DNA from: an uncultured Lachnospiraceae bacterium
GTDB lineage: Bacteria > Bacillota > Clostridia > Lachnospirales > Lachnospiraceae
Assembly (NCBI GenBank): GCA_947630485.1
Contig: CANRHU010000005.1
Location: 1-64,000, forward strand
Reading direction: 5' to 3'
Length of the DNA: 64,000 bases
In this document: one piece after another, positions 1 to 64,000 of the stretch
Layout of the letters: each line of letters starts with the position of its first letter
Position numbering within the stretch: position 1 is the first letter of the stretch
Position numbers and translations under genes: made by a program
Notes under the pieces: model-generated
The model's database searches: none
What the model was told of the DNA's origin: nothing
Seen by the model: the letters and a program-made list of their open reading frames with translations, nothing else

Positions 1-40
1 CCACGACTTAAAATCATGAAAACTCACTGTTTTTCTTGAC

Positions 41-111
41 CAGGGGAAGAGGGGCTCGAACCCCCATCTACGGTTTTGGAGACCGCTGCTCTGCCATTGA
101 ACTATTCCCCT
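41..111 (-). tRNA. tRNA-Trp (anticodon CCA)
   Basis: Reverse complement AGGGGAATAGTTCAATGGCAGAGCAGCGGTCTCCAAAACCGTAGATGGGGGTTCGAGCCCCTCTTCCCCTG folds as a cloverleaf: 7-bp acceptor AGGGGAA/TTCCCCT, anticodon loop CTCCAAA, T-arm GGTTCGAGCC. Confidence 0.95.
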
Positions 112-172
112 ATCCGAAGTCAGCTGAACTGACAACGAAATTATATTATCACAATCCGCGGAGTCTGTCAAT

Positions 173-220
173 CACTTTTCTTGACAGTTTTTGCACCACT
201 TTTCTTGACAGTTTTTGCAC
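173..220. repeat. 24-bp tandem repeat, two perfect copies (CACTTTTCTTGACAGTTTTTGCAC)
   Basis: Direct reading of 173-196 and 197-220. Confidence 0.9.
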
Positions 221-291
221 CCATTTTACGACCCATTTCGCGCCGCGCATCGCACGGCTTCAGGCGCGGGGAATTGCCGAGACACCCTAAG

Positions 292-1668
292 CTACAGCGC
301 GGCAATCGCCTCCCGCACATTTCTGACGCCGATCAGCCGGATTTTTCCTTCTGCTGCCGCGACATTCATCTTATCCAGACAGATCTGCGGCAGAATGCAG
401 GTGGTGAAGCCCAGCTTCACCGCCTCGCGGACACGCTGGTCCGCCATGGAGACGGCCCGCACCTCGCCGGAAAGTCCCACTTCGCCGAATACAATCGTCT
501 TTCCATCCACCGGCTTATCCTTCAGGCTGGAAACCAGCGCCATGACGATTGCCAGGTCAAGCGCCGGCTCGTTCATCCGCATACCGCCCGCGATATTCAC
601 ATAGGCGTCGTACCGCGCCATTTCATAATGACAGCGCTTCTCAAGCACAGCCATCAGAAGGTTCACGCGGTTGCCGTCTGTGCCGGCCGCGGTGCGGCGG
701 GGAATCCCCAGATTCGACTGGGTCACCAACGCCTGCACTTCCAGAAGAATCGGCCTGGTTCCCTCCATCGCGCAGGCTACCACGGCCCCGGACGCGCCGT
801 CAGGACGGCCGTCCAGCATAAATTCCGACGGATTTTCCACCTCCGTAAGGCCCTGCTCCCGCATCTCGAAAACGCCGATCTCATTGGTAGAACCAAACCG
901 GTTTTTGACGCCCCGCAGAATCCGGTAAGACGCGTGCCGGTCTCCTTCAAAATACAGGACGGTATCCACCATGTGTTCCAGCACTCTCGGGCCCGCTACC
1001 ACGCCCTCTTTTGTCACATGTCCCACAATGAAAATGGTGATGCCGGCGCCCTTGGCGATCTGCATCAGCAGGTTCGTGGACTCCCTCACCTGGCTGACGC
1101 TGCCGGGCGCGGACGCCACTTCCTCACGGTACATCGTCTGGATGGAATCGATGATGACCACATCCGGCTTCACTTCCAGAATCGCCTCCTGGATACTGTC
1201 CAGGCTGGTCTCGCAGAGAAACAAAAGCTCCCCGGTCATCCCGCCGAGCCGGTTGGCGCGCAGCTTAATCTGCTTTAGCGATTCCTCTCCGGAAATATAC
1301 AGAACCTTCTTTCCGGCCGCCGCCAGATTCCGGCAAACCTGCAGAAGGAGCGTGGATTTGCCGATGCCGGGATCCCCGCCTACCAGGACGAGGGAGCCGG
1401 CCACTATGCCGCCGCCGAGCACCCGGTCGAGCTCGGCATAGCCCGACGACACGCGGTCCTTCTCCTCCACGGAAATCTCCGACAGTCTCGCGGGAGAAGC
1501 CTTCCGAAGCGGACGCATTTTCAGCGCGGCGCCCGTCCCTTCCTTTCTGGCGGCCGGTTCTTCCACAAACGTATTCCAGGCCTTGCAGGCCGGGCACTGC
1601 CCCATCCATTTAGCCGATTCAAAACCGCATTCCCCGCAGAAGAAGACGGTGCTTTTTGCTTTCGTCAT
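292..1668 (-). CDS. radA: DNA repair protein RadA
   Basis: N-terminal zinc finger (CGECGFESAKWMGQCPAC), Walker A GGDPGIGKST, RadA KNRFG motif, Lon-like C-terminus. Start chosen at MTKAKS rather than the upstream ATG of the ORF call. Confidence 0.95.
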   Translation of the reverse strand: MTKAKSTVFFCGECGFESAKWMGQCPACKAWNTFVEEPAARKEGTGAALKMRPLRKASPARLSEISVEEKDRVSSGYAELDRVLGGGIVAGSLVLVGGDPGIGKSTLLLQVCRNLAAAGKKVLYISGEESLKQIKLRANRLGGMTGELLFLCETSLDSIQEAILEVKPDVVIIDSIQTMYREEVASAPGSVSQVRESTNLLMQIAKGAGITIFIVGHVTKEGVVAGPRVLEHMVDTVLYFEGDRHASYRILRGVKNRFGSTNEIGVFEMREQGLTEVENPSEFMLDGRPDGASGAVVACAMEGTRPILLEVQALVTQSNLGIPRRTAAGTDGNRVNLLMAVLEKRCHYEMARYDAYVNIAGGMRMNEPALDLAIVMALVSSLKDKPVDGKTIVFGEVGLSGEVRAVSMADQRVREAVKLGFTTCILPQICLDKMNVAAAEGKIRLIGVRNVREAIAAL

Positions 1669-1744
1669 GCTACCTCCCGGTCTCCCATACCACATCCATA
1701 CTCAGGCCCGCGGCGTTCCGCACCGTATAAGCACGGAAACCGCG

Positions 1745-2158
1745 TCACCGTCTCCGAATCCGTACCCGCACCGGAGCTGTCCCGCCAAGCTCCACGGAAA
1801 AGCTCAGCTTGCCGCTCATGTTGGTCCGCATACTGCCGACAGCAAAATCATCCACGAAAACCTCGTATTCCTGATCCTCCTCCAGCTGCACCGTGATCTG
1901 GGCGTCCTTCTCACCGTTCACCGAGAATTCCATGACGGAATCGTCCACCGCCAGGTGCTCCACCGACGTGCCGGGCACCGACTCATAGACAAACATGCCG
2001 TTCCGCTCCAGCTTCGTGATCTCGCGGTAGGTCTTCACTTTGTAGAGATCCCCGCAGTTCTCAAAATCATCCGCCTTCGCCTTTTTATCCAATCTGTAAT
2101 CACCAAAACTGATGCTTCCGTCCGCTTCCGCGCGGATCAGTTCCCGTACTTCCGACAT
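1745..2158 (-). CDS. conserved hypothetical protein (137 aa)
   Basis: Intact ORF beginning MSEVRELIRAEADGSISFGDY, between radA and clpC. Confidence 0.7.
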   Translation of the reverse strand: MSEVRELIRAEADGSISFGDYRLDKKAKADDFENCGDLYKVKTYREITKLERNGMFVYESVPGTSVEHLAVDDSVMEFSVNGEKDAQITVQLEEDQEYEVFVDDFAVGSMRTNMSGKLSFSVELGGTAPVRVRIRRR

Positions 2159-2310
2159 ATTCTCCCCTCCTGCTGCTTATTCCCGCCTCCGTCGCCGGCA
2201 TGGCGGTCTGCCGTTTCATTATACAAGACTCTTCTGTAAAAAGCCAGTGAATTTTCTATAAATGTATCCGCCCCGGACAGATACGCGAAACGCGCTGCGG
2301 GCAGAACATG

Positions 2311-4842
2311 TCATGCCTGTTCCTGCAGTTCCTTCTGTTCCTCCGGTTCTTTCCGCTCCTTCGGCTCCTTATCTTCCGCCGGCTCTTTCGCCGCAAACAC
2401 AAGTCCGTCCGGTCCGGCAGTAATCTCCACGCGGTCGCCTTCCTTCACGACGCCGTCGAGAATCTTCTCTGCCAGCTGATCCTCCACCTGGCTCTGAATG
2501 GTTCTGCGCAGTGGCCGGGCGCCGAATTTTTCGTCATAGCCCTTATCGATCAGATACGCCTTGCCGTCCTCCGCCACATCCAGCTCAATGCCCATCTGCT
2601 GGCGGGTCCGCTTATTGATCGCGCTGAGCATAATTGCAACAATGTCCTTCATATTCTCCCGGCTCAGCGGATGGAAGACGATGATCTCATCCACACGGTT
2701 GATAAACTCCGGCTTAAAGATCCGCTTTACCTCCTCCATGACCCGGTCTTTCATAAACTTATATTTCTCCGCGTCGTCGTCTGCGGAGGTAAAGCCGAGC
2801 CGTTTCGGAGAAATAATATTCTCCGCGCCGGCATTGCTGGTCATAATCAGGATGGTATTCTTAAAATCGATCTTCCGTCCCTGGGCGTCTGTGATATGCC
2901 CGTCGTCCAGCACCTGCAGCAGAATATTAAACACATCCGGATGCGCCTTCTCAATCTCGTCGAAGAGAATCACGCTGTAGGGATTGCGGCGCACCTTCTC
3001 GCTCAGCTGGCCGCCTTCGTCATACCCTACGTATCCTGGCGGGGAACCGATCATCTTCGACACGCTGTGCTTCTCCATATATTCCGACATGTCCACACGG
3101 ATCAACGCGTTCTCCGTGCCGAACATTGCCTCCGCCAGCGCCTTGCAAAGCTCCGTCTTGCCCACGCCTGTGGGGCCCAAAAACAGGAAGGAACCGATAG
3201 GACGCTTCGGGTCTTTCAGGCCCACGCGGCCCCTGCGGATGGCCTTGGAGACGGCGGACACGGCCTCCTCCTGCCCCACCACACGCTCATGCAGAATGGA
3301 TTCGAGTTTCTTGAGGCGTTCCGATTCCTCCTCCTCCAGCTTCCGCACCGGAATTTTCGTCCAGCCGGACACCACGTCCGCGATCTCTCCCTCGCCGACT
3401 ACCAGCTTCCGGGTGGTCTTCTCCTTCTGCCAGCGGTCGCGGACCTTCTCGATGCGCTCGCGCTTCTTCTGCTGTTTCTTCTTAATCTCGCCGGCCTTCT
3501 CGTAATTCTCGGAGATAATCGCCTGCTCCTTCTGCTTCTCCAACGTCTCAATCTCTTTCTCCAGAAGCTTAATCTCCTCCGGCTCCACAAACACGGTCAG
3601 GCGCAGCTTCGACGAGGCCTCATCGATCAGGTCAATGGCCTTGTCCGGCAGGAAACGGTCGTTAATATAGCGCGCCGACAGGCGGACGGCAGCGCGCAGG
3701 GCTTCGTCGGTTATGCTCACCTTATGGTGATCCTCATAGCGCCCGCGCAACCCTTTCAGAATCTCATACGCTTCGTCCTCTGACGGTTCCTCCACAGTCA
3801 CCGGCTGGAAGCGCCGCTCCAGGGCCGCGTCCTTCTCGATGTATTTGCGGTATTCCTCGATCGTGGTCGCGCCGATCAGCTGGATCTCCCCGCGCGCCAG
3901 GGACGGCTTTAAAATATTGGAGGCGTCGATGGCCCCCTCCGCCCCGCCCGCACCGATGATCGTGTGGATCTCATCGATGAATAGCAGCACTTCGCCGTCC
4001 TCCATCACCTCGGAGAGCACGCGCTTGATCCGCTCCTCAAATTCTCCCCTGTATTTGGAGCCGGCCACCATGCCGGACAGATCGAGCGTCAGCACCCGCT
4101 TCTGCAAAATGGTCTCCGGCACATCGCCCTCGGCGATCATCTGGGCCAGTCCCTCCACCACGGCGGTCTTACCCACGCCGGGCTCGCCGATGAGGCAGGG
4201 ATTATTCTTCGTGCGGCGGCTCAAAATCTGCACCACCCGCTGAATTTCTCTCTTCCGGCCGATCACCGGATCCAGCTTGCCCTCCCGGGCCAGCGCCGTC
4301 AGATCACGGCTGTAGCTGTCCAGCGTCGGCGTGCTGACATGTCCCTTCGCTCCCGCCGAAACGCCCTGACGGCTTCCCGGAAAGTCCTCGCGTCCCGCGG
4401 GCGCATCTTCCCCCATGGCCGCCAGAAGATCCACATAAAGCCTCTGAATGCTGATCCCCATGGTATTCAGCAGCCTTGTCGCCACGCAGTCGTTCTCCCG
4501 AATCATCGCGATCAGAAGATGCTCCGTGCCGATCAGGGACGCTTTAAAACGCACGGCCTCCCGATAGCTGTTCTCAATCACACGCCTCGCGCTGGGGGTA
4601 TAGGTGCTTGGTTCCGCCAGGCGGGTCGCTTGATTCGGCGTGATCAGCTGGCTGACCAGCTCCATGACCTTGTCCTCCTGCACGCCGCATTCCAGAAGAA
4701 CCCGGGCCGCCACGCCGGTGCCTTCCTGCAGAAGGCCCAGAAGCAGATGCTCGGTTCCCACATAGCTGTGGCCCAGTTCCTCCGCCGCGTCAGCCGCCAG
4801 TTCAATGGCCGTCCTGGCCTTCTCTGTGAATCGATCTATCAT
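2311..4842 (-). CDS. clpC: ATP-dependent Clp protease ATP-binding subunit ClpC
   Basis: Clp N repeats, two AAA+ modules ([26 protein letters not shown]), UVR-like middle region, ClpB-type D2 C-terminus. Confidence 0.95.
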
Positions 4843-4898
4843 ACACAATAATCCTCCTTCTTCATTCTCTGACCGCCGTCTGTCAGGCCGGCAGTCCC

Positions 4899-5933
4899 TT
4901 AAACCAGTTCCGGAAGCCGCTCCCGCAGGTACTCGGCCCTGGCGGCATCCAGTTCTCCCTTATCCAGGGGCTTTTTGGACAGATTCTGAAGGTTCGCGTT
5001 CTGAATCCCCAGAATCAGCTGAAAGACCGAACATGGCTCCGCAAAGCCGATCAGTTCGTCAGCCGTCCCCGTCATCAGCTGTGAGAGGTAGGACATGGCC
5101 TCCTTCATGCCGATCCGTCTGGCGTAGCGAAGCAGGCCGTAGGACTTGTAAATCTCGTCCTCGCGGATCAGGCGGTGATTCTTAAGCGTCATGTTCCTGA
5201 CCTGCGTCTCCTGCTCGTCCAGCTGAAGCGCCACGCGGGTTACCAGATCCACAATATCCTGCTCCGTCAGCCCCATGGTCTTCTGATTGGATATCTCATA
5301 GAAGGCCCCATAATTCTCCCGGCCCTCGCCATAGAGCCCGCGGACGGCCACCCCAAAGCGTCCCATGTCCGCGATCATCGAAGGAAATTTCTTTCCCATC
5401 GACAGGCTGGGCAAATGTACCACGACCGCCGCGTGCATACCGGTTCCCACGTTCGTAGGAAACGCGGTCAGATAACCGTATTTCTCATCAAACGCGTAGG
5501 GAAAACGCGCATTGATAAAATCGTCCAGCTGGCTGGCTTTCTGCCAGGCTTCCCCCACATGCAGGCCGCTCTTAAGCACCTGGATCCGGATATGATCCGA
5601 ACCGTTGAAGACGACGCTTACGTCCTCCTTCTCAGACAGATACATGGACATGGGCGCTTTCTTTTTCAGAATCGCGGAATTGATCACGCGGCGCTCCTTC
5701 AGCATCTTGAGCTCCAGCTCCCCCGCCTGCGACAGATCCAGAAGGCTGCACTCCTGACCGATCTGATTTCCGATATCCTTCAGGCCCTCGCACAGGCGGC
5801 CGACCATCTCTTTCGCCTCAGCGTCAGAAAGACGGGAAGGAAACACATACTCATTCCAGTTGCGGGCCAGACGAACCTTGCTGAAAATGATATTCTTCCG
5901 ATCTCTGTCCGGCTCCTGATACCAGCTAACCAT
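4899..5933 (-). CDS. mcsB: protein arginine kinase McsB (ATP:guanido phosphotransferase)
   Basis: Start at MVSWYQEPDRDRKNIIFSKVRLARNWNEYVFPSRLSD; typical bacterial guanidino kinase, including VGTGMHAAVVVHLPSL. Confidence 0.93.
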   Translation of the reverse strand: MVSWYQEPDRDRKNIIFSKVRLARNWNEYVFPSRLSDAEAKEMVGRLCEGLKDIGNQIGQECSLLDLSQAGELELKMLKERRVINSAILKKKAPMSMYLSEKEDVSVVFNGSDHIRIQVLKSGLHVGEAWQKASQLDDFINARFPYAFDEKYGYLTAFPTNVGTGMHAAVVVHLPSLSMGKKFPSMIADMGRFGVAVRGLYGEGRENYGAFYEISNQKTMGLTEQDIVDLVTRVALQLDEQETQVRNMTLKNHRLIREDEIYKSYGLLRYARRIGMKEAMSYLSQLMTGTADELIGFAEPCSVFQLILGIQNANLQNLSKKPLDKGELDAARAEYLRERLPELV

Positions 5934-6504
5934 CCTCTCTCGCCCCCTCCTTAAGCGCCCGGATCTGATCCCTGCACCAGGCCGCCGTCTCGTATTCTTC
6001 TTTGCGCAGGGCGTCCTTAAGCTTTCTGTCCAGGGCGCGGATCTGCTCCTCCACAGAGCGCGTCTCCCCGGCCGCTCCGTCTTCCCCGCCGTCCTGCGGA
6101 CCGCTCTGCGCTGCCTCCGCCGCCCCCTGATAGGCGGGCCGTTTGCCCTTATGGCAGTCGCTTCCCTGCAGCTGCTTGATATTATCATGGATCAGCACAT
6201 CGAACACGCCGTAGCAGTCGGCGCAGCCGAAACAGCTGTTCTTCACAAACTCCTCGTAGGTCATGCCGCAGGTCGGACAGACGATCTGCTGATATTTCTC
6301 CTGCTTCTGGGCCGGCGTCTCGCCGCCAAGAAGCGCGGACAAAAATTCGGCGAACGGAAATTCCCCGTCAAAAATCGCCGAATACTGGCCAAAATCCAGA
6401 TCACGGGCGCACTGGGCGCAGAAATGGTGCTCCGTCCTGGTGCCATTGATCACTTCCGTATACTGTATATTCGCCTCACGGATCTTACATCTTTCACATA
6501 ACAT
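5926..6504 (-). CDS. mcsA: McsA-like protein with CxxC zinc motifs and UvrB/UvrC motif
   Basis: CERCKIREANIQYTEV, CAQCARDLDF, CPTCGMTYEEF, C-terminal UVR motif (LKDALRKEEYETAAWCRDQIRAL); overlaps mcsB by 8 bp. Confidence 0.92.
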   Translation of the reverse strand: MLCERCKIREANIQYTEVINGTRTEHHFCAQCARDLDFGQYSAIFDGEFPFAEFLSALLGGETPAQKQEKYQQIVCPTCGMTYEEFVKNSCFGCADCYGVFDVLIHDNIKQLQGSDCHKGKRPAYQGAAEAAQSGPQDGGEDGAAGETRSVEEQIRALDRKLKDALRKEEYETAAWCRDQIRALKEGAREDG

Positions 6505-6521
6505 GGCGAAACCTCCCGCAT

Positions 6522-6911
6522 CTATTCCGCTGAATCCTCCCAGTTGGTAAAAACATCGTAGACCTCGTCCACCAACCGGTGTACCTCTTCTCTCTCAATG
6601 CCTCTGCAGACCGCTTTGGCCATGGCAACGGCAATCTCCTCCTTCATCTCCTCCATCACGCGCTTCCGGTCCGCCTCCAGCGCCACAACAGCGCCCCTGC
6701 GGCGATCAAGCTTCACAAAGCCTTCCTCCCGCAAAACCGAATACGCCTTGTTCACCGTATGCATATTGATACTGACATATTCCGCCAGCTGGCGGACTGA
6801 CGGAAGGGAATCTCCCTCCCGGATACGTCCGGTGGCAATTCCGAATATGATCTGATTGCGAAGCTGCATATAAAGCGCTTCATCGCTGTTGAAGTCAACC
6901 CTTAAAACCAT
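6522..6911 (-). CDS. GntR-family (YtrA-like) transcriptional regulator
   Basis: MVLRVDFNSDEALYMQLRNQIIFGIATGRIREGDSLPSVRQLAEYVSINMHTVNKAYSVLREEGFVKLDRRRGAVV, a short GntR winged-helix protein. Confidence 0.93.
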   Translation of the reverse strand: MVLRVDFNSDEALYMQLRNQIIFGIATGRIREGDSLPSVRQLAEYVSINMHTVNKAYSVLREEGFVKLDRRRGAVVALEADRKRVMEEMKEEIAVAMAKAVCRGIEREEVHRLVDEVYDVFTNWEDSAE

Positions 6912-6935
6912 GTTCCCACCATCTTTCGTTATAAC

Positions 6936-6974
6936 TGTTATAGCAATCATATAACATTTTTGTCGAAACGTCAA
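6936..6974 (-). promoter_or_regulatory. promoter of the gntR-mcsA-mcsB-clpC operon with overlapping palindrome
   Basis: Minus strand TTGACG-17 bp-TATGAT (6969-6974 and 6946-6951); perfect 7-bp inverted repeat TGTTATA-N7-TATAACA (6936-6956) overlaps the -10. Confidence 0.75.
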
Positions 6975-7083
6975 GATGGAAAGGGCTGCCACGCACGAGC
7001 AATCCCGCACCCTGGCAGCCCTCTGTTCTGTCTCACGCACACGTTCCTGCCGGAAGCCTGACCGTCCGGCGTTTCCCGCTGCT

Positions 7084-8829
7084 TTACACTCCGAGATCTA
7101 TGATCTGGAAATCGTCATCACCGCCCACATTCTTCTGCTCCTGTCCCTGGGTCTTCGGCGGCTGCATCCCCTGCCGCGCGATCCTGACTCCCTGCTCATT
7201 GTCGCCGGGAAGCGGTCCCTTTACCACATAGCTCTGGTCTCCCGCGCCGTCTGGCAGACGTCTCTGCGCCTGTCCCTGCTGTCCTGCGGCCGAACGGGCG
7301 GAAGGTGCGGGCCTGGCAGTACCCTGCTGCCCCGCAGCCGGTCTCTGGCCTCCCTGACCGGAAGCCGGACGGTATCCCTGACTGCCGCTTAAACCCGGGC
7401 GCTGGCCCTGCGGCGCGCCTGCCGGCCGCTGCTGACCCTGCGGGATCTGCTGGCGGCGCTGCGCCTGACGCTCACGGATCTGCTGCTCAGCCCGGAATTC
7501 CTCCTGCTCGGCATTCTCTTCGTCTTCTTCCATGCCGCGCATGTACCTCTCCTCACGGGAAATCCTGCGGCGTTCCGCCTGGGCGGCCTGCTTCTGTTTC
7601 TCTGAGGACTTATGACGTTCCGGATAACTGCCCCCGTCCTGTCTCTTCTCATAGAAATCATCCTTGCCGCCTCTGGTCGCCACCAGCGCAATAATCACAA
7701 TCAGCAGAACCACTGCCAGCGCGATCAGACCGATGATGATATAGAAGCGCATATTGTAATCACTTAACAGAGAATTGTACTCCTCTACCAGCGCCGCATA
7801 ATCGGAATTGCTCGTCGCATCCACAAGCGGATCGCGGAAGTAGCGCTGAATCGTCTTCTCCGTCAGATCGTAGCGATAGAAATCCGTTTCCCCATTCTCA
7901 TTGGTAGCGTAGAAAATACAGTACTGCGGACTGGCCGCGTCTCCGCCCCAGATCCAGCCCTGTACGTCATGGCCGTCGATGGCGACCTGCGCCGGTACAA
8001 AACCGTCAGGAATCGGAATGTCATCCGTCACCGGATATACCGTCACGCTTCTCTCGGGCGTCCGAAGCACGACGCCCTCCGGGGAAGCTTCCCCTGCGCC
8101 GTCCGCGCCGTCTGCCGTCTTCGTCACCGTGATGGTATACTCCTTCACGGTATGACCATCCTGCGCCGTCACAGTGCAGACGACCGTATTCTCACCTGCC
8201 TGCAGATCCTCATTGCCGCTCACCGCTACGCTCGCACCCGCATCCACTGCCGGCGCGTCCACTACAAGACTGCTCACATCGCCGCCGACTGTGACCGTAT
8301 ACTCTGTCACATCAGCCGAAAACGCAGGCGTCAGCGTACCTGGCGAAACCTGCAGACCGGCCAGATTGGCATTGGTTGAATCTCCGGCCGCCGCCGCGAT
8401 GGTTATCGCGGAAGACCCCTCCCGCTCCACCGTAACGGTCTGGCTGTCGCTGTCGTAAACCTCCTGCGAAGCAATCGTGATCGTGGCAGTTCCCGCGCGC
8501 AGGGCACGGAAAGTCAGCACAAAGGTCAGATCCGTAGCGTTCTGGCTGTCCGTACTTCCGGTTACACGCACAGTACCCGCGCCTCCGCTTGCGCCGTCTC
8601 CGCTCACAAACTCCAAAAGCGACGCGTCATAAGACAATGTCACATCTGCCCTTCCGATGGTCTCCGTACCTGTGGAAGTAATCTTCATATTGACCGTCAC
8701 GGTCTGGCCCGTCGTCGTAGACGGATCAGAGAACGCGATCCGGGCCGCCAGCACCGAAGATGACATACCGAGTGTCATGACAGCAACCAATACGATACCG
8801 GCCAGAAATCGTTTCATACTTCTGTTCAT
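7084..8829 (-). CDS. secreted/membrane protein: cohesin-like domain, cadherin-like beta-sandwich, TM helix, Q/P/G-rich cytoplasmic tail
   Basis: Signal peptide, cohesin-like ARIAFSDPSTTTGQTVTVNMKI...LTFRALRAGTATI, cadherin-like LAGLQVSPGTLTPAFSADVTEYTVTV...KEYTITVTK, TM IIIGLIALAVVLLIVIIALVA, tail ending DDDFQIIDLGV. Confidence 0.8.
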   Translation of the reverse strand: MNRSMKRFLAGIVLVAVMTLGMSSSVLAARIAFSDPSTTTGQTVTVNMKITSTGTETIGRADVTLSYDASLLEFVSGDGASGGAGTVRVTGSTDSQNATDLTFVLTFRALRAGTATITIASQEVYDSDSQTVTVEREGSSAITIAAAAGDSTNANLAGLQVSPGTLTPAFSADVTEYTVTVGGDVSSLVVDAPAVDAGASVAVSGNEDLQAGENTVVCTVTAQDGHTVKEYTITVTKTADGADGAGEASPEGVVLRTPERSVTVYPVTDDIPIPDGFVPAQVAIDGHDVQGWIWGGDAASPQYCIFYATNENGETDFYRYDLTEKTIQRYFRDPLVDATSNSDYAALVEEYNSLLSDYNMRFYIIIGLIALAVVLLIVIIALVATRGGKDDFYEKRQDGGSYPERHKSSEKQKQAAQAERRRISREERYMRGMEEDEENAEQEEFRAEQQIRERQAQRRQQIPQGQQRPAGAPQGQRPGLSGSQGYRPASGQGGQRPAAGQQGTARPAPSARSAAGQQGQAQRRLPDGAGDQSYVVKGPLPGDNEQGVRIARQGMQPPKTQGQEQKNVGGDDDFQIIDLGV

Positions 8830-8851
8830 TCTGCTTATCCCCTTTCTTGGT

Positions 8852-11380
8852 TTATGGAACTATCGTCACGTTGCTGCCGCCCGGCCCATTCAAATTCGAA
8901 TTGCCGGAGGAAGCTCCGGTTCCCGCGCTTCCCGGGCCGGCACTGCTGACGACGCCGGAGGTCACGCCTCCCGGGCCCGCACCGCTGACAACACCGGAGG
9001 CCGCGCCTCCCGGGCCTGTACTGCCGGTGACACCGGAGGTCGCGCCTCCCGGGCCCGCGCTGCTCCCGCCTGTCACGCCGGGCCCGGACGTGCTTCCGGA
9101 CGAAGTCCCGCCCGGTCCCGTGGTTCCGACATCCGCGGAAACTCCCGGGCCCGCGGAAACTCCCGGACCTGACGACGTTCCCGGTCCGGAGCCTGAAGAA
9201 TTCAGCGATCCGTTATAGGAAGGTCCGTTCTGCTGTCTCACAATGCAAATCATATAATCCCGCATGTCGCCATTCTGCGCCTTCACATACACATGAATCT
9301 CGTTAATTCCACTCTGCAGGGAGACCGTTCCGGTTCCGCTGACAGCGGCCGAATCCGAATAAGCGGATGCACTGACCCGAACCTCCGCTACAGAAGGATT
9401 AACAATCAGATCGTACACATTCGTATCCCGGTTAAAGGTCGGCGTCAGCGAGAATCCTTCCACTGACAGCGAGGACAGCTTATTGTTGGGGCTGCCGTCG
9501 CCTGTGGGCTTGACGCACGCCGTTGCGGGCATGTTCAGATAAACCGGTATTTTAAACTGCAGAACCGACGTCTGCTTCAGCTGATCGCTGTATGCCTCCG
9601 AAAGCTTGGCACCCTCGGACGCCGCAGCCTGCACATTGGTCATGTACTGATGCTTATACAGGTTGCTGCCCTGCACGTTAAATTTTTTCAGATAGAATGT
9701 ATCCTGTCCTACCTGCACATAATTGGTTCCGTAATAAAGGGCGCCGCCTGTGATCGATTTATCGATACTGTTCCAGGGTCTTCCATAGCTTCCCGACTGG
9801 GACGCATACCAGAGGCCGCGTTCCGTCGCCTCCATATTGTCGGATCGGTAGGCTTCAATGTTAAAGAAATTATAGTATCCCGCATATCCGGACACCTTGC
9901 CGGAAATGGAATTGCCGGTTCCGCTCGTGCCCTGCTCCTGGATAATCATCGCCGCCAGCACATACGGATTCACTCCGGACTGAATGCCGGCGTTCATGAT
10001 AATATTCACATAATCCGCCGTGGGGGCCGAACCGCCGGAACTCGAAACACCTGGGCCGCTCGCCACCCCGGGGCCATTCGACGCTCCGGGTCCGTTTGAT
10101 GTGCCGGAGCCGCTCGATGCGCCGGGGCCCGAGACAGAGACATTCCCGCCTGACGAACCCACGACACCGGGACCGTTCGTCGCTCCCGGAGCAAGGCTCT
10201 TAATCAGGCCGCTGGTGTCGAACAGGCTGCCCAGACTGCCCAGAATCCGCGGGCTTCCTATACTTCCCGCGGACGCCACGGAACCGGGCGCATTAAATCC
10301 GACATTGGACCGGTTACCGGAGGCGCTGCCCGTGCTCCCGGGACCCTGCAGGCTCACACTGCTTCCCGAGCCCGTACCGCTCCCGGGGCCCTGTGTGCTC
10401 ACGCCCGAATTTCCGCTTACGCCGGGGCCCTGCGTGCTTGTGCTGCTTTTCGAGCCCGTGCCGCTCCCGGGACCTTGCGTGCTCACGCCCGAATTTCCGC
10501 TTACGCCGGGACCTTGTGTGCCCGTGCTGCTTCCTGAGCCCGGCCCCCTCGAAACGCCAGGACCGCCTGCGCTGCTGCCGGCTGAAGTTCCGTAATCACC
10601 GCTCACCGAGGCAGAACCGGACAAAAACGTACCGGAAACCATAGAACGAAGCCCGTCCACCGTCTGTGCCGAGCCATCGTACGTATGAAGTAAAAACTGA
10701 AATACATATTTATCATCCAGGAAATTGCGCGGATCCATATAATAGCTGATCAGCGCCGATGAAGCAGCCACATAAGAACCGCTGTCGAAGGAAGGCCATG
10801 TGCTGGTCTCCCAGTTATAAGCGCCCTCCGCCACGGATTTCCACGAGGAGATGCTGCCGTCATAAACAAGATTCCGCCCTACGAGACTCTCGTTCTCAAT
10901 TACGGTATTCCAATCCAGATTCGTATGCTGGGCTATGAATACCCAGCCGGGATACATCGCGTGAAGCTGCCTCAGAGCCGCTTTATAGCTCTCCGGAAAA
11001 CCCTGCGACACCAGATAGGCCTCGAAATTCATATCGTTGGAATACGCTGCCGGAAAGCGGATATAATCAGACCGGGCATATCCATTTTTCACCGTACCTC
11101 CGTTGCTGAAGCGGATCTGATACCAGACCTTGCCGTCGCTTCCGTTTGTCTCGCCCGTCACCGTTACCGCCGCACCGTTCGTCAGTTTGTCTACGATGGA
11201 ATAACCGGTTCCGGCGCCGCTGCGGACATTGAGCGTGGTCGCATTGACAATCGCCGCACGTTCCACGTCAGCGTAGCTTATAAGACCCGGCAGCAAACCG
11301 TGCCCCGTCACGCTGTTTATCGCCACGATCAGGGCCAGCACGATTGCCGCGCCCCGCCGGATAATTTTCTTCTTCATCAA
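8852..11380 (-). CDS. SH3-domain N-acetylglucosaminidase-like cell-wall protein with Gly-Pro-rich repeats and cadherin-like beta-sandwich
   Basis: Signal peptide, SH3 (TTLNVRSGAGTGYSIVDKLTNGAAVTV), glucosaminidase-like segments (YVNIIMNAGIQSGVNPYVLAAMIIQEQG), C-terminal LSSLSVEGFSLTPTFNRDTNVYDLIV, many GPG repeats. Confidence 0.85.
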   Translation of the reverse strand: MMKKKIIRRGAAIVLALIVAINSVTGHGLLPGLISYADVERAAIVNATTLNVRSGAGTGYSIVDKLTNGAAVTVTGETNGSDGKVWYQIRFSNGGTVKNGYARSDYIRFPAAYSNDMNFEAYLVSQGFPESYKAALRQLHAMYPGWVFIAQHTNLDWNTVIENESLVGRNLVYDGSISSWKSVAEGAYNWETSTWPSFDSGSYVAASSALISYYMDPRNFLDDKYVFQFLLHTYDGSAQTVDGLRSMVSGTFLSGSASVSGDYGTSAGSSAGGPGVSRGPGSGSSTGTQGPGVSGNSGVSTQGPGSGTGSKSSTSTQGPGVSGNSGVSTQGPGSGTGSGSSVSLQGPGSTGSASGNRSNVGFNAPGSVASAGSIGSPRILGSLGSLFDTSGLIKSLAPGATNGPGVVGSSGGNVSVSGPGASSGSGTSNGPGASNGPGVASGPGVSSSGGSAPTADYVNIIMNAGIQSGVNPYVLAAMIIQEQGTSGTGNSISGKVSGYAGYYNFFNIEAYRSDNMEATERGLWYASQSGSYGRPWNSIDKSITGGALYYGTNYVQVGQDTFYLKKFNVQGSNLYKHQYMTNVQAAASEGAKLSEAYSDQLKQTSVLQFKIPVYLNMPATACVKPTGDGSPNNKLSSLSVEGFSLTPTFNRDTNVYDLIVNPSVAEVRVSASAYSDSAAVSGTGTVSLQSGINEIHVYVKAQNGDMRDYMICIVRQQNGPSYNGSLNSSGSGPGTSSGPGVSAGPGVSADVGTTGPGGTSSGSTSGPGVTGGSSAGPGGATSGVTGSTGPGGAASGVVSGAGPGGVTSGVVSSAGPGSAGTGASSGNSNLNGPGGSNVTIVP
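8930..9180. repeat. Gly-Pro-Gly coding repeat tract at the C-terminus of the glucosaminidase-like protein
   Basis: Repeated ...gccggaggtcacgcctcccgggcccgca... encoding GPGGxxSGVxSxxGPGG. Confidence 0.85.
10366..10530. repeat. approximately 78-bp coding repeat, two near-identical copies (STQGPGVSGNSGVSTQGPGSGTGSxS)
   Basis: Duplicated block ...ctgtgtgctcacgcccgaatttccgcttacgccggg... in the DNA and translation. Confidence 0.85.
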
Positions 11381-11463
11381 ATGATCTCCCGCGTATCTTG
11401 TCCGTATTCTTCCTGTCCTGTACTATATATAGAGCTTATTCTACATAATATTACATTATATCC

Positions 11464-11493
11464 ATTATAAGGACATAACCCGCCATATGTCAA
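11464..11493 (-). promoter_or_regulatory. consensus sigma-A promoter upstream of the glucosaminidase-like gene
   Basis: Minus strand TTGACA-18 bp-TATAAT. Confidence 0.7.
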
Positions 11494-11580
11494 CAAAATC
11501 TGGAAATCTTCAAATAATTGCAAAAATCGTAAATAAAAATTAAAGTTTTCTTCCCCGAACCGGGGCCTGGCGGAAATACA

Positions 11581-11605
11581 AAAAACGTGTCACTGGCACG
11601 TTTTT
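11581..11605. terminator. hairpin with flanking A/T tracts (bidirectional terminator)
   Basis: AAAAACGTG-TCACTGG-CACGTTTTT. Confidence 0.75.
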
Positions 11606-11623
11606 GCATACTGACGTAATACG

Positions 11624-11668
11624 AAAAGAGATGCGGCCAAACTTCTGCTGTCGTCCTGCCGCATCTCT
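11624..11668 (-). terminator. Rho-independent terminator downstream of the decarboxylase cluster
   Basis: 11-bp perfect stem AGAGATGCGGC / GCCGCATCTCT with T-tract on the minus strand. Confidence 0.7.
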
Positions 11669-11719
11669 CCTGTAAATTATACGCGCGTACATCCATCCAT
11701 GAATGCACTGTCTATCTGA

Positions 11720-13132
11720 TTAGACCGGATAAGCCTTGCTCTCCTTGTCGGCCACCGTCTGATCCACCTTGGTCTGCTGCGCCTCGCGGTACTGGAAGAA
11801 CTCCTTGGCTACGGCCGGGAACAGGGCGTAGGACAGAACATCCTCATCCTGCTGCTTCCACTGCGCGCACTCCTTCTCGAACTGAGGAAGCTGCGGCGGG
11901 ATCAGATCTGCCGGACGGCAGGTGATCGGTGTGGCGTCGCCGATGATCTTCTTCTGCACTTCCGGATTGAACGGCTTTACGGTCTGACCGAACTCGCCCA
12001 TCATGATCTTCTTGGACTCCTTCGGAACCAGCTTGTAACGCTCGCCGGCGATGACGTTCATAACGGCCTGCGTACCTACGATCTGAGAGGACGGAGTTAC
12101 CAGAGGCGGCTCGCCGAAATCCTTACGGACTCTCGGGATCTCCTCCAGAACCTCGCGGTACTTGTCTTCCTTGCCCGCTTCCTTCAGCTGGCTCACCAGG
12201 TTGGACAGCATACCGCCCGGTACCTGATAGCGCAGGGTCTGGATGTTGACGCCAAGAACCTTCGGATTCAGAAGCCCGCTCTTAAGAGCCTGCTCACGGA
12301 TCGGCGCGAAGTAATCGGCGATCTCCGCCAGCTGCTCCTGATTCAGTCCGGTGTCATACGGAGTTCCGCGGAAGGTCTCAACCATAACCTCGGTAGCCGG
12401 CTGGCTGGTGCCCAGGGCCAGAGGCGACATCGCGGTATCAATGATATCGCAGCCCGCTTCCACTGCCTTAAGGTAAGTCATAGAAGCCACGCCGGAGGTA
12501 TAGTGGGTATGCAGGTCGATCGGAAGCGTAGTGGACTCTTTCAGGGCCGCAACCAGCTCCGCGGCCGCGTAAGGCGTCAGAAGGCCCGCCATATCCTTGA
12601 TGCACAGGGAATCCGCACCCATCTCCTCGATCTCTTTGGCGATGTTCTTCCAGTAATCCAGCGTATAGGCGTCGCCCAGCGTGTAGGAAAGGGCGATCTG
12701 TACATGGGCCTTCTCCTTGTTGGCTGCCTTCACGGCTGTCTGCAGGTTGCGGATATCGTTCAGGCAGTCGAAGATACGGATAATGTCGATGCCGTTGGCC
12801 ACGGACTTCTGCACGAAGTACTCGACCACGTCGTCCGCGTAATGATTGTAGCCTAAGATATTCTGCCCGCGGAACAGCATCTGCAGCTTGGTATTCTTAA
12901 AGCCGGCTCTCAGTTTGCGAAGCCTCTCCCACGGATCTTCCTTCAGGAAGCGCAGGGACGCGTCGAAGGTAGCGCCGCCCCAGCACTCTACGGCATAGTA
13001 GCCGACCTTATCCATCTTATCGATGATCGGCAGCATCTGCTCGGTACTCATTCTGGTAGCCAGCAGAGACTGATGGGCGTCACGAAGGACGGTTTCCACA
13101 ATCTTCACCGGTTTTTTCTGTATCTCAGCCAT
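11720..13132 (-). CDS. oadA: oxaloacetate decarboxylase alpha / transcarboxylase 5S-type carboxyltransferase
   Basis: VKIVETVLRDAHQSLLATRMSTEQMLPI...VECWGGATFDASLRFL; no biotinyl domain in this polypeptide. Confidence 0.92.
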   Translation of the reverse strand: MAEIQKKPVKIVETVLRDAHQSLLATRMSTEQMLPIIDKMDKVGYYAVECWGGATFDASLRFLKEDPWERLRKLRAGFKNTKLQMLFRGQNILGYNHYADDVVEYFVQKSVANGIDIIRIFDCLNDIRNLQTAVKAANKEKAHVQIALSYTLGDAYTLDYWKNIAKEIEEMGADSLCIKDMAGLLTPYAAAELVAALKESTTLPIDLHTHYTSGVASMTYLKAVEAGCDIIDTAMSPLALGTSQPATEVMVETFRGTPYDTGLNQEQLAEIADYFAPIREQALKSGLLNPKVLGVNIQTLRYQVPGGMLSNLVSQLKEAGKEDKYREVLEEIPRVRKDFGEPPLVTPSSQIVGTQAVMNVIAGERYKLVPKESKKIMMGEFGQTVKPFNPEVQKKIIGDATPITCRPADLIPPQLPQFEKECAQWKQQDEDVLSYALFPAVAKEFFQYREAQQTKVDQTVADKESKAYPV

Positions 13133-13204
13133 TGTATAACCTCCTGTTAATTATTCATTAATCATGAACCAGCGGCTGCATGCGCAGCCAGGCTGTTCGC
13201 TATC

Positions 13205-14356
13205 CTACTTCACTCCGAAAATCGCCATAAAGGTGCCGGCCGCCACTGCCGTACCGATAACGCCGGCCACGTTCGGGCCCATAGCGTGCATCAGCAGGAA
13301 GTTGGTCGGATCGGCCTGAGCGCCCACCTTCTGGGACACGCGGGCCGCCATCGGAACAGCGGACACGCCCGCGGAACCGATCAACGGGTTGATCTTGCCT
13401 CCGGTCACCTTGCACATCAGCTTTCCAAACAGAACGCCGGCCGCCGTGCCGACCGCGAACGCGATCAGACCCAGAGCTACGATCTTGATGGTATCCAGGT
13501 TCAGGAAAGCCTCGGCGCTCGTGGTAGCGCCGACGGAAGTACCCAGCAGGATAACCACGATATACATCATCGCGTTGCTGGCGGTCTCGGTCAGCTGCTT
13601 CACAACGCCGCTCTCACGGAAGAGATTGCCAAGCATCAGCATACCGACAAGGGGAGCTGTGGACGGCAGGATCAGGCAGACCACGATCGTAACGATGATC
13701 GGGAACAGGATCTTCTCCAGCTTGGAAACCGGACGGAGCTGCTCCATCTTGATCTTGCGCTCTTCCTCAGTGGTGAACAGCTTCATGATCGGCGGCTGGA
13801 TAATGGGAACCAGAGCCATATAGGAGTAAGCCGCCACGGCGATGGGGCCCATCAGGCCGGTCTGACCAAGCTTGCTGGCCAGGAAGATGGACGTCGGGCC
13901 GTCAGCGCCGCCGATAATCGAGATGGCGGCCGCCGCGCGGTCATTGAAGCCCATGAAGATTGCCATAAAGTACGCGGTGTAGATACCGAACTGGGCCGCC
14001 GCGCCCAGGAGGAAACTCTTGGGATTCGCGATCAGCGGACCGAAGTCGGTCTGGGCGCCTACGCCCATGAAAATCAGAGACGGCAGAATCGCCCACTCAT
14101 CCAGCTGGAAGAAGTAGTACAGAAGTCCGCCTGTACCGGTGGACGAATCCTCCGGGTGCACCATGATGTCCGGATAAATATTCACAAGGAGCATACCGAA
14201 CGCGATGGGCACCAGCAGTAACGGTTCAAATCCTTTTCTGATGGCCAGATACAGGAAGAAGCAGGCCACAGCGATCATAATTAAATTGCCAAAGGACAGA
14301 TTGAGAAACGCCGTCTGCTGAAGAAGATTCGACAATGTCGTTGTAATATATTCCAT
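13205..14356 (-). CDS. oadB: sodium ion-translocating decarboxylase subunit beta
   Basis: Multi-TM protein with GGLLYYFFQLDEWAILPSLIFMGVGAQTDFGPLIANP and ISIIGGADGPTSIF motifs. Confidence 0.94.
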   Translation of the reverse strand: MEYITTTLSNLLQQTAFLNLSFGNLIMIAVACFFLYLAIRKGFEPLLLVPIAFGMLLVNIYPDIMVHPEDSSTGTGGLLYYFFQLDEWAILPSLIFMGVGAQTDFGPLIANPKSFLLGAAAQFGIYTAYFMAIFMGFNDRAAAAISIIGGADGPTSIFLASKLGQTGLMGPIAVAAYSYMALVPIIQPPIMKLFTTEEERKIKMEQLRPVSKLEKILFPIIVTIVVCLILPSTAPLVGMLMLGNLFRESGVVKQLTETASNAMMYIVVILLGTSVGATTSAEAFLNLDTIKIVALGLIAFAVGTAAGVLFGKLMCKVTGGKINPLIGSAGVSAVPMAARVSQKVGAQADPTNFLLMHAMGPNVAGVIGTAVAAGTFMAIFGVK

Positions 14357-14397
14357 GTTAATCCCTCCATCTGAAACCTGCGTTATCTACGCGGTTC

Positions 14398-14775
14398 CTA
14401 GTTTAATGTAGCCAGCGTCGCACCTGATTCCACGGCATCGCCCACAGCCACATTGATCGTGGCGATGGTTCCATCGGAGGGAGCTACGATATCATTTTCC
14501 ATCTTCATGGCTTCCAGAACCATGATGACCTCGCCGCGCTTCACGGCCTGGCCGACGCTTGCCTTGACGCCAAGGATCTTGCCGGGCATCGGAGCGGACA
14601 CCGCAACCGCGCCTGCAGCGCCTGCGGGAGCGGCCGGCTTCGGAGCCGGGGCAGCCTTCGGGGCCGCGGGCTTCGGGGCAGCCTTGGGAGCCGCGGGGGC
14701 AGCGCCTGTGGAAACGCCTTCTTCTACGGTTACTTCATACACATTGCCATTGACTGTGATCGTATAATTCTTCAT
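14398..14775 (-). CDS. biotin carboxyl carrier (biotinyl-domain) protein with Ala/Pro linker
   Basis: Biotinylation motif VLEAMKMENDI after the APKAAPKPAAPKAAPAPK linker. Confidence 0.94.
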   Translation of the reverse strand: MKNYTITVNGNVYEVTVEEGVSTGAAPAAPKAAPKPAAPKAAPAPKPAAPAGAAGAVAVSAPMPGKILGVKASVGQAVKRGEVIMVLEAMKMENDIVAPSDGTIATINVAVGDAVESGATLATLN

Positions 14776-14799
14776 GATATAGAATCCTCCTAATATGAT

Positions 14800-15576
14800 T
14801 TACGCATTTTTCCACTTGCTGTTCGGGACGCGGCGGATCGAGCGGACCACAAGTCCGTCAGCCGGCGCCGCACTCTCGGAAGCTGCCGCGATGGCCGCGG
14901 TGATAACCGCCACCAGTTCCAGATCGTCGGTAACATCCTCCTCGTACTCTGCCGCCGGGACAGGAACGGGAGCGGGCGCGGGCGCCGGGGCAGGAGCCGC
15001 AGCGGGCGCCGATTTTTCTTTCATCTTCTTCTCGATGACGTTGATATACTTAAAGCAGCTGATGAGGAGGCTGATAAAGATCAGCACCAGGAATACGGTG
15101 CCCATGCCCATCAGCGTGTTTAACGCGGCCTTGGTCATGTTCTCGCCCAGGCTGTAGACCGGATTGAAGGTCATGGAAATCATCTGGGCTACCTGATCGT
15201 CGATTCCCAGAACGAATTCGCACTCGCGCTGCTCAAACTGGGCAGTGACCGCGATCTCATAACCGTCGTCAACCTCCGTCACGGTTCCCTCCGGCGAGAC
15301 GGAAACCAACGCTCCCAAATCGCTCTTCAGGCTCTTGTAAGATTCCAGACCTGCCAGGACTCCCGGTTCTGACGCCCCCTGCTCGATGATCATATCGATA
15401 TCGCTCTCCGCCATCGACGTGACCTCCTCGAGGACAGAGCCGGCCGTCTGGATCATATAAGTAGTCATCTGCGGATCAAGCGCGCTTCCGGATTCGGCCG
15501 CCTTTCCGCAGGCCGTCAGGCTCATCAGGCAGAAAACCGTGCAAAGTATCCATACGAAATGCTTCTTAATCTGTTT
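14800..15576 (-). CDS. OadG-like gamma subunit fused to an N-terminal lipoprotein domain
   Basis: Start at MKQIKKHFVWILCTVFCLMSLTACGK (lipobox), DUF3887-like extracytoplasmic segment, then OadG-like TM MGTVFLVLIFISLLISCFKYINVIEKK and AP-rich tail. Confidence 0.82.
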   Translation of the reverse strand, partial: KQIKKHFVWILCTVFCLMSLTACGKAAESGSALDPQMTTYMIQTAGSVLEEVTSMAESDIDMIIEQGASEPGVLAGLESYKSLKSDLGALVSVSPEGTVTEVDDGYEIAVTAQFEQRECEFVLGIDDQVAQMISMTFNPVYSLGENMTKAALNTLMGMGTVFLVLIFISLLISCFKYINVIEKKMKEKSAPAAAPAPAPAPAPVPVPAAEYEEDVTDDLELVAVITAAIAAASESAAPADGLVVRSIRRVPNSKWKNA

Positions 15577-15595
15577 CATACGCCTGTCACCTCGC

Positions 15596-17050
15596 TCAGA
15601 TCGTGCCATGCTTCTTGGCCGGACGATCCTCTCTCTTTGTGAATAACATCTCTAACGCGGCAATCACACGCTTTCTCGTGTCCTCCGCGGGGATAATATC
15701 ATCGACATAGCCGCGCTTCGCAGCGGCGACGGCGCTGGACTGAAGCGTCTGATATTCCGCCGCCTTCTCGCGGATCAGGGCCACAGCGTCATCCGCCTTC
15801 GCGATCTCGTCGGCGTACATGATCTTCGCCGCCGCCTGGGCATCCATCATGCCGATCGCGGCAGATGGCCACGCGTAAACGATATCGGCGCCGCAGGACT
15901 TGCTGGCCATCGTCAGGTAAGCCGTGCCGTATGCCTGTCCGATGATAACCGTCACCTTCGGAACGCTCGCGTTCGCATATGCGTAGGTCAGCTTCGCGGC
16001 CGCCTTCGCCATATGGCGCTCGCTGCACTTATCGGCCTTATAGCCCTTCACATTCACCAGGGTCAGGACCGGAATATTGAATGCGTCGCAGAAATCCACG
16101 AACTCAGCGGCCTTCGCGCAGCCCTCGGCCGTCAGCACCGCGTCGTAGCTTTCCTTCTTCTCGCCCTTCTCGTCAAGGACCTCGCAGCGGTTGGCCACGC
16201 AGCCTACCGTATTGCCGTTTAAGCGGGCGAAGCCCGTCACCATGGAGGGAGCAAACATCGCTTTCGTCTCAAGGAAGAAACCGTTGTCGGAGATCTGTCC
16301 CAGGGCAGCCGCCGTATCGCCCGCGAAGCCTTCCAGGCCCTCGCACGCGCGGTTCAGATCATCCTCGCACACGTCGTAGGACATATCGTCCTCGTTATTG
16401 GCCGGAAGAATGCCGACCAGCTCACGGACCTTCGCCAGAACCTCATCCTCGGTTCCCGCAAAGTCTACCATCCCGGCCTTCTCGCCCTGGAAATCAGCCG
16501 CGGAGGTGTCGCATTTGCCTGCGTAATTGCCATCAACGGCATTCGGGGCGTTGACAAACAGCTTCGCCTTCTTCGTCTCCATAAGGGTGAAATCACTCAT
16601 CGCCGCGGAAACGGCCATACCGCCGCCGCAGGTGCCGAAGATCGCCGAAATCTGCGGGATCACACCGGAAGCCATCGTCTGGCTCATGTAGAGCTGTCCA
16701 AAGCCGTGCAGCGCGTCAGTCGCCTCCTGGAGCCGTAAGCCCGCGCAGTCTACCAGGCCGATGACCGGAGCGCCCATCTTCATGGCCATCGAATAGACCG
16801 CCGCAATCTTCTTCGCGTGCATCTCGCCCATGGAGCCGCCCAGCACCGAAGCGTCCTGACTGTACACATACACAAGGCAGCCGCCGATAGTGCCGTAGCC
16901 CGTCACGACGCCGTCAGCCGGTGTGTCCTTGCCTGTCATGTTGAAATCGGTGGCTCTCGCTGTCACATAAGCGCCGACTTCAACAAAACTGTTTTCATCA
17001 AGCAGCTTTGCAATCCTGCTGCCTGCTGAAGTTTGTGCCGAATTACTCAT
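15596..17050 (-). CDS. mmdA: carboxyl transferase (methylmalonyl-CoA decarboxylase alpha / 12S-type)
   Basis: ARATDFNMTGKDTPADGVVTGYGTIGGCLVYVYSQDASVLGGSMGEMHAKKI...IGQAYGTAYLTMASKS; start chosen at MSNSAQ. Confidence 0.88.
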   Translation of the reverse strand: MSNSAQTSAGSRIAKLLDENSFVEVGAYVTARATDFNMTGKDTPADGVVTGYGTIGGCLVYVYSQDASVLGGSMGEMHAKKIAAVYSMAMKMGAPVIGLVDCAGLRLQEATDALHGFGQLYMSQTMASGVIPQISAIFGTCGGGMAVSAAMSDFTLMETKKAKLFVNAPNAVDGNYAGKCDTSAADFQGEKAGMVDFAGTEDEVLAKVRELVGILPANNEDDMSYDVCEDDLNRACEGLEGFAGDTAAALGQISDNGFFLETKAMFAPSMVTGFARLNGNTVGCVANRCEVLDEKGEKKESYDAVLTAEGCAKAAEFVDFCDAFNIPVLTLVNVKGYKADKCSERHMAKAAAKLTYAYANASVPKVTVIIGQAYGTAYLTMASKSCGADIVYAWPSAAIGMMDAQAAAKIMYADEIAKADDAVALIREKAAEYQTLQSSAVAAAKRGYVDDIIPAEDTRKRVIAALEMLFTKREDRPAKKHGTI

Positions 17051-17198
17051 TTTGCAGTCCTCCATTTTAAAATATTTAGTAGATGGACGCACCAAAGGAA
17101 CATCCATCCAGTGAATCCAATCTCTGCCGATTATAATTGTATCTCAGAGGCAGAAGGATTTCAAGCAGAATTTCAGTCATAATTAAAAAATATCATTC

Positions 17199-17227
17199 TT
17201 TACATCTGTCTGCCTGCGTGATAGAAT
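17199..17227 (+). promoter_or_regulatory. sigma-A-like promoter for the PH-domain gene
   Basis: TTTACA-17 bp-TAGAAT. Confidence 0.6.
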
Positions 17228-17271
17228 AACCATGATTTGATGATTTTATGGGAAAGGAGTTATAACTAACT

Positions 17272-17709
17272 ATGGCTGAATCCGCACACGACGTACCCGA
17301 AATCCTGTGGCAGGACCGGAAGCACCATCTGTGGTTTCCGCTGAGTTTTACCAAGTACTATGTCGAAGACGAGCGGCTGATGGTAAAATCCGGCTTCCTG
17401 AACACCACTCTCGAGGAAGTTCTGCTCTACCGAATCGTGGATCTGACCTGCAAACAGAGCCTGGCCGGCAAACTCTTCGGCACCGGCGACGTCATCGTCA
17501 AGACGCGGGTAGACTCCAGTCCGGAGATCGTTCTGAATCATATCAAGCGTCCCATCGAGGTGAGACGCATGCTCTCCAAGGCCGTAGAGGAGGCCCGCCA
17601 GATGCGCAACGTGGTCGGCAAGGAATTCTACGGCGGTCCCGGAGGCCCGCCTCCGATGGTGGATTTGGACGGAGACGGCATTCCGGATTTCGAGGAACAC
17701 AATCTCTGA
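17272..17709 (+). CDS. bacterial PH-domain protein with C-terminal DxDxDG motif
   Basis: YVEDERLMVKSGFLNTTLEEVLLYRIVDLTCKQSLAGKLFGTGDVIV (bPH_2-like) and DLDGDGIPDFEEHNL. Confidence 0.85.
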   Translation: MAESAHDVPEILWQDRKHHLWFPLSFTKYYVEDERLMVKSGFLNTTLEEVLLYRIVDLTCKQSLAGKLFGTGDVIVKTRVDSSPEIVLNHIKRPIEVRRMLSKAVEEARQMRNVVGKEFYGGPGGPPPMVDLDGDGIPDFEEHNL

Positions 17710-17793
17710 GCCTTTCGTTCCGGGTGTAAAGCGCCGTATGCGGCGGAGTGTTTTTGTGGGGGAAATTTTACTGTTTTAGGAGATAACTGAATC

Positions 17794-18822
17794 ATGGGAC
17801 TTGAATTTATCAATAAGCTTCCGACTCCGGCAGAGATCCGGGAGCAGTTTCCGCTGCCTCACGGCCTTGCCGAGGTAAAAGCGCAGAGGGACGAAGAAAT
17901 CCGAAACGTGCTGACCGGGGAAAGCAGCCGCTTCCTGGTGATCATCGGCCCCTGCTCCGCCGACCATGAGGACTCGGTTCTGGAATACGTGAGCCGCCTG
18001 GTTCCCGTCCAGGAAAAGGTGAAGGACAAGCTGATCCTCATTCCCCGCGTCTACACGAACAAACCGCGCACCACCGGCGAGGGCTACAAGGGCCTGCTGC
18101 ATCAGCCGGACCCGGAGAAAAAGCCCAACATGTACGAGGGAATTATCGCGATCCGCAGAATGCATATGCGCGTGGTCCAGGAGACCGGTCTGACTACGGC
18201 CGACGAGATGCTCTATCCGGAGAATCTGCGCTATCTGTCTGATCTGATGTCCTATATCGCCGTGGGGGCCCGCTCCGTGGAAAACCAGCAGCACCGCCTC
18301 GTGGCCAGCGGCTGCGACGTGCCCGTGGGCATGAAGAATCCCACCAGCGGCGACCTGAGCGTTATGCTGAATTCCGTCGTGGCTGCGCAGGGCGCCCACG
18401 AATTCATTTTCCGCGGCTACGAGGTCCACACGCCGGGGAATCCCCTGACCCACACGATCCTCCGCGGCGCGGTCAACAAGCACGGCCAGTACCTGCCCAA
18501 CTACCACTACGAAGACCTTATCCTGCTGCACCGGCTCTATGAGGAGCGCGACGTACAGAATAAGGCCTGTATTGTGGACGCCAACCATTCCAACTCCGGC
18601 AAGCAGTATATGGAGCAGATCCGCATCGTGAAGGAGGTGCTCCACAGCCGCCGCCATTCGGCGGAAATCAGCGAGCTGGTAAAGGGCGTCATGGTCGAAA
18701 GTTATCTGGAGCCGGGCAGCCAGAAGATCGGCGAACACTGCTACGGCAAATCCATCACGGACCCGTGCCTCGGCTGGGAGGACTCGGAACGCCTGATCTA
18801 TGATATCGCCGACAGCCTGTAA
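17794..18822 (+). CDS. aroF: 3-deoxy-7-phosphoheptulonate (DAHP) synthase, class I
   Basis: VIIGPCSADHEDSVLEYVSRL, PRVYTNKPRTTGEGYKGLLHQPD, CIVDANHSNSGKQY. Confidence 0.93.
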   Translation: MGLEFINKLPTPAEIREQFPLPHGLAEVKAQRDEEIRNVLTGESSRFLVIIGPCSADHEDSVLEYVSRLVPVQEKVKDKLILIPRVYTNKPRTTGEGYKGLLHQPDPEKKPNMYEGIIAIRRMHMRVVQETGLTTADEMLYPENLRYLSDLMSYIAVGARSVENQQHRLVASGCDVPVGMKNPTSGDLSVMLNSVVAAQGAHEFIFRGYEVHTPGNPLTHTILRGAVNKHGQYLPNYHYEDLILLHRLYEERDVQNKACIVDANHSNSGKQYMEQIRIVKEVLHSRRHSAEISELVKGVMVESYLEPGSQKIGEHCYGKSITDPCLGWEDSERLIYDIADSL

Positions 18823-18848
18823 CGGGCAGATTGATTTGCCCCGTTACA
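18817..18848. terminator. inverted repeat between convergent aroF and uppP, containing both stop codons
   Basis: CTGTAACGGGCA...TGCCCCGTTACAG, one bulged C; no T-tract. Confidence 0.55.
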
Positions 18849-19845
18849 GCGCCTGAAACTGAGGGATAAACTGCGTCACCACGAAATACACGATGACGAT
18901 CACACCCAGAATGATGCGGTAATATCCGAACAGCTTAAAATCATTCCGCCTGATATAAGCCATCAGGAAACGGATCGAATACACGCTCACGAGAAACGCC
19001 ACTGCCATTCCAAACAGCAGGAGAAATACCTCTCCGCCCGTAAAATGGAATCCGTACTTGATCAGCTTAATCAGGCTTGCGCCGAACATAACCGGGATCC
19101 CGAGAAAGAAAGAAAATTCCGCCGCGGCGCCGCGGGAGCAGCCCAGGAGCATGGCCCCAAGGATCGTCGCGCCGGACCGGGACGTACCCGGCACCAGCGA
19201 GAGCGTCTGAAACAGTCCGATCAGAAGCGCCAGGGACAGGGAAATCTGCTCTACCTTCTCCGTCTTTGCCCTCTTTCCATAATTCTGATTTTCCACCACA
19301 ATGAACAGAATACCGTAGAGGATCAGCGCCGCCGCCACCACGTAGGGGCCGCGCAGATGCTCTTCCATCCAGTCGTCCAGCGGAATTCCCACGAGCGCCG
19401 CGGGCAGACAGGCGATAACCACCTTCACCCAGAGCATAAGCGTCGCGGCTTTAATCCCCAGATGACCGCCTTCTTTGCCCATCGGAACCGCCAGCGGAAT
19501 GATATCCTCGCGCACGCCGCCGCGCGACGTGCGGTATGCGTCCGCGGTCATGACGACTTCCTTCCCGCCCCTGCCGCCCAGCGGCAGCGACATCTGCTTT
19601 TTCCCCATGCTTCTGCCCCTGATCGTCGCAAACGGAAACAGTTTCTGGAAATAGAGCACCACGACGGCCAGAATCGCCCCCAGCTGGATTACCACCAGAA
19701 ACACCTCTTTGAATTCCGGCGTCACATTGAGCTGAACCAGCTCATCCAGAAGAATCATATGTCCGGTGCTGCTGATAGGCAGCCACTCGGTGAAGCCTTC
19801 TACAATTCCAAAAACAAGCACCTTTAAAATTTCGATCACATTCAT
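18844..19845 (-). CDS. uppP: undecaprenyl-diphosphatase
   Basis: GIVEGFTEWLPISSTGHMIL and PGTSRSGATILGAMLLG motifs. Confidence 0.94.
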   Translation of the reverse strand: MNVIEILKVLVFGIVEGFTEWLPISSTGHMILLDELVQLNVTPEFKEVFLVVIQLGAILAVVVLYFQKLFPFATIRGRSMGKKQMSLPLGGRGGKEVVMTADAYRTSRGGVREDIIPLAVPMGKEGGHLGIKAATLMLWVKVVIACLPAALVGIPLDDWMEEHLRGPYVVAAALILYGILFIVVENQNYGKRAKTEKVEQISLSLALLIGLFQTLSLVPGTSRSGATILGAMLLGCSRGAAAEFSFFLGIPVMFGASLIKLIKYGFHFTGGEVFLLLFGMAVAFLVSVYSIRFLMAYIRRNDFKLFGYYRIILGVIVIVYFVVTQFIPQFQAL

Positions 19846-19908
19846 CTGCTTTCCTCTCCCCTGTTGTCATACGCCGCCCGCGCACAGACGCCCGGCTTTC
19901 CTTTCGGT

Positions 19909-20586
19909 TCAGATGTTCTCAATCTGCCAGTCGATGGGAGCCACGCCGTGGCTCTCAAGGAACTCGTTGCACTGGCTGAAATGGCGGCACCCGAAGAAGC
20001 CCCTGTAGGCCGAAAGCGGGCTCGGATGCGGCGCTTTCAATACCAGATGCTTCGGATTCGTCAGCATCGGGATCTTCGACTGGGCCGGCCGGCCCCATAA
20101 CATATATACGATGGGACGGTCCTCACGATTCACCGCCTCAATGATCGCGTCCGTAAACTGCTCCCAGCCCTTCCCCTGGTGGGAATTGGCCTGATGGGCG
20201 CGCACGGTCAGCACCGTGTTCAGAAGAAGCACGCCCTCCTTCGCCCATTTTACCAGATAACCGTTGTTCGGGATATAGCAGCCCAAATCGTCGTGCAGCT
20301 CCTGATAAATATTCACCAGCGACGGCGGGATCTCCTTCTGGTCAGGCAGGACCGAAAAGCAGAGTCCGTGGGCCTGGTGCTCGTTGTGGTAGGGATCCTG
20401 CCCCAGGATCAGCACCTTCACCTCGCTTAACGGCGTCAGATGAAGGGCATTGAAAATGTCGTCTGCCGGCGGGTAGATCACCCGCGTGCGGTACTCCTGA
20501 TTGACAAAATGATAAAGCTCCTTATAATAAGGCTTCCGAAACTCGCCGCCAATCGCCGCAAGCCAGTCGTTCTGGATCGCTCCCAT
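19909..20586 (-). CDS. ung: uracil-DNA glycosylase
   Basis: VLILGQDPYHNEHQAHGLCFSV and APHPSPLSAYRGFFG. Confidence 0.96.
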   Translation of the reverse strand: MGAIQNDWLAAIGGEFRKPYYKELYHFVNQEYRTRVIYPPADDIFNALHLTPLSEVKVLILGQDPYHNEHQAHGLCFSVLPDQKEIPPSLVNIYQELHDDLGCYIPNNGYLVKWAKEGVLLLNTVLTVRAHQANSHQGKGWEQFTDAIIEAVNREDRPIVYMLWGRPAQSKIPMLTNPKHLVLKAPHPSPLSAYRGFFGCRHFSQCNEFLESHGVAPIDWQIENI

Positions 20587-20704
20587 CGATTTTTCCTCCT
20601 GTAACCTTGCAACCTTTAACCCAACATCCTATAATTCCGTATCCGGCATCCCTTACCGCCGCGCATATACGCATACCGCTGTGCCAGGACTTGCTTTCCC
20701 AATC

Positions 20705-21466
20705 TCACAGCCGCACCGGCACGCCTCTCCCCGCCAGGTACTCCTTCACCTGCCGGATCTCCAGTTCCTTATAGTGGAACAGCGACGCCGCCAGCGCCGC
20801 GTCCGCCTTTCCCGCCGTCAGCGCCTCATAGAAATGTTCCAGCGTCCCCGCGCCGCCCGACGCGATCACGGGCACCGACACATTTTCAGCGATCCGGGCC
20901 GTCAGTACATTGTCATAGCCGGCCTTGGTCCCGTCGCAGTCCATGCTGGTCAAAAGGATCTCCCCTGCCCCCAGCCGGTCGGCCTCCATGGCCCATTCCA
21001 CCGCGTCCAGACCGGTATCGATGCGGCCGCCGTTCTTATATACGTTCCAGCCGGTCCCGTCCGCGCGGCGCCTGGCGTCGATCGCCACCACCACGCACTG
21101 CCGGCCGAATTTGTCCGCGGCGTCGCTGATCAGACGCGGCGTGTTGATGGCCGAAGAATTGATGGATATCTTATCCGCGCCCTCCCGCAGAAGCAGGCGG
21201 AAATCGTCCACCGTGCGGATGCCTCCGCCTACTGTGAACGGAATAAACACCGTCTCCGCCACCCGCCGCACCATGTCCACCACCGTGGCCCTGGCGTCGG
21301 AAGAGGCCGTGATATCCAAAAATACCAGCTCGTCGGCCCCGGCCCTGTCGTAGGCCGCGCCGATCTCCACCGGATCCCCGGCGTCCCGCAGATTCACAAA
21401 ATTCACGCCCTTCACCACGCGCCCGTTATGGACGTCGAGGCAGGGGATGATTCGCTTCGTGTGCAT
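20705..21466 (-). CDS. hisF: imidazole glycerol phosphate synthase subunit HisF
   Basis: [31 protein letters not shown]. Confidence 0.97.
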
Positions 21467-21511
21467 GTTGATTCCCTCTTTGTCATTCCGTCTGCAAAAA
21501 TCCCGTCTCCG

Positions 21512-22117
21512 TCACATCTCCAGGAAATTCCGCAGAATCTTAAGTCCCACGTCCCCGCTCTTCTCCGGATGGAACTGGCAGGCGCAGACATTCCCCCGCT
21601 CTACCGCCGCGTGGATACGGACGCCGTACTCCGCGGCCGCCGCCACAAGGTCCTGATCCTCGGCCTGCAGATAATATGAATGAACGAAATAGACGAAGCT
21701 TCCCTGGGAAACCCCGGAAAACAGCCGGCTGCCCTCCGTGATCTCCAGAGAATTCCATCCCATATGGGGAATCTTAAGTCCCGCGCTGTCAGGGATCCGC
21801 AGGATGCGCCCCTTAAACACGCCGAGACCTTCCGCTCCCGGGCTTTCCTCGCTGCTCTCAAAAAGCAGCTGAAGCCCCAGACAGATTCCCAGAAACGGCC
21901 TGCCGGAGCCGGCCGCCTCCCGAACCACATCCACGAGGCCATACTGGGAGAGCCTCTCCATCGCGTCGCCGAATGCGCCCACGCCCGGCAGGACTACCCG
22001 GTCCGCGCCGAGAATCCGATCCCGGTCCCTGGTCACGCAGACCTGTTCGCCCAGCGCCTCAAGCGCCTTCGCCACGCTTCTTAAATTTCCCGCGTCATAA
22101 TCAATGATCGCCGTCAC
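21512..22117 (-). CDS. hisH: imidazole glycerol phosphate synthase subunit HisH
   Basis: IIDYDAGNLRSVAKALEALG and PFLGICLGLQLLF glutamine amidotransferase motif. Confidence 0.97.
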   Translation of the reverse strand: MTAIIDYDAGNLRSVAKALEALGEQVCVTRDRDRILGADRVVLPGVGAFGDAMERLSQYGLVDVVREAAGSGRPFLGICLGLQLLFESSEESPGAEGLGVFKGRILRIPDSAGLKIPHMGWNSLEITEGSRLFSGVSQGSFVYFVHSYYLQAEDQDLVAAAAEYGVRIHAAVERGNVCACQFHPEKSGDVGLKILRNFLEM

Positions 22118-22220
22118 AGCTTTGGATTCCCTTCCGTCAGATGATGAATACCAAACGATTGTAGCAGAAAAGCGTCAAAAAAACAAGTAGACCTGCGTAC
22201 AATCCCCCTGCCCATCGATT

Positions 22221-24596
22221 TTATATCTTTTTCAGATACAAAAGCATGCTCGCGAAATCGCCCCACTTCGGCGGGAGCAAAAGCCCCGCGTTCATGAGAA
22301 GACGGCCGCTGTAAACCTGGTTTTCTTTTCCAGAAGCATGTCCCGCCATGGCCGCGTATTCCGGCCTCTGCGCCTCCATTTTCTTCTGTTGGACGCTCTT
22401 ATATTCCTCCACCGCATAATCCGCTTCCGGATCCAGACCCTTAAGCCTTATCCGCCTGCTGTGCTGATTCGGTTTCCCGAGCACCTGCACGAAAGTGACC
22501 AGTGCCTCCGACCGATCCTTTGCGACTACCTGCCAACAGTCCAGCACATGGTTTTCCGCCCAGGAAGCGATCCGGTAGTAATCGCCCTCCCGGTTCAGAT
22601 CCGCGAACCGGTGGTACATAGCCACCTGATTCTCAATCTCCTCCCGGTCTGCCTCGGAGATCTTCGTGATATCCAGCTCGTATCCAAACGTTCCCGCCAG
22701 CGCCACATGGCCCCTGGCCACAAAGGGCGTCGTCCGCCCCACCGCGTGGTTCGGGCAGTCGCTGACGTGCGCTCCCATGGTTCCCAGCGGATAGAGCATC
22801 GCCGTACCCTCCTGAACCTCCAGGCGCTCGACGGCGTCCGTGTCGTCGGAGCACCAGATCTGCGGACTGTAATACAGCATACCGGGATCAAACCTGGCCC
22901 CTCCTCCGCAGCAGTTCTCCAGCAGAAGTTCCGGAAACTCCTTAAGGAGCCGCTCCTGCAGCTCATAGATTCCCAGCGTAAAACGGTGGGCCAGCTCGCC
23001 CTGCTGATCGTCCGCGAGATAAGAGCTTCCCAGATCGGTCAGCTGACGGTTGGAATCCCATTTCACATAGGAAATGTCGGCGCTGCGCAGAATCCCTGCC
23101 ACGCATCCGTAAACATACTCCCTCACCTCCGGCCGGGACAGATCCAGCACGTACTGGGCGCGGCTCTGGGTCGGCGTGCGGCCCGGCTGCCGCATCGCCC
23201 AGTCCGGATGCTGCCGGTACAGATCCGAATCCGGCGAAATCATTTCCGGCTCAAACCAGATGCCGAACTTCAGTCCCTCAGCCTTGACGCGGTCCACCAG
23301 CTCCTTCAGCGTACAGCCCAATTTCTCCTCATTCACAACCCAGTCGCCGAGGGAACAGTTGTCGGAATCCCTTTTCCCAAACCAGCCGTCGTCCATGACC
23401 AGCATCTCAATACCGCGCTTCTTCGCCTCACGGGCAATATCCACCAGCTTGTCGGCGTTAAACTTGAAATACGTCGCCTCCCAGTTATTGATCAGGATCG
23501 GGCGCTGCTTATGAAGGTACGGGCTGCGGATCAGATGGTTCCGGTAGAGGTCGTGGAGGGTGCGGGTCATTTTCCCAAGACCCTCGTCGGAATAGACGCA
23601 GACCACCTCCGGCGCCGTGAAGGTCTCGCCGGGCCGCAGAGCCCAGGTAAAACCCTCCGGATTGATGCCCATCATCATGCGCAGGCTGCCGAACTGGTTA
23701 AGCTCCGCCTCCGCCGTAAAGTTGCCGGAATAGATAAAATGCATGGCGTACACATCGCCGCGGTCCTGCCCCGCGTCCCGGTCCATCACCGCGATGAACG
23801 GATGGTCCTGATGGCCTGACTCGCCGCGGACGGACGACACCAGCTGCCGCCCAAGCGTCACCGGACGGCGGTTTAAATGCCGCTCCCGGGCCCAGGAGCC
23901 GTGAAGCGTCAGCAGATCCATGCCGGAATCCGCCCCCGAACCGATCCCCGCGCCGCCGCAGCCGCGTCCGACGAGACCTCCGCACAAATTCCGGTCGCTC
24001 AAATCCATATCGAAGCTGGCGCTCAGAACCTTTTCCACGTAGATTGTGGAAGCGCTCTCGTTGACCAGCCGGGCGCTCCGCATGACGGCGCGGCTGTCGT
24101 CAAAGACGCTGTAAAGCAGTGTAACCTTTAAACCTATAACCTCGTCCCGCAGGTCGATCTCCAGAGTCTGGCCGCCTGCGGCGTCTCCTGCTGCCGTCCG
24201 TCCCGAAGCTGCATCACCCGCGCTGCAGAATGTGGCCGGAAGTCCGGGAAGTTCCGGCTTTCCCTCAAGAATCCGGTATCCCGCGTAGTGCGGCTCGCAC
24301 CCGCGGTATCCCGCCTCCGTCCGCACGCGCAGACTGCTCTGCCGGTAATCGCCCACCCCCCAGGAGGCGTACTCTGTCGGAAACGTATCCGCGAAGGAAC
24401 ATTTCTCCCGCAGATTCTCTGACGGCACAAACGGCGGCTCGCCGGTGCGCATCAGATACCCGCAGCGGTCGTCGTCCAGGCGTTTCCCGAAATACACATG
24501 TCCCACATATCGATCATCGGCAATGCCGATTACATATTCCACGTCGCCGGCCGTCAGCCGAAACAGCTTCCGGTCTTTGATAAACTGAATACCCAT
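22221..24596 (-). CDS. GH36 alpha-galactosidase
   Basis: INNWEATYFKFNADKLVDIAREAKKRGIEMLVMDDGWFGKRDSDNCSLGDW, KFGIWFEPEMISPDSDL, YVKWDSNR. Confidence 0.93.
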   Translation of the reverse strand: MGIQFIKDRKLFRLTAGDVEYVIGIADDRYVGHVYFGKRLDDDRCGYLMRTGEPPFVPSENLREKCSFADTFPTEYASWGVGDYRQSSLRVRTEAGYRGCEPHYAGYRILEGKPELPGLPATFCSAGDAASGRTAAGDAAGGQTLEIDLRDEVIGLKVTLLYSVFDDSRAVMRSARLVNESASTIYVEKVLSASFDMDLSDRNLCGGLVGRGCGGAGIGSGADSGMDLLTLHGSWARERHLNRRPVTLGRQLVSSVRGESGHQDHPFIAVMDRDAGQDRGDVYAMHFIYSGNFTAEAELNQFGSLRMMMGINPEGFTWALRPGETFTAPEVVCVYSDEGLGKMTRTLHDLYRNHLIRSPYLHKQRPILINNWEATYFKFNADKLVDIAREAKKRGIEMLVMDDGWFGKRDSDNCSLGDWVVNEEKLGCTLKELVDRVKAEGLKFGIWFEPEMISPDSDLYRQHPDWAMRQPGRTPTQSRAQYVLDLSRPEVREYVYGCVAGILRSADISYVKWDSNRQLTDLGSSYLADDQQGELAHRFTLGIYELQERLLKEFPELLLENCCGGGARFDPGMLYYSPQIWCSDDTDAVERLEVQEGTAMLYPLGTMGAHVSDCPNHAVGRTTPFVARGHVALAGTFGYELDITKISEADREEIENQVAMYHRFADLNREGDYYRIASWAENHVLDCWQVVAKDRSEALVTFVQVLGKPNQHSRRIRLKGLDPEADYAVEEYKSVQQKKMEAQRPEYAAMAGHASGKENQVYSGRLLMNAGLLLPPKWGDFASMLLYLKKI

Positions 24597-24717
24597 TCTC
24601 TGCTCTCTCCTTTTCCCAACCGCATCCGCAATGGTACGTTATTGATTCTAAATTTAATCCATAGCCTTTCACAGCTGCCGGCGATCCCAAAAGCCGCAAA
24701 GCGCCTGTCCCGGCGCG

Positions 24718-27700
24718 TCAACTTTCCATAAACCGAATGGATTTCAAGTCGAAATCGGTCCCCGGAAGAAACACGACCGTAAGATCCCGCACTCCTGAAA
24801 TCTCCGGGATTGCAAACGACCTTACGGCCGTTTCTTCGCTGCCCGCAAATTCCAGATCCACGCTCTCGCTCTCCTGCTTCGAGGCACTCTCCTGTCCTGA
24901 AGCATTCCCCTGCTCCGACGCATTTCCCTGCTTCAAGGTACTTTCCTGCTTCGAGGCACTCTCCTGTTCCGAAGCATCTTTTCCCGCTCCAAACGACAGC
25001 CTGATCGTATCGCGCCGGTTTCTCGTGCGGCCTGTGATCTCGACTCTGCGGGCGCCGCTTCCAAAATCAACGTCCTCGAAGCAGACGCTGACATTGTTGC
25101 CGATCCTTTCAATCATCTCTTCTCCCGCCACAAAGCTGTCGCCGTAAACCGCGTCGTTATCCAAAGCGCGGATCAAGGTTCCCAGGCGGCGGGGAGACGC
25201 AAAGCGGAAACCGAGGAAGCGCAGTTCTTCATGGAACACAAATTCCAGGTCATGGACGCCCATCATTGTCCGGGGAAGCGTAAAGGTATTGTATTTGTAC
25301 GTATTCCACTCGTTCTTTGCCTGGAAACGCAGGGTGTCAATCCATTCGCCGTCAGCGTAAAGCTCAACCGGAATCACATTTTCATTGTACGTATAAATGC
25401 CGATCGTGATCTCATCCGAACCGGTCTTCTTAAAATCGACATGCCGGAAAAGGACTCTTTTCGTCCTCCTTAAAAGCACTCCGCCGCCCATGTCGGAATT
25501 CAGCTCGTCGGCATTCGCGGCCAACGAGGCGAGGACAATGTTCCCATACGGATTGAAAGCGGCAGGACCAAAACCCGCGTTTTCCATCTCGATTTCCGAG
25601 ATAACCTCCTCGTATTTTCCTCCGTTCCTGCAGTACGCCCTGAAACGGTAGACGCCGTCGCCCAGAGGAGTCAGAACCGCTCCGTCCGGAGCCGCCTCGA
25701 TCTTTAGAAGGTTTGTCTCGACCCCCGCGGCAGTAACCGCCTTAAAACCGATATCGCCGGGAGCCGGAACCGCTCCCTCGGGATAGATTGCGATCCGGGC
25801 AAACGCCTTCGGATTGTCGGGCGTAAGCCTCTTCTCCGACACGGCAAGCCCGATCTTCCGGACGCTCAGGTCATCCTTACGGCCGTCACGCTCAACCTTC
25901 TGGAGGCAGGAAATCCCTTCCGTAACGCAGGGCTTTCCTTCTAATGCGCTAAAAACCTTCTCCGGCGCGCCGCCAGCCCCTTTTAACGCCTCCGCGGCTG
26001 AAACAGAAATCTTAACGCTCTCATCCGGGAGTCCGGGGGAACTCAACGTGACCACAGCATCGCCTGCCTGGAACGACGCGCCGAGAACCACGGTCAGCCG
26101 CCCGCCGAAAAGCCTGCGGGAGTTGGTCTTATATTCCTCATAATCGGTGCTGTCGCCGTTGTCCATGCCCATCAGCCGAAGCGGCCCCGAGACGCTCACA
26201 TTCACCCGGTTTCTCGCATTGTCACAGGCATTGCCTTCGCTGTCAACGGCGGTAATCTCCAGGAAAACCAGATCCACGCCGTCCGCCGCAACCGACGTTC
26301 GGTCCGACTGAACCGAAAGGCGCGCGGCGTCCCCGGGCGTGCGGCGGACGTCCCCGCAGACCGTCTCTCCTGCCGCGTTATATCCGACCGCTTTCAGCTC
26401 TCCCGCCTCATACTCCGCGTGCCAGCGTCCGGAAAGGGTATGCCCGTCGGTATGATTATAAAGCGCTTTCCCAAGGCTGCGGCCGTTTACGAAAACCTCA
26501 ACAGCATCGCAGTTGGAATAGGCGAAAATGTCAATCTGCTGCCCTTCGTTCCAATCCCAGGACGGAAACAGATGGACAAACGGCGCGGCCGTTTTGTTCC
26601 ACTCGGCTTTATAGGCATAGAAGCTGTCCTTGGGAAAGCCCGCGGTATCGATATGCCCGAAAAAGGAATTCTTCGTGCGGTAGGGCGTAGGCTCGCCGAT
26701 ATAATCCCAGCCGGTCCAGATAAACTGGCCGAGGGAATAGGGCCGGTTCCTGTCCTCGGTGATGTTATGCTCAACATTCGGCGCGCCCCAGCCGGTGCAG
26801 CAGTTCATCAGCGACGAACACTGGCTGTCATCATAGGTCGTGGCGGAAACCGATGCCGGGAAATGATAGATTCCCCGCGACTGAATCGTCGAAGCGGTCT
26901 CCGAACCGTAAATCACCCAGTCCGGATGCTCCTCATGGTGGCGGTCGTAAATGCTTTCCAGATAATTGTATCCCACCGCCCCCAGGTGTGCCGCGCAGTT
27001 CTGCGCGCCCTGCCAGCGCATATGGTTGGATCCGATCGTCACGGGATGCGCGTTTTTATAATCGTGGATACGGACGCAGCGGATCAGTTCCTTCGTCAGC
27101 TCCTCGCCGCGCGGGATGTCGTTGGTATCTCCGATCTCATTGCCGATGCTCCACATGATGATGCCGGCCCGGTTCCGGTCGCGCCTGATCCAGCTTTCCA
27201 CGTCGCGCTCATGCCACTCGTCAAAGAAACGCGCATAGTCATAATCGGTCTTCCGGTTCTGCCACATGTCAAAGGCTTCGCTGTCCACGAGAAAGCCCAT
27301 CTCGTCGCACAGATCCATGAATCCCGGCGCGGGCGGATTGTGGGAGGTACGGATGGCGTTGACGCCCATTTCCTTAAGCTTCATAAGCTGCCGCCTCGCC
27401 GCGTTTTTATGAAAGGCCGCGCCCAGCGCGCCCTGGTCGTGATGCATGCAGACGCCGTTGAGCTTTAAGCTCCTGCCGTTCAGGAAAAAGCCCTTTTCGC
27501 TGTCAAAACGGCAGGATTTGAAGCCGACGCGCTCACACCTTTGGTCGGCGGGTTCATTTCCAATGAACAGCTCCGTCAGAAGGGAATACAGATACGGGCG
27601 TTCCGGGCTCCAAAGCTCAGGCTCTGCAATGTGAATGCTCTGCGTCGTTTTGGACGTTCCGACCGGCACCGCAGCTTCCGCGGACGCCGCGGCAGTTCCG

Positions 27701-28311
27701 TCCGCGCCGAAAAGGGTATGCCGCACGACGCAGTCCTGCACCGCGCAGATCTCCGTGTCGATCTCCATGTGCCAGCTGCTGCCCTCGGAGCAGCTGTTCT
27801 CCTCGCATCGGATGTCTTCGCCGCTCCGGCTGCCTGACGCGGAAGTGCTGCCGCCTTCCGGACGGCTCACAACATAGGTTCCGTCCGCGGCAATATAATT
27901 TGTGCCGGTTTCGCGGAGCCAGACGTCCCGGAAAATTCCCGCGCCGGAATACCAGCGCGTGTTGGGATTCTGATACCTTACGCGGACCTTGATCTCATTT
28001 TCTCCCTCCCGCAGCGCAAGCGGGACATCGAACGTCGTGTAGCCGTATTTCCACTCGAAGATCTTCTCGCCGTTTAAGTATACCTCGCTGTCCATATAGA
28101 CGCCCTCAAAGCGCAGGGTATAGACCTTCCCGGCAGTACTCTCGGCGCGGAACGTCTTCTTATACCATCCGTCCGATGTCCGGTAAAGGTCGTTCACATG
28201 CCAGATCTGCCAGTCGTGCGGAATATCCACCGGTCTGTAATTGCTTTCTTCGGGGAGTTCCCCGAGGGGCATTTCGGCAAAAAGCCAGCCGTCGTTAAAT
28301 AATTTCTTCAT
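24718..28311 (-). CDS. GH2 family beta-galactosidase-like enzyme, intracellular, with C-terminal Ig/CBM-like domains
   Basis: MKKLFNDGWLFAEMPLGELPEESNYRPVDIPHDWQI, IRTSHNPPAPGFMDLCDEMGFLVDSEAFDMW, IIMWSIGNEIGDT; no signal peptide. Confidence 0.9.
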   Translation of the reverse strand: MKKLFNDGWLFAEMPLGELPEESNYRPVDIPHDWQIWHVNDLYRTSDGWYKKTFRAESTAGKVYTLRFEGVYMDSEVYLNGEKIFEWKYGYTTFDVPLALREGENEIKVRVRYQNPNTRWYSGAGIFRDVWLRETGTNYIAADGTYVVSRPEGGSTSASGSRSGEDIRCEENSCSEGSSWHMEIDTEICAVQDCVVRHTLFGADGTAAASAEAAVPVGTSKTTQSIHIAEPELWSPERPYLYSLLTELFIGNEPADQRCERVGFKSCRFDSEKGFFLNGRSLKLNGVCMHHDQGALGAAFHKNAARRQLMKLKEMGVNAIRTSHNPPAPGFMDLCDEMGFLVDSEAFDMWQNRKTDYDYARFFDEWHERDVESWIRRDRNRAGIIMWSIGNEIGDTNDIPRGEELTKELIRCVRIHDYKNAHPVTIGSNHMRWQGAQNCAAHLGAVGYNYLESIYDRHHEEHPDWVIYGSETASTIQSRGIYHFPASVSATTYDDSQCSSLMNCCTGWGAPNVEHNITEDRNRPYSLGQFIWTGWDYIGEPTPYRTKNSFFGHIDTAGFPKDSFYAYKAEWNKTAAPFVHLFPSWDWNEGQQIDIFAYSNCDAVEVFVNGRSLGKALYNHTDGHTLSGRWHAEYEAGELKAVGYNAAGETVCGDVRRTPGDAARLSVQSDRTSVAADGVDLVFLEITAVDSEGNACDNARNRVNVSVSGPLRLMGMDNGDSTDYEEYKTNSRRLFGGRLTVVLGASFQAGDAVVTLSSPGLPDESVKISVSAAEALKGAGGAPEKVFSALEGKPCVTEGISCLQKVERDGRKDDLSVRKIGLAVSEKRLTPDNPKAFARIAIYPEGAVPAPGDIGFKAVTAAGVETNLLKIEAAPDGAVLTPLGDGVYRFRAYCRNGGKYEEVISEIEMENAGFGPAAFNPYGNIVLASLAANADELNSDMGGGVLLRRTKRVLFRHVDFKKTGSDEITIGIYTYNENVIPVELYADGEWIDTLRFQAKNEWNTYKYNTFTLPRTMMGVHDLEFVFHEELRFLGFRFASPRRLGTLIRALDNDAVYGDSFVAGEEMIERIGNNVSVCFEDVDFGSGARRVEITGRTRNRRDTIRLSFGAGKDASEQESASKQESTLKQGNASEQGNASGQESASKQESESVDLEFAGSEETAVRSFAIPEISGVRDLTVVFLPGTDFDLKSIRFMES
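24868..24975. repeat. 18-bp coding repeat (hexapeptide ASxQ[EG][SN], about 6 copies)
   Basis: ASEQES ASKQES TLKQGN ASEQGN ASGQES ASKQES in the GH2 C-terminal region. Confidence 0.9.
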
Positions 28312-28350
28312 ATCGTTTTCCTCATGAAATCGTAATTGGTAGCGTCTTCC

Positions 28351-28380
28351 ATTATACTCTATCCGAAAGCGGCAGCGCAA
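28351..28380 (-). promoter_or_regulatory. putative promoter of the GH2 gene
   Basis: Minus strand TTGCGC-18 bp-TATAAT. Confidence 0.55.
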
Positions 28381-28472
28381 CCGTTTATTGCTAAAACCTG
28401 GGCCGGAAATTTACGGGATTTTGACAGGAAGCCGGCCGGCCAAAAGCATATTTCTTCATACCGCTTGACATC

Positions 28473-28865
28473 ATGAAGGAAATCCTTCACAATAGAGGTA
28501 TCAAAAGCAGGCTGGATGCGTGGCTGGCTTTCCTGGCTCTGGACGAGCCAGAGTGGATCGAGGCGGTGATCACGGCGTATCCGGAATTCCGGCATCTGTA
28601 CGGAGAAGTATACGAGATGTGCCGCAACTTGGAGAGGGTGATGGAGATGTATTCGAAAGAGCTTCAGGAGCTGGACCGCAACACGGTTCAATATATGATC
28701 GATGAGATGCAGGAGACGATCAACCAAAAGGACGCACAGCTAAGCCAAAAAGATGCGGTGATAGAAGTCCAGTCGGAACAGCTGACACAGTTCAAACAGT
28801 TGTTAGAAGAACAGAACCGGCAGATTCGTAAACTTCAATCTCAGATCAATTCGAAGAAAGAATAA
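28473..28865 (+). pseudogene. C-terminal remnant of an Rpn/PD-(D/E)XK nuclease-family transposase-like protein
   Basis: KEILHNRGIKSRLDAWLAFLALDEPEWIEAVITAYPEFRHLYGEVYEMCRNLERVMEMYSKELQELDRNTVQYMIDEMQE resembles Rpn C-termini; the nuclease N-terminus is absent and an in-frame TGA lies upstream. Confidence 0.7.
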
Positions 28866-28918
28866 AACAGGAAAGACCTTACGAACCTGCCTTTTATCTT
28901 GGCAACAGCGGAAAGGGC

Positions 28919-28964
28919 GTGCCGCAAAATCATCTGCTTCTGACGATTTTGCGGCACCTTTTTT
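28919..28964 (+). terminator. Rho-independent terminator
   Basis: 13-bp perfect stem GTGCCGCAAAATC / GATTTTGCGGCAC followed by CTTTTTT. Confidence 0.85.
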
Positions 28965-28982
28965 CGCTGCATACAGCCTTTT

Positions 28983-30878
28983 CTAATTCTCCCCATTCTT
29001 CCAGTCCGGCAGCTCATCCAGCGTGATGACCCGCTCGTGGTTATAAACCTTCTGAACCATATATTCCTCTGTATATTTGTTGGACAGTCTGTGGTAGCCG
29101 TTATCGGCCATAAACTCGCCGCTCCAGGTGCAGAACCAGGCCCAGGGCGCCTGATCACGCCAGGCCAGATCCGGATCGAAGAGACAGCCGTTCTCCGAAA
29201 GCGCCACGATCTTGGCAGTCTCCGGGTAATGATCCGGGTACTCGACGGCCTCCACGAACTTCCCGCTCTGGGAAGAGTATACATAATTGCCGGGATAAAT
29301 GTCTTCGCCGATAATATCCACATATTCGTCGCCGGGATACCAGTCGGCAGACTGGCCGTTCCAGACCCAGATCAGGTTGTTCAGGCCGTGAACATTCGTC
29401 AGCCGGTCGTAGAGCAGCTTCCACAGCTCCTTACAGGGTTCCGGTCCTGCCGCGCCCCACCAGAACCAGCCGCCGGACGCCTCGTGAAGCGGCCGGAAGA
29501 GAACCGGAATGTCCGCGTCCTGAAGGATCTGAAGCTGCTCTGCGATAACGTCGATATCGTCCAGAAGCAGCGCGTAGCCCTCCTCATCTCTGCCGTCCAT
29601 AATAGCCGCCAGATCGATGTCCGTGCTGTCCGTGTAAAATGTCTTGTACCACAGGGCTCCGGATTTCGTGTATTTGTCCGGCGCCCCCCAGTGCCAGCAG
29701 AAGGTGACGATCCCGCCCAGCTTATCGTACTCAATGGCCTGTTCGATGGATTTTCCGACCGCCCCGTGGCTGGCAAATGTCGGCGAATAGTTCATGAGAT
29801 CAAGCCCCAGGATCGCCGGCTGCCTGCCGCCGGTGGCGTTCTTGATTGCAACCAGCTCAGGGCTTGCCGTGCCGTTGTCCGCCTGCTGCCCCGACAGGGT
29901 GTATTCGCCGTAGATCGACGTCAGGTATTTCATTAAATTTGCCGCGCTTTGCGAAACGTTCGGATTGATCAGCACCGGCTCCACCTCAAAGGTGCTGTCC
30001 GGCAGCCGCTCCGCCGAAGCAAACGTCATGCTGTCCAGAGCGATCCAGCCCCAGTTCTTATGGACGCCGATGCTGTGCTCTCCTGCCTCCAGATAGACCC
30101 GGCGCAACACGGATTCACCGAAAGTCTCGTCCTTCGTGGTAAATGTCCCCACTGTCGTTCCGTCCACCTGGATATCGTTGATCTTCTCTCCGCCCAGGCC
30201 GGCGCTCACCACATGGATGTCGAAGCTGCCGCTGTAGGGCACATCTACGGTGAAGGAGCAGCTGTCTCCCTCGTCCTCAAATCCGGTAAGATAACCTTCT
30301 CCGGTGTAACCTTTTATTGAATGATCCAGCTTTACTTTGCCGGTTGTCGTCATCTCTGATGCGTCAAACATATAAGAAATTGCCTCCTGTTGTTCCTCCG
30401 CCTGCGCAGTATTCGCCGCGCCGCTTCCGTTACCGCCGTTCGCGGCCGCGTCACTTTCATCGAAGCCCGCGTTCTCTGCACCGTCTGCAGATGCGGTGCC
30501 TTTATCATCAACCGCATTGCCAGTACCGCCTGCTGCTCCCACAGTATCCGTCAGAGCATCTAACGTACCATTCCCACCGGGCATGTCCGTTCCCGAATTT
30601 CCGGCAGATCCGCTCTCCGTCGCCGCGAAGGCAGCTGTTTCCTGCCCCGGCGCCGCCTGCCCCGCCGCAGTCTGCCCCATCGTCTCCGCAGGCGTACCGC
30701 CGTTGCCGCAGCCGCCGATGCACACTGCCAGCAGGCATGCCGCCAAAACGGCGCTGACACGGCGTCCCCGTAAATTTATAAGAACACTCCCTCTCCGGTT
30801 CTTAATACTGTCATTTTTTTTCCCGCTCTTCATTTCTCTGCTCTTCATCTCTCCGGCCTTCATCTCTCCGCTCCTCAC
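28983..30878 (-). CDS. GH26 beta-mannanase lipoprotein with N-terminal CBM35-like domain
   Basis: Lipobox CIGGCGN; CBM35-like MFDASEMTTTGKVKLDHSIKGYTGEGYLTGFEDEGDSCSFTVDVPYSG; GH26 VLFRPLHEASGGWFWWG, LIWVWNGQSADWYPGDEYVDIIGEDIYPG, IVALSENG. Start ambiguous (30878 GTG, 30863, 30848 or 30833 ATG). Confidence 0.9.
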   Translation of the reverse strand: MRSGEMKAGEMKSREMKSGKKNDSIKNRRGSVLINLRGRRVSAVLAACLLAVCIGGCGNGGTPAETMGQTAAGQAAPGQETAAFAATESGSAGNSGTDMPGGNGTLDALTDTVGAAGGTGNAVDDKGTASADGAENAGFDESDAAANGGNGSGAANTAQAEEQQEAISYMFDASEMTTTGKVKLDHSIKGYTGEGYLTGFEDEGDSCSFTVDVPYSGSFDIHVVSAGLGGEKINDIQVDGTTVGTFTTKDETFGESVLRRVYLEAGEHSIGVHKNWGWIALDSMTFASAERLPDSTFEVEPVLINPNVSQSAANLMKYLTSIYGEYTLSGQQADNGTASPELVAIKNATGGRQPAILGLDLMNYSPTFASHGAVGKSIEQAIEYDKLGGIVTFCWHWGAPDKYTKSGALWYKTFYTDSTDIDLAAIMDGRDEEGYALLLDDIDVIAEQLQILQDADIPVLFRPLHEASGGWFWWGAAGPEPCKELWKLLYDRLTNVHGLNNLIWVWNGQSADWYPGDEYVDIIGEDIYPGNYVYSSQSGKFVEAVEYPDHYPETAKIVALSENGCLFDPDLAWRDQAPWAWFCTWSGEFMADNGYHRLSNKYTEEYMVQKVYNHERVITLDELPDWKNGEN

Positions 30879-31612
30879 TCCTCCTTTCCTCCCCTCTCCG
30901 CTTCTTTCTTCTTCCTCTCATCACGGTAATACCATTTCTCCATATCCTCTTCCGTCTCCGGCTTCGCCATGTATTTGCGCAGAAGCTTCTCCATCAGAAA
31001 TGTCTCCGCAAAGCAGCAGGCCCCCGGCAATACGAAGATCATCGGCACCGGGATCAGCACGACGCCGAAGAGACAAAGCACCCACATCGCCGTGAATACC
31101 ACCGTATAAGGCAGATGCCGAAATACCATCAGCAGCGCCAGCTTAAAGCACTCCCACATGCCCATGGTAAAGCGGGACATAACCGGCCAGATATAAAGGA
31201 ATACGCCCAGAACCACCAGGATCAGCAGCGTGTACCCCAGACTCATCGCCGCGGCCGCCTGTCCGCCGATATTCAGGCCCAGGACCTGCGCCTGCCCGTT
31301 CTGTTCATACATACCGTTAATATAAATCCGGTCTGCCGCCAGCACCGCCGCCAGCGCCGCGAAGATCAGAGTCATCAGGATCCCCTGTTTCAGATTCCGC
31401 TTAAAGGAGCCAAAGAATTCGCGGGTCACATAGCCCTCGCCATGGCGAACCATTTTCACCATGGTGTAATACATGGCAATGCTGGCCGGTCCGACGGTCA
31501 CCACCGGAATGCAGCACAAAAGCCAGAAAAGCGATACCGCGATCACGTTGCCCGCCACCGTCATGAAACGGAAGAAAGGCGTGTCCTGTCCGAAGAACCT
31601 GTCCATATCCAA
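30875..31612 (-). CDS. YesL/DUF624-family membrane protein
   Basis: MDRFFGQDTPFFRFMTVAGNVIAVSLFWLLCCIPVVTVGPASIAMYYTMVKMVRHGEGYVTREFFGSFKRNLKQG. Confidence 0.9.
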   Translation of the reverse strand: MDMDRFFGQDTPFFRFMTVAGNVIAVSLFWLLCCIPVVTVGPASIAMYYTMVKMVRHGEGYVTREFFGSFKRNLKQGILMTLIFAALAAVLAADRIYINGMYEQNGQAQVLGLNIGGQAAAAMSLGYTLLILVVLGVFLYIWPVMSRFTMGMWECFKLALLMVFRHLPYTVVFTAMWVLCLFGVVLIPVPMIFVLPGACCFAETFLMEKLLRKYMAKPETEEDMEKWYYRDERKKKEAERGGKEE

Positions 31613-31824
31613 TCTCCTTCCCGTCAGCCCGCGGACCCATATCCGCCGGCCGTGATCCTATCAATCCGGTTTGCCGCTTAAAATCCGCAGTTTCACCGAC
31701 TCCATCCCGCTTCTCTTTCCTTTCCTCATCCCGATCTGATTCAGACACGGACCTCAGGCAGGCTGTCTGCCCAAGGTCCGCTCCCCGTCTGTCACAGATC
31801 TATTGTCCAGGCGCGCCGCCCATC

Positions 31825-31941
31825 CGCCCTGACGGGCGATACGCCTTTCTGCCGCCCTTCCGGCCGGCCACCCCGCTGGCCGGCCGGAACTGTTTCCAAT
31901 CCGGCAAATCCCTGACTCCCGGCCGGAAAAGCTCCGGCCGG
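31825..31941. other. cluster of three GC-rich intercistronic hairpins
   Basis: CGCCC-N4-GGGCG (31825-31838); TTCCGGCCGGCCA-N6-TGGCCGGCCGGAA (31858-31889); CCGGCCGGA-N5-TCCGGCCGG (31919-31941). Confidence 0.8.
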
Positions 31942-32001
31942 AACCATTCGGTCATCATATTCGAGCAGGTTATCACCGGTGCTCTGCACGCATAGAGCTC
32001 C

Positions 32002-33507
32002 TTACTGCTGACCGCCGGTCAGCGCGTCGATGGCGTCCTGAGCCTTCTGCTTGTTGGCCTCGATCGCCTGAGACACGCTCATCTCCTTATTAACAACAAC
32101 TGCGTAGAAGACGTCGCCCATCGGGAAGTTGGTCACCTGATCCGCGAAATCGTTGTTGTTCCTGGCCTTATAGCCTTCCTCGTAAGCCAGCTCCAGCTGT
32201 TCCTCATCCACGAATGCGGACTCGAACCAGGCAGGATCATCACGGTAGGAGACATCTCCCAGGAACCAGTTGTTCAGCTCTTCGAAGATCTCATAGACAG
32301 AAGTCGCGTCCTCCACGCCGACCGGGATGAAGTACGGCTGCGGGATCTCCATTGGCGTCATGGTGCCGTCGCCGCTGGGGCCTACGGGAGCCGGGCAGAT
32401 ACGAACCTCGTAATCGATATCGCGGCCTACCAGCTGATAGGTGTTCGCGAAAGCAAACGCAACCTTGTTCTCCCAGAGAGCGTTCTCGTTGTCAGACCAG
32501 TCATCGGTATTAAAGGGTCTCGCGGTGCCGTCCACATTGTACAGACGGTCGATGAAGTTAAAGGTCTCGATGCTCTTGGGATCGCTTAAACCTTCGGTAA
32601 AGCCGCCGGCTACCTCAGCGTTGTTGGAAGCCAGGAATCCCTTGATGGCTCTTGTAAACACATCGCCGAATCCGTACACATCCGTGTTGCCGTCGCCGTC
32701 AGTATCGCGGGTCAGCGTCGAGCAGTACTCCGCGAATTTATCCCAGGTCCACTCGCCTCTTGCAGCCAGATCTTCCGGGGCCTCCAGACCCATCTCATCC
32801 AGCATGTCCGCGTTGTAAGCCATGAACGTAGCGCCGGAAGGAATGGTGGTGCTGGGGAAGAAGAAATAGTCGTCGTCGCCCAGCACGGCCGCTCTTGTCA
32901 GCACGTTCTGATCGTTTAAGATGTCAGAATCCGCAGGCGCGTAGCTGGAGATTTTCTGGATATAACCGTTGGAGAACGGAGCAAGGCCGAACTGATACTG
33001 GCACAGATAGATATCGCAGTCCGGCGTGCCGTTGGTAACGGAGGTGTTGATGCTGCTGATAATGCCGTCCCAGCCCAGGTTCACATAGTCAATCTTGCAG
33101 TTCCATTTCTCCTCAACCGCGCGGACCGCGTCCAGCTTCATCTGCTCGGTCTCCGCATTGTCGTAGGCACCGCCGGCTGCCGTGATATCTTCCAGTGTCT
33201 GGTATTCGCTGTCCTCAAAGATATCCCACCAGACGCCGATCTTGATGGTACGTCCGCCCAGATCCTTGCCCTCATAATTGCTGTATGAGACCCCTGCTAC
33301 CCCCCCGTCATCCGCAGCAGCAGTCTCTTCCTCTGCCGCTGCAGCCGTGGTTTCCGTATTGCCGGCCGCAGCCGCTGTGGTCTCCGCGCTGCCGCCGGCC
33401 GCTGTCGTCGTGGTCGCCGCGTCTCCGCCTCCGCAGGCCGCCAGAGAAACTGCCATGGCTCCGGCCATCAGGATGGAGCCGATTCTTCCAAGTGTCCTTT
33501 TCTTCAT
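32002..33507 (-). CDS. sugar ABC transporter solute-binding lipoprotein
   Basis: Lipobox LAACGGG, Ala/Thr-rich linker, SBP_bac_1-like fold (TIKIGVWWDIF...GWDGIISSINTSVTNGTPDCDIYL). Confidence 0.92.
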   Translation of the reverse strand: MKKRTLGRIGSILMAGAMAVSLAACGGGDAATTTTAAGGSAETTAAAAGNTETTAAAAEEETAAADDGGVAGVSYSNYEGKDLGGRTIKIGVWWDIFEDSEYQTLEDITAAGGAYDNAETEQMKLDAVRAVEEKWNCKIDYVNLGWDGIISSINTSVTNGTPDCDIYLCQYQFGLAPFSNGYIQKISSYAPADSDILNDQNVLTRAAVLGDDDYFFFPSTTIPSGATFMAYNADMLDEMGLEAPEDLAARGEWTWDKFAEYCSTLTRDTDGDGNTDVYGFGDVFTRAIKGFLASNNAEVAGGFTEGLSDPKSIETFNFIDRLYNVDGTARPFNTDDWSDNENALWENKVAFAFANTYQLVGRDIDYEVRICPAPVGPSGDGTMTPMEIPQPYFIPVGVEDATSVYEIFEELNNWFLGDVSYRDDPAWFESAFVDEEQLELAYEEGYKARNNNDFADQVTNFPMGDVFYAVVVNKEMSVSQAIEANKQKAQDAIDALTGGQQ

Positions 33508-33627
33508 AACTCGTGTTACCTCCTTTTTACTTACATATTTGTTTGCTTTCCGTTGGAAAGCTGTATTCGTTTCGGAAAGCGGGGCGGAACGGGGATGCCG
33601 CCCGCGCCTCCGGAAAACGCCTGTTGA

Positions 33628-34683
33628 TTAACCGACGATACCGCTTCGCTCCACGCCTTCTACGAATTTCTTCTGCAGCAGGCAGTAGATGACGATCACA
33701 GGCACCAGCATCATGATGATGCCGGCGTACAGGTACAGCTGGGTCACGGCGCTGTCATGGATCTCCAGCGAGTTGGCGATGGTCTCCTGGACCGTGGAGA
33801 TCCGCATGCTCATCAGCAGCCGGTTGCTGATACCGAACAGCTTTGCGTAAAACGTATCATTGTACTGCCACACCATGGAGAAAATGCTGACCGTCAGCAC
33901 TGACGGCATCGCGTTGACCAGCATGATGCGGAAGTAGGTGTAAAGCGCCCCGGCTCCGTCCACGAAGGCCGCCTCCTCGATCTCCTTGGGCAGTCCCCGG
34001 AAGAACTGGTTGAAAATGTAGATGAAGAGGCCCGACCGCAGCCCGCAGGCAAACACTGTCATGATATACATCGGTACCGGCGAGGTTAAAAGGTTCACGC
34101 CGTGCCCCGTGGTCAGATGCAGGATGCCGAAGATATCGAAGTTGCGGAACTCCGTGTACCAGGGCAGCATCAGGGTGTCCGTCGGGAGCACGATGGTCAG
34201 GACCACACAGGCGAACAGCACGTTCTTGAACGGGAAATCAAACCGCGCGAAGCCGTAGCCCGCCATGGAACAGATGATGACCTGGATGAAGGTCAGCGTA
34301 GCCACATAGGCCACCGTGGAAAGCAGGGTCTTCGGGTACTGCATGACGCGGTAGGCTTCCGTGTAATTCTCGAGGGTGCCTTCCATCGGGAAAAGGATGA
34401 CCACCGGGTTGTACAGATCCTTCGAGGTGAAGAAGGAACTGGCAAGCATGGAGATCAGCGGCCCCAGGATGATGTAGGCGATACCCACAAGGATACAGAA
34501 CTTCATAAATCCCAGAAGGATCGCCTGGATCCTCCGGCCGAATTTCTTCATCTGCACCTGATCCACGGAGGAGAAGGAAAATGCCGCCGCCTTCTGCCCG
34601 TTCTTCGCGGCGCGTCCGCTTGCGGGGACTGCCGCGGTATTTCCGGAACTGTTTGTGATTGCCGCAGTTTTCATTTTCACCAC
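33628..34683 (-). CDS. carbohydrate ABC transporter permease (MalG-like)
   Basis: Six-TM MalG-like sequence with EAA-like loop EIEEAAFVDGAGALYTYFRIMLVNAMP. Confidence 0.92.
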   Translation of the reverse strand: MVKMKTAAITNSSGNTAAVPASGRAAKNGQKAAAFSFSSVDQVQMKKFGRRIQAILLGFMKFCILVGIAYIILGPLISMLASSFFTSKDLYNPVVILFPMEGTLENYTEAYRVMQYPKTLLSTVAYVATLTFIQVIICSMAGYGFARFDFPFKNVLFACVVLTIVLPTDTLMLPWYTEFRNFDIFGILHLTTGHGVNLLTSPVPMYIMTVFACGLRSGLFIYIFNQFFRGLPKEIEEAAFVDGAGALYTYFRIMLVNAMPSVLTVSIFSMVWQYNDTFYAKLFGISNRLLMSMRISTVQETIANSLEIHDSAVTQLYLYAGIIMMLVPVIVIYCLLQKKFVEGVERSGIVG

Positions 34684-34687
34684 CTCC

Positions 34688-35599
34688 CTAGTTATAGTAG
34701 AATACCTTGCTGGAGATCACTTTGACGATCACCGCCAGCAGGATACAGACGACAAAGGAACTGATCAGACTCATGGTCACGCTGACGCTCCAGTTAAAGT
34801 TGGTGAACGCCATATCGTAAGCCTCCTGTACCACCTCGCTGTTCATAAACGCGTCCACGATGGTATAGACCACATTGGTGACAATGTGCGGCGACACCAT
34901 CGGGAAGGTGACGCGCCAGAAAGTCTCATAGGCCGTCGCGCCTTCGATCTTGGACACCTCATAGAGGGATCCGGGCACCGACTGCAGGGCCGCGATGAAG
35001 ATGATGATCTGGATGCCCGACGCCTGCACGATGTCGAAGATCCGCCCGACTGCAAGAACTATGTAGTCCATCAGCGCCGCCGGAACGCCCAGCTGCGTCA
35101 TCATGTTCAGCAGATATTCCACGTTGACGTTGCCGGCGACCGCCGCCTCCGAGGAGACCGCCGTCACGCCGCCGTTCACCGCCTGCTGCGCCAGCTCGAT
35201 GGAAGCCTGAATCGCGCCCGAATTCATGATGATCGGCAGGAACAGGATGGCGCGCATCAGCGCCCTTCCGTGAAACTTGCTGTTCAGAAGGATCGCGATG
35301 AACAGGCTGAAGAAGATGATCAGCGGCACGTCGATCAGCATGTTCCCCACGGAGCTGACCAGGGTCTGGTTAAAGGACGCGTCCCGCAGGAACGCGTATT
35401 TGAAGTTATCCAGTCCCACAAACTCCAGCAGATAGCCGCCGGTTTCCTGCATCGTCAGTTTGCTTAAGCTGAAGCGGACCGCCTGGATAAATCCCTTTCC
35501 ATAGAACCACAAGAATCCGATGAACCATGGAAGGACGAACAAAAATCCGGTGATCGCGCGCTTATCGAGCAAAGACAGCTTTCTCTTTTTCTTTGTCAT
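34688..35599 (-). CDS. sugar ABC transporter permease (MalF-like)
   Basis: ITGFLFVLPWFIGFLWFYGKGFIQAVRFSLSKL and VSKIEGATAYETFWRVTFPMVSP. Confidence 0.92.
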   Translation of the reverse strand: MTKKKRKLSLLDKRAITGFLFVLPWFIGFLWFYGKGFIQAVRFSLSKLTMQETGGYLLEFVGLDNFKYAFLRDASFNQTLVSSVGNMLIDVPLIIFFSLFIAILLNSKFHGRALMRAILFLPIIMNSGAIQASIELAQQAVNGGVTAVSSEAAVAGNVNVEYLLNMMTQLGVPAALMDYIVLAVGRIFDIVQASGIQIIIFIAALQSVPGSLYEVSKIEGATAYETFWRVTFPMVSPHIVTNVVYTIVDAFMNSEVVQEAYDMAFTNFNWSVSVTMSLISSFVVCILLAVIVKVISSKVFYYN

Positions 35600-38169
35600 G
35601 ACGCACCTCCTGTGATCTGGTAACTCATGGGCTCCACCGTCACGCCGTCCGCGCTTAAAGTTTCGTCCGTCTTATTGACATAGATCGTTACGCCATTATC
35701 ATACGTTGCGGCTGCCAGGCCGTTATCCAGAACCTCGTGACGGATCATCTCCGCCCCCTGAACCTTCGAAAGCGCGCCGTTGATCGTTTCATAGATCTCC
35801 TGGGCGTCCTCCAGCCAGGTGGTATAGCAGACCGAATACATATCCGCCGACGAAGTGTACTTGATGTTGCTGGAGTCCTCGTAGGAGAAGGTGAAATGGG
35901 GCGCCACGCCGTACTCGATCCAGCTCAGCACCATTTCCTCATCCGCGTCCTGATCCATCAGGTTTAAGGACTGTCCGGCGTAGTCGATGCAGCCGTGGAT
36001 CACCATCTCATAGAACGGGATCTGCTGATCCACGATATAGAACTTGCTGTACTGGGTCGGCGCGCCGATAATATCATCCGCCTCTTCGAAGCTGTAGGCG
36101 TTGCCGCCGCTTACCATCAGCGTCCTTCCGGAGGAAGCCAGATCCTCCAGCTGCCCGCCGACCACCTCTTCCGCCTCCTGCCGGTCGATGACGTCCGTCC
36201 TCTTCTTGTCGGAGGCCAGCACATCGCCAAGGTCGCGGAGACTGTAGCCGGTCACGTCGATGTCCGCCGCCTCATCGATGAAGTGGGACACATACCAGGG
36301 CAAAAACCGCGGCGACATGATGAAGTAGGAGAGCTCATCATACCAGCCCAGCGTACTGGTCTGCCGCATGGTAGCCGGGTTCAGCGCGCCCATGGACACC
36401 ACATAGCCGGAGAAATACTTGGACGCCTCCAAAAGGTCGTTGAAGCGTTTGGACGTATAAGGCACCTGCTGGAATGCCACGTCCAGAAACAGCTTTCCGC
36501 CGTTCTCCTCCAGGCGCGTGCTTAAGGCTTCCAGCTCCGCCTTGCTTCCCAGGGCCCTTATCAGCTTCACCTTGTCGGCCGCGTCATGGTAGACGCCCCG
36601 GTTGAACCATCCCTGATAATTCATCCGCACATCGCTGATACCGGCCTTATAGAGCAGATCAAGGATCTCGCCTGCCTGATCGTAGGTGGTCATCGGATAA
36701 ACGCCGGTATAAGGCACGCCCATGAGGTGCTTTTGGATTTCAACGCCGCCCAGGATATCCAGGTAGAACGGCGTCTCGCCGCCGGCCGTCTGCTTCGTAA
36801 GCGTTCCTTCCGCGATCAGCTGGCTGCGGTAGGCGTTCGCCATGCCCGAATAATCCGCGTCGTCGCCGTCCAGGAAGGTGTAGGTCACGCTCAGCTTCTC
36901 GTCGTAGATATCATTCTCCACCACCGGCACGTCGGCCTGGTTGCCGGAGACGCCGAACATATTCAAAAGCTCGATCTCGCGGGTGGAGAATTCCACGTAG
37001 GCGAAGTTATAGCTGTTGATATTGCCGGCCACATTGGCGTTGATGATGCCCAGCGCGTCGCCGCCGGTGATCCGGCCGAGGAAGGCGTGGTCGCCGTTCT
37101 TGATGCCGAAAATCGGAAGTCTGGCGTTCTCGGTCAGCTCCGTCACCGTGTAGCTCTGCACTTCCGGATCGATGCCGTACACATTCTGCATATAGGGCGA
37201 GTTCTTCGTCCCGTTGTTGAAATTGATCAACGCGCCGGAACCGTCTGGCACCACGATATAGCCCTCGTCCGCCGTTCCGCCGGCCCCGAACATGGGCAGC
37301 ACCTGGATCCTGGCGATGGTGGCGCCGCCGCCCTCCACGATCTCTCCCGTGGGAATGGATACCTCCAGACCGTTGTCCGTCAGCCGGTACTCCATGGGGA
37401 TCGTAAAGGAGATATTCTCCGCCCCTTCCAGGCCTTCCATATCGGCCGCATAATCCTCCGCCGTGTAGCCGCACTGCTCGAAGAACTTGTTCAGACGGCT
37501 CATCGCGATCTTGGAATCCTTAGCGGCGTCATTTAACGTGTAGACGCCGTCCTTCAGCGTGAAATAATTCTTCGCGGTCCTGGCGTCCTTCGCTTCCAGC
37601 TTATCCAGGATCAGGGTCTGCAGCCTCTCCTCGCTGATCTGAAGCGGGATGATTCCGGTGGAGTTCGCCGGGTCCTGCAGCGTGTAGACATAGCGGATCC
37701 CGTCTGCAAGCTTCTGGATCTCGAACTGCTCGTACTGGATGCTCATATCATAGTTGTTCATCGTGCCTCTGGACCGTGCGCTGTTATAGTACACCAGGTT
37801 CAGCGTAGAATTCAGAAGCTGTTTGTTGACGCCGGAAGCGATCGTATCCTCGTCGCGGTCCGCCGGATTGGAATAAGTGACATGTCCATTCGCCTTTTCC
37901 ATCACGGCGATCTCCGTCGTCTTTAAATTCGTATAAAGCTTCAGCTTCTCATTCTCGGCGGCCAGCACCATGCCCTCCACGCCGTCGCCGGAATCGGTCA
38001 GGGCCGTAAACTCTCCGCCCTCTTCCGTCTCATAAGACTGTATATACTGCTTATATACGTTGTAGTTGAAATACCGGGTCAGGAGCACGACGGCAAACAC
38101 CGCCACGACCACCAGCACAGCCGCGATCACTGCCACGGTCAGCGTTCTTTTCGTTTTCTTTGTCATCAC
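35596..38169 (-). CDS. DUF5696-like membrane-anchored extracytoplasmic protein
   Basis: N-terminal TM LTVAVIAAVLVVVAVFAVVLL, beta-rich segment (GYIVVPDGSGALINFNNG), TIM-barrel-like half (VRMNYQGWFNRGVYH, GGKLFLDVAFQQVPYTSKRF). Family name from recall. Confidence 0.75.
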   Translation of the reverse strand: MMTKKTKRTLTVAVIAAVLVVVAVFAVVLLTRYFNYNVYKQYIQSYETEEGGEFTALTDSGDGVEGMVLAAENEKLKLYTNLKTTEIAVMEKANGHVTYSNPADRDEDTIASGVNKQLLNSTLNLVYYNSARSRGTMNNYDMSIQYEQFEIQKLADGIRYVYTLQDPANSTGIIPLQISEERLQTLILDKLEAKDARTAKNYFTLKDGVYTLNDAAKDSKIAMSRLNKFFEQCGYTAEDYAADMEGLEGAENISFTIPMEYRLTDNGLEVSIPTGEIVEGGGATIARIQVLPMFGAGGTADEGYIVVPDGSGALINFNNGTKNSPYMQNVYGIDPEVQSYTVTELTENARLPIFGIKNGDHAFLGRITGGDALGIINANVAGNINSYNFAYVEFSTREIELLNMFGVSGNQADVPVVENDIYDEKLSVTYTFLDGDDADYSGMANAYRSQLIAEGTLTKQTAGGETPFYLDILGGVEIQKHLMGVPYTGVYPMTTYDQAGEILDLLYKAGISDVRMNYQGWFNRGVYHDAADKVKLIRALGSKAELEALSTRLEENGGKLFLDVAFQQVPYTSKRFNDLLEASKYFSGYVVSMGALNPATMRQTSTLGWYDELSYFIMSPRFLPWYVSHFIDEAADIDVTGYSLRDLGDVLASDKKRTDVIDRQEAEEVVGGQLEDLASSGRTLMVSGGNAYSFEEADDIIGAPTQYSKFYIVDQQIPFYEMVIHGCIDYAGQSLNLMDQDADEEMVLSWIEYGVAPHFTFSYEDSSNIKYTSSADMYSVCYTTWLEDAQEIYETINGALSKVQGAEMIRHEVLDNGLAAATYDNGVTIYVNKTDETLSADGVTVEPMSYQITGGAS

Positions 38170-38185
38170 ATTTCCCTCCGATCGC

Positions 38186-38806
38186 CTAGACTCTCAGCAT
38201 GAGCTCATTGTAGACGCTCATGAAGAAGGAAACCACCTGTCCGATCAGCGAAAACAGAAGCGTCGCCAGGAAGATGATAATCAGCATGGCTACAAAGGTG
38301 AAGATCATCGTGAGCAGCGTCTTTCCAAAGGTGTAGTTGTGTACCGTCATGATGCCGGTGATCACCAGAAGAGCGAACCACGCGATCCCCAGCCCCAGAA
38401 GCAGGTAGTAGAACGCCTCCTCATCGGCCACCACGAACCGGGAAAGGATGATCCCGATGACGAACGTGAAGATCATCGGCAGCATGGCGTAGCCGGTCAC
38501 GGTCACGATATCTTTAAGCCTCCCCTCGCCGTTCATCAGGCAGGTGATGGACCAGTTTCCGACACAGAACAGCATGAACAGAACGAACACGGACAGCACC
38601 TCCGCGAAGCTGTTGATCGCCATGGGATTGACGAAATTCACCACGAATCCCGCGTACTGCCGGTTGGCGGAGAAGCAGATGCCGAACAGGAATACGAACA
38701 GGATCGCGAGCGGCACGCTGCCCCGGCCCCTGTGGCGGATCTCATAGAAACCGTCCATGGGATGCGCGATGGTATAGAACGCGTATTTCAATTTCTCCTT
38801 AAACAT
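38186..38806 (-). CDS. Yip1-family multi-TM membrane protein
   Basis: YAFYTIAHPMDGFYEIRHRGRGSVPLAILFVFLFGICFS, five or so TM helices. Confidence 0.85.
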   Translation of the reverse strand: MFKEKLKYAFYTIAHPMDGFYEIRHRGRGSVPLAILFVFLFGICFSANRQYAGFVVNFVNPMAINSFAEVLSVFVLFMLFCVGNWSITCLMNGEGRLKDIVTVTGYAMLPMIFTFVIGIILSRFVVADEEAFYYLLLGLGIAWFALLVITGIMTVHNYTFGKTLLTMIFTFVAMLIIIFLATLLFSLIGQVVSFFMSVYNELMLRV

Positions 38807-40295
38807 GGCTCACCCTCCTCTCCCCGCGTCTCAGAAGCACCTTCTTTTTCAGAACCTTATTCCATACAACGATAAGCACTGCCAGGACGATCACCAGCGT
38901 CAGTATAGCGTTCAGATGATCCTTGAGGATCTCATTGCGGTAGCGTTTCCAGGCGATGGAATAATACTGCTTGTTGTTGCCGATCTTAAAGCAGCGCATG
39001 GCCTCTTTGTTGTCGCCGGCCGCCAGATAGCTCTTGCCGATGCCGGTGTAGGCCAGCTCGAAGTTGGAATCCAGCTTCAGCACTTCCTTCCAGCACTCCA
39101 CGGCCTGAACCTCATCGCCGTCGTAGCGCAGGCCCACGGCCTGATTGATCAGACTGCCGTAAGCGGTGGGCTTGAACAGATCGATCAGGTTCTTATTGGA
39201 ATCCAGCACCAGCACCTGCTCGCCGATGGTGTCGATCGCTACCGGCGTCGTAAAGGTTCCCTCCTGGCTTCCCATGCCGCCGAAGATATAAAGCAGGTTG
39301 CCCTCATGGTCGTAGGTAAAAATACGTCCGCGGGAAGAATCCAGAATGGAGTAAATGCCCTGATTCCTGACCGCCACGTCCACAATGCGGGACGCGCCGG
39401 AGTACGCGCCGGAGAGTCTCCAGTCCAGATCGCCGGACAGAGGAACCGACGTCTGCTGGATCACGTCCTCGCCGCTGGGATTTAAGCGGCGAACCGACTG
39501 CTGGCCCTCCGAATCCACGTTGGTGGCGTAGACGAAGCCGTCCTCGTCGATCTCCATGCCCGTAAACTCGGTGGGGATGAACAGCTGCTGCCTCGCCCTC
39601 TGCTCTCTCGTGGAGAACCGCCGCCAGAAGATCTGCCAGGGCGAGATCTGGACTTTGATCGTTCCGGTAAATCCGATAAACTGCCCTGCCTCGTCGAAGG
39701 CCATGATGCCCTCGAACTGGTTCTGGGCGATTACGTAGACGCGGTCCGCGTAGTCCACCGCCACTTTGAGGGGTGTGAACACATACCCTTCCGCCAGTAC
39801 ATCCGACTGGGGATTCTCGATGATCTGCACCAGCTTATCGTCGCCGTCCAGCTCCACGACGCGGTTTTTGCCGGAGTCGGCGATGTAGAGGTTCCCGCTC
39901 ATGGATTTATACACGCCCTGGGGCGAGGAGAAATGATCCTCGGTCCCGCCATTGTCAAAGGAGTCGATGACCCGCACCAGCTTCATCGAGGAATCCAGAA
40001 CGACCACCCGGCTGTTGCCGGTATCGGCGACGTAGACGTTGCCGTCCTCGTCGGTGTTCAGATCCTGGGGACTTAAGAAATCGCCGCATCCGATCTTCGC
40101 CCCGGTCAGGGCGCCGTCCGGAATATAGGCCGCCGGCGTGTATTTGATATCCTCATAGTAATCGTAGGTATAAGTCTCATACGGTACGTTCTGCCCGGCA
40201 AACGCTGTCTGAACGCTCAGATCCGAGGCGCACAGGGCGAAGGCAAAGGCCGCGGCAGACGCCGCTTTCACGATCCGATTTATTCTCTTTCTCAT
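38799..40295 (-). CDS. exported NHL beta-propeller + TPR protein with C-terminal TM anchor
   Basis: Signal peptide; NHL repeats LNTDEDGNVYVADTGNSRVVVLD, VYKSMSGNLYIADSGKNRVVELD; TPR EVLKLDSNFELAYTGIGKSYLAAGDNKEAMRCFKIG; TM LNAILTLVIVLAVLIVVW. Confidence 0.88.
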   Translation of the reverse strand: MRKRINRIVKAASAAAFAFALCASDLSVQTAFAGQNVPYETYTYDYYEDIKYTPAAYIPDGALTGAKIGCGDFLSPQDLNTDEDGNVYVADTGNSRVVVLDSSMKLVRVIDSFDNGGTEDHFSSPQGVYKSMSGNLYIADSGKNRVVELDGDDKLVQIIENPQSDVLAEGYVFTPLKVAVDYADRVYVIAQNQFEGIMAFDEAGQFIGFTGTIKVQISPWQIFWRRFSTREQRARQQLFIPTEFTGMEIDEDGFVYATNVDSEGQQSVRRLNPSGEDVIQQTSVPLSGDLDWRLSGAYSGASRIVDVAVRNQGIYSILDSSRGRIFTYDHEGNLLYIFGGMGSQEGTFTTPVAIDTIGEQVLVLDSNKNLIDLFKPTAYGSLINQAVGLRYDGDEVQAVECWKEVLKLDSNFELAYTGIGKSYLAAGDNKEAMRCFKIGNNKQYYSIAWKRYRNEILKDHLNAILTLVIVLAVLIVVWNKVLKKKVLLRRGERRVSHV

Positions 40296-40307
40296 CTTCC
40301 GCCCTCC

Positions 40308-41204
40308 TTAATCCTTCATACCGGATGTGGTCATGGTCTCGATGATGTTGCTCTGGCAGATAATGAAGAATGTGATCGGGATGGCCGCGATGATCAGCTG
40401 AACCACCGCGCCGGCTCCCTGCCTGGCAACACCGCCGCCTACGATCTGATACAGGGCGTACTGGAGAGGCTTTAACTGCTCGCTTCGCAGGAACCCGCTT
40501 CCGGTGTTCGCCCACAGGGACTGGAACTGGAAGATCGCCAGCGTCAGCCATGCGGGCTTCACGTTCGGCATGACGATAGTGAAGAAGATCTTAAATTCAC
40601 CGGCGCCGTCAAGCCTTGCGGATTCGATCAGGGAATCCGGCAGCTGCTCCATGAACTGCTTCATCAGGTAGAGTCCTAAGCCGTACGCGAACGCCGGAAG
40701 CACCACCGCCAGGTAGGTGTTATTGATCCCCAGCCAGGAAATGATCATGTAGTTGGGGATGGCCGTCACGTTGTAGGAGAACATCAGGGACAGCACGACC
40801 ATCTGGAACAGGAATTTCTTCCCGGGGAACTGCCATTTCGCCAGCGGGTAAGCCGCCAGGGACGCGCAGAGCACGTGCCCCACGGTGCCGCATCCGGTGA
40901 TGATGATCGTATTCAGGATGTACCTGGTAAACGGTACCCAGGAACTGCTCATCAGCACGTACAGGTCGCCGAAGTTGTCAAAGGACGGGTTGCGTACGAA
41001 GATCTGCGGTGGGAAACGGAACAGCTCATCCAGCGGCTTAAAGGCGTTGTTGATGATCATGACAAGCGGCAGCGCCATGAACACGCCGCAGATGCCCATC
41101 AGCACGAACAGGATCGTGTTGCCCGCCATGGAGCGGTTCAGCTGCTTCTGTTTATGCTTGCGAAACAGCCTGCGTTTTGCTTTCGCTTCTGCCATATCAC
41201 TCAC
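40308..41204 (-). CDS. carbohydrate ABC transporter permease (MalG-like)
   Basis: GNTILFVLMGICGVFMALPLVMIINNAFKPLDE, EAA-like loop LIESARLDGAGEFKIFFTIVMPNVKP. Confidence 0.93.
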   Translation of the reverse strand: MSDMAEAKAKRRLFRKHKQKQLNRSMAGNTILFVLMGICGVFMALPLVMIINNAFKPLDELFRFPPQIFVRNPSFDNFGDLYVLMSSSWVPFTRYILNTIIITGCGTVGHVLCASLAAYPLAKWQFPGKKFLFQMVVLSLMFSYNVTAIPNYMIISWLGINNTYLAVVLPAFAYGLGLYLMKQFMEQLPDSLIESARLDGAGEFKIFFTIVMPNVKPAWLTLAIFQFQSLWANTGSGFLRSEQLKPLQYALYQIVGGGVARQGAGAVVQLIIAAIPITFFIICQSNIIETMTTSGMKD

Positions 41205-42120
41205 CTACCCTTCGAAGCAGCGTCTGGATCAGCTGGTTGGTGCCTACCATCAGCGCGAACAGGATCGCCGCTATGGCGCAGGCGTAACCCATCTCGTACC
41301 GGGTGCCGCTGCCGTAATCCATCAGGTGTGTGACAATGGTCGCGCCGGAATAGTTGACGCTGGGGTTGCCGGCCAGGTTGATGGAGATATCGGCCACCGC
41401 GAAGGACTGGGTGATCTGCATGACCGCGCCGAACATCAGCTGGGGCCGCATGGACGGAAGCGTGATGTACCACAGCTCCTGCCACCGGTTCTTGATGCCG
41501 TCCATGGCTCCGGCCTCGAACAGGCTCTTATCCACGGTCTGAAGACCTGCGATGAATGTCAGGAAACCGGTGCCGAGACTCAGCCACAGCTGGACGACGA
41601 TCAGTATGGGTAAGACGTATTTCTCCGTCTGCATCCACTGGATCGGCGCGTAGGTGAACGCCCACTTCATCAGCCAGCCGTTTAAGTAGCCGTAGCGGTC
41701 GCCGGAGATGATGATGGACCAGACCATGAACGCGTTGCCGGAAATGGACGGCGCGTAGAAGATCAGGGTCAGGAAGGCGCGGAGCTTTCCTTTGAACTCA
41801 TTGATGATCCAGGCGAACAGAAAGCACATCATGTAGCTTAACGGGCCTGTGATCACGGCGAAGATGATCGTGTTCTTAAACGCCTTCTTAAACACGTCGT
41901 CGTCCAGGATCAGCTTGATATAATTCTTCCACCCCACAAAATGGGGAACCTCCAGCATGTTGAAATCGGTGAAGCTGATGACCACCGACGCAGCCACAGG
42001 AAGCACGGTAAAAATGAAGAACAGGATAAAGTAGGGGGCCAGCATTACGTAACAGGTCCGGCACCGGTGCAGATCCTCCTTCAGATACTGCCATTTCGTC
42101 TTATGTTCCATCCTGGTCAC
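41197..42120 (-). CDS. sugar ABC transporter permease (MalF-like)
   Basis: CYVMLAPYFILFFIFTVLPVAASVVISFTDFNM, LFEAGAMDGIKNRWQELWYITLPSMRP. Confidence 0.93.
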   Translation of the reverse strand: MTRMEHKTKWQYLKEDLHRCRTCYVMLAPYFILFFIFTVLPVAASVVISFTDFNMLEVPHFVGWKNYIKLILDDDVFKKAFKNTIIFAVITGPLSYMMCFLFAWIINEFKGKLRAFLTLIFYAPSISGNAFMVWSIIISGDRYGYLNGWLMKWAFTYAPIQWMQTEKYVLPILIVVQLWLSLGTGFLTFIAGLQTVDKSLFEAGAMDGIKNRWQELWYITLPSMRPQLMFGAVMQITQSFAVADISINLAGNPSVNYSGATIVTHLMDYGSGTRYEMGYACAIAAILFALMVGTNQLIQTLLRRVGE

Positions 42121-42123
42121 CTC

Positions 42124-45100
42124 CTAATTCAGAGCGCCGGCTGATATCGGCTTCTCTTTCATACCTGCGAGATCAAGTGCTGCAATCTTAAATCCGGCGG
42201 GAGCCGCGGCTTCCGACAGGCCTGAACTGCTGCCTGCCTGCGCCTCCGCCGAGCCAGAACCTTCCGGAGCGGCCGCGGCACTCTGCGTACCGCCTGCCGC
42301 ATCCTGCTCCTCCAGGTCCTCCGCGGTCGCCATGCCGAACTCCTGGCGCTTGCCGGTGATCTCGGCGTTGATGTACTCGATGTACTCGTTCATGGCCTCG
42401 CGGGGCTGCATCTTCTTGTCCGCGTCGGCCGCCACCACCGCGTAGAACGCGTTGTTCACATTTCTCCATGTGAAGTAGCTGCCGGGCACCTGGCGGATGC
42501 CCTTCACGTTGTTCAGCTGCTCTTCCAGCGCCTCGTAATCATCTGACGGCCAGGGGAGATTGCCGAAGGCTTCCACATTCGCCGTAGGATACCGGGCCGC
42601 CTCGCCCATCAGGCCTTCCATCTCTTTGCCGTAGGAGGTCTGAGTCTCTCCGGACAGCCACCATTTCATGAATTCCCAGGCAGCGGCCTTGTCCTTGCTG
42701 CCGTTCATCATCATGCAGGCCAGGCCGGTGCTGGCGGAAATGTTATTGATCGTACCGTCCTCCTGCTCAACGCCCGGCAGTGTGGTAAAGCCCCACAGAC
42801 CCTTGATATCCGGAGCGGATACCTCCAGGACGTTGTAAGTCGTGTAGTCGGCGATGATGATCGGCGATTCGCCGGTACGGAACCGCTGCTCCACGCTGGT
42901 GGCGCGGTCCAGCTTGTAATCGGTGTAATACTCGCAGTAGGTCTTAAAGGCGTTGATCGAAGCCTCGGAATCCAAAGCCGACTTCGTGCCCTCCTCGTTG
43001 TACAGTTCGCCGCCGTGCTGGAACAGAAGGCTGGTAAACGTCAGCTCCGACGGAAGCATGCCCACGCTCATCTGGTTCTTGGACAGCTCCGAGATGACTA
43101 CCTTCATCTCATCCCAGGTCTTCGGCACCTCGATGCCGAGCTCATTTAAAATGTCCTTGCGGTAGAACATCATCTCGAAGTTCTGTGTCTCCGGCAGCGC
43201 GTAGAGGGAGCCGTCAAAGGAGAACTGTTCCAGGGCGCTGGAGCGGAACCGCGACGCCACCTCTTCCCAGTCGGGGAAAGTGCTTAAGTCCACCGCGGCG
43301 CTTCGCAGTCCGTAGTTGACCGGAAGATCGTTGCCGCTGCCGGTGGTGCCGGTGGAGGAGGTAACCACCGCACCGCCGCCGTTGGCCACCTGCAGCGCCA
43401 CGTCCGGGCCCTGTCCGGCCAGGGACGCCTGCAGCAGGGTGTTCATATCTACCAGCATGACGTTGACATTGATATTGGTCTTCGGCGTGAACGTCTCGTC
43501 CACCAGGGCCTTGATCACGTTGGCCTGGTCACGGCCGCTGCCGACCCACACGGTGATCGTGCGGGAGTCCTCGCCTTCCTCAGCGATATTGCCGATGGCG
43601 TTGTAATCGACGATAAAGGAATAGTAAAGTTTTTTGAACTCATGGCCCAGCTTGCTTAAGAACGAATTCTTCGTCTTCGGCAGATCCTGGTCCGGGGACA
43701 GGACGTAAATAGCGTCCAGCTGCAGCGGCTGGGACTGGGCGTTGGAGATCCAGGTGCCCAGGGCGCTGACGTTGGTCTTAAAGTCGCCGACCATCTTGGT
43801 GACCTTCTCCGTGTCCTTTACAATGTCCTGCAGCTGGTCGCGCATGGTGATGATCACGTTTTCCTCGCTGCCCCGAACATTTAACGTTTCCAGCTTCGCC
43901 AGGATCGCGTCCAGATCGTTCTTGATCTCCGTCAGGTTCCCGGTCAGGGTCGGGAGACGCTTCTCAATCTGGTAGTCGCGGTACTCATCCGGCGCCACGC
44001 CGGTAATACGGATGATGCTGCGGTACGTGCTGTTCAGCTTCGTCACCACGTTCTGCACATCGTTTACCACCTGGGCGAAATCGCCCAGTACCACCTGCAT
44101 TTTTAAGGAGTGACGGCCGGCCGTCAGATAGAAGCGGTACGCCTCGCCGTCGCTGTCCGCAAGCTTCATCATCTTCCAGTCGCCGTCGTATGTAAATCCA
44201 TAATGATCCATCTCGCTGAACGGAACCACGTCGTCAATCATGATCTTGCGGGATACGTAGATACCCTTGACGAAGTTCTGCTTGGCGTGAAGGGCAATAT
44301 TGTAGAAACCGTCCTCCGGCACGTCGAACTCCCACTCGATCCACTGGCCCGTATGGCTCCAGCCGTTTCCGCCGATGGTGTTGTTCTTAAGCGCCCTCGC
44401 GCTGTAGGGAAGGATCGCCGGAGAAGACTGGTCCTGCGTCGGATAGAGCATGCTGGATGATTTCTTCTGCGCGTATTCGGCCTGCAGCTCGATGGTCCGT
44501 CCCGCGGTGTCCTTTGCCCCCGACGCCTGCCAGGCGGCAAGCTGATCCGCGTAGCTTAAGGTATCGGGCTCATTCTTAAGGATCAGGCTGCCGATGACCA
44601 TGGGTTCCCTCTGGGAAACGACAGTGATTGTGTGGCTCCCGGCCTCCAGATAAACGCTTAAAGGCTCTACCACGTAGCCGTCCACGTCGTAGAGCTGACT
44701 GGTGACCCACTCCGGCGCTTCGATCTGGGTAGGCTTCAGATCATTCCCCTGATTGTCCGATTCCCACTCATTCACAGAATTGACCCAGACGCGGGAGAAT
44801 TCCACCTCGGCCATCTGGCGGTACGGCAGCTCGCCGTCCACGAAGAAGCCGCGCTGGATGGAAGAACCGTTGCCCTCGACCGGATAATAGGTCAGCGCAA
44901 GCTGGTACATGCCGGATGTACGGATGTCCACCTGGTACTCGACCATACCGGTGTCATAGGTATAGACGGATTTTCCCGCCCTGCCCATGTAGTCCGTGAG
45001 AATCTCCGGCGCTTCTTTTCCTTCGCTGCGCACGAAGTCGCCGCCTTCGATCTCATAGACATCTTCCGGCCAGACGCTGTCCGGGTACTGAGCCTGGTAT

Positions 45101-45279
45101 TCCTCATAGTCCTGGTACTCAGCGGTGTAGTTGAGCACGTCCTTATAATCCTCCAGGGACTTGTCTGTCGCGGCGCGGGCGGTCATACCGACACTGCCAT
45201 ACCCGCTCAGACACAGGGCTGCAAGGAAGACGCCGGCCGCGAAAAGACATGTCTGGCTTTTCTGTAACCGTTTCATCAT
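42124..45279 (-). CDS. CBM-like x2 + helical stalk + SBP_bac_1 fusion (extracellular solute-binding protein)
   Basis: Signal peptide; two beta-sandwich ligand-binding-like domains (TGMVEYQVDIRTSGMYQLALTYYPVEG; GQWIEWEFDVPEDGFYNIALHAKQ); helical region; SBP domain (RTITVWVGSGRDQANVIKALVDETFTPKTNINVNV...LYALPETQNFEMMFYRKDILNELG). Confidence 0.88.
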   Translation of the reverse strand: MMKRLQKSQTCLFAAGVFLAALCLSGYGSVGMTARAATDKSLEDYKDVLNYTAEYQDYEEYQAQYPDSVWPEDVYEIEGGDFVRSEGKEAPEILTDYMGRAGKSVYTYDTGMVEYQVDIRTSGMYQLALTYYPVEGNGSSIQRGFFVDGELPYRQMAEVEFSRVWVNSVNEWESDNQGNDLKPTQIEAPEWVTSQLYDVDGYVVEPLSVYLEAGSHTITVVSQREPMVIGSLILKNEPDTLSYADQLAAWQASGAKDTAGRTIELQAEYAQKKSSSMLYPTQDQSSPAILPYSARALKNNTIGGNGWSHTGQWIEWEFDVPEDGFYNIALHAKQNFVKGIYVSRKIMIDDVVPFSEMDHYGFTYDGDWKMMKLADSDGEAYRFYLTAGRHSLKMQVVLGDFAQVVNDVQNVVTKLNSTYRSIIRITGVAPDEYRDYQIEKRLPTLTGNLTEIKNDLDAILAKLETLNVRGSEENVIITMRDQLQDIVKDTEKVTKMVGDFKTNVSALGTWISNAQSQPLQLDAIYVLSPDQDLPKTKNSFLSKLGHEFKKLYYSFIVDYNAIGNIAEEGEDSRTITVWVGSGRDQANVIKALVDETFTPKTNINVNVMLVDMNTLLQASLAGQGPDVALQVANGGGAVVTSSTGTTGSGNDLPVNYGLRSAAVDLSTFPDWEEVASRFRSSALEQFSFDGSLYALPETQNFEMMFYRKDILNELGIEVPKTWDEMKVVISELSKNQMSVGMLPSELTFTSLLFQHGGELYNEEGTKSALDSEASINAFKTYCEYYTDYKLDRATSVEQRFRTGESPIIIADYTTYNVLEVSAPDIKGLWGFTTLPGVEQEDGTINNISASTGLACMMMNGSKDKAAAWEFMKWWLSGETQTSYGKEMEGLMGEAARYPTANVEAFGNLPWPSDDYEALEEQLNNVKGIRQVPGSYFTWRNVNNAFYAVVAADADKKMQPREAMNEYIEYINAEITGKRQEFGMATAEDLEEQDAAGGTQSAAAAPEGSGSAEAQAGSSSGLSEAAAPAGFKIAALDLAGMKEKPISAGALN

Positions 45280-45329
45280 CCTCCATTTCCTCCTATTAAA
45301 GAATTAATTAACTTATTGCTTTATTATTA

Positions 45330-45358
45330 ATTGTATATTTAACCATTTGTTTTGTCAA
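45330..45358 (-). promoter_or_regulatory. sigma-A promoter for the transporter operon
   Basis: Minus strand TTGACA-17 bp-TACAAT. Confidence 0.75.
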
Positions 45359-45605
45359 TACTTAAGTTGGTTTTCAGCACATTGTATATTTATGTGGTAA
45401 TTTTTTGTAGAAAACGCACTATTCATGCAGAGATCCGCTGTCAATTTTCGATTTAAGATGTTCTTGATAAAAAGAACTTTTTGCCGCTTGCATATAGATA
45501 TATATGTTTGGATTTCTTTTACTTAATGCTATATTAATTTCAAACAAAATTAATAACAGAAGATTATATTAAATGCTGACAGTGCTCTGTCATCTCCTTT
45601 CGCAC

Positions 45606-45658
45606 CAAAAAACTGGAGCAGGCGAATCCGGATGAGATTCCGGATTCGCCTGCTCCAG
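45606..45658 (-). terminator. Rho-independent terminator of lacI-family gene
   Basis: 20-bp perfect stem CTGGAGCAGGCGAATCCGGA-N6-TCCGGATTCGCCTGCTCCAG, minus-strand T-tract TTTTTT. Confidence 0.85.
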
Positions 45659-45692
45659 GCATCCATTCTGTAACGATAAAGGAATCCTCTTT

Positions 45693-46676
45693 TTAACGCA
45701 CGCTCCCCTTTTCCACAATGAAACCAGAAACCAGGCTGAGCCTTTCGCGTCCGTTTGGCGACTCGATGCGCCTCATAACTTTCCGCAGGGCGGCATCCGC
45801 CATCCAATGCATATCCACCTCGTAGGTGGTGATATCCCGGTTGGGAAGTCCCGGATACAGATAATTGTCAAAACCGACCACCGAGACATCCTCCGGCACG
45901 CGGTATCCGTTCTCCTTCAGAACATCGATCAGATGACTCGCCACCAGATCGCAGTTGCAGACGAACGCCTCCGGCATATGCTCCGGCAGTTTCAGGACGA
46001 TCTCCCCGTCCTCCTTGCGGTCTTCCATCTGCCATTCTTCAAGGAAAAGCAGCTTATGCTCCAGCACGGAACGGCAGAAACCGCAATAGCGATCCATGAT
46101 GCTGCTGGTCGCATGAATAGAACCCACAAACGCCATCTTGCGAAACCCTTTATTATAAAGATATTCCGTCAGAAGATAGGTACCATAGAAGCCATCGGTA
46201 ATCACCGCGTCGTCAGCCACGTCCTTATAATAGAAATCCATCATGATCACCGGCTGCCTGACCCGATTCCGCAGAACCGCTATATATTCTCTGCTGAGCT
46301 CGCCCATGATAATCAGTCCTTCCACCGCATTTTCCTCGACAAAACGCGGCAGAAGCTGATTCCTCTCCGTTTCCCGCTTGAGAATCTCGGCGCTGACCAT
46401 ACAGTTCAGGTCGGATGCGGCCAGCATCAGCTCCTGATACATTTTCCAATAAAATGTGGTGTAGGTCGCCAGATATCTCTCTGAAATAATAACCCCAATA
46501 TTGCGGAGACTGCCGATATTGCGGCGCTCCTGAAAATACCCCATCTCCCTGGCGGTACTGACCACTTTCTCCCGCATCGCGTCGCTCACCCCGCGCTTGC
46601 CCGTCAGCGCATTGTGCACGGTGACCGCACTGACCCCCAGTTGATCCGCTATGTCCTGCATTCGAACCTTCGCCAT
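45693..46676 (-). CDS. LacI-family transcriptional regulator
   Basis: MAKVRMQDIADQLGVSAVTVHNALTGKRGVSDAMREKVVSTAREMGY; start chosen internal to the ORF call. Confidence 0.94.
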   Translation of the reverse strand: MAKVRMQDIADQLGVSAVTVHNALTGKRGVSDAMREKVVSTAREMGYFQERRNIGSLRNIGVIISERYLATYTTFYWKMYQELMLAASDLNCMVSAEILKRETERNQLLPRFVEENAVEGLIIMGELSREYIAVLRNRVRQPVIMMDFYYKDVADDAVITDGFYGTYLLTEYLYNKGFRKMAFVGSIHATSSIMDRYCGFCRSVLEHKLLFLEEWQMEDRKEDGEIVLKLPEHMPEAFVCNCDLVASHLIDVLKENGYRVPEDVSVVGFDNYLYPGLPNRDITTYEVDMHWMADAALRKVMRRIESPNGRERLSLVSGFIVEKGSVR

Positions 46677-46754
46677 AAAATATCCCCCATACCATACCAT
46701 CCGACCCGGCCCGCCCGAAGCGCGAACTCCAGAATCGATACTTAATTTGCTTAA

Positions 46755-46783
46755 ATTATAGCTTAAAGGTGCATTCTTGTCAA
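46755..46783 (-). promoter_or_regulatory. perfect-consensus sigma-A promoter for lacI-family gene
   Basis: Minus strand TTGACA-17 bp-TATAAT; TTTAAGC direct repeats flank the -10. Confidence 0.8.
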
Positions 46784-46837
46784 ATATATCCTCACAGGCG
46801 ATGCAAAATACGCTGCGGATTGCCTCTTCCGGGCATG

Positions 46838-46864
46838 CAAAAAGCGTGCCGCCGGCACGCTTTC
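46838..46864 (-). terminator. Rho-independent terminator of the giant surface-protein gene
   Basis: AAAGCGTGCC-GCC-GGCACGCTTT with A/T tract. Confidence 0.75.
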
Positions 46865-46914
46865 CGCATGGAAACGATATAATAAAATCACTGACTGTCC
46901 GCACACTTTATTGC

Positions 46915-49900
46915 CTATGCGTCTTCCTCATTTTTCCTGCGCCCGAGGATTCCGAATATTCCCATCATTCCCAGCGCTACCAGGCCAAACAGAGCCGCCG
47001 CGCCGACCGGCTTCTCATCTCCGGTCATCGGGGCCATGAAGGCCAACGGCACATCCTCATCCAGGATCGTCTCGAGGCCTGACAGAGGCGTCGGCTCATC
47101 CGGGATATTGGTAACAGGCGTCGTGGGCGTCGGAGGATTGCTGCTCGGATACTCCGGCGTCGCGGGCGGCGTGTAGCTCGGCGGAGGAGGATTGTCTCCT
47201 GGCGGAGGAGGATTGTCGCTTGGCGGCGGAGGATTATCGCTTGGCGGAGGAGGATTGTCTCCTCCGTGATGGTTCGTAACCGAAACTACCGCCGTCTGGT
47301 CTGCCTGAATCTGCCCGGCCGCTTCCGCGGCGCCGGTCTCTCCGTAATCCGCATAGTAGCCCTCCGGTATCTCTTTCTCCGAAACCGTATATTGAGTTCC
47401 GGCCAGGAGATTGGTAATGGTTCGCTTTTCATCCGCCTTTAAGGCAAGATCATCGATGCTCCCCTCGTACAGCTCCCCGGATTTTGTAAGCTTAAGCACA
47501 CGCTCCTGACCGTCAACCAGAACCTTCATCTCGCTCGCGTACGGGTGCCGGAATGTCACGTCAAAATGGAATTCCGTGTTTTTCTCTTCCTCCGACAGCG
47601 GCTCGCCCGTATCCGACACAACCGTTTTTCTCAGCTCCAGACTGCCGGTATCGATGCGGTTTTCCGTTTCTACGACGACAACCGTATTTATCTGAATCTT
47701 CCCCGTATTGCAGTTCTCAAGCACCTCGTCTTCATCGGTCTTGCCGTTTGCGTTTTGATCCGGAAGCAGTACCCGGTAGGACTCGGTATAATCTTCCTGA
47801 GCTTTCTCTTTCACCGTAAAGTCAGCATCTGCCGGCAGACCAGGGATTCGGAGTGACTCGCCGTCCTGCAGGGTAACACTGGCAACGCCGTTTACAAAGT
47901 CCACTTTTTCGTATGTCACTTCTCCGGCGCTGTCCGTCCTCACCGCGTCATACTGCCCGTTATGAAGCTGACGGCCGTTCGCCGGCTTCACTTCAACCGT
48001 AAATTCAAATTCGGGCAGTTCGGCAAGCTTCACTCCTTCCGGAACAACGACACGTTTCCTCAGTTCCAAATCTCCGGCATCATACCGATTCTGGAACACC
48101 ACGCTGTTTTCACCCTCGGTCAGCTCGAAGCCGGCCGATTTGCTCTCCAATAAAGACCCTCTGTCATTGTATCCGACATAAACAGCATCCGCACAGTTAT
48201 GCGCTTCCTCCCCGCCTAACTCTACAATCTCGCACGTTACACCGCTCTCAAGATTCAGAAGGATAACGGGAAAGCTCATATAGGCCGTAACCTTGACCGT
48301 ATCCTTATTACCATCCCGATCAAGATCGACGTCAAGATTAACATCAACGTCTTTCTTCACGAAGGACGGATCAACATTCACATTGACCGAATACAGACCG
48401 GAAGCATCCGGGGTCAAGGCGGTAGTTTCCTGGGCATCTCCAACCAGAGCCTGCAAAGACTCCGGTGTATAGGTTTTTCCATCCTTTTTGAGGCGGATCT
48501 GGAACGTAACGTCCTTATCCGTATCCTCATCCTGTCTTCCGTATGTCTTCACAATCTTGGCAAGCACCAGATTGCTGATCGGAGTATTCTTGATCCTGAT
48601 CGTAGTACCGTCCACTTCAATCTCCGGCCTGTAACCGCCGATTGTCGCAAACTCGCTGACAGCTTCGGCAAATGTAAGCATCGACGCATACATCGCATCA
48701 TCTACTTCCATTCTGCCTGTTTCTCCTCCGTATGATCCTTCCTCAAACATGCGTTTGAACAGGTCTGCCAGCTGTATTTTCTGCTCCGTCTCCTGGTTCT
48801 TTCCCATCTCGTCTTCCGATGTATCGGACGGCATGATCTCCTCAAAATAGTAGTAATAAAGATTGCCTTCTGCATCCTTCTTCAGGAAATCGCGGAAGGT
48901 CACCGAATTCCATGCCTTCTGCATCGGGGTCCGCCTCAGTACGAGAGAGAATATCGGTTCGCGGTCTTCTACGTTCTCAGCGCCCCAGTCAATATCCGCA
49001 TACTTTGGATCATTCCAGTCCGCAACCATCTGGGCGTTCCCATTTTCAGGTTCCCTCTTCTCAGGATCGATTCCGGCCCCGTTAAGCAGCTGTATCCCGC
49101 CGTTATACGCCATAAGCTTTATTCCGGCAGCATTATTCGACGCACTTTCTGTTCCTGTCGTACCGCTCGTGCTTTTCCTGACGCCGCGATATACATTGAT
49201 AACCACTTCTGTCGGAATCTTGAGACTCTGAAGCTGTTCTTCGGTAAGCTCTCCGTATTCCCACTCTTTCTGCAGTGTCATCTCAATTTCTTCCTGGTCG
49301 CCGATCCTCAAAGTACCGTTCGTACCGATCGCGCCGCCGCTGGTCGCCGATTTGTTGCCTGTCATCTTGACAGCATATTCTTTGGTCGGTTCTTCAAGAT
49401 CCGTATAAATCTTTAACGTGCTGTTATCCCACGAATGAATATCGTCGAGATGGTTTACCGGCACCTCTTTTCCGCTGTCCACATACTTCCAATGGTACGG
49501 ACGCTGTTCCCCGTCGAAAGAAGTGAACCGTATATTATCATTGCTGACATTCACCCAGCCGCCCATGCCGCCGATCTGTATGAAATTGACATAGATGTCA
49601 TATTTCTTTCCATTCACAGTATTGTCGTAGATCGCGCCGCCATTCTTCATATAGATGTAATCCTTGGAAGAGGGGCACGCGGCAATCGCGCCGCCGTTGG
49701 AAGCAGCCGTATTACCGGTAATCTCGACGTTGGTCAGATAAAGACCTCCGACCTTGTGCTCCTCATTGTCCTTCCAGCCGTTGACATAGATTCCGCCGCC
49801 GCCGTACAGACCGCCTGTCGGCGTATGAGAATAGCACTCATTATAGCTGATTTCGCCGGCGCTAATATGTGCCTCGCAGTCAGCCTGGATATAAATGCCT

Positions 49901-52900
49901 CCGCCCTGACCTGTAGCGATATTCTTAACAATGCTTCCGCCATTCATATGAAATTGGGGCGTTCCGTCTGAATAGGCCGTATTCTCAGCGCCGACGCCGA
50001 CCCCGCCGCCATTGCCGCCGCGGGTGCTGTACTGACTGGCCGTATTCCCGCGGATTGTACCGCCTTTCATAATGAAGTCACCGCCATAGCTGACAAACAC
50101 GCCGCCGCCGGATGACGTCCAGTTCTTGACGGAGCTCGCCGTATTCTCCTCGATCGTGCCATCCTCCATCGTAAACGTTCCTCTGCTGATAGCTACGCCG
50201 CCGCCGAACACCGCGCTGTTGTTCTTAATCTCGCCGCCATTCATTTTTACCTTTGCGCCCGCTCCTGTGATATAGAGAGCGCCGCCGCCTATATTGGGGT
50301 TTTTCGAGGTATCGCGCACGTTATTCTGAAGGGTTACATTCTTCAGGGTCAGATTACCGCTCACCTCGATCATAGCCGCCTCAGCCGTTACCGCGCTGTC
50401 CGCGTAACCGCCGTCTATCGTCATATTTTCAAGGGTCAGCTCCTTGGTCGCCTTGATCATAGTTCCCCGGTAGCTGCTCTCGCGCACCAGACGCACGCCC
50501 TCCGGCCATGTGGCGATATCCTTAAAATCATCCTCCGTAAGAGCATTCATCAGATAAATGTCCTTTACGGCGTGCTTCTTACTGTCCTTTCCCTCACCGT
50601 TGATCCAATCAATCGCTTTCTTCAGGGATTTGAGCGGTTTATCTACCGTAAATCCATCATTTTCATCACTATCGACGCCTTTCGGATCGACGTACAGGAA
50701 GCGCTCGCCGGCCTCTACCTTGCACAGCACCACCGCCTTGTCAAATTCGGCATTCTTATCCTTATCCGGATCATCGACCAGGTCAAAAATGACGAAGGGA
50801 CTTTTCGGCTTGGACGACCACGTAACCTCCGGAAGCTTCTCTATCTTGCCGCGGATGATCGGGATCGGATCCGGTTCCGAATTCTCATCTGTCCATTCAC
50901 TTGTCGTGATACCTGAGGTCCAGGAGGATATCGTCACTTTATCTGCTTTGAATCCTTCCTTCGCCGTCAGATATGCCCCCCTTATCATGGAGACAATCTT
51001 AATCTCGTCGACAGTGTTCGAAAGATAAATAGCTGATTTACCATCCCAGGTTGTCATTGACTTGCTGCTGACTCCAAGGGACAGCGTATTCACATGCGCA
51101 TTCACATTCAGTATTCCTTTGTTGAATATACGGATTGCCCCTGTAATCTTCCCGTTGATATCCACGGTTCCGCCATTCGTCAGAGGAGCCGAAAGACTTG
51201 TTCCGCCGTCCGCTAACGCGATATCTCCGTCAAGCACCAGATGGGCGCCTTCCGCGACATTGATCTTATATGCGTTGTCCGTATTGGCCAGGATGCTGCC
51301 TGTGCCTTTCAGCGTCAGCGTTCCGCTCTTTACATTCAGTACGCTGTCGCCGTTGCCGATCCTGAGACCGGTCCCCTTTATGGCCGCGCCGTTCAGATCA
51401 ATCGTGACGTCCTTGTTGATGGAAAGCCTCTCTGTCGGAATCTGTCTGCGCTCCTGATTCAGCACGATAATATCTCCCGGCTGCGCGGCCTCAATCGCCC
51501 CTTTAAGCGTAGTGAACGTCCCATCGCCGATTTTCGCCAGCCAGTTGGCCTCGGCCGACATAACAAGCAGACTCTTTGTAGTGGTGGTTTTCCCGCTGAT
51601 TGTATCCTCAAACACATTCGTACCGGTGTTCAGCCATCCATAGTCGGTGAAATCCTTTTCTCCGTCAGTCATGTCCGCAGGAGCCAGGATATCCGCGGTT
51701 CCATTACTATAAATCATGACATCATACGCCACATTGGTGCCTTCCGCGATCTTATTGTCATACACCGCGCCGGATGTCATCTTAAAGACCGCATTTGCAG
51801 GCACATAGATGCCGCCCGCGCCCTGCGTGGCCTTTCCGAGGAGCGTATTTTCCTTAATTACGGTGTCCTCAACCGTAACCGTCTTATCGGCATAGATACC
51901 GCCCGCATTATTGCCGGAATTTCCGCTGATCGTACATCCCTTGACGTTCACGCCGCCCGCACTGAGCGCATAGATACCTCCCGCGTAACGTCCGATGTTG
52001 CCTGTGAGCTTCGTGTTTACGATATCCGCCGCGCCGCCTTCCACCGTTATCGTCGCGCCGTTTGTGCCGTCTGTAACCTTGTTGCCGGTAAATTCACTGT
52101 CCTCCACCAGTTTCTGACCGGAACCCGTAAAGTGAAGCACCGAGCGCTTGTAGAGGCTGTAACCCTTCACCGTGTTGTCGCTGACCTTCATCCCCTTAAT
52201 CGTCACCGGAGCGGACGACGATATATTGATCAGATCGCCGCTGCTTGCAAGCTCGTGATTCTCTACGGTCACATTGGTAAGGGAACAACTCTGCGGGGCG
52301 CTGATCTGAATTCCTTCATTATTCCCCGAGAATGTCACGCCGTCCAAAGCCAGGCTGTTTGCACCGGACACATAAAGACTTCCGCCCGTGCTCCTGGATA
52401 TATTGCTGCTGATCTCTACATTCTTAAGCGCCACGTTTCCTCCGGAGACTTCAAACACATACGTACCGGAGCTTGCCGTGTCAACACTGTTGCCGTTGAT
52501 CTCAGAATCCGTCAGATTCAGGGTAGAATCCTTGGAGCAGACCGCACCGCCTTTGTAATCCACATAGTTATCCAGAATCTTTAAGCCGTTGCCGTTCAGA
52601 ACAGCGCCGTTCTGCAGATAAACCGTACCCGTGTTGGTGTTTGACGCTTTGCTGGACCGCTGTTTCATATAATCGGACCGGTTGCCGGAAATCGTACAGT
52701 CGTTCATTGTCAATTCCGCGCCGTCCACCGCAAGACCTATTCCGTAAATCCTGTAATCGCCGACATTGTCCGAAATGGTACAGCCGGTCATGGTCACATC
52801 GCTTCCTCCGGAAACATACACGCCGAGGCCATAGAGGTTGCTTTCACCTGACGCGGAACCTTCGATCCGGTTGTCCGTAATCGTAACACTGTTGACCGTG

Positions 52901-55137
52901 ACATTGGCCGCCCCTTCGATATGCAGACCCATGCCGTTCTTGACGGTCCTCCAGTTATTTTGGGCCGCCGCGCGCACCATATAGCCGCCGCGGAGGATAC
53001 CGTTGTTGATCACTACCGTGCCGCCGCTGATCGAGTATACGCTGTCGTTCGCCTTGCCGGCTTCAATGATGTAGCCATCCATGTCCAGCGTATAGCTCTT
53101 CCCCTTCGACATGATATTTTCCTTCACATCCGTCAGCAGATGAATCACCGTGCTGTCCGCCGCAGCTCCGGCCGGCACTTGATCTATCGCTTCCTGCAGG
53201 GAGAAATAGGTGGCAAACGTACCGTCAGCGCCGGTAAGCACTGCCGCGGCGTTTTCCGCGTTAATCATGGCAAGCAGTTCATCCGCGTTGATACCGGCCA
53301 GTTTCTCTTCCAGTTCTTTCAGCTTGGCTATCTCATCCGGATTTTCCTTATCAAAAGCAGTCCTCGCGGCCTCCGGCAGCCCGTCATAGGCTTCGCGGGT
53401 CTCCGCCGTCTCTTCCTTTACTTCCGTTATATATGCGATAAATTTCTCTACGATCGCCTGTCGGGATTCGAGAGACGCGTTGCTGCCGCCCATCGCGTCC
53501 GCAAAGGAGCTGCGCGCAGCCGACGTTTCCTCCTCAGTACCGGGTTCAGACATTCCCGGAAGCGCAAAGGTCTGCATCCCACCCAACGTATTTCCTATTG
53601 TCGAGATACCTGAATCAGAGGCGTCAGACTCCCCGTCTGTCTCCTCATCGGTAATCTCCGCAATCACGCTCTCTTCCGCCACGGATATCTCCTCCGCAGA
53701 CGGAAGCGCCCCGATCATCTCAAGCACGGCCTGCATCAGTTCGGAGTAATCTTCCTCCACGCCGAGCAGCTTTGCCGGGATAGAGACAGCGCGGGCATAT
53801 GCCATTCCATCGTCGATGGACAGGGCCGGATAGATTTTCTCCTCCGCGTTATGCGTATTCGAATTGGAAAGCAGCACTTTGTACTGCGCCCGTTCCTCTT
53901 CGGACAGTTCGGCTAACGGATCGTATTCCCCGCCCCCCCGGAAGGCGCCCGCGGCACCGCCGCCTGAACCGCCTCCTGAGAGCGACCCGGACGAAGTTCC
54001 GTTGGAAGGGGTCGCCGGTTCCGGTTCCGATTCCGATTCCTCCTTCGGCATCGGCTGCGCTGCCAGAGGAACCTGGTCATTCGCGATTTCCACAGACGGC
54101 TGCGTAGAAATGGGTTCCGAAGCCGGCTCCGTGCCTGTGTCGTCTTCGTCAGCCCCTGAATCGGCTTCCGGCGCCGTCTCATTGTCCCCAAAATCCTGCT
54201 CATCCGCGTCCAACTGCTGGGAGGACACCCCATTCGCTTCCTGCCCGGAGCCGTACGCTTCATTCTCCGGCGCCGGGCTCTGCGGCCCCTCCGTCTGCTT
54301 CTCGGTTTCTCCGTCTGCTTCTTCTGTATTCGTCTCGGAGCCTGTCGGTTCAGAGACGTCGTCTGACGGCATCACTTCCTCCGTCTCATCGGATTCCGAT
54401 GTCTCGTCTTCCTGCAGCCCATCATCCGCGGGCATATCGCCGTCAAGGACATCGTCTTCGTCTGTTTCGGAACCCATCCCACCGGCCGGATTGCCGTCCG
54501 CGTCTGTCTCCATTTTCTCTCCGCCGATGATATTGCCGTCCGCGTCCGTCTCCAGCACGTCTTCGCCAATGATATTGCCGTCGGCGTCTGTCTCCTTAAC
54601 GACGCTTCCGCCCGCTCCGAGGCCTGCGCCGCCTGCGCCAAAGCCCGCGCCGTACGCCTCCTCCGCCGGCATCGCGGATTTCACCTGCACGATCTGGGTT
54701 ATATAATTTCCGATCTGCGCGCGGAACGCCATTGTCTCTTCACCCGCATTGATGAAGAGCAGGATCACGCGGTCTGTCCCCGCATGATAAAGTACGCGCA
54801 CCTCCGCGCCGTCCGCGGGCAAAAGCTCCCACGGACGCACCGACAATTCATAAACCTCGTCGGTATCGGATCCCAGAAGTTTACGGTATTCCCCAAGACT
54901 GTTCTGATCTTCCTCCGCCGCGAGCCACCCAAAATCAAACAAATCGCCGGACTCCTTTGCCGCCGTAATCGCATCCTGAAGCTCCTGCTCGTCGATCACG
55001 TAGCGGACAGCAGAGGCGCTCTCGGCAGCATACGCCGTACCCAGTCCGGCGGTCATCACGTTCGTGGCGACCATCGCCAGGGACAGCAGGAATGCTCCCA
55101 ACCTCCGATAATTCTTTTTCACCCGCGTTAACAGCAT
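46915..55137 (-). CDS. giant (about 2740 aa) surface protein: acidic repeat region, parallel beta-helix, pilin-linker/Cna-B-like domains, Pro-rich wall region, sortase-like C-terminus
   Basis: Signal peptide from MLLTRVKKNYRRLGAFLLSLAMVATNVMTAGLGTAYAA; beta-helix repeats (GNSGNNAGGIYADKTVTVEDTVIKENT); LELRKRVVVPEG / LELRKTVVSDTG domains; (DNPPPPS)n; C-terminus APMTGDEKPVGAAALFGLVALGMMGIFGILGRRKNEEDA. Confidence 0.87.
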   Translation of the reverse strand: MLLTRVKKNYRRLGAFLLSLAMVATNVMTAGLGTAYAAESASAVRYVIDEQELQDAITAAKESGDLFDFGWLAAEEDQNSLGEYRKLLGSDTDEVYELSVRPWELLPADGAEVRVLYHAGTDRVILLFINAGEETMAFRAQIGNYITQIVQVKSAMPAEEAYGAGFGAGGAGLGAGGSVVKETDADGNIIGEDVLETDADGNIIGGEKMETDADGNPAGGMGSETDEDDVLDGDMPADDGLQEDETSESDETEEVMPSDDVSEPTGSETNTEEADGETEKQTEGPQSPAPENEAYGSGQEANGVSSQQLDADEQDFGDNETAPEADSGADEDDTGTEPASEPISTQPSVEIANDQVPLAAQPMPKEESESEPEPATPSNGTSSGSLSGGGSGGGAAGAFRGGGEYDPLAELSEEERAQYKVLLSNSNTHNAEEKIYPALSIDDGMAYARAVSIPAKLLGVEEDYSELMQAVLEMIGALPSAEEISVAEESVIAEITDEETDGESDASDSGISTIGNTLGGMQTFALPGMSEPGTEEETSAARSSFADAMGGSNASLESRQAIVEKFIAYITEVKEETAETREAYDGLPEAARTAFDKENPDEIAKLKELEEKLAGINADELLAMINAENAAAVLTGADGTFATYFSLQEAIDQVPAGAAADSTVIHLLTDVKENIMSKGKSYTLDMDGYIIEAGKANDSVYSISGGTVVINNGILRGGYMVRAAAQNNWRTVKNGMGLHIEGAANVTVNSVTITDNRIEGSASGESNLYGLGVYVSGGSDVTMTGCTISDNVGDYRIYGIGLAVDGAELTMNDCTISGNRSDYMKQRSSKASNTNTGTVYLQNGAVLNGNGLKILDNYVDYKGGAVCSKDSTLNLTDSEINGNSVDTASSGTYVFEVSGGNVALKNVEISSNISRSTGGSLYVSGANSLALDGVTFSGNNEGIQISAPQSCSLTNVTVENHELASSGDLINISSSAPVTIKGMKVSDNTVKGYSLYKRSVLHFTGSGQKLVEDSEFTGNKVTDGTNGATITVEGGAADIVNTKLTGNIGRYAGGIYALSAGGVNVKGCTISGNSGNNAGGIYADKTVTVEDTVIKENTLLGKATQGAGGIYVPANAVFKMTSGAVYDNKIAEGTNVAYDVMIYSNGTADILAPADMTDGEKDFTDYGWLNTGTNVFEDTISGKTTTTKSLLVMSAEANWLAKIGDGTFTTLKGAIEAAQPGDIIVLNQERRQIPTERLSINKDVTIDLNGAAIKGTGLRIGNGDSVLNVKSGTLTLKGTGSILANTDNAYKINVAEGAHLVLDGDIALADGGTSLSAPLTNGGTVDINGKITGAIRIFNKGILNVNAHVNTLSLGVSSKSMTTWDGKSAIYLSNTVDEIKIVSMIRGAYLTAKEGFKADKVTISSWTSGITTSEWTDENSEPDPIPIIRGKIEKLPEVTWSSKPKSPFVIFDLVDDPDKDKNAEFDKAVVLCKVEAGERFLYVDPKGVDSDENDGFTVDKPLKSLKKAIDWINGEGKDSKKHAVKDIYLMNALTEDDFKDIATWPEGVRLVRESSYRGTMIKATKELTLENMTIDGGYADSAVTAEAAMIEVSGNLTLKNVTLQNNVRDTSKNPNIGGGALYITGAGAKVKMNGGEIKNNSAVFGGGVAISRGTFTMEDGTIEENTASSVKNWTSSGGGVFVSYGGDFIMKGGTIRGNTASQYSTRGGNGGGVGVGAENTAYSDGTPQFHMNGGSIVKNIATGQGGGIYIQADCEAHISAGEISYNECYSHTPTGGLYGGGGIYVNGWKDNEEHKVGGLYLTNVEITGNTAASNGGAIAACPSSKDYIYMKNGGAIYDNTVNGKKYDIYVNFIQIGGMGGWVNVSNDNIRFTSFDGEQRPYHWKYVDSGKEVPVNHLDDIHSWDNSTLKIYTDLEEPTKEYAVKMTGNKSATSGGAIGTNGTLRIGDQEEIEMTLQKEWEYGELTEEQLQSLKIPTEVVINVYRGVRKSTSGTTGTESASNNAAGIKLMAYNGGIQLLNGAGIDPEKREPENGNAQMVADWNDPKYADIDWGAENVEDREPIFSLVLRRTPMQKAWNSVTFRDFLKKDAEGNLYYYYFEEIMPSDTSEDEMGKNQETEQKIQLADLFKRMFEEGSYGGETGRMEVDDAMYASMLTFAEAVSEFATIGGYRPEIEVDGTTIRIKNTPISNLVLAKIVKTYGRQDEDTDKDVTFQIRLKKDGKTYTPESLQALVGDAQETTALTPDASGLYSVNVNVDPSFVKKDVDVNLDVDLDRDGNKDTVKVTAYMSFPVILLNLESGVTCEIVELGGEEAHNCADAVYVGYNDRGSLLESKSAGFELTEGENSVVFQNRYDAGDLELRKRVVVPEGVKLAELPEFEFTVEVKPANGRQLHNGQYDAVRTDSAGEVTYEKVDFVNGVASVTLQDGESLRIPGLPADADFTVKEKAQEDYTESYRVLLPDQNANGKTDEDEVLENCNTGKIQINTVVVVETENRIDTGSLELRKTVVSDTGEPLSEEEKNTEFHFDVTFRHPYASEMKVLVDGQERVLKLTKSGELYEGSIDDLALKADEKRTITNLLAGTQYTVSEKEIPEGYYADYGETGAAEAAGQIQADQTAVVSVTNHHGGDNPPPPSDNPPPPSDNPPPPGDNPPPPSYTPPATPEYPSSNPPTPTTPVTNIPDEPTPLSGLETILDEDVPLAFMAPMTGDEKPVGAAALFGLVALGMMGIFGILGRRKNEEDA
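47176..47262. repeat. 21-bp coding repeat (DNPPPPS/G, four copies)
   Basis: GGDNPPPPSDNPPPPSDNPPPPGDNPPPPSYTPP. Confidence 0.9.
54469..54594. repeat. 42-bp coding repeat (ETDADGNIIGxxxx, three copies)
   Basis: ETDADGNIIGEDVL / ETDADGNIIGGEKM / ETDADGNPAGGMGS. Confidence 0.88.
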
Positions 55138-55229
55138 TATACTTTCCTCTCTTTCTGCTCTAAATGCAGCAGCCATGTTTGTTCATAAAGCAGATACCCC
55201 TTGTTATGGGTATGATTATAACATGCATG

Positions 55230-55250
55230 GTATCTCGCAATGTATCTCGC
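55230..55250. promoter_or_regulatory. 9-bp direct repeat (GTATCTCGC, period 12) upstream of the giant gene
   Basis: GTATCTCGC at 55230-55238 and 55242-55250, next to a minus-strand TATAAT. Confidence 0.45.
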
Positions 55251-55290
55251 CAGCTTCTTTTTGAGATGTTTTTTTATTTTTTTCTTTCAA

Positions 55291-55322
55291 AAAGCCCGGC
55301 AGCGTTCGTCCTGCCGGGCTTT
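55291..55322 (-). terminator. Rho-independent terminator of the esterase operon
   Basis: AAAGCCCGGCAG-N8-CTGCCGGGCTTT with minus-strand T-tract. Confidence 0.85.
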
Positions 55323-55393
55323 CCTCCCAAAACAATTTCTAAAAACTCAATCCAGCAAAATTTCGAAAACGATTCTCCATACCGCCCGCGCAG

Positions 55394-57721
55394 TCACGCA
55401 ATAATCAGCGACACCAGGTAAAACGGGATTTCCGCCTCCTCCGCGTCCGTAAGCCGGAGCGTCAGCGTATGCATCGCCTCTGTCTCCGCTTCAAGGACCG
55501 TCTCAAGCGCGAGACAGTCTCCCCAGGTCTCATCAAAATTGCCGTCCAGAACCGTCCGCGGCTTTTTCTGTATAGCGGCACAGTCCAGATAGACCTCAGC
55601 CTTCGGCGCGCGTCCCCGGATTGTCCGGCGGTACTGAACCGCGATACAGGATGCCCGGAAACAGAAGGTGATCTCAGCGCCGTTTAAAATGGCGGTCCAC
55701 CCGCGCTTAAAGACGTCCGCAAGCCCCTGCTGAGGCGCTGCATCCGCCTCGAAACCGGCGTTTGCCGCAGGCGCGATATCCGCGGCGCGAAGACGCCTGG
55801 CATGTTCATATCGGTTGCGGGTGAGCGGCTGAGGAATTGCCATCCCAGCAGACGCCTGCCCCCGCTCCGCTTCTTCCTCGCACAGCTTCTCCTGCCGGAC
55901 TTCTCCCCTCCGTTCCTCATCTACCTTCTCAAGGAAGCCGCAGATCATCTCCGCGATCATTCTATGCCCCCTGTCGTTGGGATGCAGGCCGTCCGGCGTC
56001 ACCTCTTCCGCGGTCAGTTCCCCTGTCTGGAGCTTTCCCCAGAGCACATCGCCCACGCAGACCCGCGGCAGCCCGTAATGGCGTCCGATCCGGTCGTGAA
56101 CCGGCTGCGCCGAAGCTCCGGTATCATAGAAGCGGTTGTGGATCAGCACGACGGCCGGCTGCCAGTCACAGTTCCAGATTCGGCGGATCAGTCCCTCATA
56201 GGTCTCCATAAAATGGGAATCATCCGTATCGTTGACCGAGAATTCCACGAACACCAGATCCGGCCGGTACGAAAGCAGATCGTCCTCCGCCCGGGCAGCG
56301 CCGTAATGGGAGGTGGTACCCCCGATTCCGGCATTGATATACCGCGCCTTCGACGACGGAAAATGTCCCTGCCACCAGTCAAACGTCAGCGCGGCGTAAC
56401 ATTTTTCCGGCCCCGATGCAAGGCTTCCCTGGGTAATGGAGCCGCCCAGAAAGCCAATGGCAGCATCCTCTCCGGCAGCCGCGCGCCTCATGACGTTTTG
56501 AAGGCGCGTCGTATCACGCCAGATATCCTCGCCCAGACTCTCGATGAATGCCGAAAGCTCCTTCGCCATCTGTTCCGCCTCCGGAACCCGGATATGGCCC
56601 TGCGTTCCGCAGCCGTTCTTACTGAACATGAAATGACGCACCGGCAAATGTTCCATGAAAAGCTGCCTGCACACCTCCCCGATGGCCCTGTCCCAGTTGG
56701 GATGATGCCCCAGGATCGTGGTCATGCAGATGATCTGGGCCTGCGGATGGATTCGGCAGAGCCGCCGCACGAACTCCGCATAATGCGCCCGCCACGCCGC
56801 GGACTTCTCTCCGTCGTAATCTTCGCCGCAGAAATCGGCCGGATAGGCGTCGTTCTGCCCCAGTGCCACAAGCACGACCTGGGGACGATACCGGCCGAAA
56901 TCCCATTTCACTGCCGGCCGGCCGCCGAGAATCTGCGGCTGGTACTGGATCAGGTCATAAATGCTCTCCATCCCCTGCTGCCGCGGCTCCATGAAATATC
57001 CGCAGCCGTCCATGAGGGCGATGCCGCCCTGGGCGATATCGTGGAGTCTGGCCCCCAACCGGCGGGCCGTAAGCCACGCATAGGAATAGTAGCTGTTGGA
57101 ATATTCCCCGTGATGATCCGGATCCGGCAGTCCGCAGTAGTCTACCGCCTCCGACACCTCGCCGGCAGACACGGAATCGCCGTAAACCTCGATGCAGCGC
57201 TGCGGTAAAGGCTCACACGGAAGGAGCCGCAGACCCGGATTTCCGAGGAAACCGTGTATCTGCACCATATGGCAGGAGTCCTGACGTTTGAAGAGGAGCA
57301 GGTCATGGACCGCCGCGCTCTCACAGGCCGGCACGCTGCCGGAACCCGCGCCTGCGGCGCGCGGCGTCCCCGCCTGCGCGGCCCCCATAAGTTCCACGCA
57401 CGCCGTTCCGCTTTCCGGCAGCTTCACGCAATACTGCCCTCCATCCAAAAGATAACCCAGATAATTGTCCCAGTAGGCGTGCTCATTGGTCAGCACCACA
57501 GACAACCTGTCTCCGGTAAACCTCAGTTTTACATAGGTTGCCGGATATACCCACACCGGCCCGGCTTCCCCGCTAAAGTCAATCCGCCCCTCGTACTGCA
57601 GCTTCTCATCCCAGGGAGAAATCCATACGTCGTCCGTCTGCGCGTACGGCGCCAGCTTCTGCCGCCAGACGGCAGCATTTTCCGCAGTCTTTCCGGCCGC
57701 GTCTTCCACATTCTTCCTCAT
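55394..57721 (-). CDS. double SGNH-hydrolase esterase (CE2-like module + CE17-like module)
   Basis: First set: IEVYGDSVSAGE, VLVALGQNDAYP, GTQGHIRVPEAEQMAKEL. Second set: IGFLGGSITQGSLAS, INAGIGGTTSHYG, VFVEFSVNDTDDSHF, TPDGLHPNDRGH. No signal peptide. Confidence 0.87.
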   Translation of the reverse strand: MRKNVEDAAGKTAENAAVWRQKLAPYAQTDDVWISPWDEKLQYEGRIDFSGEAGPVWVYPATYVKLRFTGDRLSVVLTNEHAYWDNYLGYLLDGGQYCVKLPESGTACVELMGAAQAGTPRAAGAGSGSVPACESAAVHDLLLFKRQDSCHMVQIHGFLGNPGLRLLPCEPLPQRCIEVYGDSVSAGEVSEAVDYCGLPDPDHHGEYSNSYYSYAWLTARRLGARLHDIAQGGIALMDGCGYFMEPRQQGMESIYDLIQYQPQILGGRPAVKWDFGRYRPQVVLVALGQNDAYPADFCGEDYDGEKSAAWRAHYAEFVRRLCRIHPQAQIICMTTILGHHPNWDRAIGEVCRQLFMEHLPVRHFMFSKNGCGTQGHIRVPEAEQMAKELSAFIESLGEDIWRDTTRLQNVMRRAAAGEDAAIGFLGGSITQGSLASGPEKCYAALTFDWWQGHFPSSKARYINAGIGGTTSHYGAARAEDDLLSYRPDLVFVEFSVNDTDDSHFMETYEGLIRRIWNCDWQPAVVLIHNRFYDTGASAQPVHDRIGRHYGLPRVCVGDVLWGKLQTGELTAEEVTPDGLHPNDRGHRMIAEMICGFLEKVDEERRGEVRQEKLCEEEAERGQASAGMAIPQPLTRNRYEHARRLRAADIAPAANAGFEADAAPQQGLADVFKRGWTAILNGAEITFCFRASCIAVQYRRTIRGRAPKAEVYLDCAAIQKKPRTVLDGNFDETWGDCLALETVLEAETEAMHTLTLRLTDAEEAEIPFYLVSLIIA

Positions 57722-57723
57722 TT

Positions 57724-58746
57724 TTACCTTCTTCCGATCTCCGTATCCGTCGTATTCACCTTGCTATGGTCTTTGATGTAATCTATAATATCATCCAGCT
57801 TCGTAAACGCCAACCCCACATAGCTGTCCGCCGCGCCGTAATAGATCGCGATCCGGCCGCTTTCGCTGTCGTGAATCGTCGCGCAGGGGAAGCAGACATT
57901 GGGCACAAACCCCCGCTCCTCATACCATTCCTCCGGCGTCAGAAGGAAATCCTCGCAGCGGTACTTCACGACGGACGGATCGTCGATATCGAGAATCGCG
58001 CCGCCGATGCTGTAGACATAACCGTTGCAGGTTCCGGAAACGCCGTGGTAGAACAGAAGCCATCCTTCGCTGGTCTCAATCGGAGCCGCGCCGCCGCCGA
58101 TCTTTAAGGACTCCCACCACTCGCTTCCCTTGCTCATCACATGCCTGTGCCTGCCCCAGTATACCAGATCCGGGCTCTCGCTTAAGAACACGTCGCCAAA
58201 CGGCGTATGGCCGCTGTCTGACGGACGGCTCAGCAGGCAGTAATTTCCGTGAATCTTCCGCGGAAACAGCACCGCATTGCGGTTAAACGGCAGAAATGGA
58301 TTCTCCAGCCGCGTAAACGTCTTAAAATCCGTCGTCTTCGCCATGCCGATGGCCGCGCCGTAAAAATCCTGGCACCAGATGATGTAGTAGGTATCCTCCA
58401 CCTTCACCAGGCGCGGATCATAGGCGTAAACCGGCATGAACGGCTTTCCCTCCTCGTCCACGAACGGGATCTTCTCCTCGTCAAACTCCCAGCGAACGGC
58501 ATCCCCGCTTCTGCCCAGATAGATATAAGGGATCCCATTGTTCTGCTCGCCGCGGAACACGCCGATGAAAGCATCCCCGTAGGGCATAACGGCGCTGTTG
58601 AAAATGCGCGCCACATTTTTCAGCGGATTGCGGCCGATGATGGGATTCTCACTGTAACGCCAGACGGGCGCTCCGGTGAAGGAAGCCGGTTCCTCCTGCC
58701 ATGGCATATTCGGAACAGGCGGTGCAATTAATTTGTACTTACTCAT
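57724..58746 (-). CDS. GH130 beta-mannoside/mannooligosaccharide phosphorylase
   Basis: NPIIGRNPLKNVARIFNSAVMPYGDAFIGVFRGEQNNGIPYIYLGRSGD, YDPRLVKVEDTYYIIWC, WESLKIGGGAAPIETSEGWLLFYHG. Confidence 0.93.
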   Translation of the reverse strand: MSKYKLIAPPVPNMPWQEEPASFTGAPVWRYSENPIIGRNPLKNVARIFNSAVMPYGDAFIGVFRGEQNNGIPYIYLGRSGDAVRWEFDEEKIPFVDEEGKPFMPVYAYDPRLVKVEDTYYIIWCQDFYGAAIGMAKTTDFKTFTRLENPFLPFNRNAVLFPRKIHGNYCLLSRPSDSGHTPFGDVFLSESPDLVYWGRHRHVMSKGSEWWESLKIGGGAAPIETSEGWLLFYHGVSGTCNGYVYSIGGAILDIDDPSVVKYRCEDFLLTPEEWYEERGFVPNVCFPCATIHDSESGRIAIYYGAADSYVGLAFTKLDDIIDYIKDHSKVNTTDTEIGRR

Positions 58747-58866
58747 GATCATTCTCCTCTCATTGCTGTATATTCTGTTTCAATATTCTCCTTTTCTACA
58801 GGATGCCGGATGCGCCTGATTTCGCTGACCCCGTCCGTTCCCTCAAAACGTGCGGTTTTTGGGCGT

Positions 58867-60717
58867 TTACAGATTCGCCGCCCCGATCATCCCTGCCTTG
58901 CTGCCGAGAGCCGCCATAGCCAGTTCCGGCTGCTCCCCGCCCGGACCGCCGAAGCAGTTCTCTGAAACCATTCGCCGCAGCGGTTCCAGAAGCGTCTCGC
59001 CTCCGGACGGTATCTCGCCGCCCAGCAGAACCTCCTGCGGACGGAAGATATTAACAATATTCACAATTCCGGTTCCCAGTCTGCGGATATATTCCTCCAC
59101 CACCGGCAGAAGCGCCCCGTCTCCCGCCTCCGCCGCCGCAAAAATCTGTTCCGGCAGAAGCGCGCGCCCGCATGCCTTTTCAGCCTCGCGGACCAGCGCC
59201 GGGAGCGATACGTAGGCCTCCAGGCATCCTCTCCGCCCGCAGCTGCAGGGCTCGCCGTTCTCCACAATGACCATATGGCCCAGCTCCGCGCCGCCCACGT
59301 GGCCTCCCTCGTAGATTTCGCCGTCCAGAATGATTCCGCTGCCGACCCCGGTTCCCAGCGTCAGCATGACCAGATCCTGACAGTCCTTCCCCGCGCCGGC
59401 CACGGACTCGCCGAGCGCCGCACAGTCGGCGTTATTGGCAATCCGCACCGGAATCGGGAACAAATTCCGAAACATTTCCGCCAGACTCACATTCTCCCAG
59501 CGGATATTATTGGAATAGCGGACGATCCCTTTTTCCCTGTCCACGGTTCCTGGCACGCCGACGCCGGCTCCCACGCACTGGTCGATGCAGATTCCGGTCT
59601 CCTCCAAAAGCTCCCGCGTCCGGGCAGCGATATCCTCGGCCACTCTCTGTGCGCCGCGCTCCGCCCTCGTCGGCATGACCTTCTCCGCGATCAGCTTCTG
59701 GTGAATATCCACAAGACCAATCCGGGTGTCCGTCCCGCCGATATCGATGCCGATCCGCACCGGCGCCGATTTCTCGCGAATCCGGGTGATCAGCGCGTCG
59801 CAGCTCCCCTCGATCTGATACTCACCGCTTCCGGCAGCCAGAAAGAAGCTGTCGCCCTTCCGGTAAGCCACCGTTTCCCCCTGGCAGGAGATCTGGCCCT
59901 CCCCGTCAAGTACCAGAATGCTGGCAAAAGATTCCCCCGAAACCGTCCCCCTCAAAAGCTTCATCATTGTGCCGTCCAGCGTCACACGATCCACCGTAAA
60001 ATAGTCGCAGTCAGCCACATGGGGATAGCTGCCGCCGCTCTTTCGGATCGGCGTCCGGTTCGTGACAGCCAGCGCTTTTTCGATATGCAGATCGCGCTTT
60101 TTACCGTCCTTACCCACGCGGCCATAGTCGTACACACGGTAGGTCACGTTGGAATTCTGCTGAATCTCCGCGATCAGAATGTCCTTGCCGATGGCATGGA
60201 TGGTTCCGGCTTCAATGAACAGCACGTCCCCTTTCCGCACGGGCACCGCGTTCAGAACCTCCAAGAGCGTGTCCTCACGGATTCTTTGGGCGAACTCCTC
60301 CCGGCTGATCTCCTTCTGAAACCCATAGTAAAGGAACGCCTCCGGTCCCGCGTCCATCACATACCACATCTCGGTCTTGCCATACTGCCCTTCGTGCTGC
60401 AGGGCGTACCGGTTGTCCGGATGAACCTGGATCGACAGATTTTCCCTCGCGTCAATGAATTTGATCAGAATCGGAAAATCCCGAAAGCGCCTGCAATGGA
60501 CTCCCAGCGCCTCTTTCCCCAGCTTCTGTATGTATTCCGGAAGCGTCATGCCGGCACATGGCCCGCTGTCCACCACGGACGGGCCGTCCGGGTGACAGGA
60601 CAGCTCCCAGCACTCCGCCAGCACATCCCCGTCGTACTGCTTGCCGTACTCCTCGATCAGACGGCGTCCGCCCCAGATATAATCCTTACAGCTTGGTTTT
60701 AACCTCACGATCCCCAT
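58867..60717 (-). CDS. fusion: class I mannose-6-phosphate isomerase + ROK-family sugar kinase
   Basis: N-half WGGRRLIEEYGK, IDARENLSIQVHPDN, GQYGKTEMWYVMDAGPEAFLYYGF; C-half VRIGIDIGGTDTRIGLVD, GVGVPGTVD, LGTGVGSGIILDGEIYEGGHVGGAELGHM, CSCGRRGCLEAYVS. Confidence 0.93.
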   Translation of the reverse strand: MGIVRLKPSCKDYIWGGRRLIEEYGKQYDGDVLAECWELSCHPDGPSVVDSGPCAGMTLPEYIQKLGKEALGVHCRRFRDFPILIKFIDARENLSIQVHPDNRYALQHEGQYGKTEMWYVMDAGPEAFLYYGFQKEISREEFAQRIREDTLLEVLNAVPVRKGDVLFIEAGTIHAIGKDILIAEIQQNSNVTYRVYDYGRVGKDGKKRDLHIEKALAVTNRTPIRKSGGSYPHVADCDYFTVDRVTLDGTMMKLLRGTVSGESFASILVLDGEGQISCQGETVAYRKGDSFFLAAGSGEYQIEGSCDALITRIREKSAPVRIGIDIGGTDTRIGLVDIHQKLIAEKVMPTRAERGAQRVAEDIAARTRELLEETGICIDQCVGAGVGVPGTVDREKGIVRYSNNIRWENVSLAEMFRNLFPIPVRIANNADCAALGESVAGAGKDCQDLVMLTLGTGVGSGIILDGEIYEGGHVGGAELGHMVIVENGEPCSCGRRGCLEAYVSLPALVREAEKACGRALLPEQIFAAAEAGDGALLPVVEEYIRRLGTGIVNIVNIFRPQEVLLGGEIPSGGETLLEPLRRMVSENCFGGPGGEQPELAMAALGSKAGMIGAANL

Positions 60718-60837
60718 AGCCTGTCCCCCTGTTCCCGGCGCCGGTTTCCAAGCTTCCGGCGCCTGCTTTTCGCTGTTTTCCTGCTCAAATTTCCTGCGCT
60801 GTTTTTCCGGTTTCTGCTTCCGGCGCCGCTCTCGCTC

Positions 60838-62568
60838 TCAGCGGACCATCTCCTGCGCCGCCGCCGTCATATGCTCCAGCTTCCCTGCGGCGTCCTCCTC
60901 ATCCGTTCCCAGAACGCCGACATAGAATTTGATCTTCGGCTCCGTGCCTGACGGCCGCACGCAGCACCAGGCTCCGCCTTCCATTTCAAAATACAGCACA
61001 TCCGATTCCGGAAGCCCGGCTGCCGTCTGCCTGCCGGACGCACAGTCCAGCACCAGATTCTTCCGGTAATCCCGAAACTGCGTCACACGCGCGCCGCCAA
61101 TCTCCTGCGGCACGCTGCTCCTTATCCCTTCCATGATCTCCCGGATTCTCCTCGCGCCGTCCTGTCCCTTTAATGTAACCGTACACAGGCCTTCCCTGTG
61201 ATACCCGTAAGCGCGGTACAGCTGACGCATCTGATCGCACAGCGTCATTCCGTGATAATGATACCAGGCCGCCGCCTCGCAGAGGGCCATCACCGCCGAT
61301 ACCGCGTCCTTGTCCCTGGCGTAGGTTCCCACAAGACATCCGTAACTCTCCTCATAACCGAAAAGATACTCAAAGGAATGCTCCTGTTCAAAGTACTTAA
61401 TCTGTTCACCGATATACTTAAATCCGGTCAGCGTCTCAATCCGCTTCACGCCGTAGGCGTCCGCGATCGCCTTCGACATTTTCCCGGACACGATCGTTGT
61501 AACTACGGCCCCGTTTTCGGGAAGACGGCCCTGGGCCTTTTTGCGGGACAGGCGGTACTCCATGATCAGCATTCCCGACATATTGCCGGTAAAACTCATA
61601 TACCTGCCGGTGACCGCATCCTTCGCGTAGACGCCCAGCCGATCCGCATCCGGGTCCGTCGCCAAAACGATATCCGCGTCCACCTCTTCCGCCAGCTTAA
61701 GCGCCAGGGAAAATGCTTTCGCATCCTCCGGATTCGGATACGATACGGTGGGAAAATCCCCATGCGGCAGTTCCTGTTCCTTTACAACGTAAACCTGTTC
61801 AAACCCCAACTCCTTTAGAATACGCCGCACCGGAAGGTTACCGGTTCCGTGAAGCGGCGTATACACGACCTTCAGCTTTCTGGCCTCTGTTCTCACAATC
61901 TCCGGTTCCAGCACCAGCCGTTTCAGCTCCTCCATGTAGCGGTCGTCGATCTCGCTGCCAATCAGCCGGTAAAGCCCGCGCTGCTCCGCCTCCGCCTTCT
62001 CCATGGTCTTCACACAGGCGTAATCGGAGATCGCGTTCACTTCACGGATAATCTCTTTGTCCCTGGGCGCCGTGATCTGGGCTCCGTCCGCCCAATAAAC
62101 CTTGTAACCATTATATTCCGGCGGGTTATGACTCGCGGTTACAACAATGCCCGCCGTACAGCCCAGCTCCCGCAGGGCAAAGGAAAGCATCGGCGTCGGC
62201 CGCAGGGACGAAAATACCCAGGCCCGAATCCCGTTGGCCGCCAGGCAGCAGGCCGCCTCGTCCGCAAACTCCTTGGACATATGCCGTGAATCATAGGCAA
62301 CAGCGACGCCCGGAACCGGATCGGCCGCTCTCTCCTGCCGGATATAATTCGCCAGCCCTTGTGTCGCCTTGCGGACCGTATAGATGTTCATCCGGTTTGT
62401 CCCCGCGCCGATCACGCCCCGCAGGCCCCCGGTTCCAAACGCAAGATCCCGATAAAAGCGGTCCTCGATCTGCGCTTCGTCGCCTTCTATCCCTCGCAGC
62501 TCTTTCTTCGTCTCTTCATCAAAATACGGATTCTCAAGCCATTCCTCGTATTTCTCCCTTACATTCAT
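60838..62568 (-). CDS. phosphoglucomutase/phosphomannomutase
   Basis: LRGVIGAGTNRMNIYTVRKATQGLANYI, GIVVTASHNPPEYNGYKVYWADGAQI, ATDPDADRLGV, RPSGTEPKIKFYVG. Confidence 0.95.
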   Translation of the reverse strand: MNVREKYEEWLENPYFDEETKKELRGIEGDEAQIEDRFYRDLAFGTGGLRGVIGAGTNRMNIYTVRKATQGLANYIRQERAADPVPGVAVAYDSRHMSKEFADEAACCLAANGIRAWVFSSLRPTPMLSFALRELGCTAGIVVTASHNPPEYNGYKVYWADGAQITAPRDKEIIREVNAISDYACVKTMEKAEAEQRGLYRLIGSEIDDRYMEELKRLVLEPEIVRTEARKLKVVYTPLHGTGNLPVRRILKELGFEQVYVVKEQELPHGDFPTVSYPNPEDAKAFSLALKLAEEVDADIVLATDPDADRLGVYAKDAVTGRYMSFTGNMSGMLIMEYRLSRKKAQGRLPENGAVVTTIVSGKMSKAIADAYGVKRIETLTGFKYIGEQIKYFEQEHSFEYLFGYEESYGCLVGTYARDKDAVSAVMALCEAAAWYHYHGMTLCDQMRQLYRAYGYHREGLCTVTLKGQDGARRIREIMEGIRSSVPQEIGGARVTQFRDYRKNLVLDCASGRQTAAGLPESDVLYFEMEGGAWCCVRPSGTEPKIKFYVGVLGTDEEDAAGKLEHMTAAAQEMVR

Positions 62569-62654
62569 GTGTTTCCTGCCCTTTCTTAAACCGTGCTGCC
62601 GCGCATACGGACGCCGCCCGCAAAGAATTCCCGATTAATTATTAAATTAATTAT

Positions 62655-62686
62655 AAATATATCATTACTTAATCAATTAATCAATA
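62655..62686 (-). promoter_or_regulatory. AT-rich putative promoter of the phosphohexomutase gene
   Basis: Minus strand TTGATT-17 bp-TATATT in an AT-rich island; coordinates approximate. Confidence 0.5.
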
Positions 62687-62824
62687 TCTTTCTCGATAAT
62701 TAATTCATTTCGTTAATATGAACAATAGGCGGGCTTCTTTTTTGTGCATTGTATTCTGCAGAAATCCGCCGCGGCGCGGCCTTATGTATTGCGCTCCATA
62801 TGCAGCCATAAAAAGGACAGCCAT

Positions 62825-62862
62825 AAAAAGGGCGGATGTTTCGCTTCCGCAAAACATCCGCC
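62825..62862 (-). terminator. Rho-independent terminator of the partial GH2 gene
   Basis: 11-bp stem GGCGGATGTTT / AAACATCCGCC with minus-strand CTTTTT. Confidence 0.8.
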
Positions 62863-62971
62863 GCATAAGGCATTGATATGATCCCATCTCTATGGCCGCC
62901 AAATCTGCCTGCCTTTCCATCCGTCCTTCCGCTTCCGTCCGCTTTCGCCGTCCGTCCGCTTTCGAAACCGT

Positions 62972-64000
62972 TTACCGCACTTCCACGCGCAGGGAAGCGC
63001 TGCCAAGCGCCTCGCTCTTCACGGTGAATACCGCCTCCCCGGCTTCATAGCCGCTGCGCAGAATCCCGCAGGCACGGCCCCGGTAGGTGGTAAAGCTTCC
63101 GGAAGTGTAGTTCTCCGCCGTGACCGGGTTCGCGGAACCGAAGCCGGCCAGCCAAGCCGCGCCCTCGGCCTCCGCGGTCAGAGCAACCTGCGCGTCAGGC
63201 ACCAGCCTGCCGTCCGCGTCCACCACCTCGACCTCCGCATAAATCAGGCTGTGTCCGTCCGCCGCCATCTCCGCGCGGTCCGCGCTTACGCGGAGCGCGC
63301 AGGCGGCTCCCGCCGTCTTTATGGCGTCCCTGGACACTTCCTTTCCGCCGCTGTAACTGACGGCCGTCGCCTCTCCCGGCTCATAGACCGCGTCAAATAC
63401 AAAGGTACACGGCATTTCTTCCACGCCCAGCGCCTCGTTCTTCTTTTTCCTCCCGAGCGTGCGGCCGTTTACCAGAAGCTCCACCTCCTCGGCGCGGCTG
63501 AACACCAGAAGAGACACCTCTTTTCCTTCCGCCCCGGCCCAGTTCCAGCTCCTGACGCAGGCCGGGAAGCCCCACCTGCTCAGGATTTCCGTCTTCCCGT
63601 AATCGGCCGGATCATAGGAGAAAAGCCAGGTCGCGTCGGAGCCGTAGACCACGCTCCGGTAACGGCCCTGCGGCAGAACAAGACCATTGATATCGATGTC
63701 CGCGTCATTGGCCAGACGGTAAGGGAACGCGGAAGCGTGGGAAGAAAGGGCCCACTCTCTGTCGCCCTGCCCTGAATCATTCGGATCGAGAAATACCGAC
63801 TTCCCGATGCCCGCTTCCCCGATGTAATCCACCGCGGTCCAGGTGAAATCTCCGATCACGTAAGGCGTACTCTCTACCATAGGCCAGCGCTTCCCGATCT
63901 CCTTCGGGAAATTCTCGGAACCTAATATAACCCGGTCCGGATACAGCTCGTGATCCTGGACGTATTTATCCTCCAGATAATTGTAACCTACGATATCCAG
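62972..64000 (-). CDS. GH2 family glycoside hydrolase (partial; 5' end beyond window)
   Basis: YVIGDFTWTAVDYIGEAGIGKSVFLDPNDSGQGDREWALSSHASAFPYRLANDADIDINGLVLPQGRYRSVVYGS, then C-terminal Ig-like domains; the frame stays open to the window end. Confidence 0.85.
   Translation of the reverse strand: MDIVGYNYLEDKYVQDHELYPDRVILGSENFPKEIGKRWPMVESTPYVIGDFTWTAVDYIGEAGIGKSVFLDPNDSGQGDREWALSSHASAFPYRLANDADIDINGLVLPQGRYRSVVYGSDATWLFSYDPADYGKTEILSRWGFPACVRSWNWAGAEGKEVSLLVFSRAEEVELLVNGRTLGRKKKNEALGVEEMPCTFVFDAVYEPGEATAVSYSGGKEVSRDAIKTAGAACALRVSADRAEMAADGHSLIYAEVEVVDADGRLVPDAQVALTAEAEGAAWLAGFGSANPVTAENYTSGSFTTYRGRACGILRSGYEAGEAVFTVKSEALGSASLRVEVR

Follow-up and report, generated by a model that had tools for sequence, protein, structure and literature searches.

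The capture and uptake of large glycan fragments by Gram-positive fibre degraders is understood only in part, and a locus of an uncultured Lachnospiraceae bacterium puts the question in a concrete form: what is the role of a solute-binding protein (SBP) of 1051 residues that carries a long N-terminal head and no lipobox? The window analyzed here is the whole stretch of 64,000 nucleotides at the start of contig CANRHU010000005.1, in which the gene of this large SBP and its immediate surroundings are as follows.

42124..45279, minus strand: large SBP, gene 1 of the cassette, 1051 aa (Pfam, PDB sequence match and relatives)
45172..45279, minus strand: signal peptide, aa 1-36, with an SPase I-like site between TARA and ATDK and no lipobox (from sequence)
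42127..42324, minus strand: Ala/Ser/Gly-rich low-complexity tail, aa about 986-1051
45330..45358, minus strand: promoter-like TTGACA-17-TACAAT upstream of the cassette (11/12, consensus match only)
45613..45658, minus strand: strong intrinsic-terminator-like hairpin 3' of the LacI gene, parting that gene from the cassette
45693..46904, minus strand: LacI-family regulator, upstream of the cassette

The protein is encoded by a single uninterrupted reading frame preceded directly by a consensus ribosome-binding site. The frame is intact, and the coding strand is corrected here to minus, the plus-strand reading being crowded with stop codons. A frame error fusing two genes is ruled out by full-length relatives of 900-1050 aa with the same architecture in dozens of genomes. 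One copy on a draft contig (L067, 4266-7286) is broken by a frameshift, from assembly or mutation, into two frames, one of 372 aa and the other of 675 aa.

The signal peptide without a lipobox, which had been noticed earlier, is borne out by the sequence and by a simple motif scan of the family: the lipobox is missing in 91 of 96 members of the large-SBP family and present in 49 of 54 second SBPs (SBP2) of the same operon type. The large SBP thus lacks the lipoprotein anchor usual for Gram-positive SBPs, an anchor that is not obligatory for Pfam SBP_bac_1. In the same scan, some members showed a hydrophobic N-terminus that looks uncleaved; this would anchor them without a partner and would count against docking by the head. 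The low-complexity tail is present as described, but it is variable and not conserved among relatives.

42325..43569, minus strand: SBP domain, aa about 571-985 (Pfam and PDB sequence match)

The complete C-terminal SBP domain proposed earlier was confirmed by Pfam SBP_bac_1, which matches aa 588-880 with E=5.7e-20 and 73 bits against a cut-off of 26. The best PDB sequence match, limited to the SBP part, is Lin1841 of Listeria (5ysb, E=3e-15), which we take to be a 1,2-beta-oligoglucan-binding protein.

The head was modelled with AlphaFold2 from 76 sequences (aa 40-565), giving two beta-sandwiches with a pLDDT of 94.1 and a pTM of 0.90.

44575..45057, minus strand: beta-sandwich domain 1, aa about 75-235, CBM6/35-like fold (AlphaFold2, Foldseek, hhalign)
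43699..44496, minus strand: beta-sandwich domain 2, aa about 262-527, homologous to domain 1 and holding a helical insertion (AlphaFold2, Foldseek, hhalign)
43735..44079, minus strand: helical bundle, aa about 401-515, inserted in domain 2 ahead of its final strand (AlphaFold2 secondary structure, pTM 0.90)
43588..43662, minus strand: short connecting helix, aa about 540-564, leading to the SBP domain (AlphaFold2)

In Foldseek searches, the sandwiches matched CBM6 and CBM35 structures, with TM scores by target of 0.57-0.68 against isolated CBM6 modules, and hhalign shows the two to be homologous (99.1%, E=4e-19). The model and these matches agree with the two galactose-binding-like sandwiches first read from the sequence. 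The long helical stalk of that reading is rejected on the fold model: the helices at aa 401-515 separate the penultimate strand of sandwich 2 from its final one (LQLDAIYVLSP, about aa 518-527) and are predicted to form a compact inserted bundle. The first 560 residues gave no match in a Pfam scan, a CBM-family HMM search of the window protein brought no Pfam CBM family to its cut-off, NCBIfam profiles returned nothing useful for the head, and a sequence search of the head against the PDB returned designed coiled coils and weak CBM6-type matches, nothing decisive. Among the relatives, 19 of 76 match CBM_35 weakly and 60 of 76 match Golvesin_C weakly; their matches are mostly weak ones to CBM_35, CBM_6, Golvesin_C and GH115_C, none of which appears in the window protein, and a direct placing of the head in one CBM family was dropped. 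Because structures match and profile cut-offs are not reached, the head is predicted to have the fold of sugar-binding modules and lies, by the cut-off test, outside any named CBM family. Stand-alone proteins of 449-544 aa whose match extends over a large part of the head, or most of it, occur in one other Bacillota family (L156 7178-8809, L157 6128-7474, L158 5154-6743 and L159 980-2584), with no SBP domain and no cassette nearby.

The large SBP gene opens a run of nine genes on one strand, spaced by -8 to +16 bp with 120 bp before SBP2; the eight that follow it are listed in order.

41197..42120, minus strand: permease A, MalF/UgpA type
40308..41204, minus strand: permease B, MalG/UgpE type
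38799..40295, minus strand: NHL beta-propeller and TPR protein with a signal peptide and a C-terminal transmembrane segment, aa 464-482
38186..38806, minus strand: YIP1-domain membrane protein with five predicted transmembrane segments
35596..38169, minus strand: DUF5696 protein with an N-terminal transmembrane helix and a GH129/GH101-like fold
34688..35599, minus strand: permease C (Pfam)
33628..34683, minus strand: permease D (Pfam)
32002..33507, minus strand: SBP2, second solute-binding lipoprotein (LAAC), distantly like the arabino-oligosaccharide-binding protein 6rjy

The cassette contains two sets of the CUT1 composition, an SBP with two MalF/MalG-type permeases, and the system is a CUT1-type ABC importer. 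Permeases A-D all carry BPD_transp_1, and permease genes adjoin the SBP gene in the cassettes compared. The cassette has no MalK/MsmX-type ATPase gene; one OB_MalK match over the cut-off lies elsewhere in the genome (G000:C28). A fusion of NHL with YIP1 occurs in 13 of 91 loci and hints at their physical association. In one of the three other cassettes of this genome (L007), the NHL frame is 753 aa long and a separate YIP1 gene is not seen, as in relatives with the NHL-YIP1 fusion.

The AlphaFold2 model of the DUF5696 protein (pLDDT 89) has a fold that matches GH129 and GH101 enzymes; over the whole protein, Foldseek gave E of about 1e-32 to 1e-24 and TM by target of about 0.7, with 5opq as the best match (E=1e-32), and a profile match to NagBb (5wzn) reached E=3e-6. 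In Pfam, DUF5696 is the sole profile to pass its cut-off and Glyco_hydro_129 does not; a PF11308 (Glyco_hydro_129) search of 150 Bacillota genomes, including this one, returned no match, and none in the controls either. Asp645 (D645) is invariant and placed where the nucleophile could be. The profile alignment stops short of the catalytic region.

How widely does this assembly occur? Standard SBPs are single-domain, as had been stated, yet the architecture of the large SBP is common: one scan of GTDB genome contigs gave at least 592 relatives, with the N-terminal part checked in only some. The best 80 of these belong to Lachnospiraceae, Oscillospiraceae, other Clostridia, Paenibacillus, Cohnella, Neobacillus and Lederbergia. 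In the 91 loci with enough downstream DNA, most of them chosen as close relatives, permeases A, C and D, NHL and DUF5696 were found in all 91, YIP1 in 90 and permease B in 87. The four misses of permease B are probably due to over-long NHL or permease A frames that hide it, and SBP2 was missed mostly where the locus ends. More distant cassettes in other Bacillota families have the same core. From Lachnospiraceae to Paenibacillus, the cassette is a fixed unit of eight or nine genes; about 10% of the Bacillota genomes sampled carry it, some of them in multiple copies, and the fibre-degrading enzymes beside it differ. Among 399 sampled Bacillota genomes, 36 have both a full DUF5696 and the head, 2 the head alone and 361 neither (Fisher p = 3e-49); all 36 genomes with a full DUF5696 have the head, and both head-alone cases are on contigs of about 4 kb. 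The large SBP always accompanies this little-studied cassette, which serves many bacteria of gut and soil at loci devoted to various plant fibres.

Two plasmids also carry it in RefSeq annotation: that of Butyrivibrio fibrisolvens with identical gene order, and that of Paenibacillus cellulosilyticus as a variant with the ATPase gene ugpC directly upstream. In the latter (L176, 24966-30430), three LLM-class flavin oxidoreductases lie beside the SBP genes, a context unlike fibre degradation.

The window cassette itself has GH26-CBM35, GH130, GH36, GH2, CE2, PMI-ROK and phosphomannomutase as neighbours, and its position in a beta-mannan locus is well supported.

28983..30878, minus strand: GH26 with CBM35 (substrate context: beta-mannan)
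57724..58752, minus strand: GH130 mannooligosaccharide phosphorylase (substrate context)
58867-60717, minus strand: 616-aa fusion of a type I mannose-6-phosphate isomerase and a ROK-family kinase (PMI-ROK), fitting mannose phosphorylation and isomerisation within one chain
46915-55176, minus strand: 2753-aa surface protein upstream of the LacI gene, with a signal peptide, a repetitive beta-helix-like region, a DUF7601 match and a C-terminal anchor-like segment
62972-63880, minus strand: GH2-like protein present at the edge of the window as its C-terminal part, the remainder lying outside the window or disrupted

The genome holds four copies of the cassette. The three further large SBPs are 28-41% identical, gene order is kept, and the neighbours are GH35 and GH43 in one case, esterases in another and GH43 in the third; we infer the substrates of these paralogs from the neighbouring genes alone.

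These observations, namely gene content, operon-like spacing, conservation, predicted domain folds and mannan context, lead us to consider, with about even confidence, that the large SBP serves a conserved surface complex for the import of plant-polysaccharide fragments, as the subunit that captures substrate and docks. The import of oligosaccharides, proposed in the first-pass annotation, is well supported by the SBP domain, the two permease pairs and the genes of the beta-mannan locus. For the window copy, the probable ligands are beta-manno-oligosaccharides, either plain or bearing galactose or acetyl groups, which the C-terminal SBP domain would hand to the permease pair A/B. The two CBM-like domains and the helical bundle may form a rigid head that touches glycan and/or the membrane-anchored NHL-TPR-YIP1 and GH129-like DUF5696 proteins, contacts that would keep this SBP, which is not lipidated, at the membrane close to the transporters. 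A second importer of the same cassette would consist of SBP2 and permeases C and D, and both pairs would be powered by a shared MalK/MsmX-type ATPase encoded elsewhere. Complex formation, the pairing of SBPs with permeases, the ligand, the docking of the head and the sharing of an ATPase are all points that we infer. Polymer capture by the N-terminal domains, as the first-pass annotation had it, is plausible on the predicted fold. Since the head is kept with NHL, YIP1 and DUF5696 in every cassette beside differing CAZymes, docking or assembly seems at least as much its role as polymer capture.

Median identities over 70 cassettes with all compared parts are 0.35 for the head, 0.51 for the SBP domain of the same chain, 0.57 for permease B and 0.17 for SBP2; permease A was left out because its identities, with a 10th percentile of 0.25 and little correlation with those of the other genes, are apparently contaminated by second copies. 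These values fit SBP2 and the head being the parts most altered between substrates, with between-species divergence mixed in, and the faster divergence of the head than of the SBP domain could reflect substrate-driven change and so speak for glycan binding over docking. The N-terminal domains might then be true CBMs that hold mannan or large fragments, the SBP domain of the same chain taking oligosaccharides and the other cassette genes being incidental. The CBM6/CBM35-like fold, the weak CBM_35 and Golvesin_C matches among members and the mannan-degrading neighbours are also consistent with this. However, the head is not swapped with the substrate, as it also occurs in cassettes beside GH43, GH35 and esterases, it is tied to NHL, YIP1 and DUF5696 in the examined loci, and the window protein reaches no CBM family cut-off, so that we regard this as a possibility on the doubtful side.

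At the other extreme, the head could be a module purely for protein docking and anchoring that binds no glycan, its lectin-like fold having been adapted to fix the non-lipidated SBP to the NHL-TPR-YIP1/DUF5696 assembly. Strict co-occurrence with these three proteins, the missing lipobox and the bundle within sandwich 2 argue for it, but many galactose-binding-like folds bind glycans, a surface that did nothing but dock would not usually diverge faster than the SBP domain and permease B, and head-like proteins stand alone in another family away from cassettes; we consider pure docking unlikely. It is very improbable that the cassette is a surface sensing system in which one SBP/permease set signals glycan presence to regulation and the other imports: the two sets are unequally conserved, as the medians of SBP2 and the large SBP domain indicate, and NHL-TPR and YIP1 are not among known transporter subunits, but both permease pairs are ordinary CUT1-like, the cassette has no dedicated signalling gene, and a LacI regulator adjoins it in the window.

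Taken singly, the parts of the cassette belong to known kinds; what looks undescribed is their fixed assembly, and likewise the SBP with its CBM-like head. In the open-access literature, with subscription journals mostly outside the search, we found no mention of DUF5696. In what was accessible of that literature, we found no paper joining NHL and YIP1 proteins with sugar ABC transport. The portions available of the transcriptome papers on C. phytofermentans list many ABC transporters, the cassette not among them, and those of a paper on a Paenibacillus xanthan cluster describe two SBPs and not the cassette. With three components that have no function assigned (NHL-TPR, YIP1 and DUF5696) and an SBP of unusual build, the cassette allows the idea of a dedicated surface import complex to be tested in bacteria of rumen, gut and soil.

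Compared with known systems, the large SBP resembles CUT1-type oligosaccharide SBPs such as Lin1841 in its SBP_bac_1 domain and its place beside two MalF/MalG-type permeases, here in an operon without an ATPase gene, and differs from them in having no lipobox and in carrying about 500 additional residues at its N-terminus, which form two beta-sandwiches and a helical bundle. Transporters of the GlnPQ and OpuA type have the SBP fused to the permease. Both they and the large SBP hold an SBP within a longer chain; the fusion partner is a permease in the former and extracellular sandwich domains in the latter. The head shares with the CBM35/CBM6 and Golvesin_C/GH115_C families the galactose-binding-like beta-sandwich and weak profile matches in many members, whereas the window protein stays under the Pfam cut-offs, has a helical bundle inside its second domain and carries these domains on an SBP. 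DUF5696 is like GH129 (NagBb 5wzn, ZgGH129 5opq) and GH101 in its whole-protein fold, and unlike them it has an N-terminal membrane anchor, at 12-14% identity. Known Gram-positive beta-mannan utilisation loci of the Roseburia/Faecalibacterium type combine a single ordinary lipoprotein SBP with a single pair of permeases; GH26, GH130, GH36, esterases and an ABC transporter are common to these loci and the window locus, which differs in its nine-gene double-importer cassette. Tentatively, and as a possibility short of our main proposal, the two ABC importers, the large CBM-headed SBP, a membrane scaffold of NHL-TPR and YIP1, and the membrane-anchored GH129-like DUF5696 protein may constitute one unrecognised Gram-positive surface complex. 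Such a complex would bind polysaccharide, trim or hold it and feed the permeases, as a functional counterpart of SusCD in Bacteroidota.

Follow-up and report, generated by a model that had tools for sequence, protein, structure and literature searches.

An uncultured Lachnospiraceae bacterium in all likelihood encodes a cytoplasmic acetyl esterase with two active sites, the product of a CE2 and a CE17 gene joined in frame, in which the CE17 half would attack 2-O-acetyl groups and the CE2 half 3-O-, 4-O- and 6-O-acetyl groups. The gene occupies positions 55394..57721 on the minus strand of the window, by which we mean the whole 64,000-nucleotide stretch of DNA analysed here. The chemistry and both families are known; what appears to be new is their union in a single chain, a genuine and conserved joining of two known enzyme families that has apparently gone undescribed. 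A full-text search of open-licence papers, a scope that excludes the founding CE17 paper (Michalak et al. 2020, PNAS), recovered no fused CE2-CE17 protein, and the string 'CE2-CE17' occurs in those papers once, for an enzyme pair (PMC13390407).

Relationship to known systems

In R. intestinalis and F. prausnitzii separate CE17 enzymes remove 2-O-acetyls and CE2 enzymes remove 3-/4-/6-O-acetyls, so that together they cover all positions (PMC8262883; PMC6385246), and the enzymes of the two species share this complementary specificity at only 32% (CE2) and 46% (CE17) identity (PMC8262883). RiCE2 and RiCE17 (RiCEX) belong to the same two families and the same type of locus (GH26, GH36, GH130, ABC transporter, LacI) as the gene described here, but they are products of separate genes, ROSINTL182_05471 and 05473 (PMC6385246), whereas here one chain carries the CE2 domain first. 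In F. prausnitzii the mannan pathway is intracellular, and FpCE17 (2-O) and FpCE2 (3-/4-/6-O) complement each other in it, again as separate proteins (PMC8262883). The CE6-CE1 and CE1-CE1 proteins of Bacteroidota are likewise single chains in which two esterase catalytic domains serve different tasks (PMC7110780, PMC8040265); however, they act on xylan acetyl and feruloyl targets, they represent other CE families, further domains separate their two esterases, and the CE2-CE17 combination is absent from them. BcCE7 and BcCE25 of B. cellulosilyticus provide a further case of complementary two-enzyme mannan deacetylation (PMC13276840), but they come from other families, are separate proteins and show less strict positional specificity.

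Architecture and active sites of the fused protein

The open reading frame begins with an ATG at 57721, ends at 55394 on the minus strand and encodes 775 amino acids. Pfam detects CE2_N (PF17996) at residues 43-106 (E=2.6e-16, with a score of 60 against a cut-off of 27.9 bits) and two GDSL stretches (Lipase_GDSL_2, E=3.6e-27), all well above chance. The CE2 half (residues ~39-395; 56537..57607, minus strand) combines the CE2_N beta-sandwich with an SGNH domain. The CE17 half (residues ~403-775) comprises an SGNH domain (residues ~403-605; 55907..56515, minus strand), in which PF13472 matches residues 424-587, and a C-terminal CBM35-like domain (residues ~630-775; 55397..55834, minus strand). 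The two halves meet at a practically linker-free junction, LGEDIWRDTT (residues 396-405; 56507..56536, minus strand). Every motif that the initial annotation had cited for two SGNH sets was located in the protein, namely GDSVS at residue 181, GQND at 288, GHIR at 375, GGSIT at 426, SVND at 495 and DGLHP at 577, and its reading of CE2-like and CE17-like modules in a single polypeptide is upheld by the agreement of Pfam, PDB sequence matches, Foldseek and a profile comparison to 2WAO.

In a PDB sequence search CtCE2, the CE2 enzyme of C. thermocellum (2WAO), aligns with residues 41-333 (E=7e-16), and with a profile of the CE2 half the alignment runs on to the C-terminus of that half (E=2.4e-33). 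The NCBIfam equivalog AxeC2 is also hit (E=2.2e-19), at 69.5 against a 500-bit cut-off, which places the CE2 half outside that equivalog. The predicted nucleophile is Ser183 of GDSVS (57173..57175, minus strand), which aligns with Ser in 2WAO and with Ala in the active-site mutant 2WAB. Asn290 of GQND (56852..56854, minus strand) is the block III oxyanion-hole residue, and His376 of GHIR (56594..56596, minus strand), which aligns with the His of the DWHPS motif of CtCE2, is the predicted catalytic base; both are invariant in alignments A2 and A4. All three residues are unchanged in every CE2 row compared, fused or unfused. Block V reads GTQGH, with no Asp or Glu, and an acid is equally missing from the unfused CE2 relatives compared. 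As Ser-His dyads without a block V acid are common among CE2 enzymes (PMC9487903), this pattern fits a CE2-type dyad. Hence the earlier ascription of complete SGNH block sets to both halves holds for the CE17 half, whereas the CE2 half has the Ser-His dyad with the block V acid absent, as is usual in its family. A Ser-His pair, the loss of which from one half would have spoken against a two-headed enzyme, is present by alignment in both.

These observations bear on the possibility that one half has changed its role, such that the CE2 half mainly binds or positions carbohydrate, or that both halves have the same specificity. Non-catalytic binding is known for some CE2 domains (title of entry 2W9X), and the absent block V acid could be read in the same way. 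Against this, the Ser, Asn and His are invariant, the acid is no more present in unfused relatives, and the dN/dS of the CE2 half is low; we accordingly consider a change of role improbable. By homology, activity at both sites is what we would expect of the fused protein, with complementary positional specificity suggested by comparison with the characterised pairs; for the CE2 half, the predicted 3-/4-/6-O specificity derives from similarity at the level of the clade.

Residues 406-773 match R. intestinalis RiCE17/CEX (6HFZ, E=1e-99) in the PDB sequence search, with an identity of 46-49% (46% in the structure alignment). The predicted nucleophile Ser428 of GGSIT (56438..56440, minus strand), Asn497, and Asp577 and His580 of the block V DGLH (55982..55993, minus strand) are identical in 6HFZ, and RiCE17 falls in the same CE17 tree as the fused sequence. 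Also retained is the equivalent of RiCE17 Trp326, a stacking residue tied to 2-O specificity (PMC7666174), in the form of Trp733 within the CBM35-like domain, where Trp is invariant in the alignment. This domain was delineated from the alignment along 6HFZ, which extends to residue 773; the Pfam CBM35 model gave no match in the C-terminal part of the CE17 half.

An AlphaFold2 model of the fused protein, built from 12 sequences, is of moderate confidence only (mean pLDDT 77.8, pTM 0.58). Its input, alignment A4, consisted of the fused proteins and of in-frame neighbour pairs read through the stop codon purely as an alignment device; a mixed alignment of fused, CE2-only and CE17-only sequences (A1) was dropped because CE17 rows landed on the CE2 half. 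Foldseek matched the model to 6HFZ over 374 aligned columns (E=1e-38, TM 0.88 by target length) and its CE2 half to 2WAB (E=1e-21, TM 0.79 by target length).

Cellular location and genomic context

The N-terminus is devoid of a hydrophobic stretch: its best 15-residue Kyte-Doolittle mean is 0.01, versus 2.6 for the GH26 lipoprotein of the window. Such a segment is likewise absent from every fused homologue, and is present in the GH26 and in one solute-binding protein of the window. As the longest stop-to-stop frame is 789 amino acids, a long N-terminal extension is impossible. Hydropathy thus agrees with the lack of a signal peptide recorded in the initial annotation, and we infer that the esterase is cytoplasmic. 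Export of the esterase, to act on polymeric mannan outside the cell, would be in keeping with the exported GH26 mannanase of the same genome, but it is very improbable in light of the N-termini of the homologues, the position of the gene 2 nucleotides after a GH130 phosphorylase gene, and the cytoplasmic action of the characterised homologues.

That neighbour is a GH130_2 beta-1,4-mannooligosaccharide phosphorylase (57724..58752, minus strand; 5AYD, E=4.1e-112; 4UDG, E=1.5e-115), whose stop codon lies 2 nucleotides ahead of the esterase ATG, with AGAAGG found shortly upstream of the latter. Beyond it lie a fusion of phosphomannose isomerase with a ROK sugar kinase (58867..60717, minus strand; Pfam, NCBIfam manA above cut-off, PDB 1QWR and 2QM1) and a phosphoglucomutase/phosphomannomutase (60838..62568, minus strand; Pfam). 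The isomerase-kinase chain itself unites two consecutive steps of mannose use and is kept in related mannan loci. The order phosphomutase, isomerase-kinase, GH130 and fused esterase is preserved in several related genomes. Elsewhere in the window are a GH26 beta-mannanase with a CBM35 and an N-terminal lipobox-like signal (28983..30878, minus strand; Pfam, 3ZM8 with E=2.4e-97, hydropathy), a GH36 alpha-galactosidase (22221..24596, minus strand; Pfam Melibiase), a LacI-family regulator (45693..46904, minus strand; Pfam), a GH2, and genes for a solute-binding protein and permeases, the ABC permeases being named from the look of their sequences and from weak similarity to permeases in other mannan loci, without Pfam support. 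The hallmarks of a Bacillota beta-mannan locus, namely an exported GH26, an ABC importer, GH36, GH130, LacI and a phosphomutase, are thus all found near the esterase, and the suggested mannan-locus context is borne out by the GH130_2, isomerase-kinase, phosphomutase, GH26-CBM35, GH36 and LacI genes.

Two further markers of such a locus are a second phosphorylase, GH130_1, and a mannobiose epimerase. A single GH130 was found in the genome itself (~95% complete), while related loci carry two, and the best match to the epimerase family lies on a separate contig, C8. The same contig encodes a 617-residue protein with a CE17-like SGNH domain (L002:982-2835, minus strand; 37% identity) between flanks that could be assigned to no family, and similar proteins of 560-620 residues are encoded by many Lachnospiraceae. 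A 2753-residue surface-like protein (46915-55176, minus strand) is encoded between the esterase and LacI genes; it contains DUF7601 domains and a proline-rich stretch, and its C-terminus appears to be a membrane anchor.

Distribution and origin of the fusion

The fused frame was recovered from nine genomes: that of the window, seven congeners (L003-L009, contigs of public 'Lapin' MAGs) and L010, which is labelled Acetatifactor sp. Within the genus a strong CE2/CE17 match was obtained for 8 genomes, all of which carry the fused form; 18 of the 26 genomes of the genus, many of them incomplete, gave no strong match. In a sample of 397 genomes of the family the fusion is confined to the window and one congener, and beyond the window's own genome it was absent from even samples of 392 genomes of the order and 392 of the class. 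In five of the congeners (L003-L007) low-complexity AGNAGAGRE-like repeats of variable length precede the CE2 domain; these are absent in L010. The fused sequences form a single clade in trees of both halves (support 100/99 for CE2 and 100/98 for CE17). In both trees their sister is the genome G300, which is less well supported in that position by CE2 than by CE17; there the CE2 gene precedes the CE17 gene with a gap of 74 nucleotides.

An artefact of sequencing or assembly, by which a stop codon was deleted, might come to mind, since a short gap is what distinguishes the neighbouring lineages without the fusion. However, the same junction is free of insertions and deletions in all nine fused genes at 57-84% identity, and the independence of these genomes refutes an artefact, to which we assign practically no weight. 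The number of genomes, the single clade in both half-trees, the indel-free junction and the low dN/dS together establish that the fusion is no assembly error. Purifying selection acts on both halves, with dN/dS values of about 0.06-0.30 (Nei-Gojobori; dS is near saturation in comparisons with L010); the CBM35-like C-terminal part evolves fastest, with values of up to 0.30 against L010.

In unfused Lachnospiraceae the CE2 and CE17 genes are often adjacent, in either order, and several pairs with CE2 ahead of CE17 are in the same frame, 3-15 nucleotides apart. The single chain would thus appear to have emerged when a CE2 gene was joined in frame to a CE17 gene already directly downstream in a mannan locus. 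Compared with the closest in-frame pairs, which are not the sister lineage, the fused proteins are about six residues shorter at the junction. Given this difference, loss of one stop codon alone fits less well, and a short deletion that removed stop, gap and start is plausible. We also considered Met411 as an internal start yielding a separate CE17 protein. This candidate was rejected, as no sequence resembling a ribosome-binding site was seen by eye before it, and the Met belongs to a conserved VMxRA motif that is internal in unfused CE17 proteins too.

The CE2-CE17 fusion is one among several welded steps in related mannan loci, and the cytosolic mannan pathway of Lachnospiraceae looks unusually fusion-prone, an impression gained within mannan loci. 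GH1-CE2 fusions of ~805 residues occur in other Lachnospiraceae (L012:8630-11050, L030:8630-11044, L122:8211-10631), the GH1 domain having been shown for L122. A GH130-CE2 fusion of 742 residues (L132:9043-11271, minus strand) overlaps the downstream CE17 gene by 13 nucleotides. We further observed fusions of CE17 with phosphomannose isomerase (L016:11294-13435, L029:9905-12121), tandem CE17-CE17 proteins, which carry a pair of SGNH domains (L120:10849-13227, L121:6673-9147), and fusions of a cellobiose/mannobiose epimerase-like domain with a GH130 phosphorylase (L010:6448-8859, L134:10571-12988, L135:5601-7946).

Functional and evolutionary implications

We propose that the GH26 mannanase would free acetylated (gluco)mannooligosaccharides outside the cell, which the ABC transporter would import. 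In the cytoplasm the CE17 half, equipped with a CBM35-like lid and the stacking Trp733, would strip axial 2-O-acetyls, and the CE2 half, through its Ser-His dyad, would strip 3-O-, 4-O- and 6-O-acetyls. The deacetylated oligosaccharides may then pass to the GH130_2 phosphorylase, the GH36 and other enzymes.

Any benefit of fusion would lie in a fixed 1:1 supply and in neighbouring active sites, rather than in true channelling. For the fused CE6-CE1 enzyme of B. ovatus intramolecular synergy has been reported (PMC7110780, PMC8040265). Mixing FpCE2 and FpCE17, on the other hand, gave no rate synergy and instead produced competition (PMC8262883), and fusion need not therefore bring a catalytic gain. 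This lack of synergy, the adjacent in-frame pairs of unfused relatives and the single origin of the fusion would all suit a near-neutral removal of the stop codon between adjacent co-transcribed genes, tolerated without functional advantage. Retention of the fusion in every same-genus genome with a strong match and in the diverged ninth, with an indel-free junction, argues in the other direction, as does the recurrent fusion of other cytosolic mannan enzymes, which suggests a tendency. A fusion without advantage is a serious contender, to which we give somewhat less than even chances. It touches the benefit alone and is compatible with the role of a cytoplasmic, two-active-site acetyl esterase proposed above.

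It is conceivable, if rather speculative, that the tight junction holds the 2-O and 3-/6-O sites such that an oligosaccharide loses all its acetyls in a single encounter, with migrated ones caught as well, as part of a wider tendency of Lachnospiraceae to join consecutive enzymes of cytosolic mannan use into single chains. Such a relay would, equally tentatively, extend to doubly acetylated residues, which require CE17 first.

If both sites are active, a single enzyme would clear every acetyl position from mannan oligosaccharides, and it would be useful in the processing of acetylated galactoglucomannan fibre. The unfused in-frame relatives would then offer natural controls for comparing fusion with co-expression of complementary esterases. 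The series from adjacent through in-frame to fused genes shows a path by which an operon can give rise to a bifunctional enzyme.
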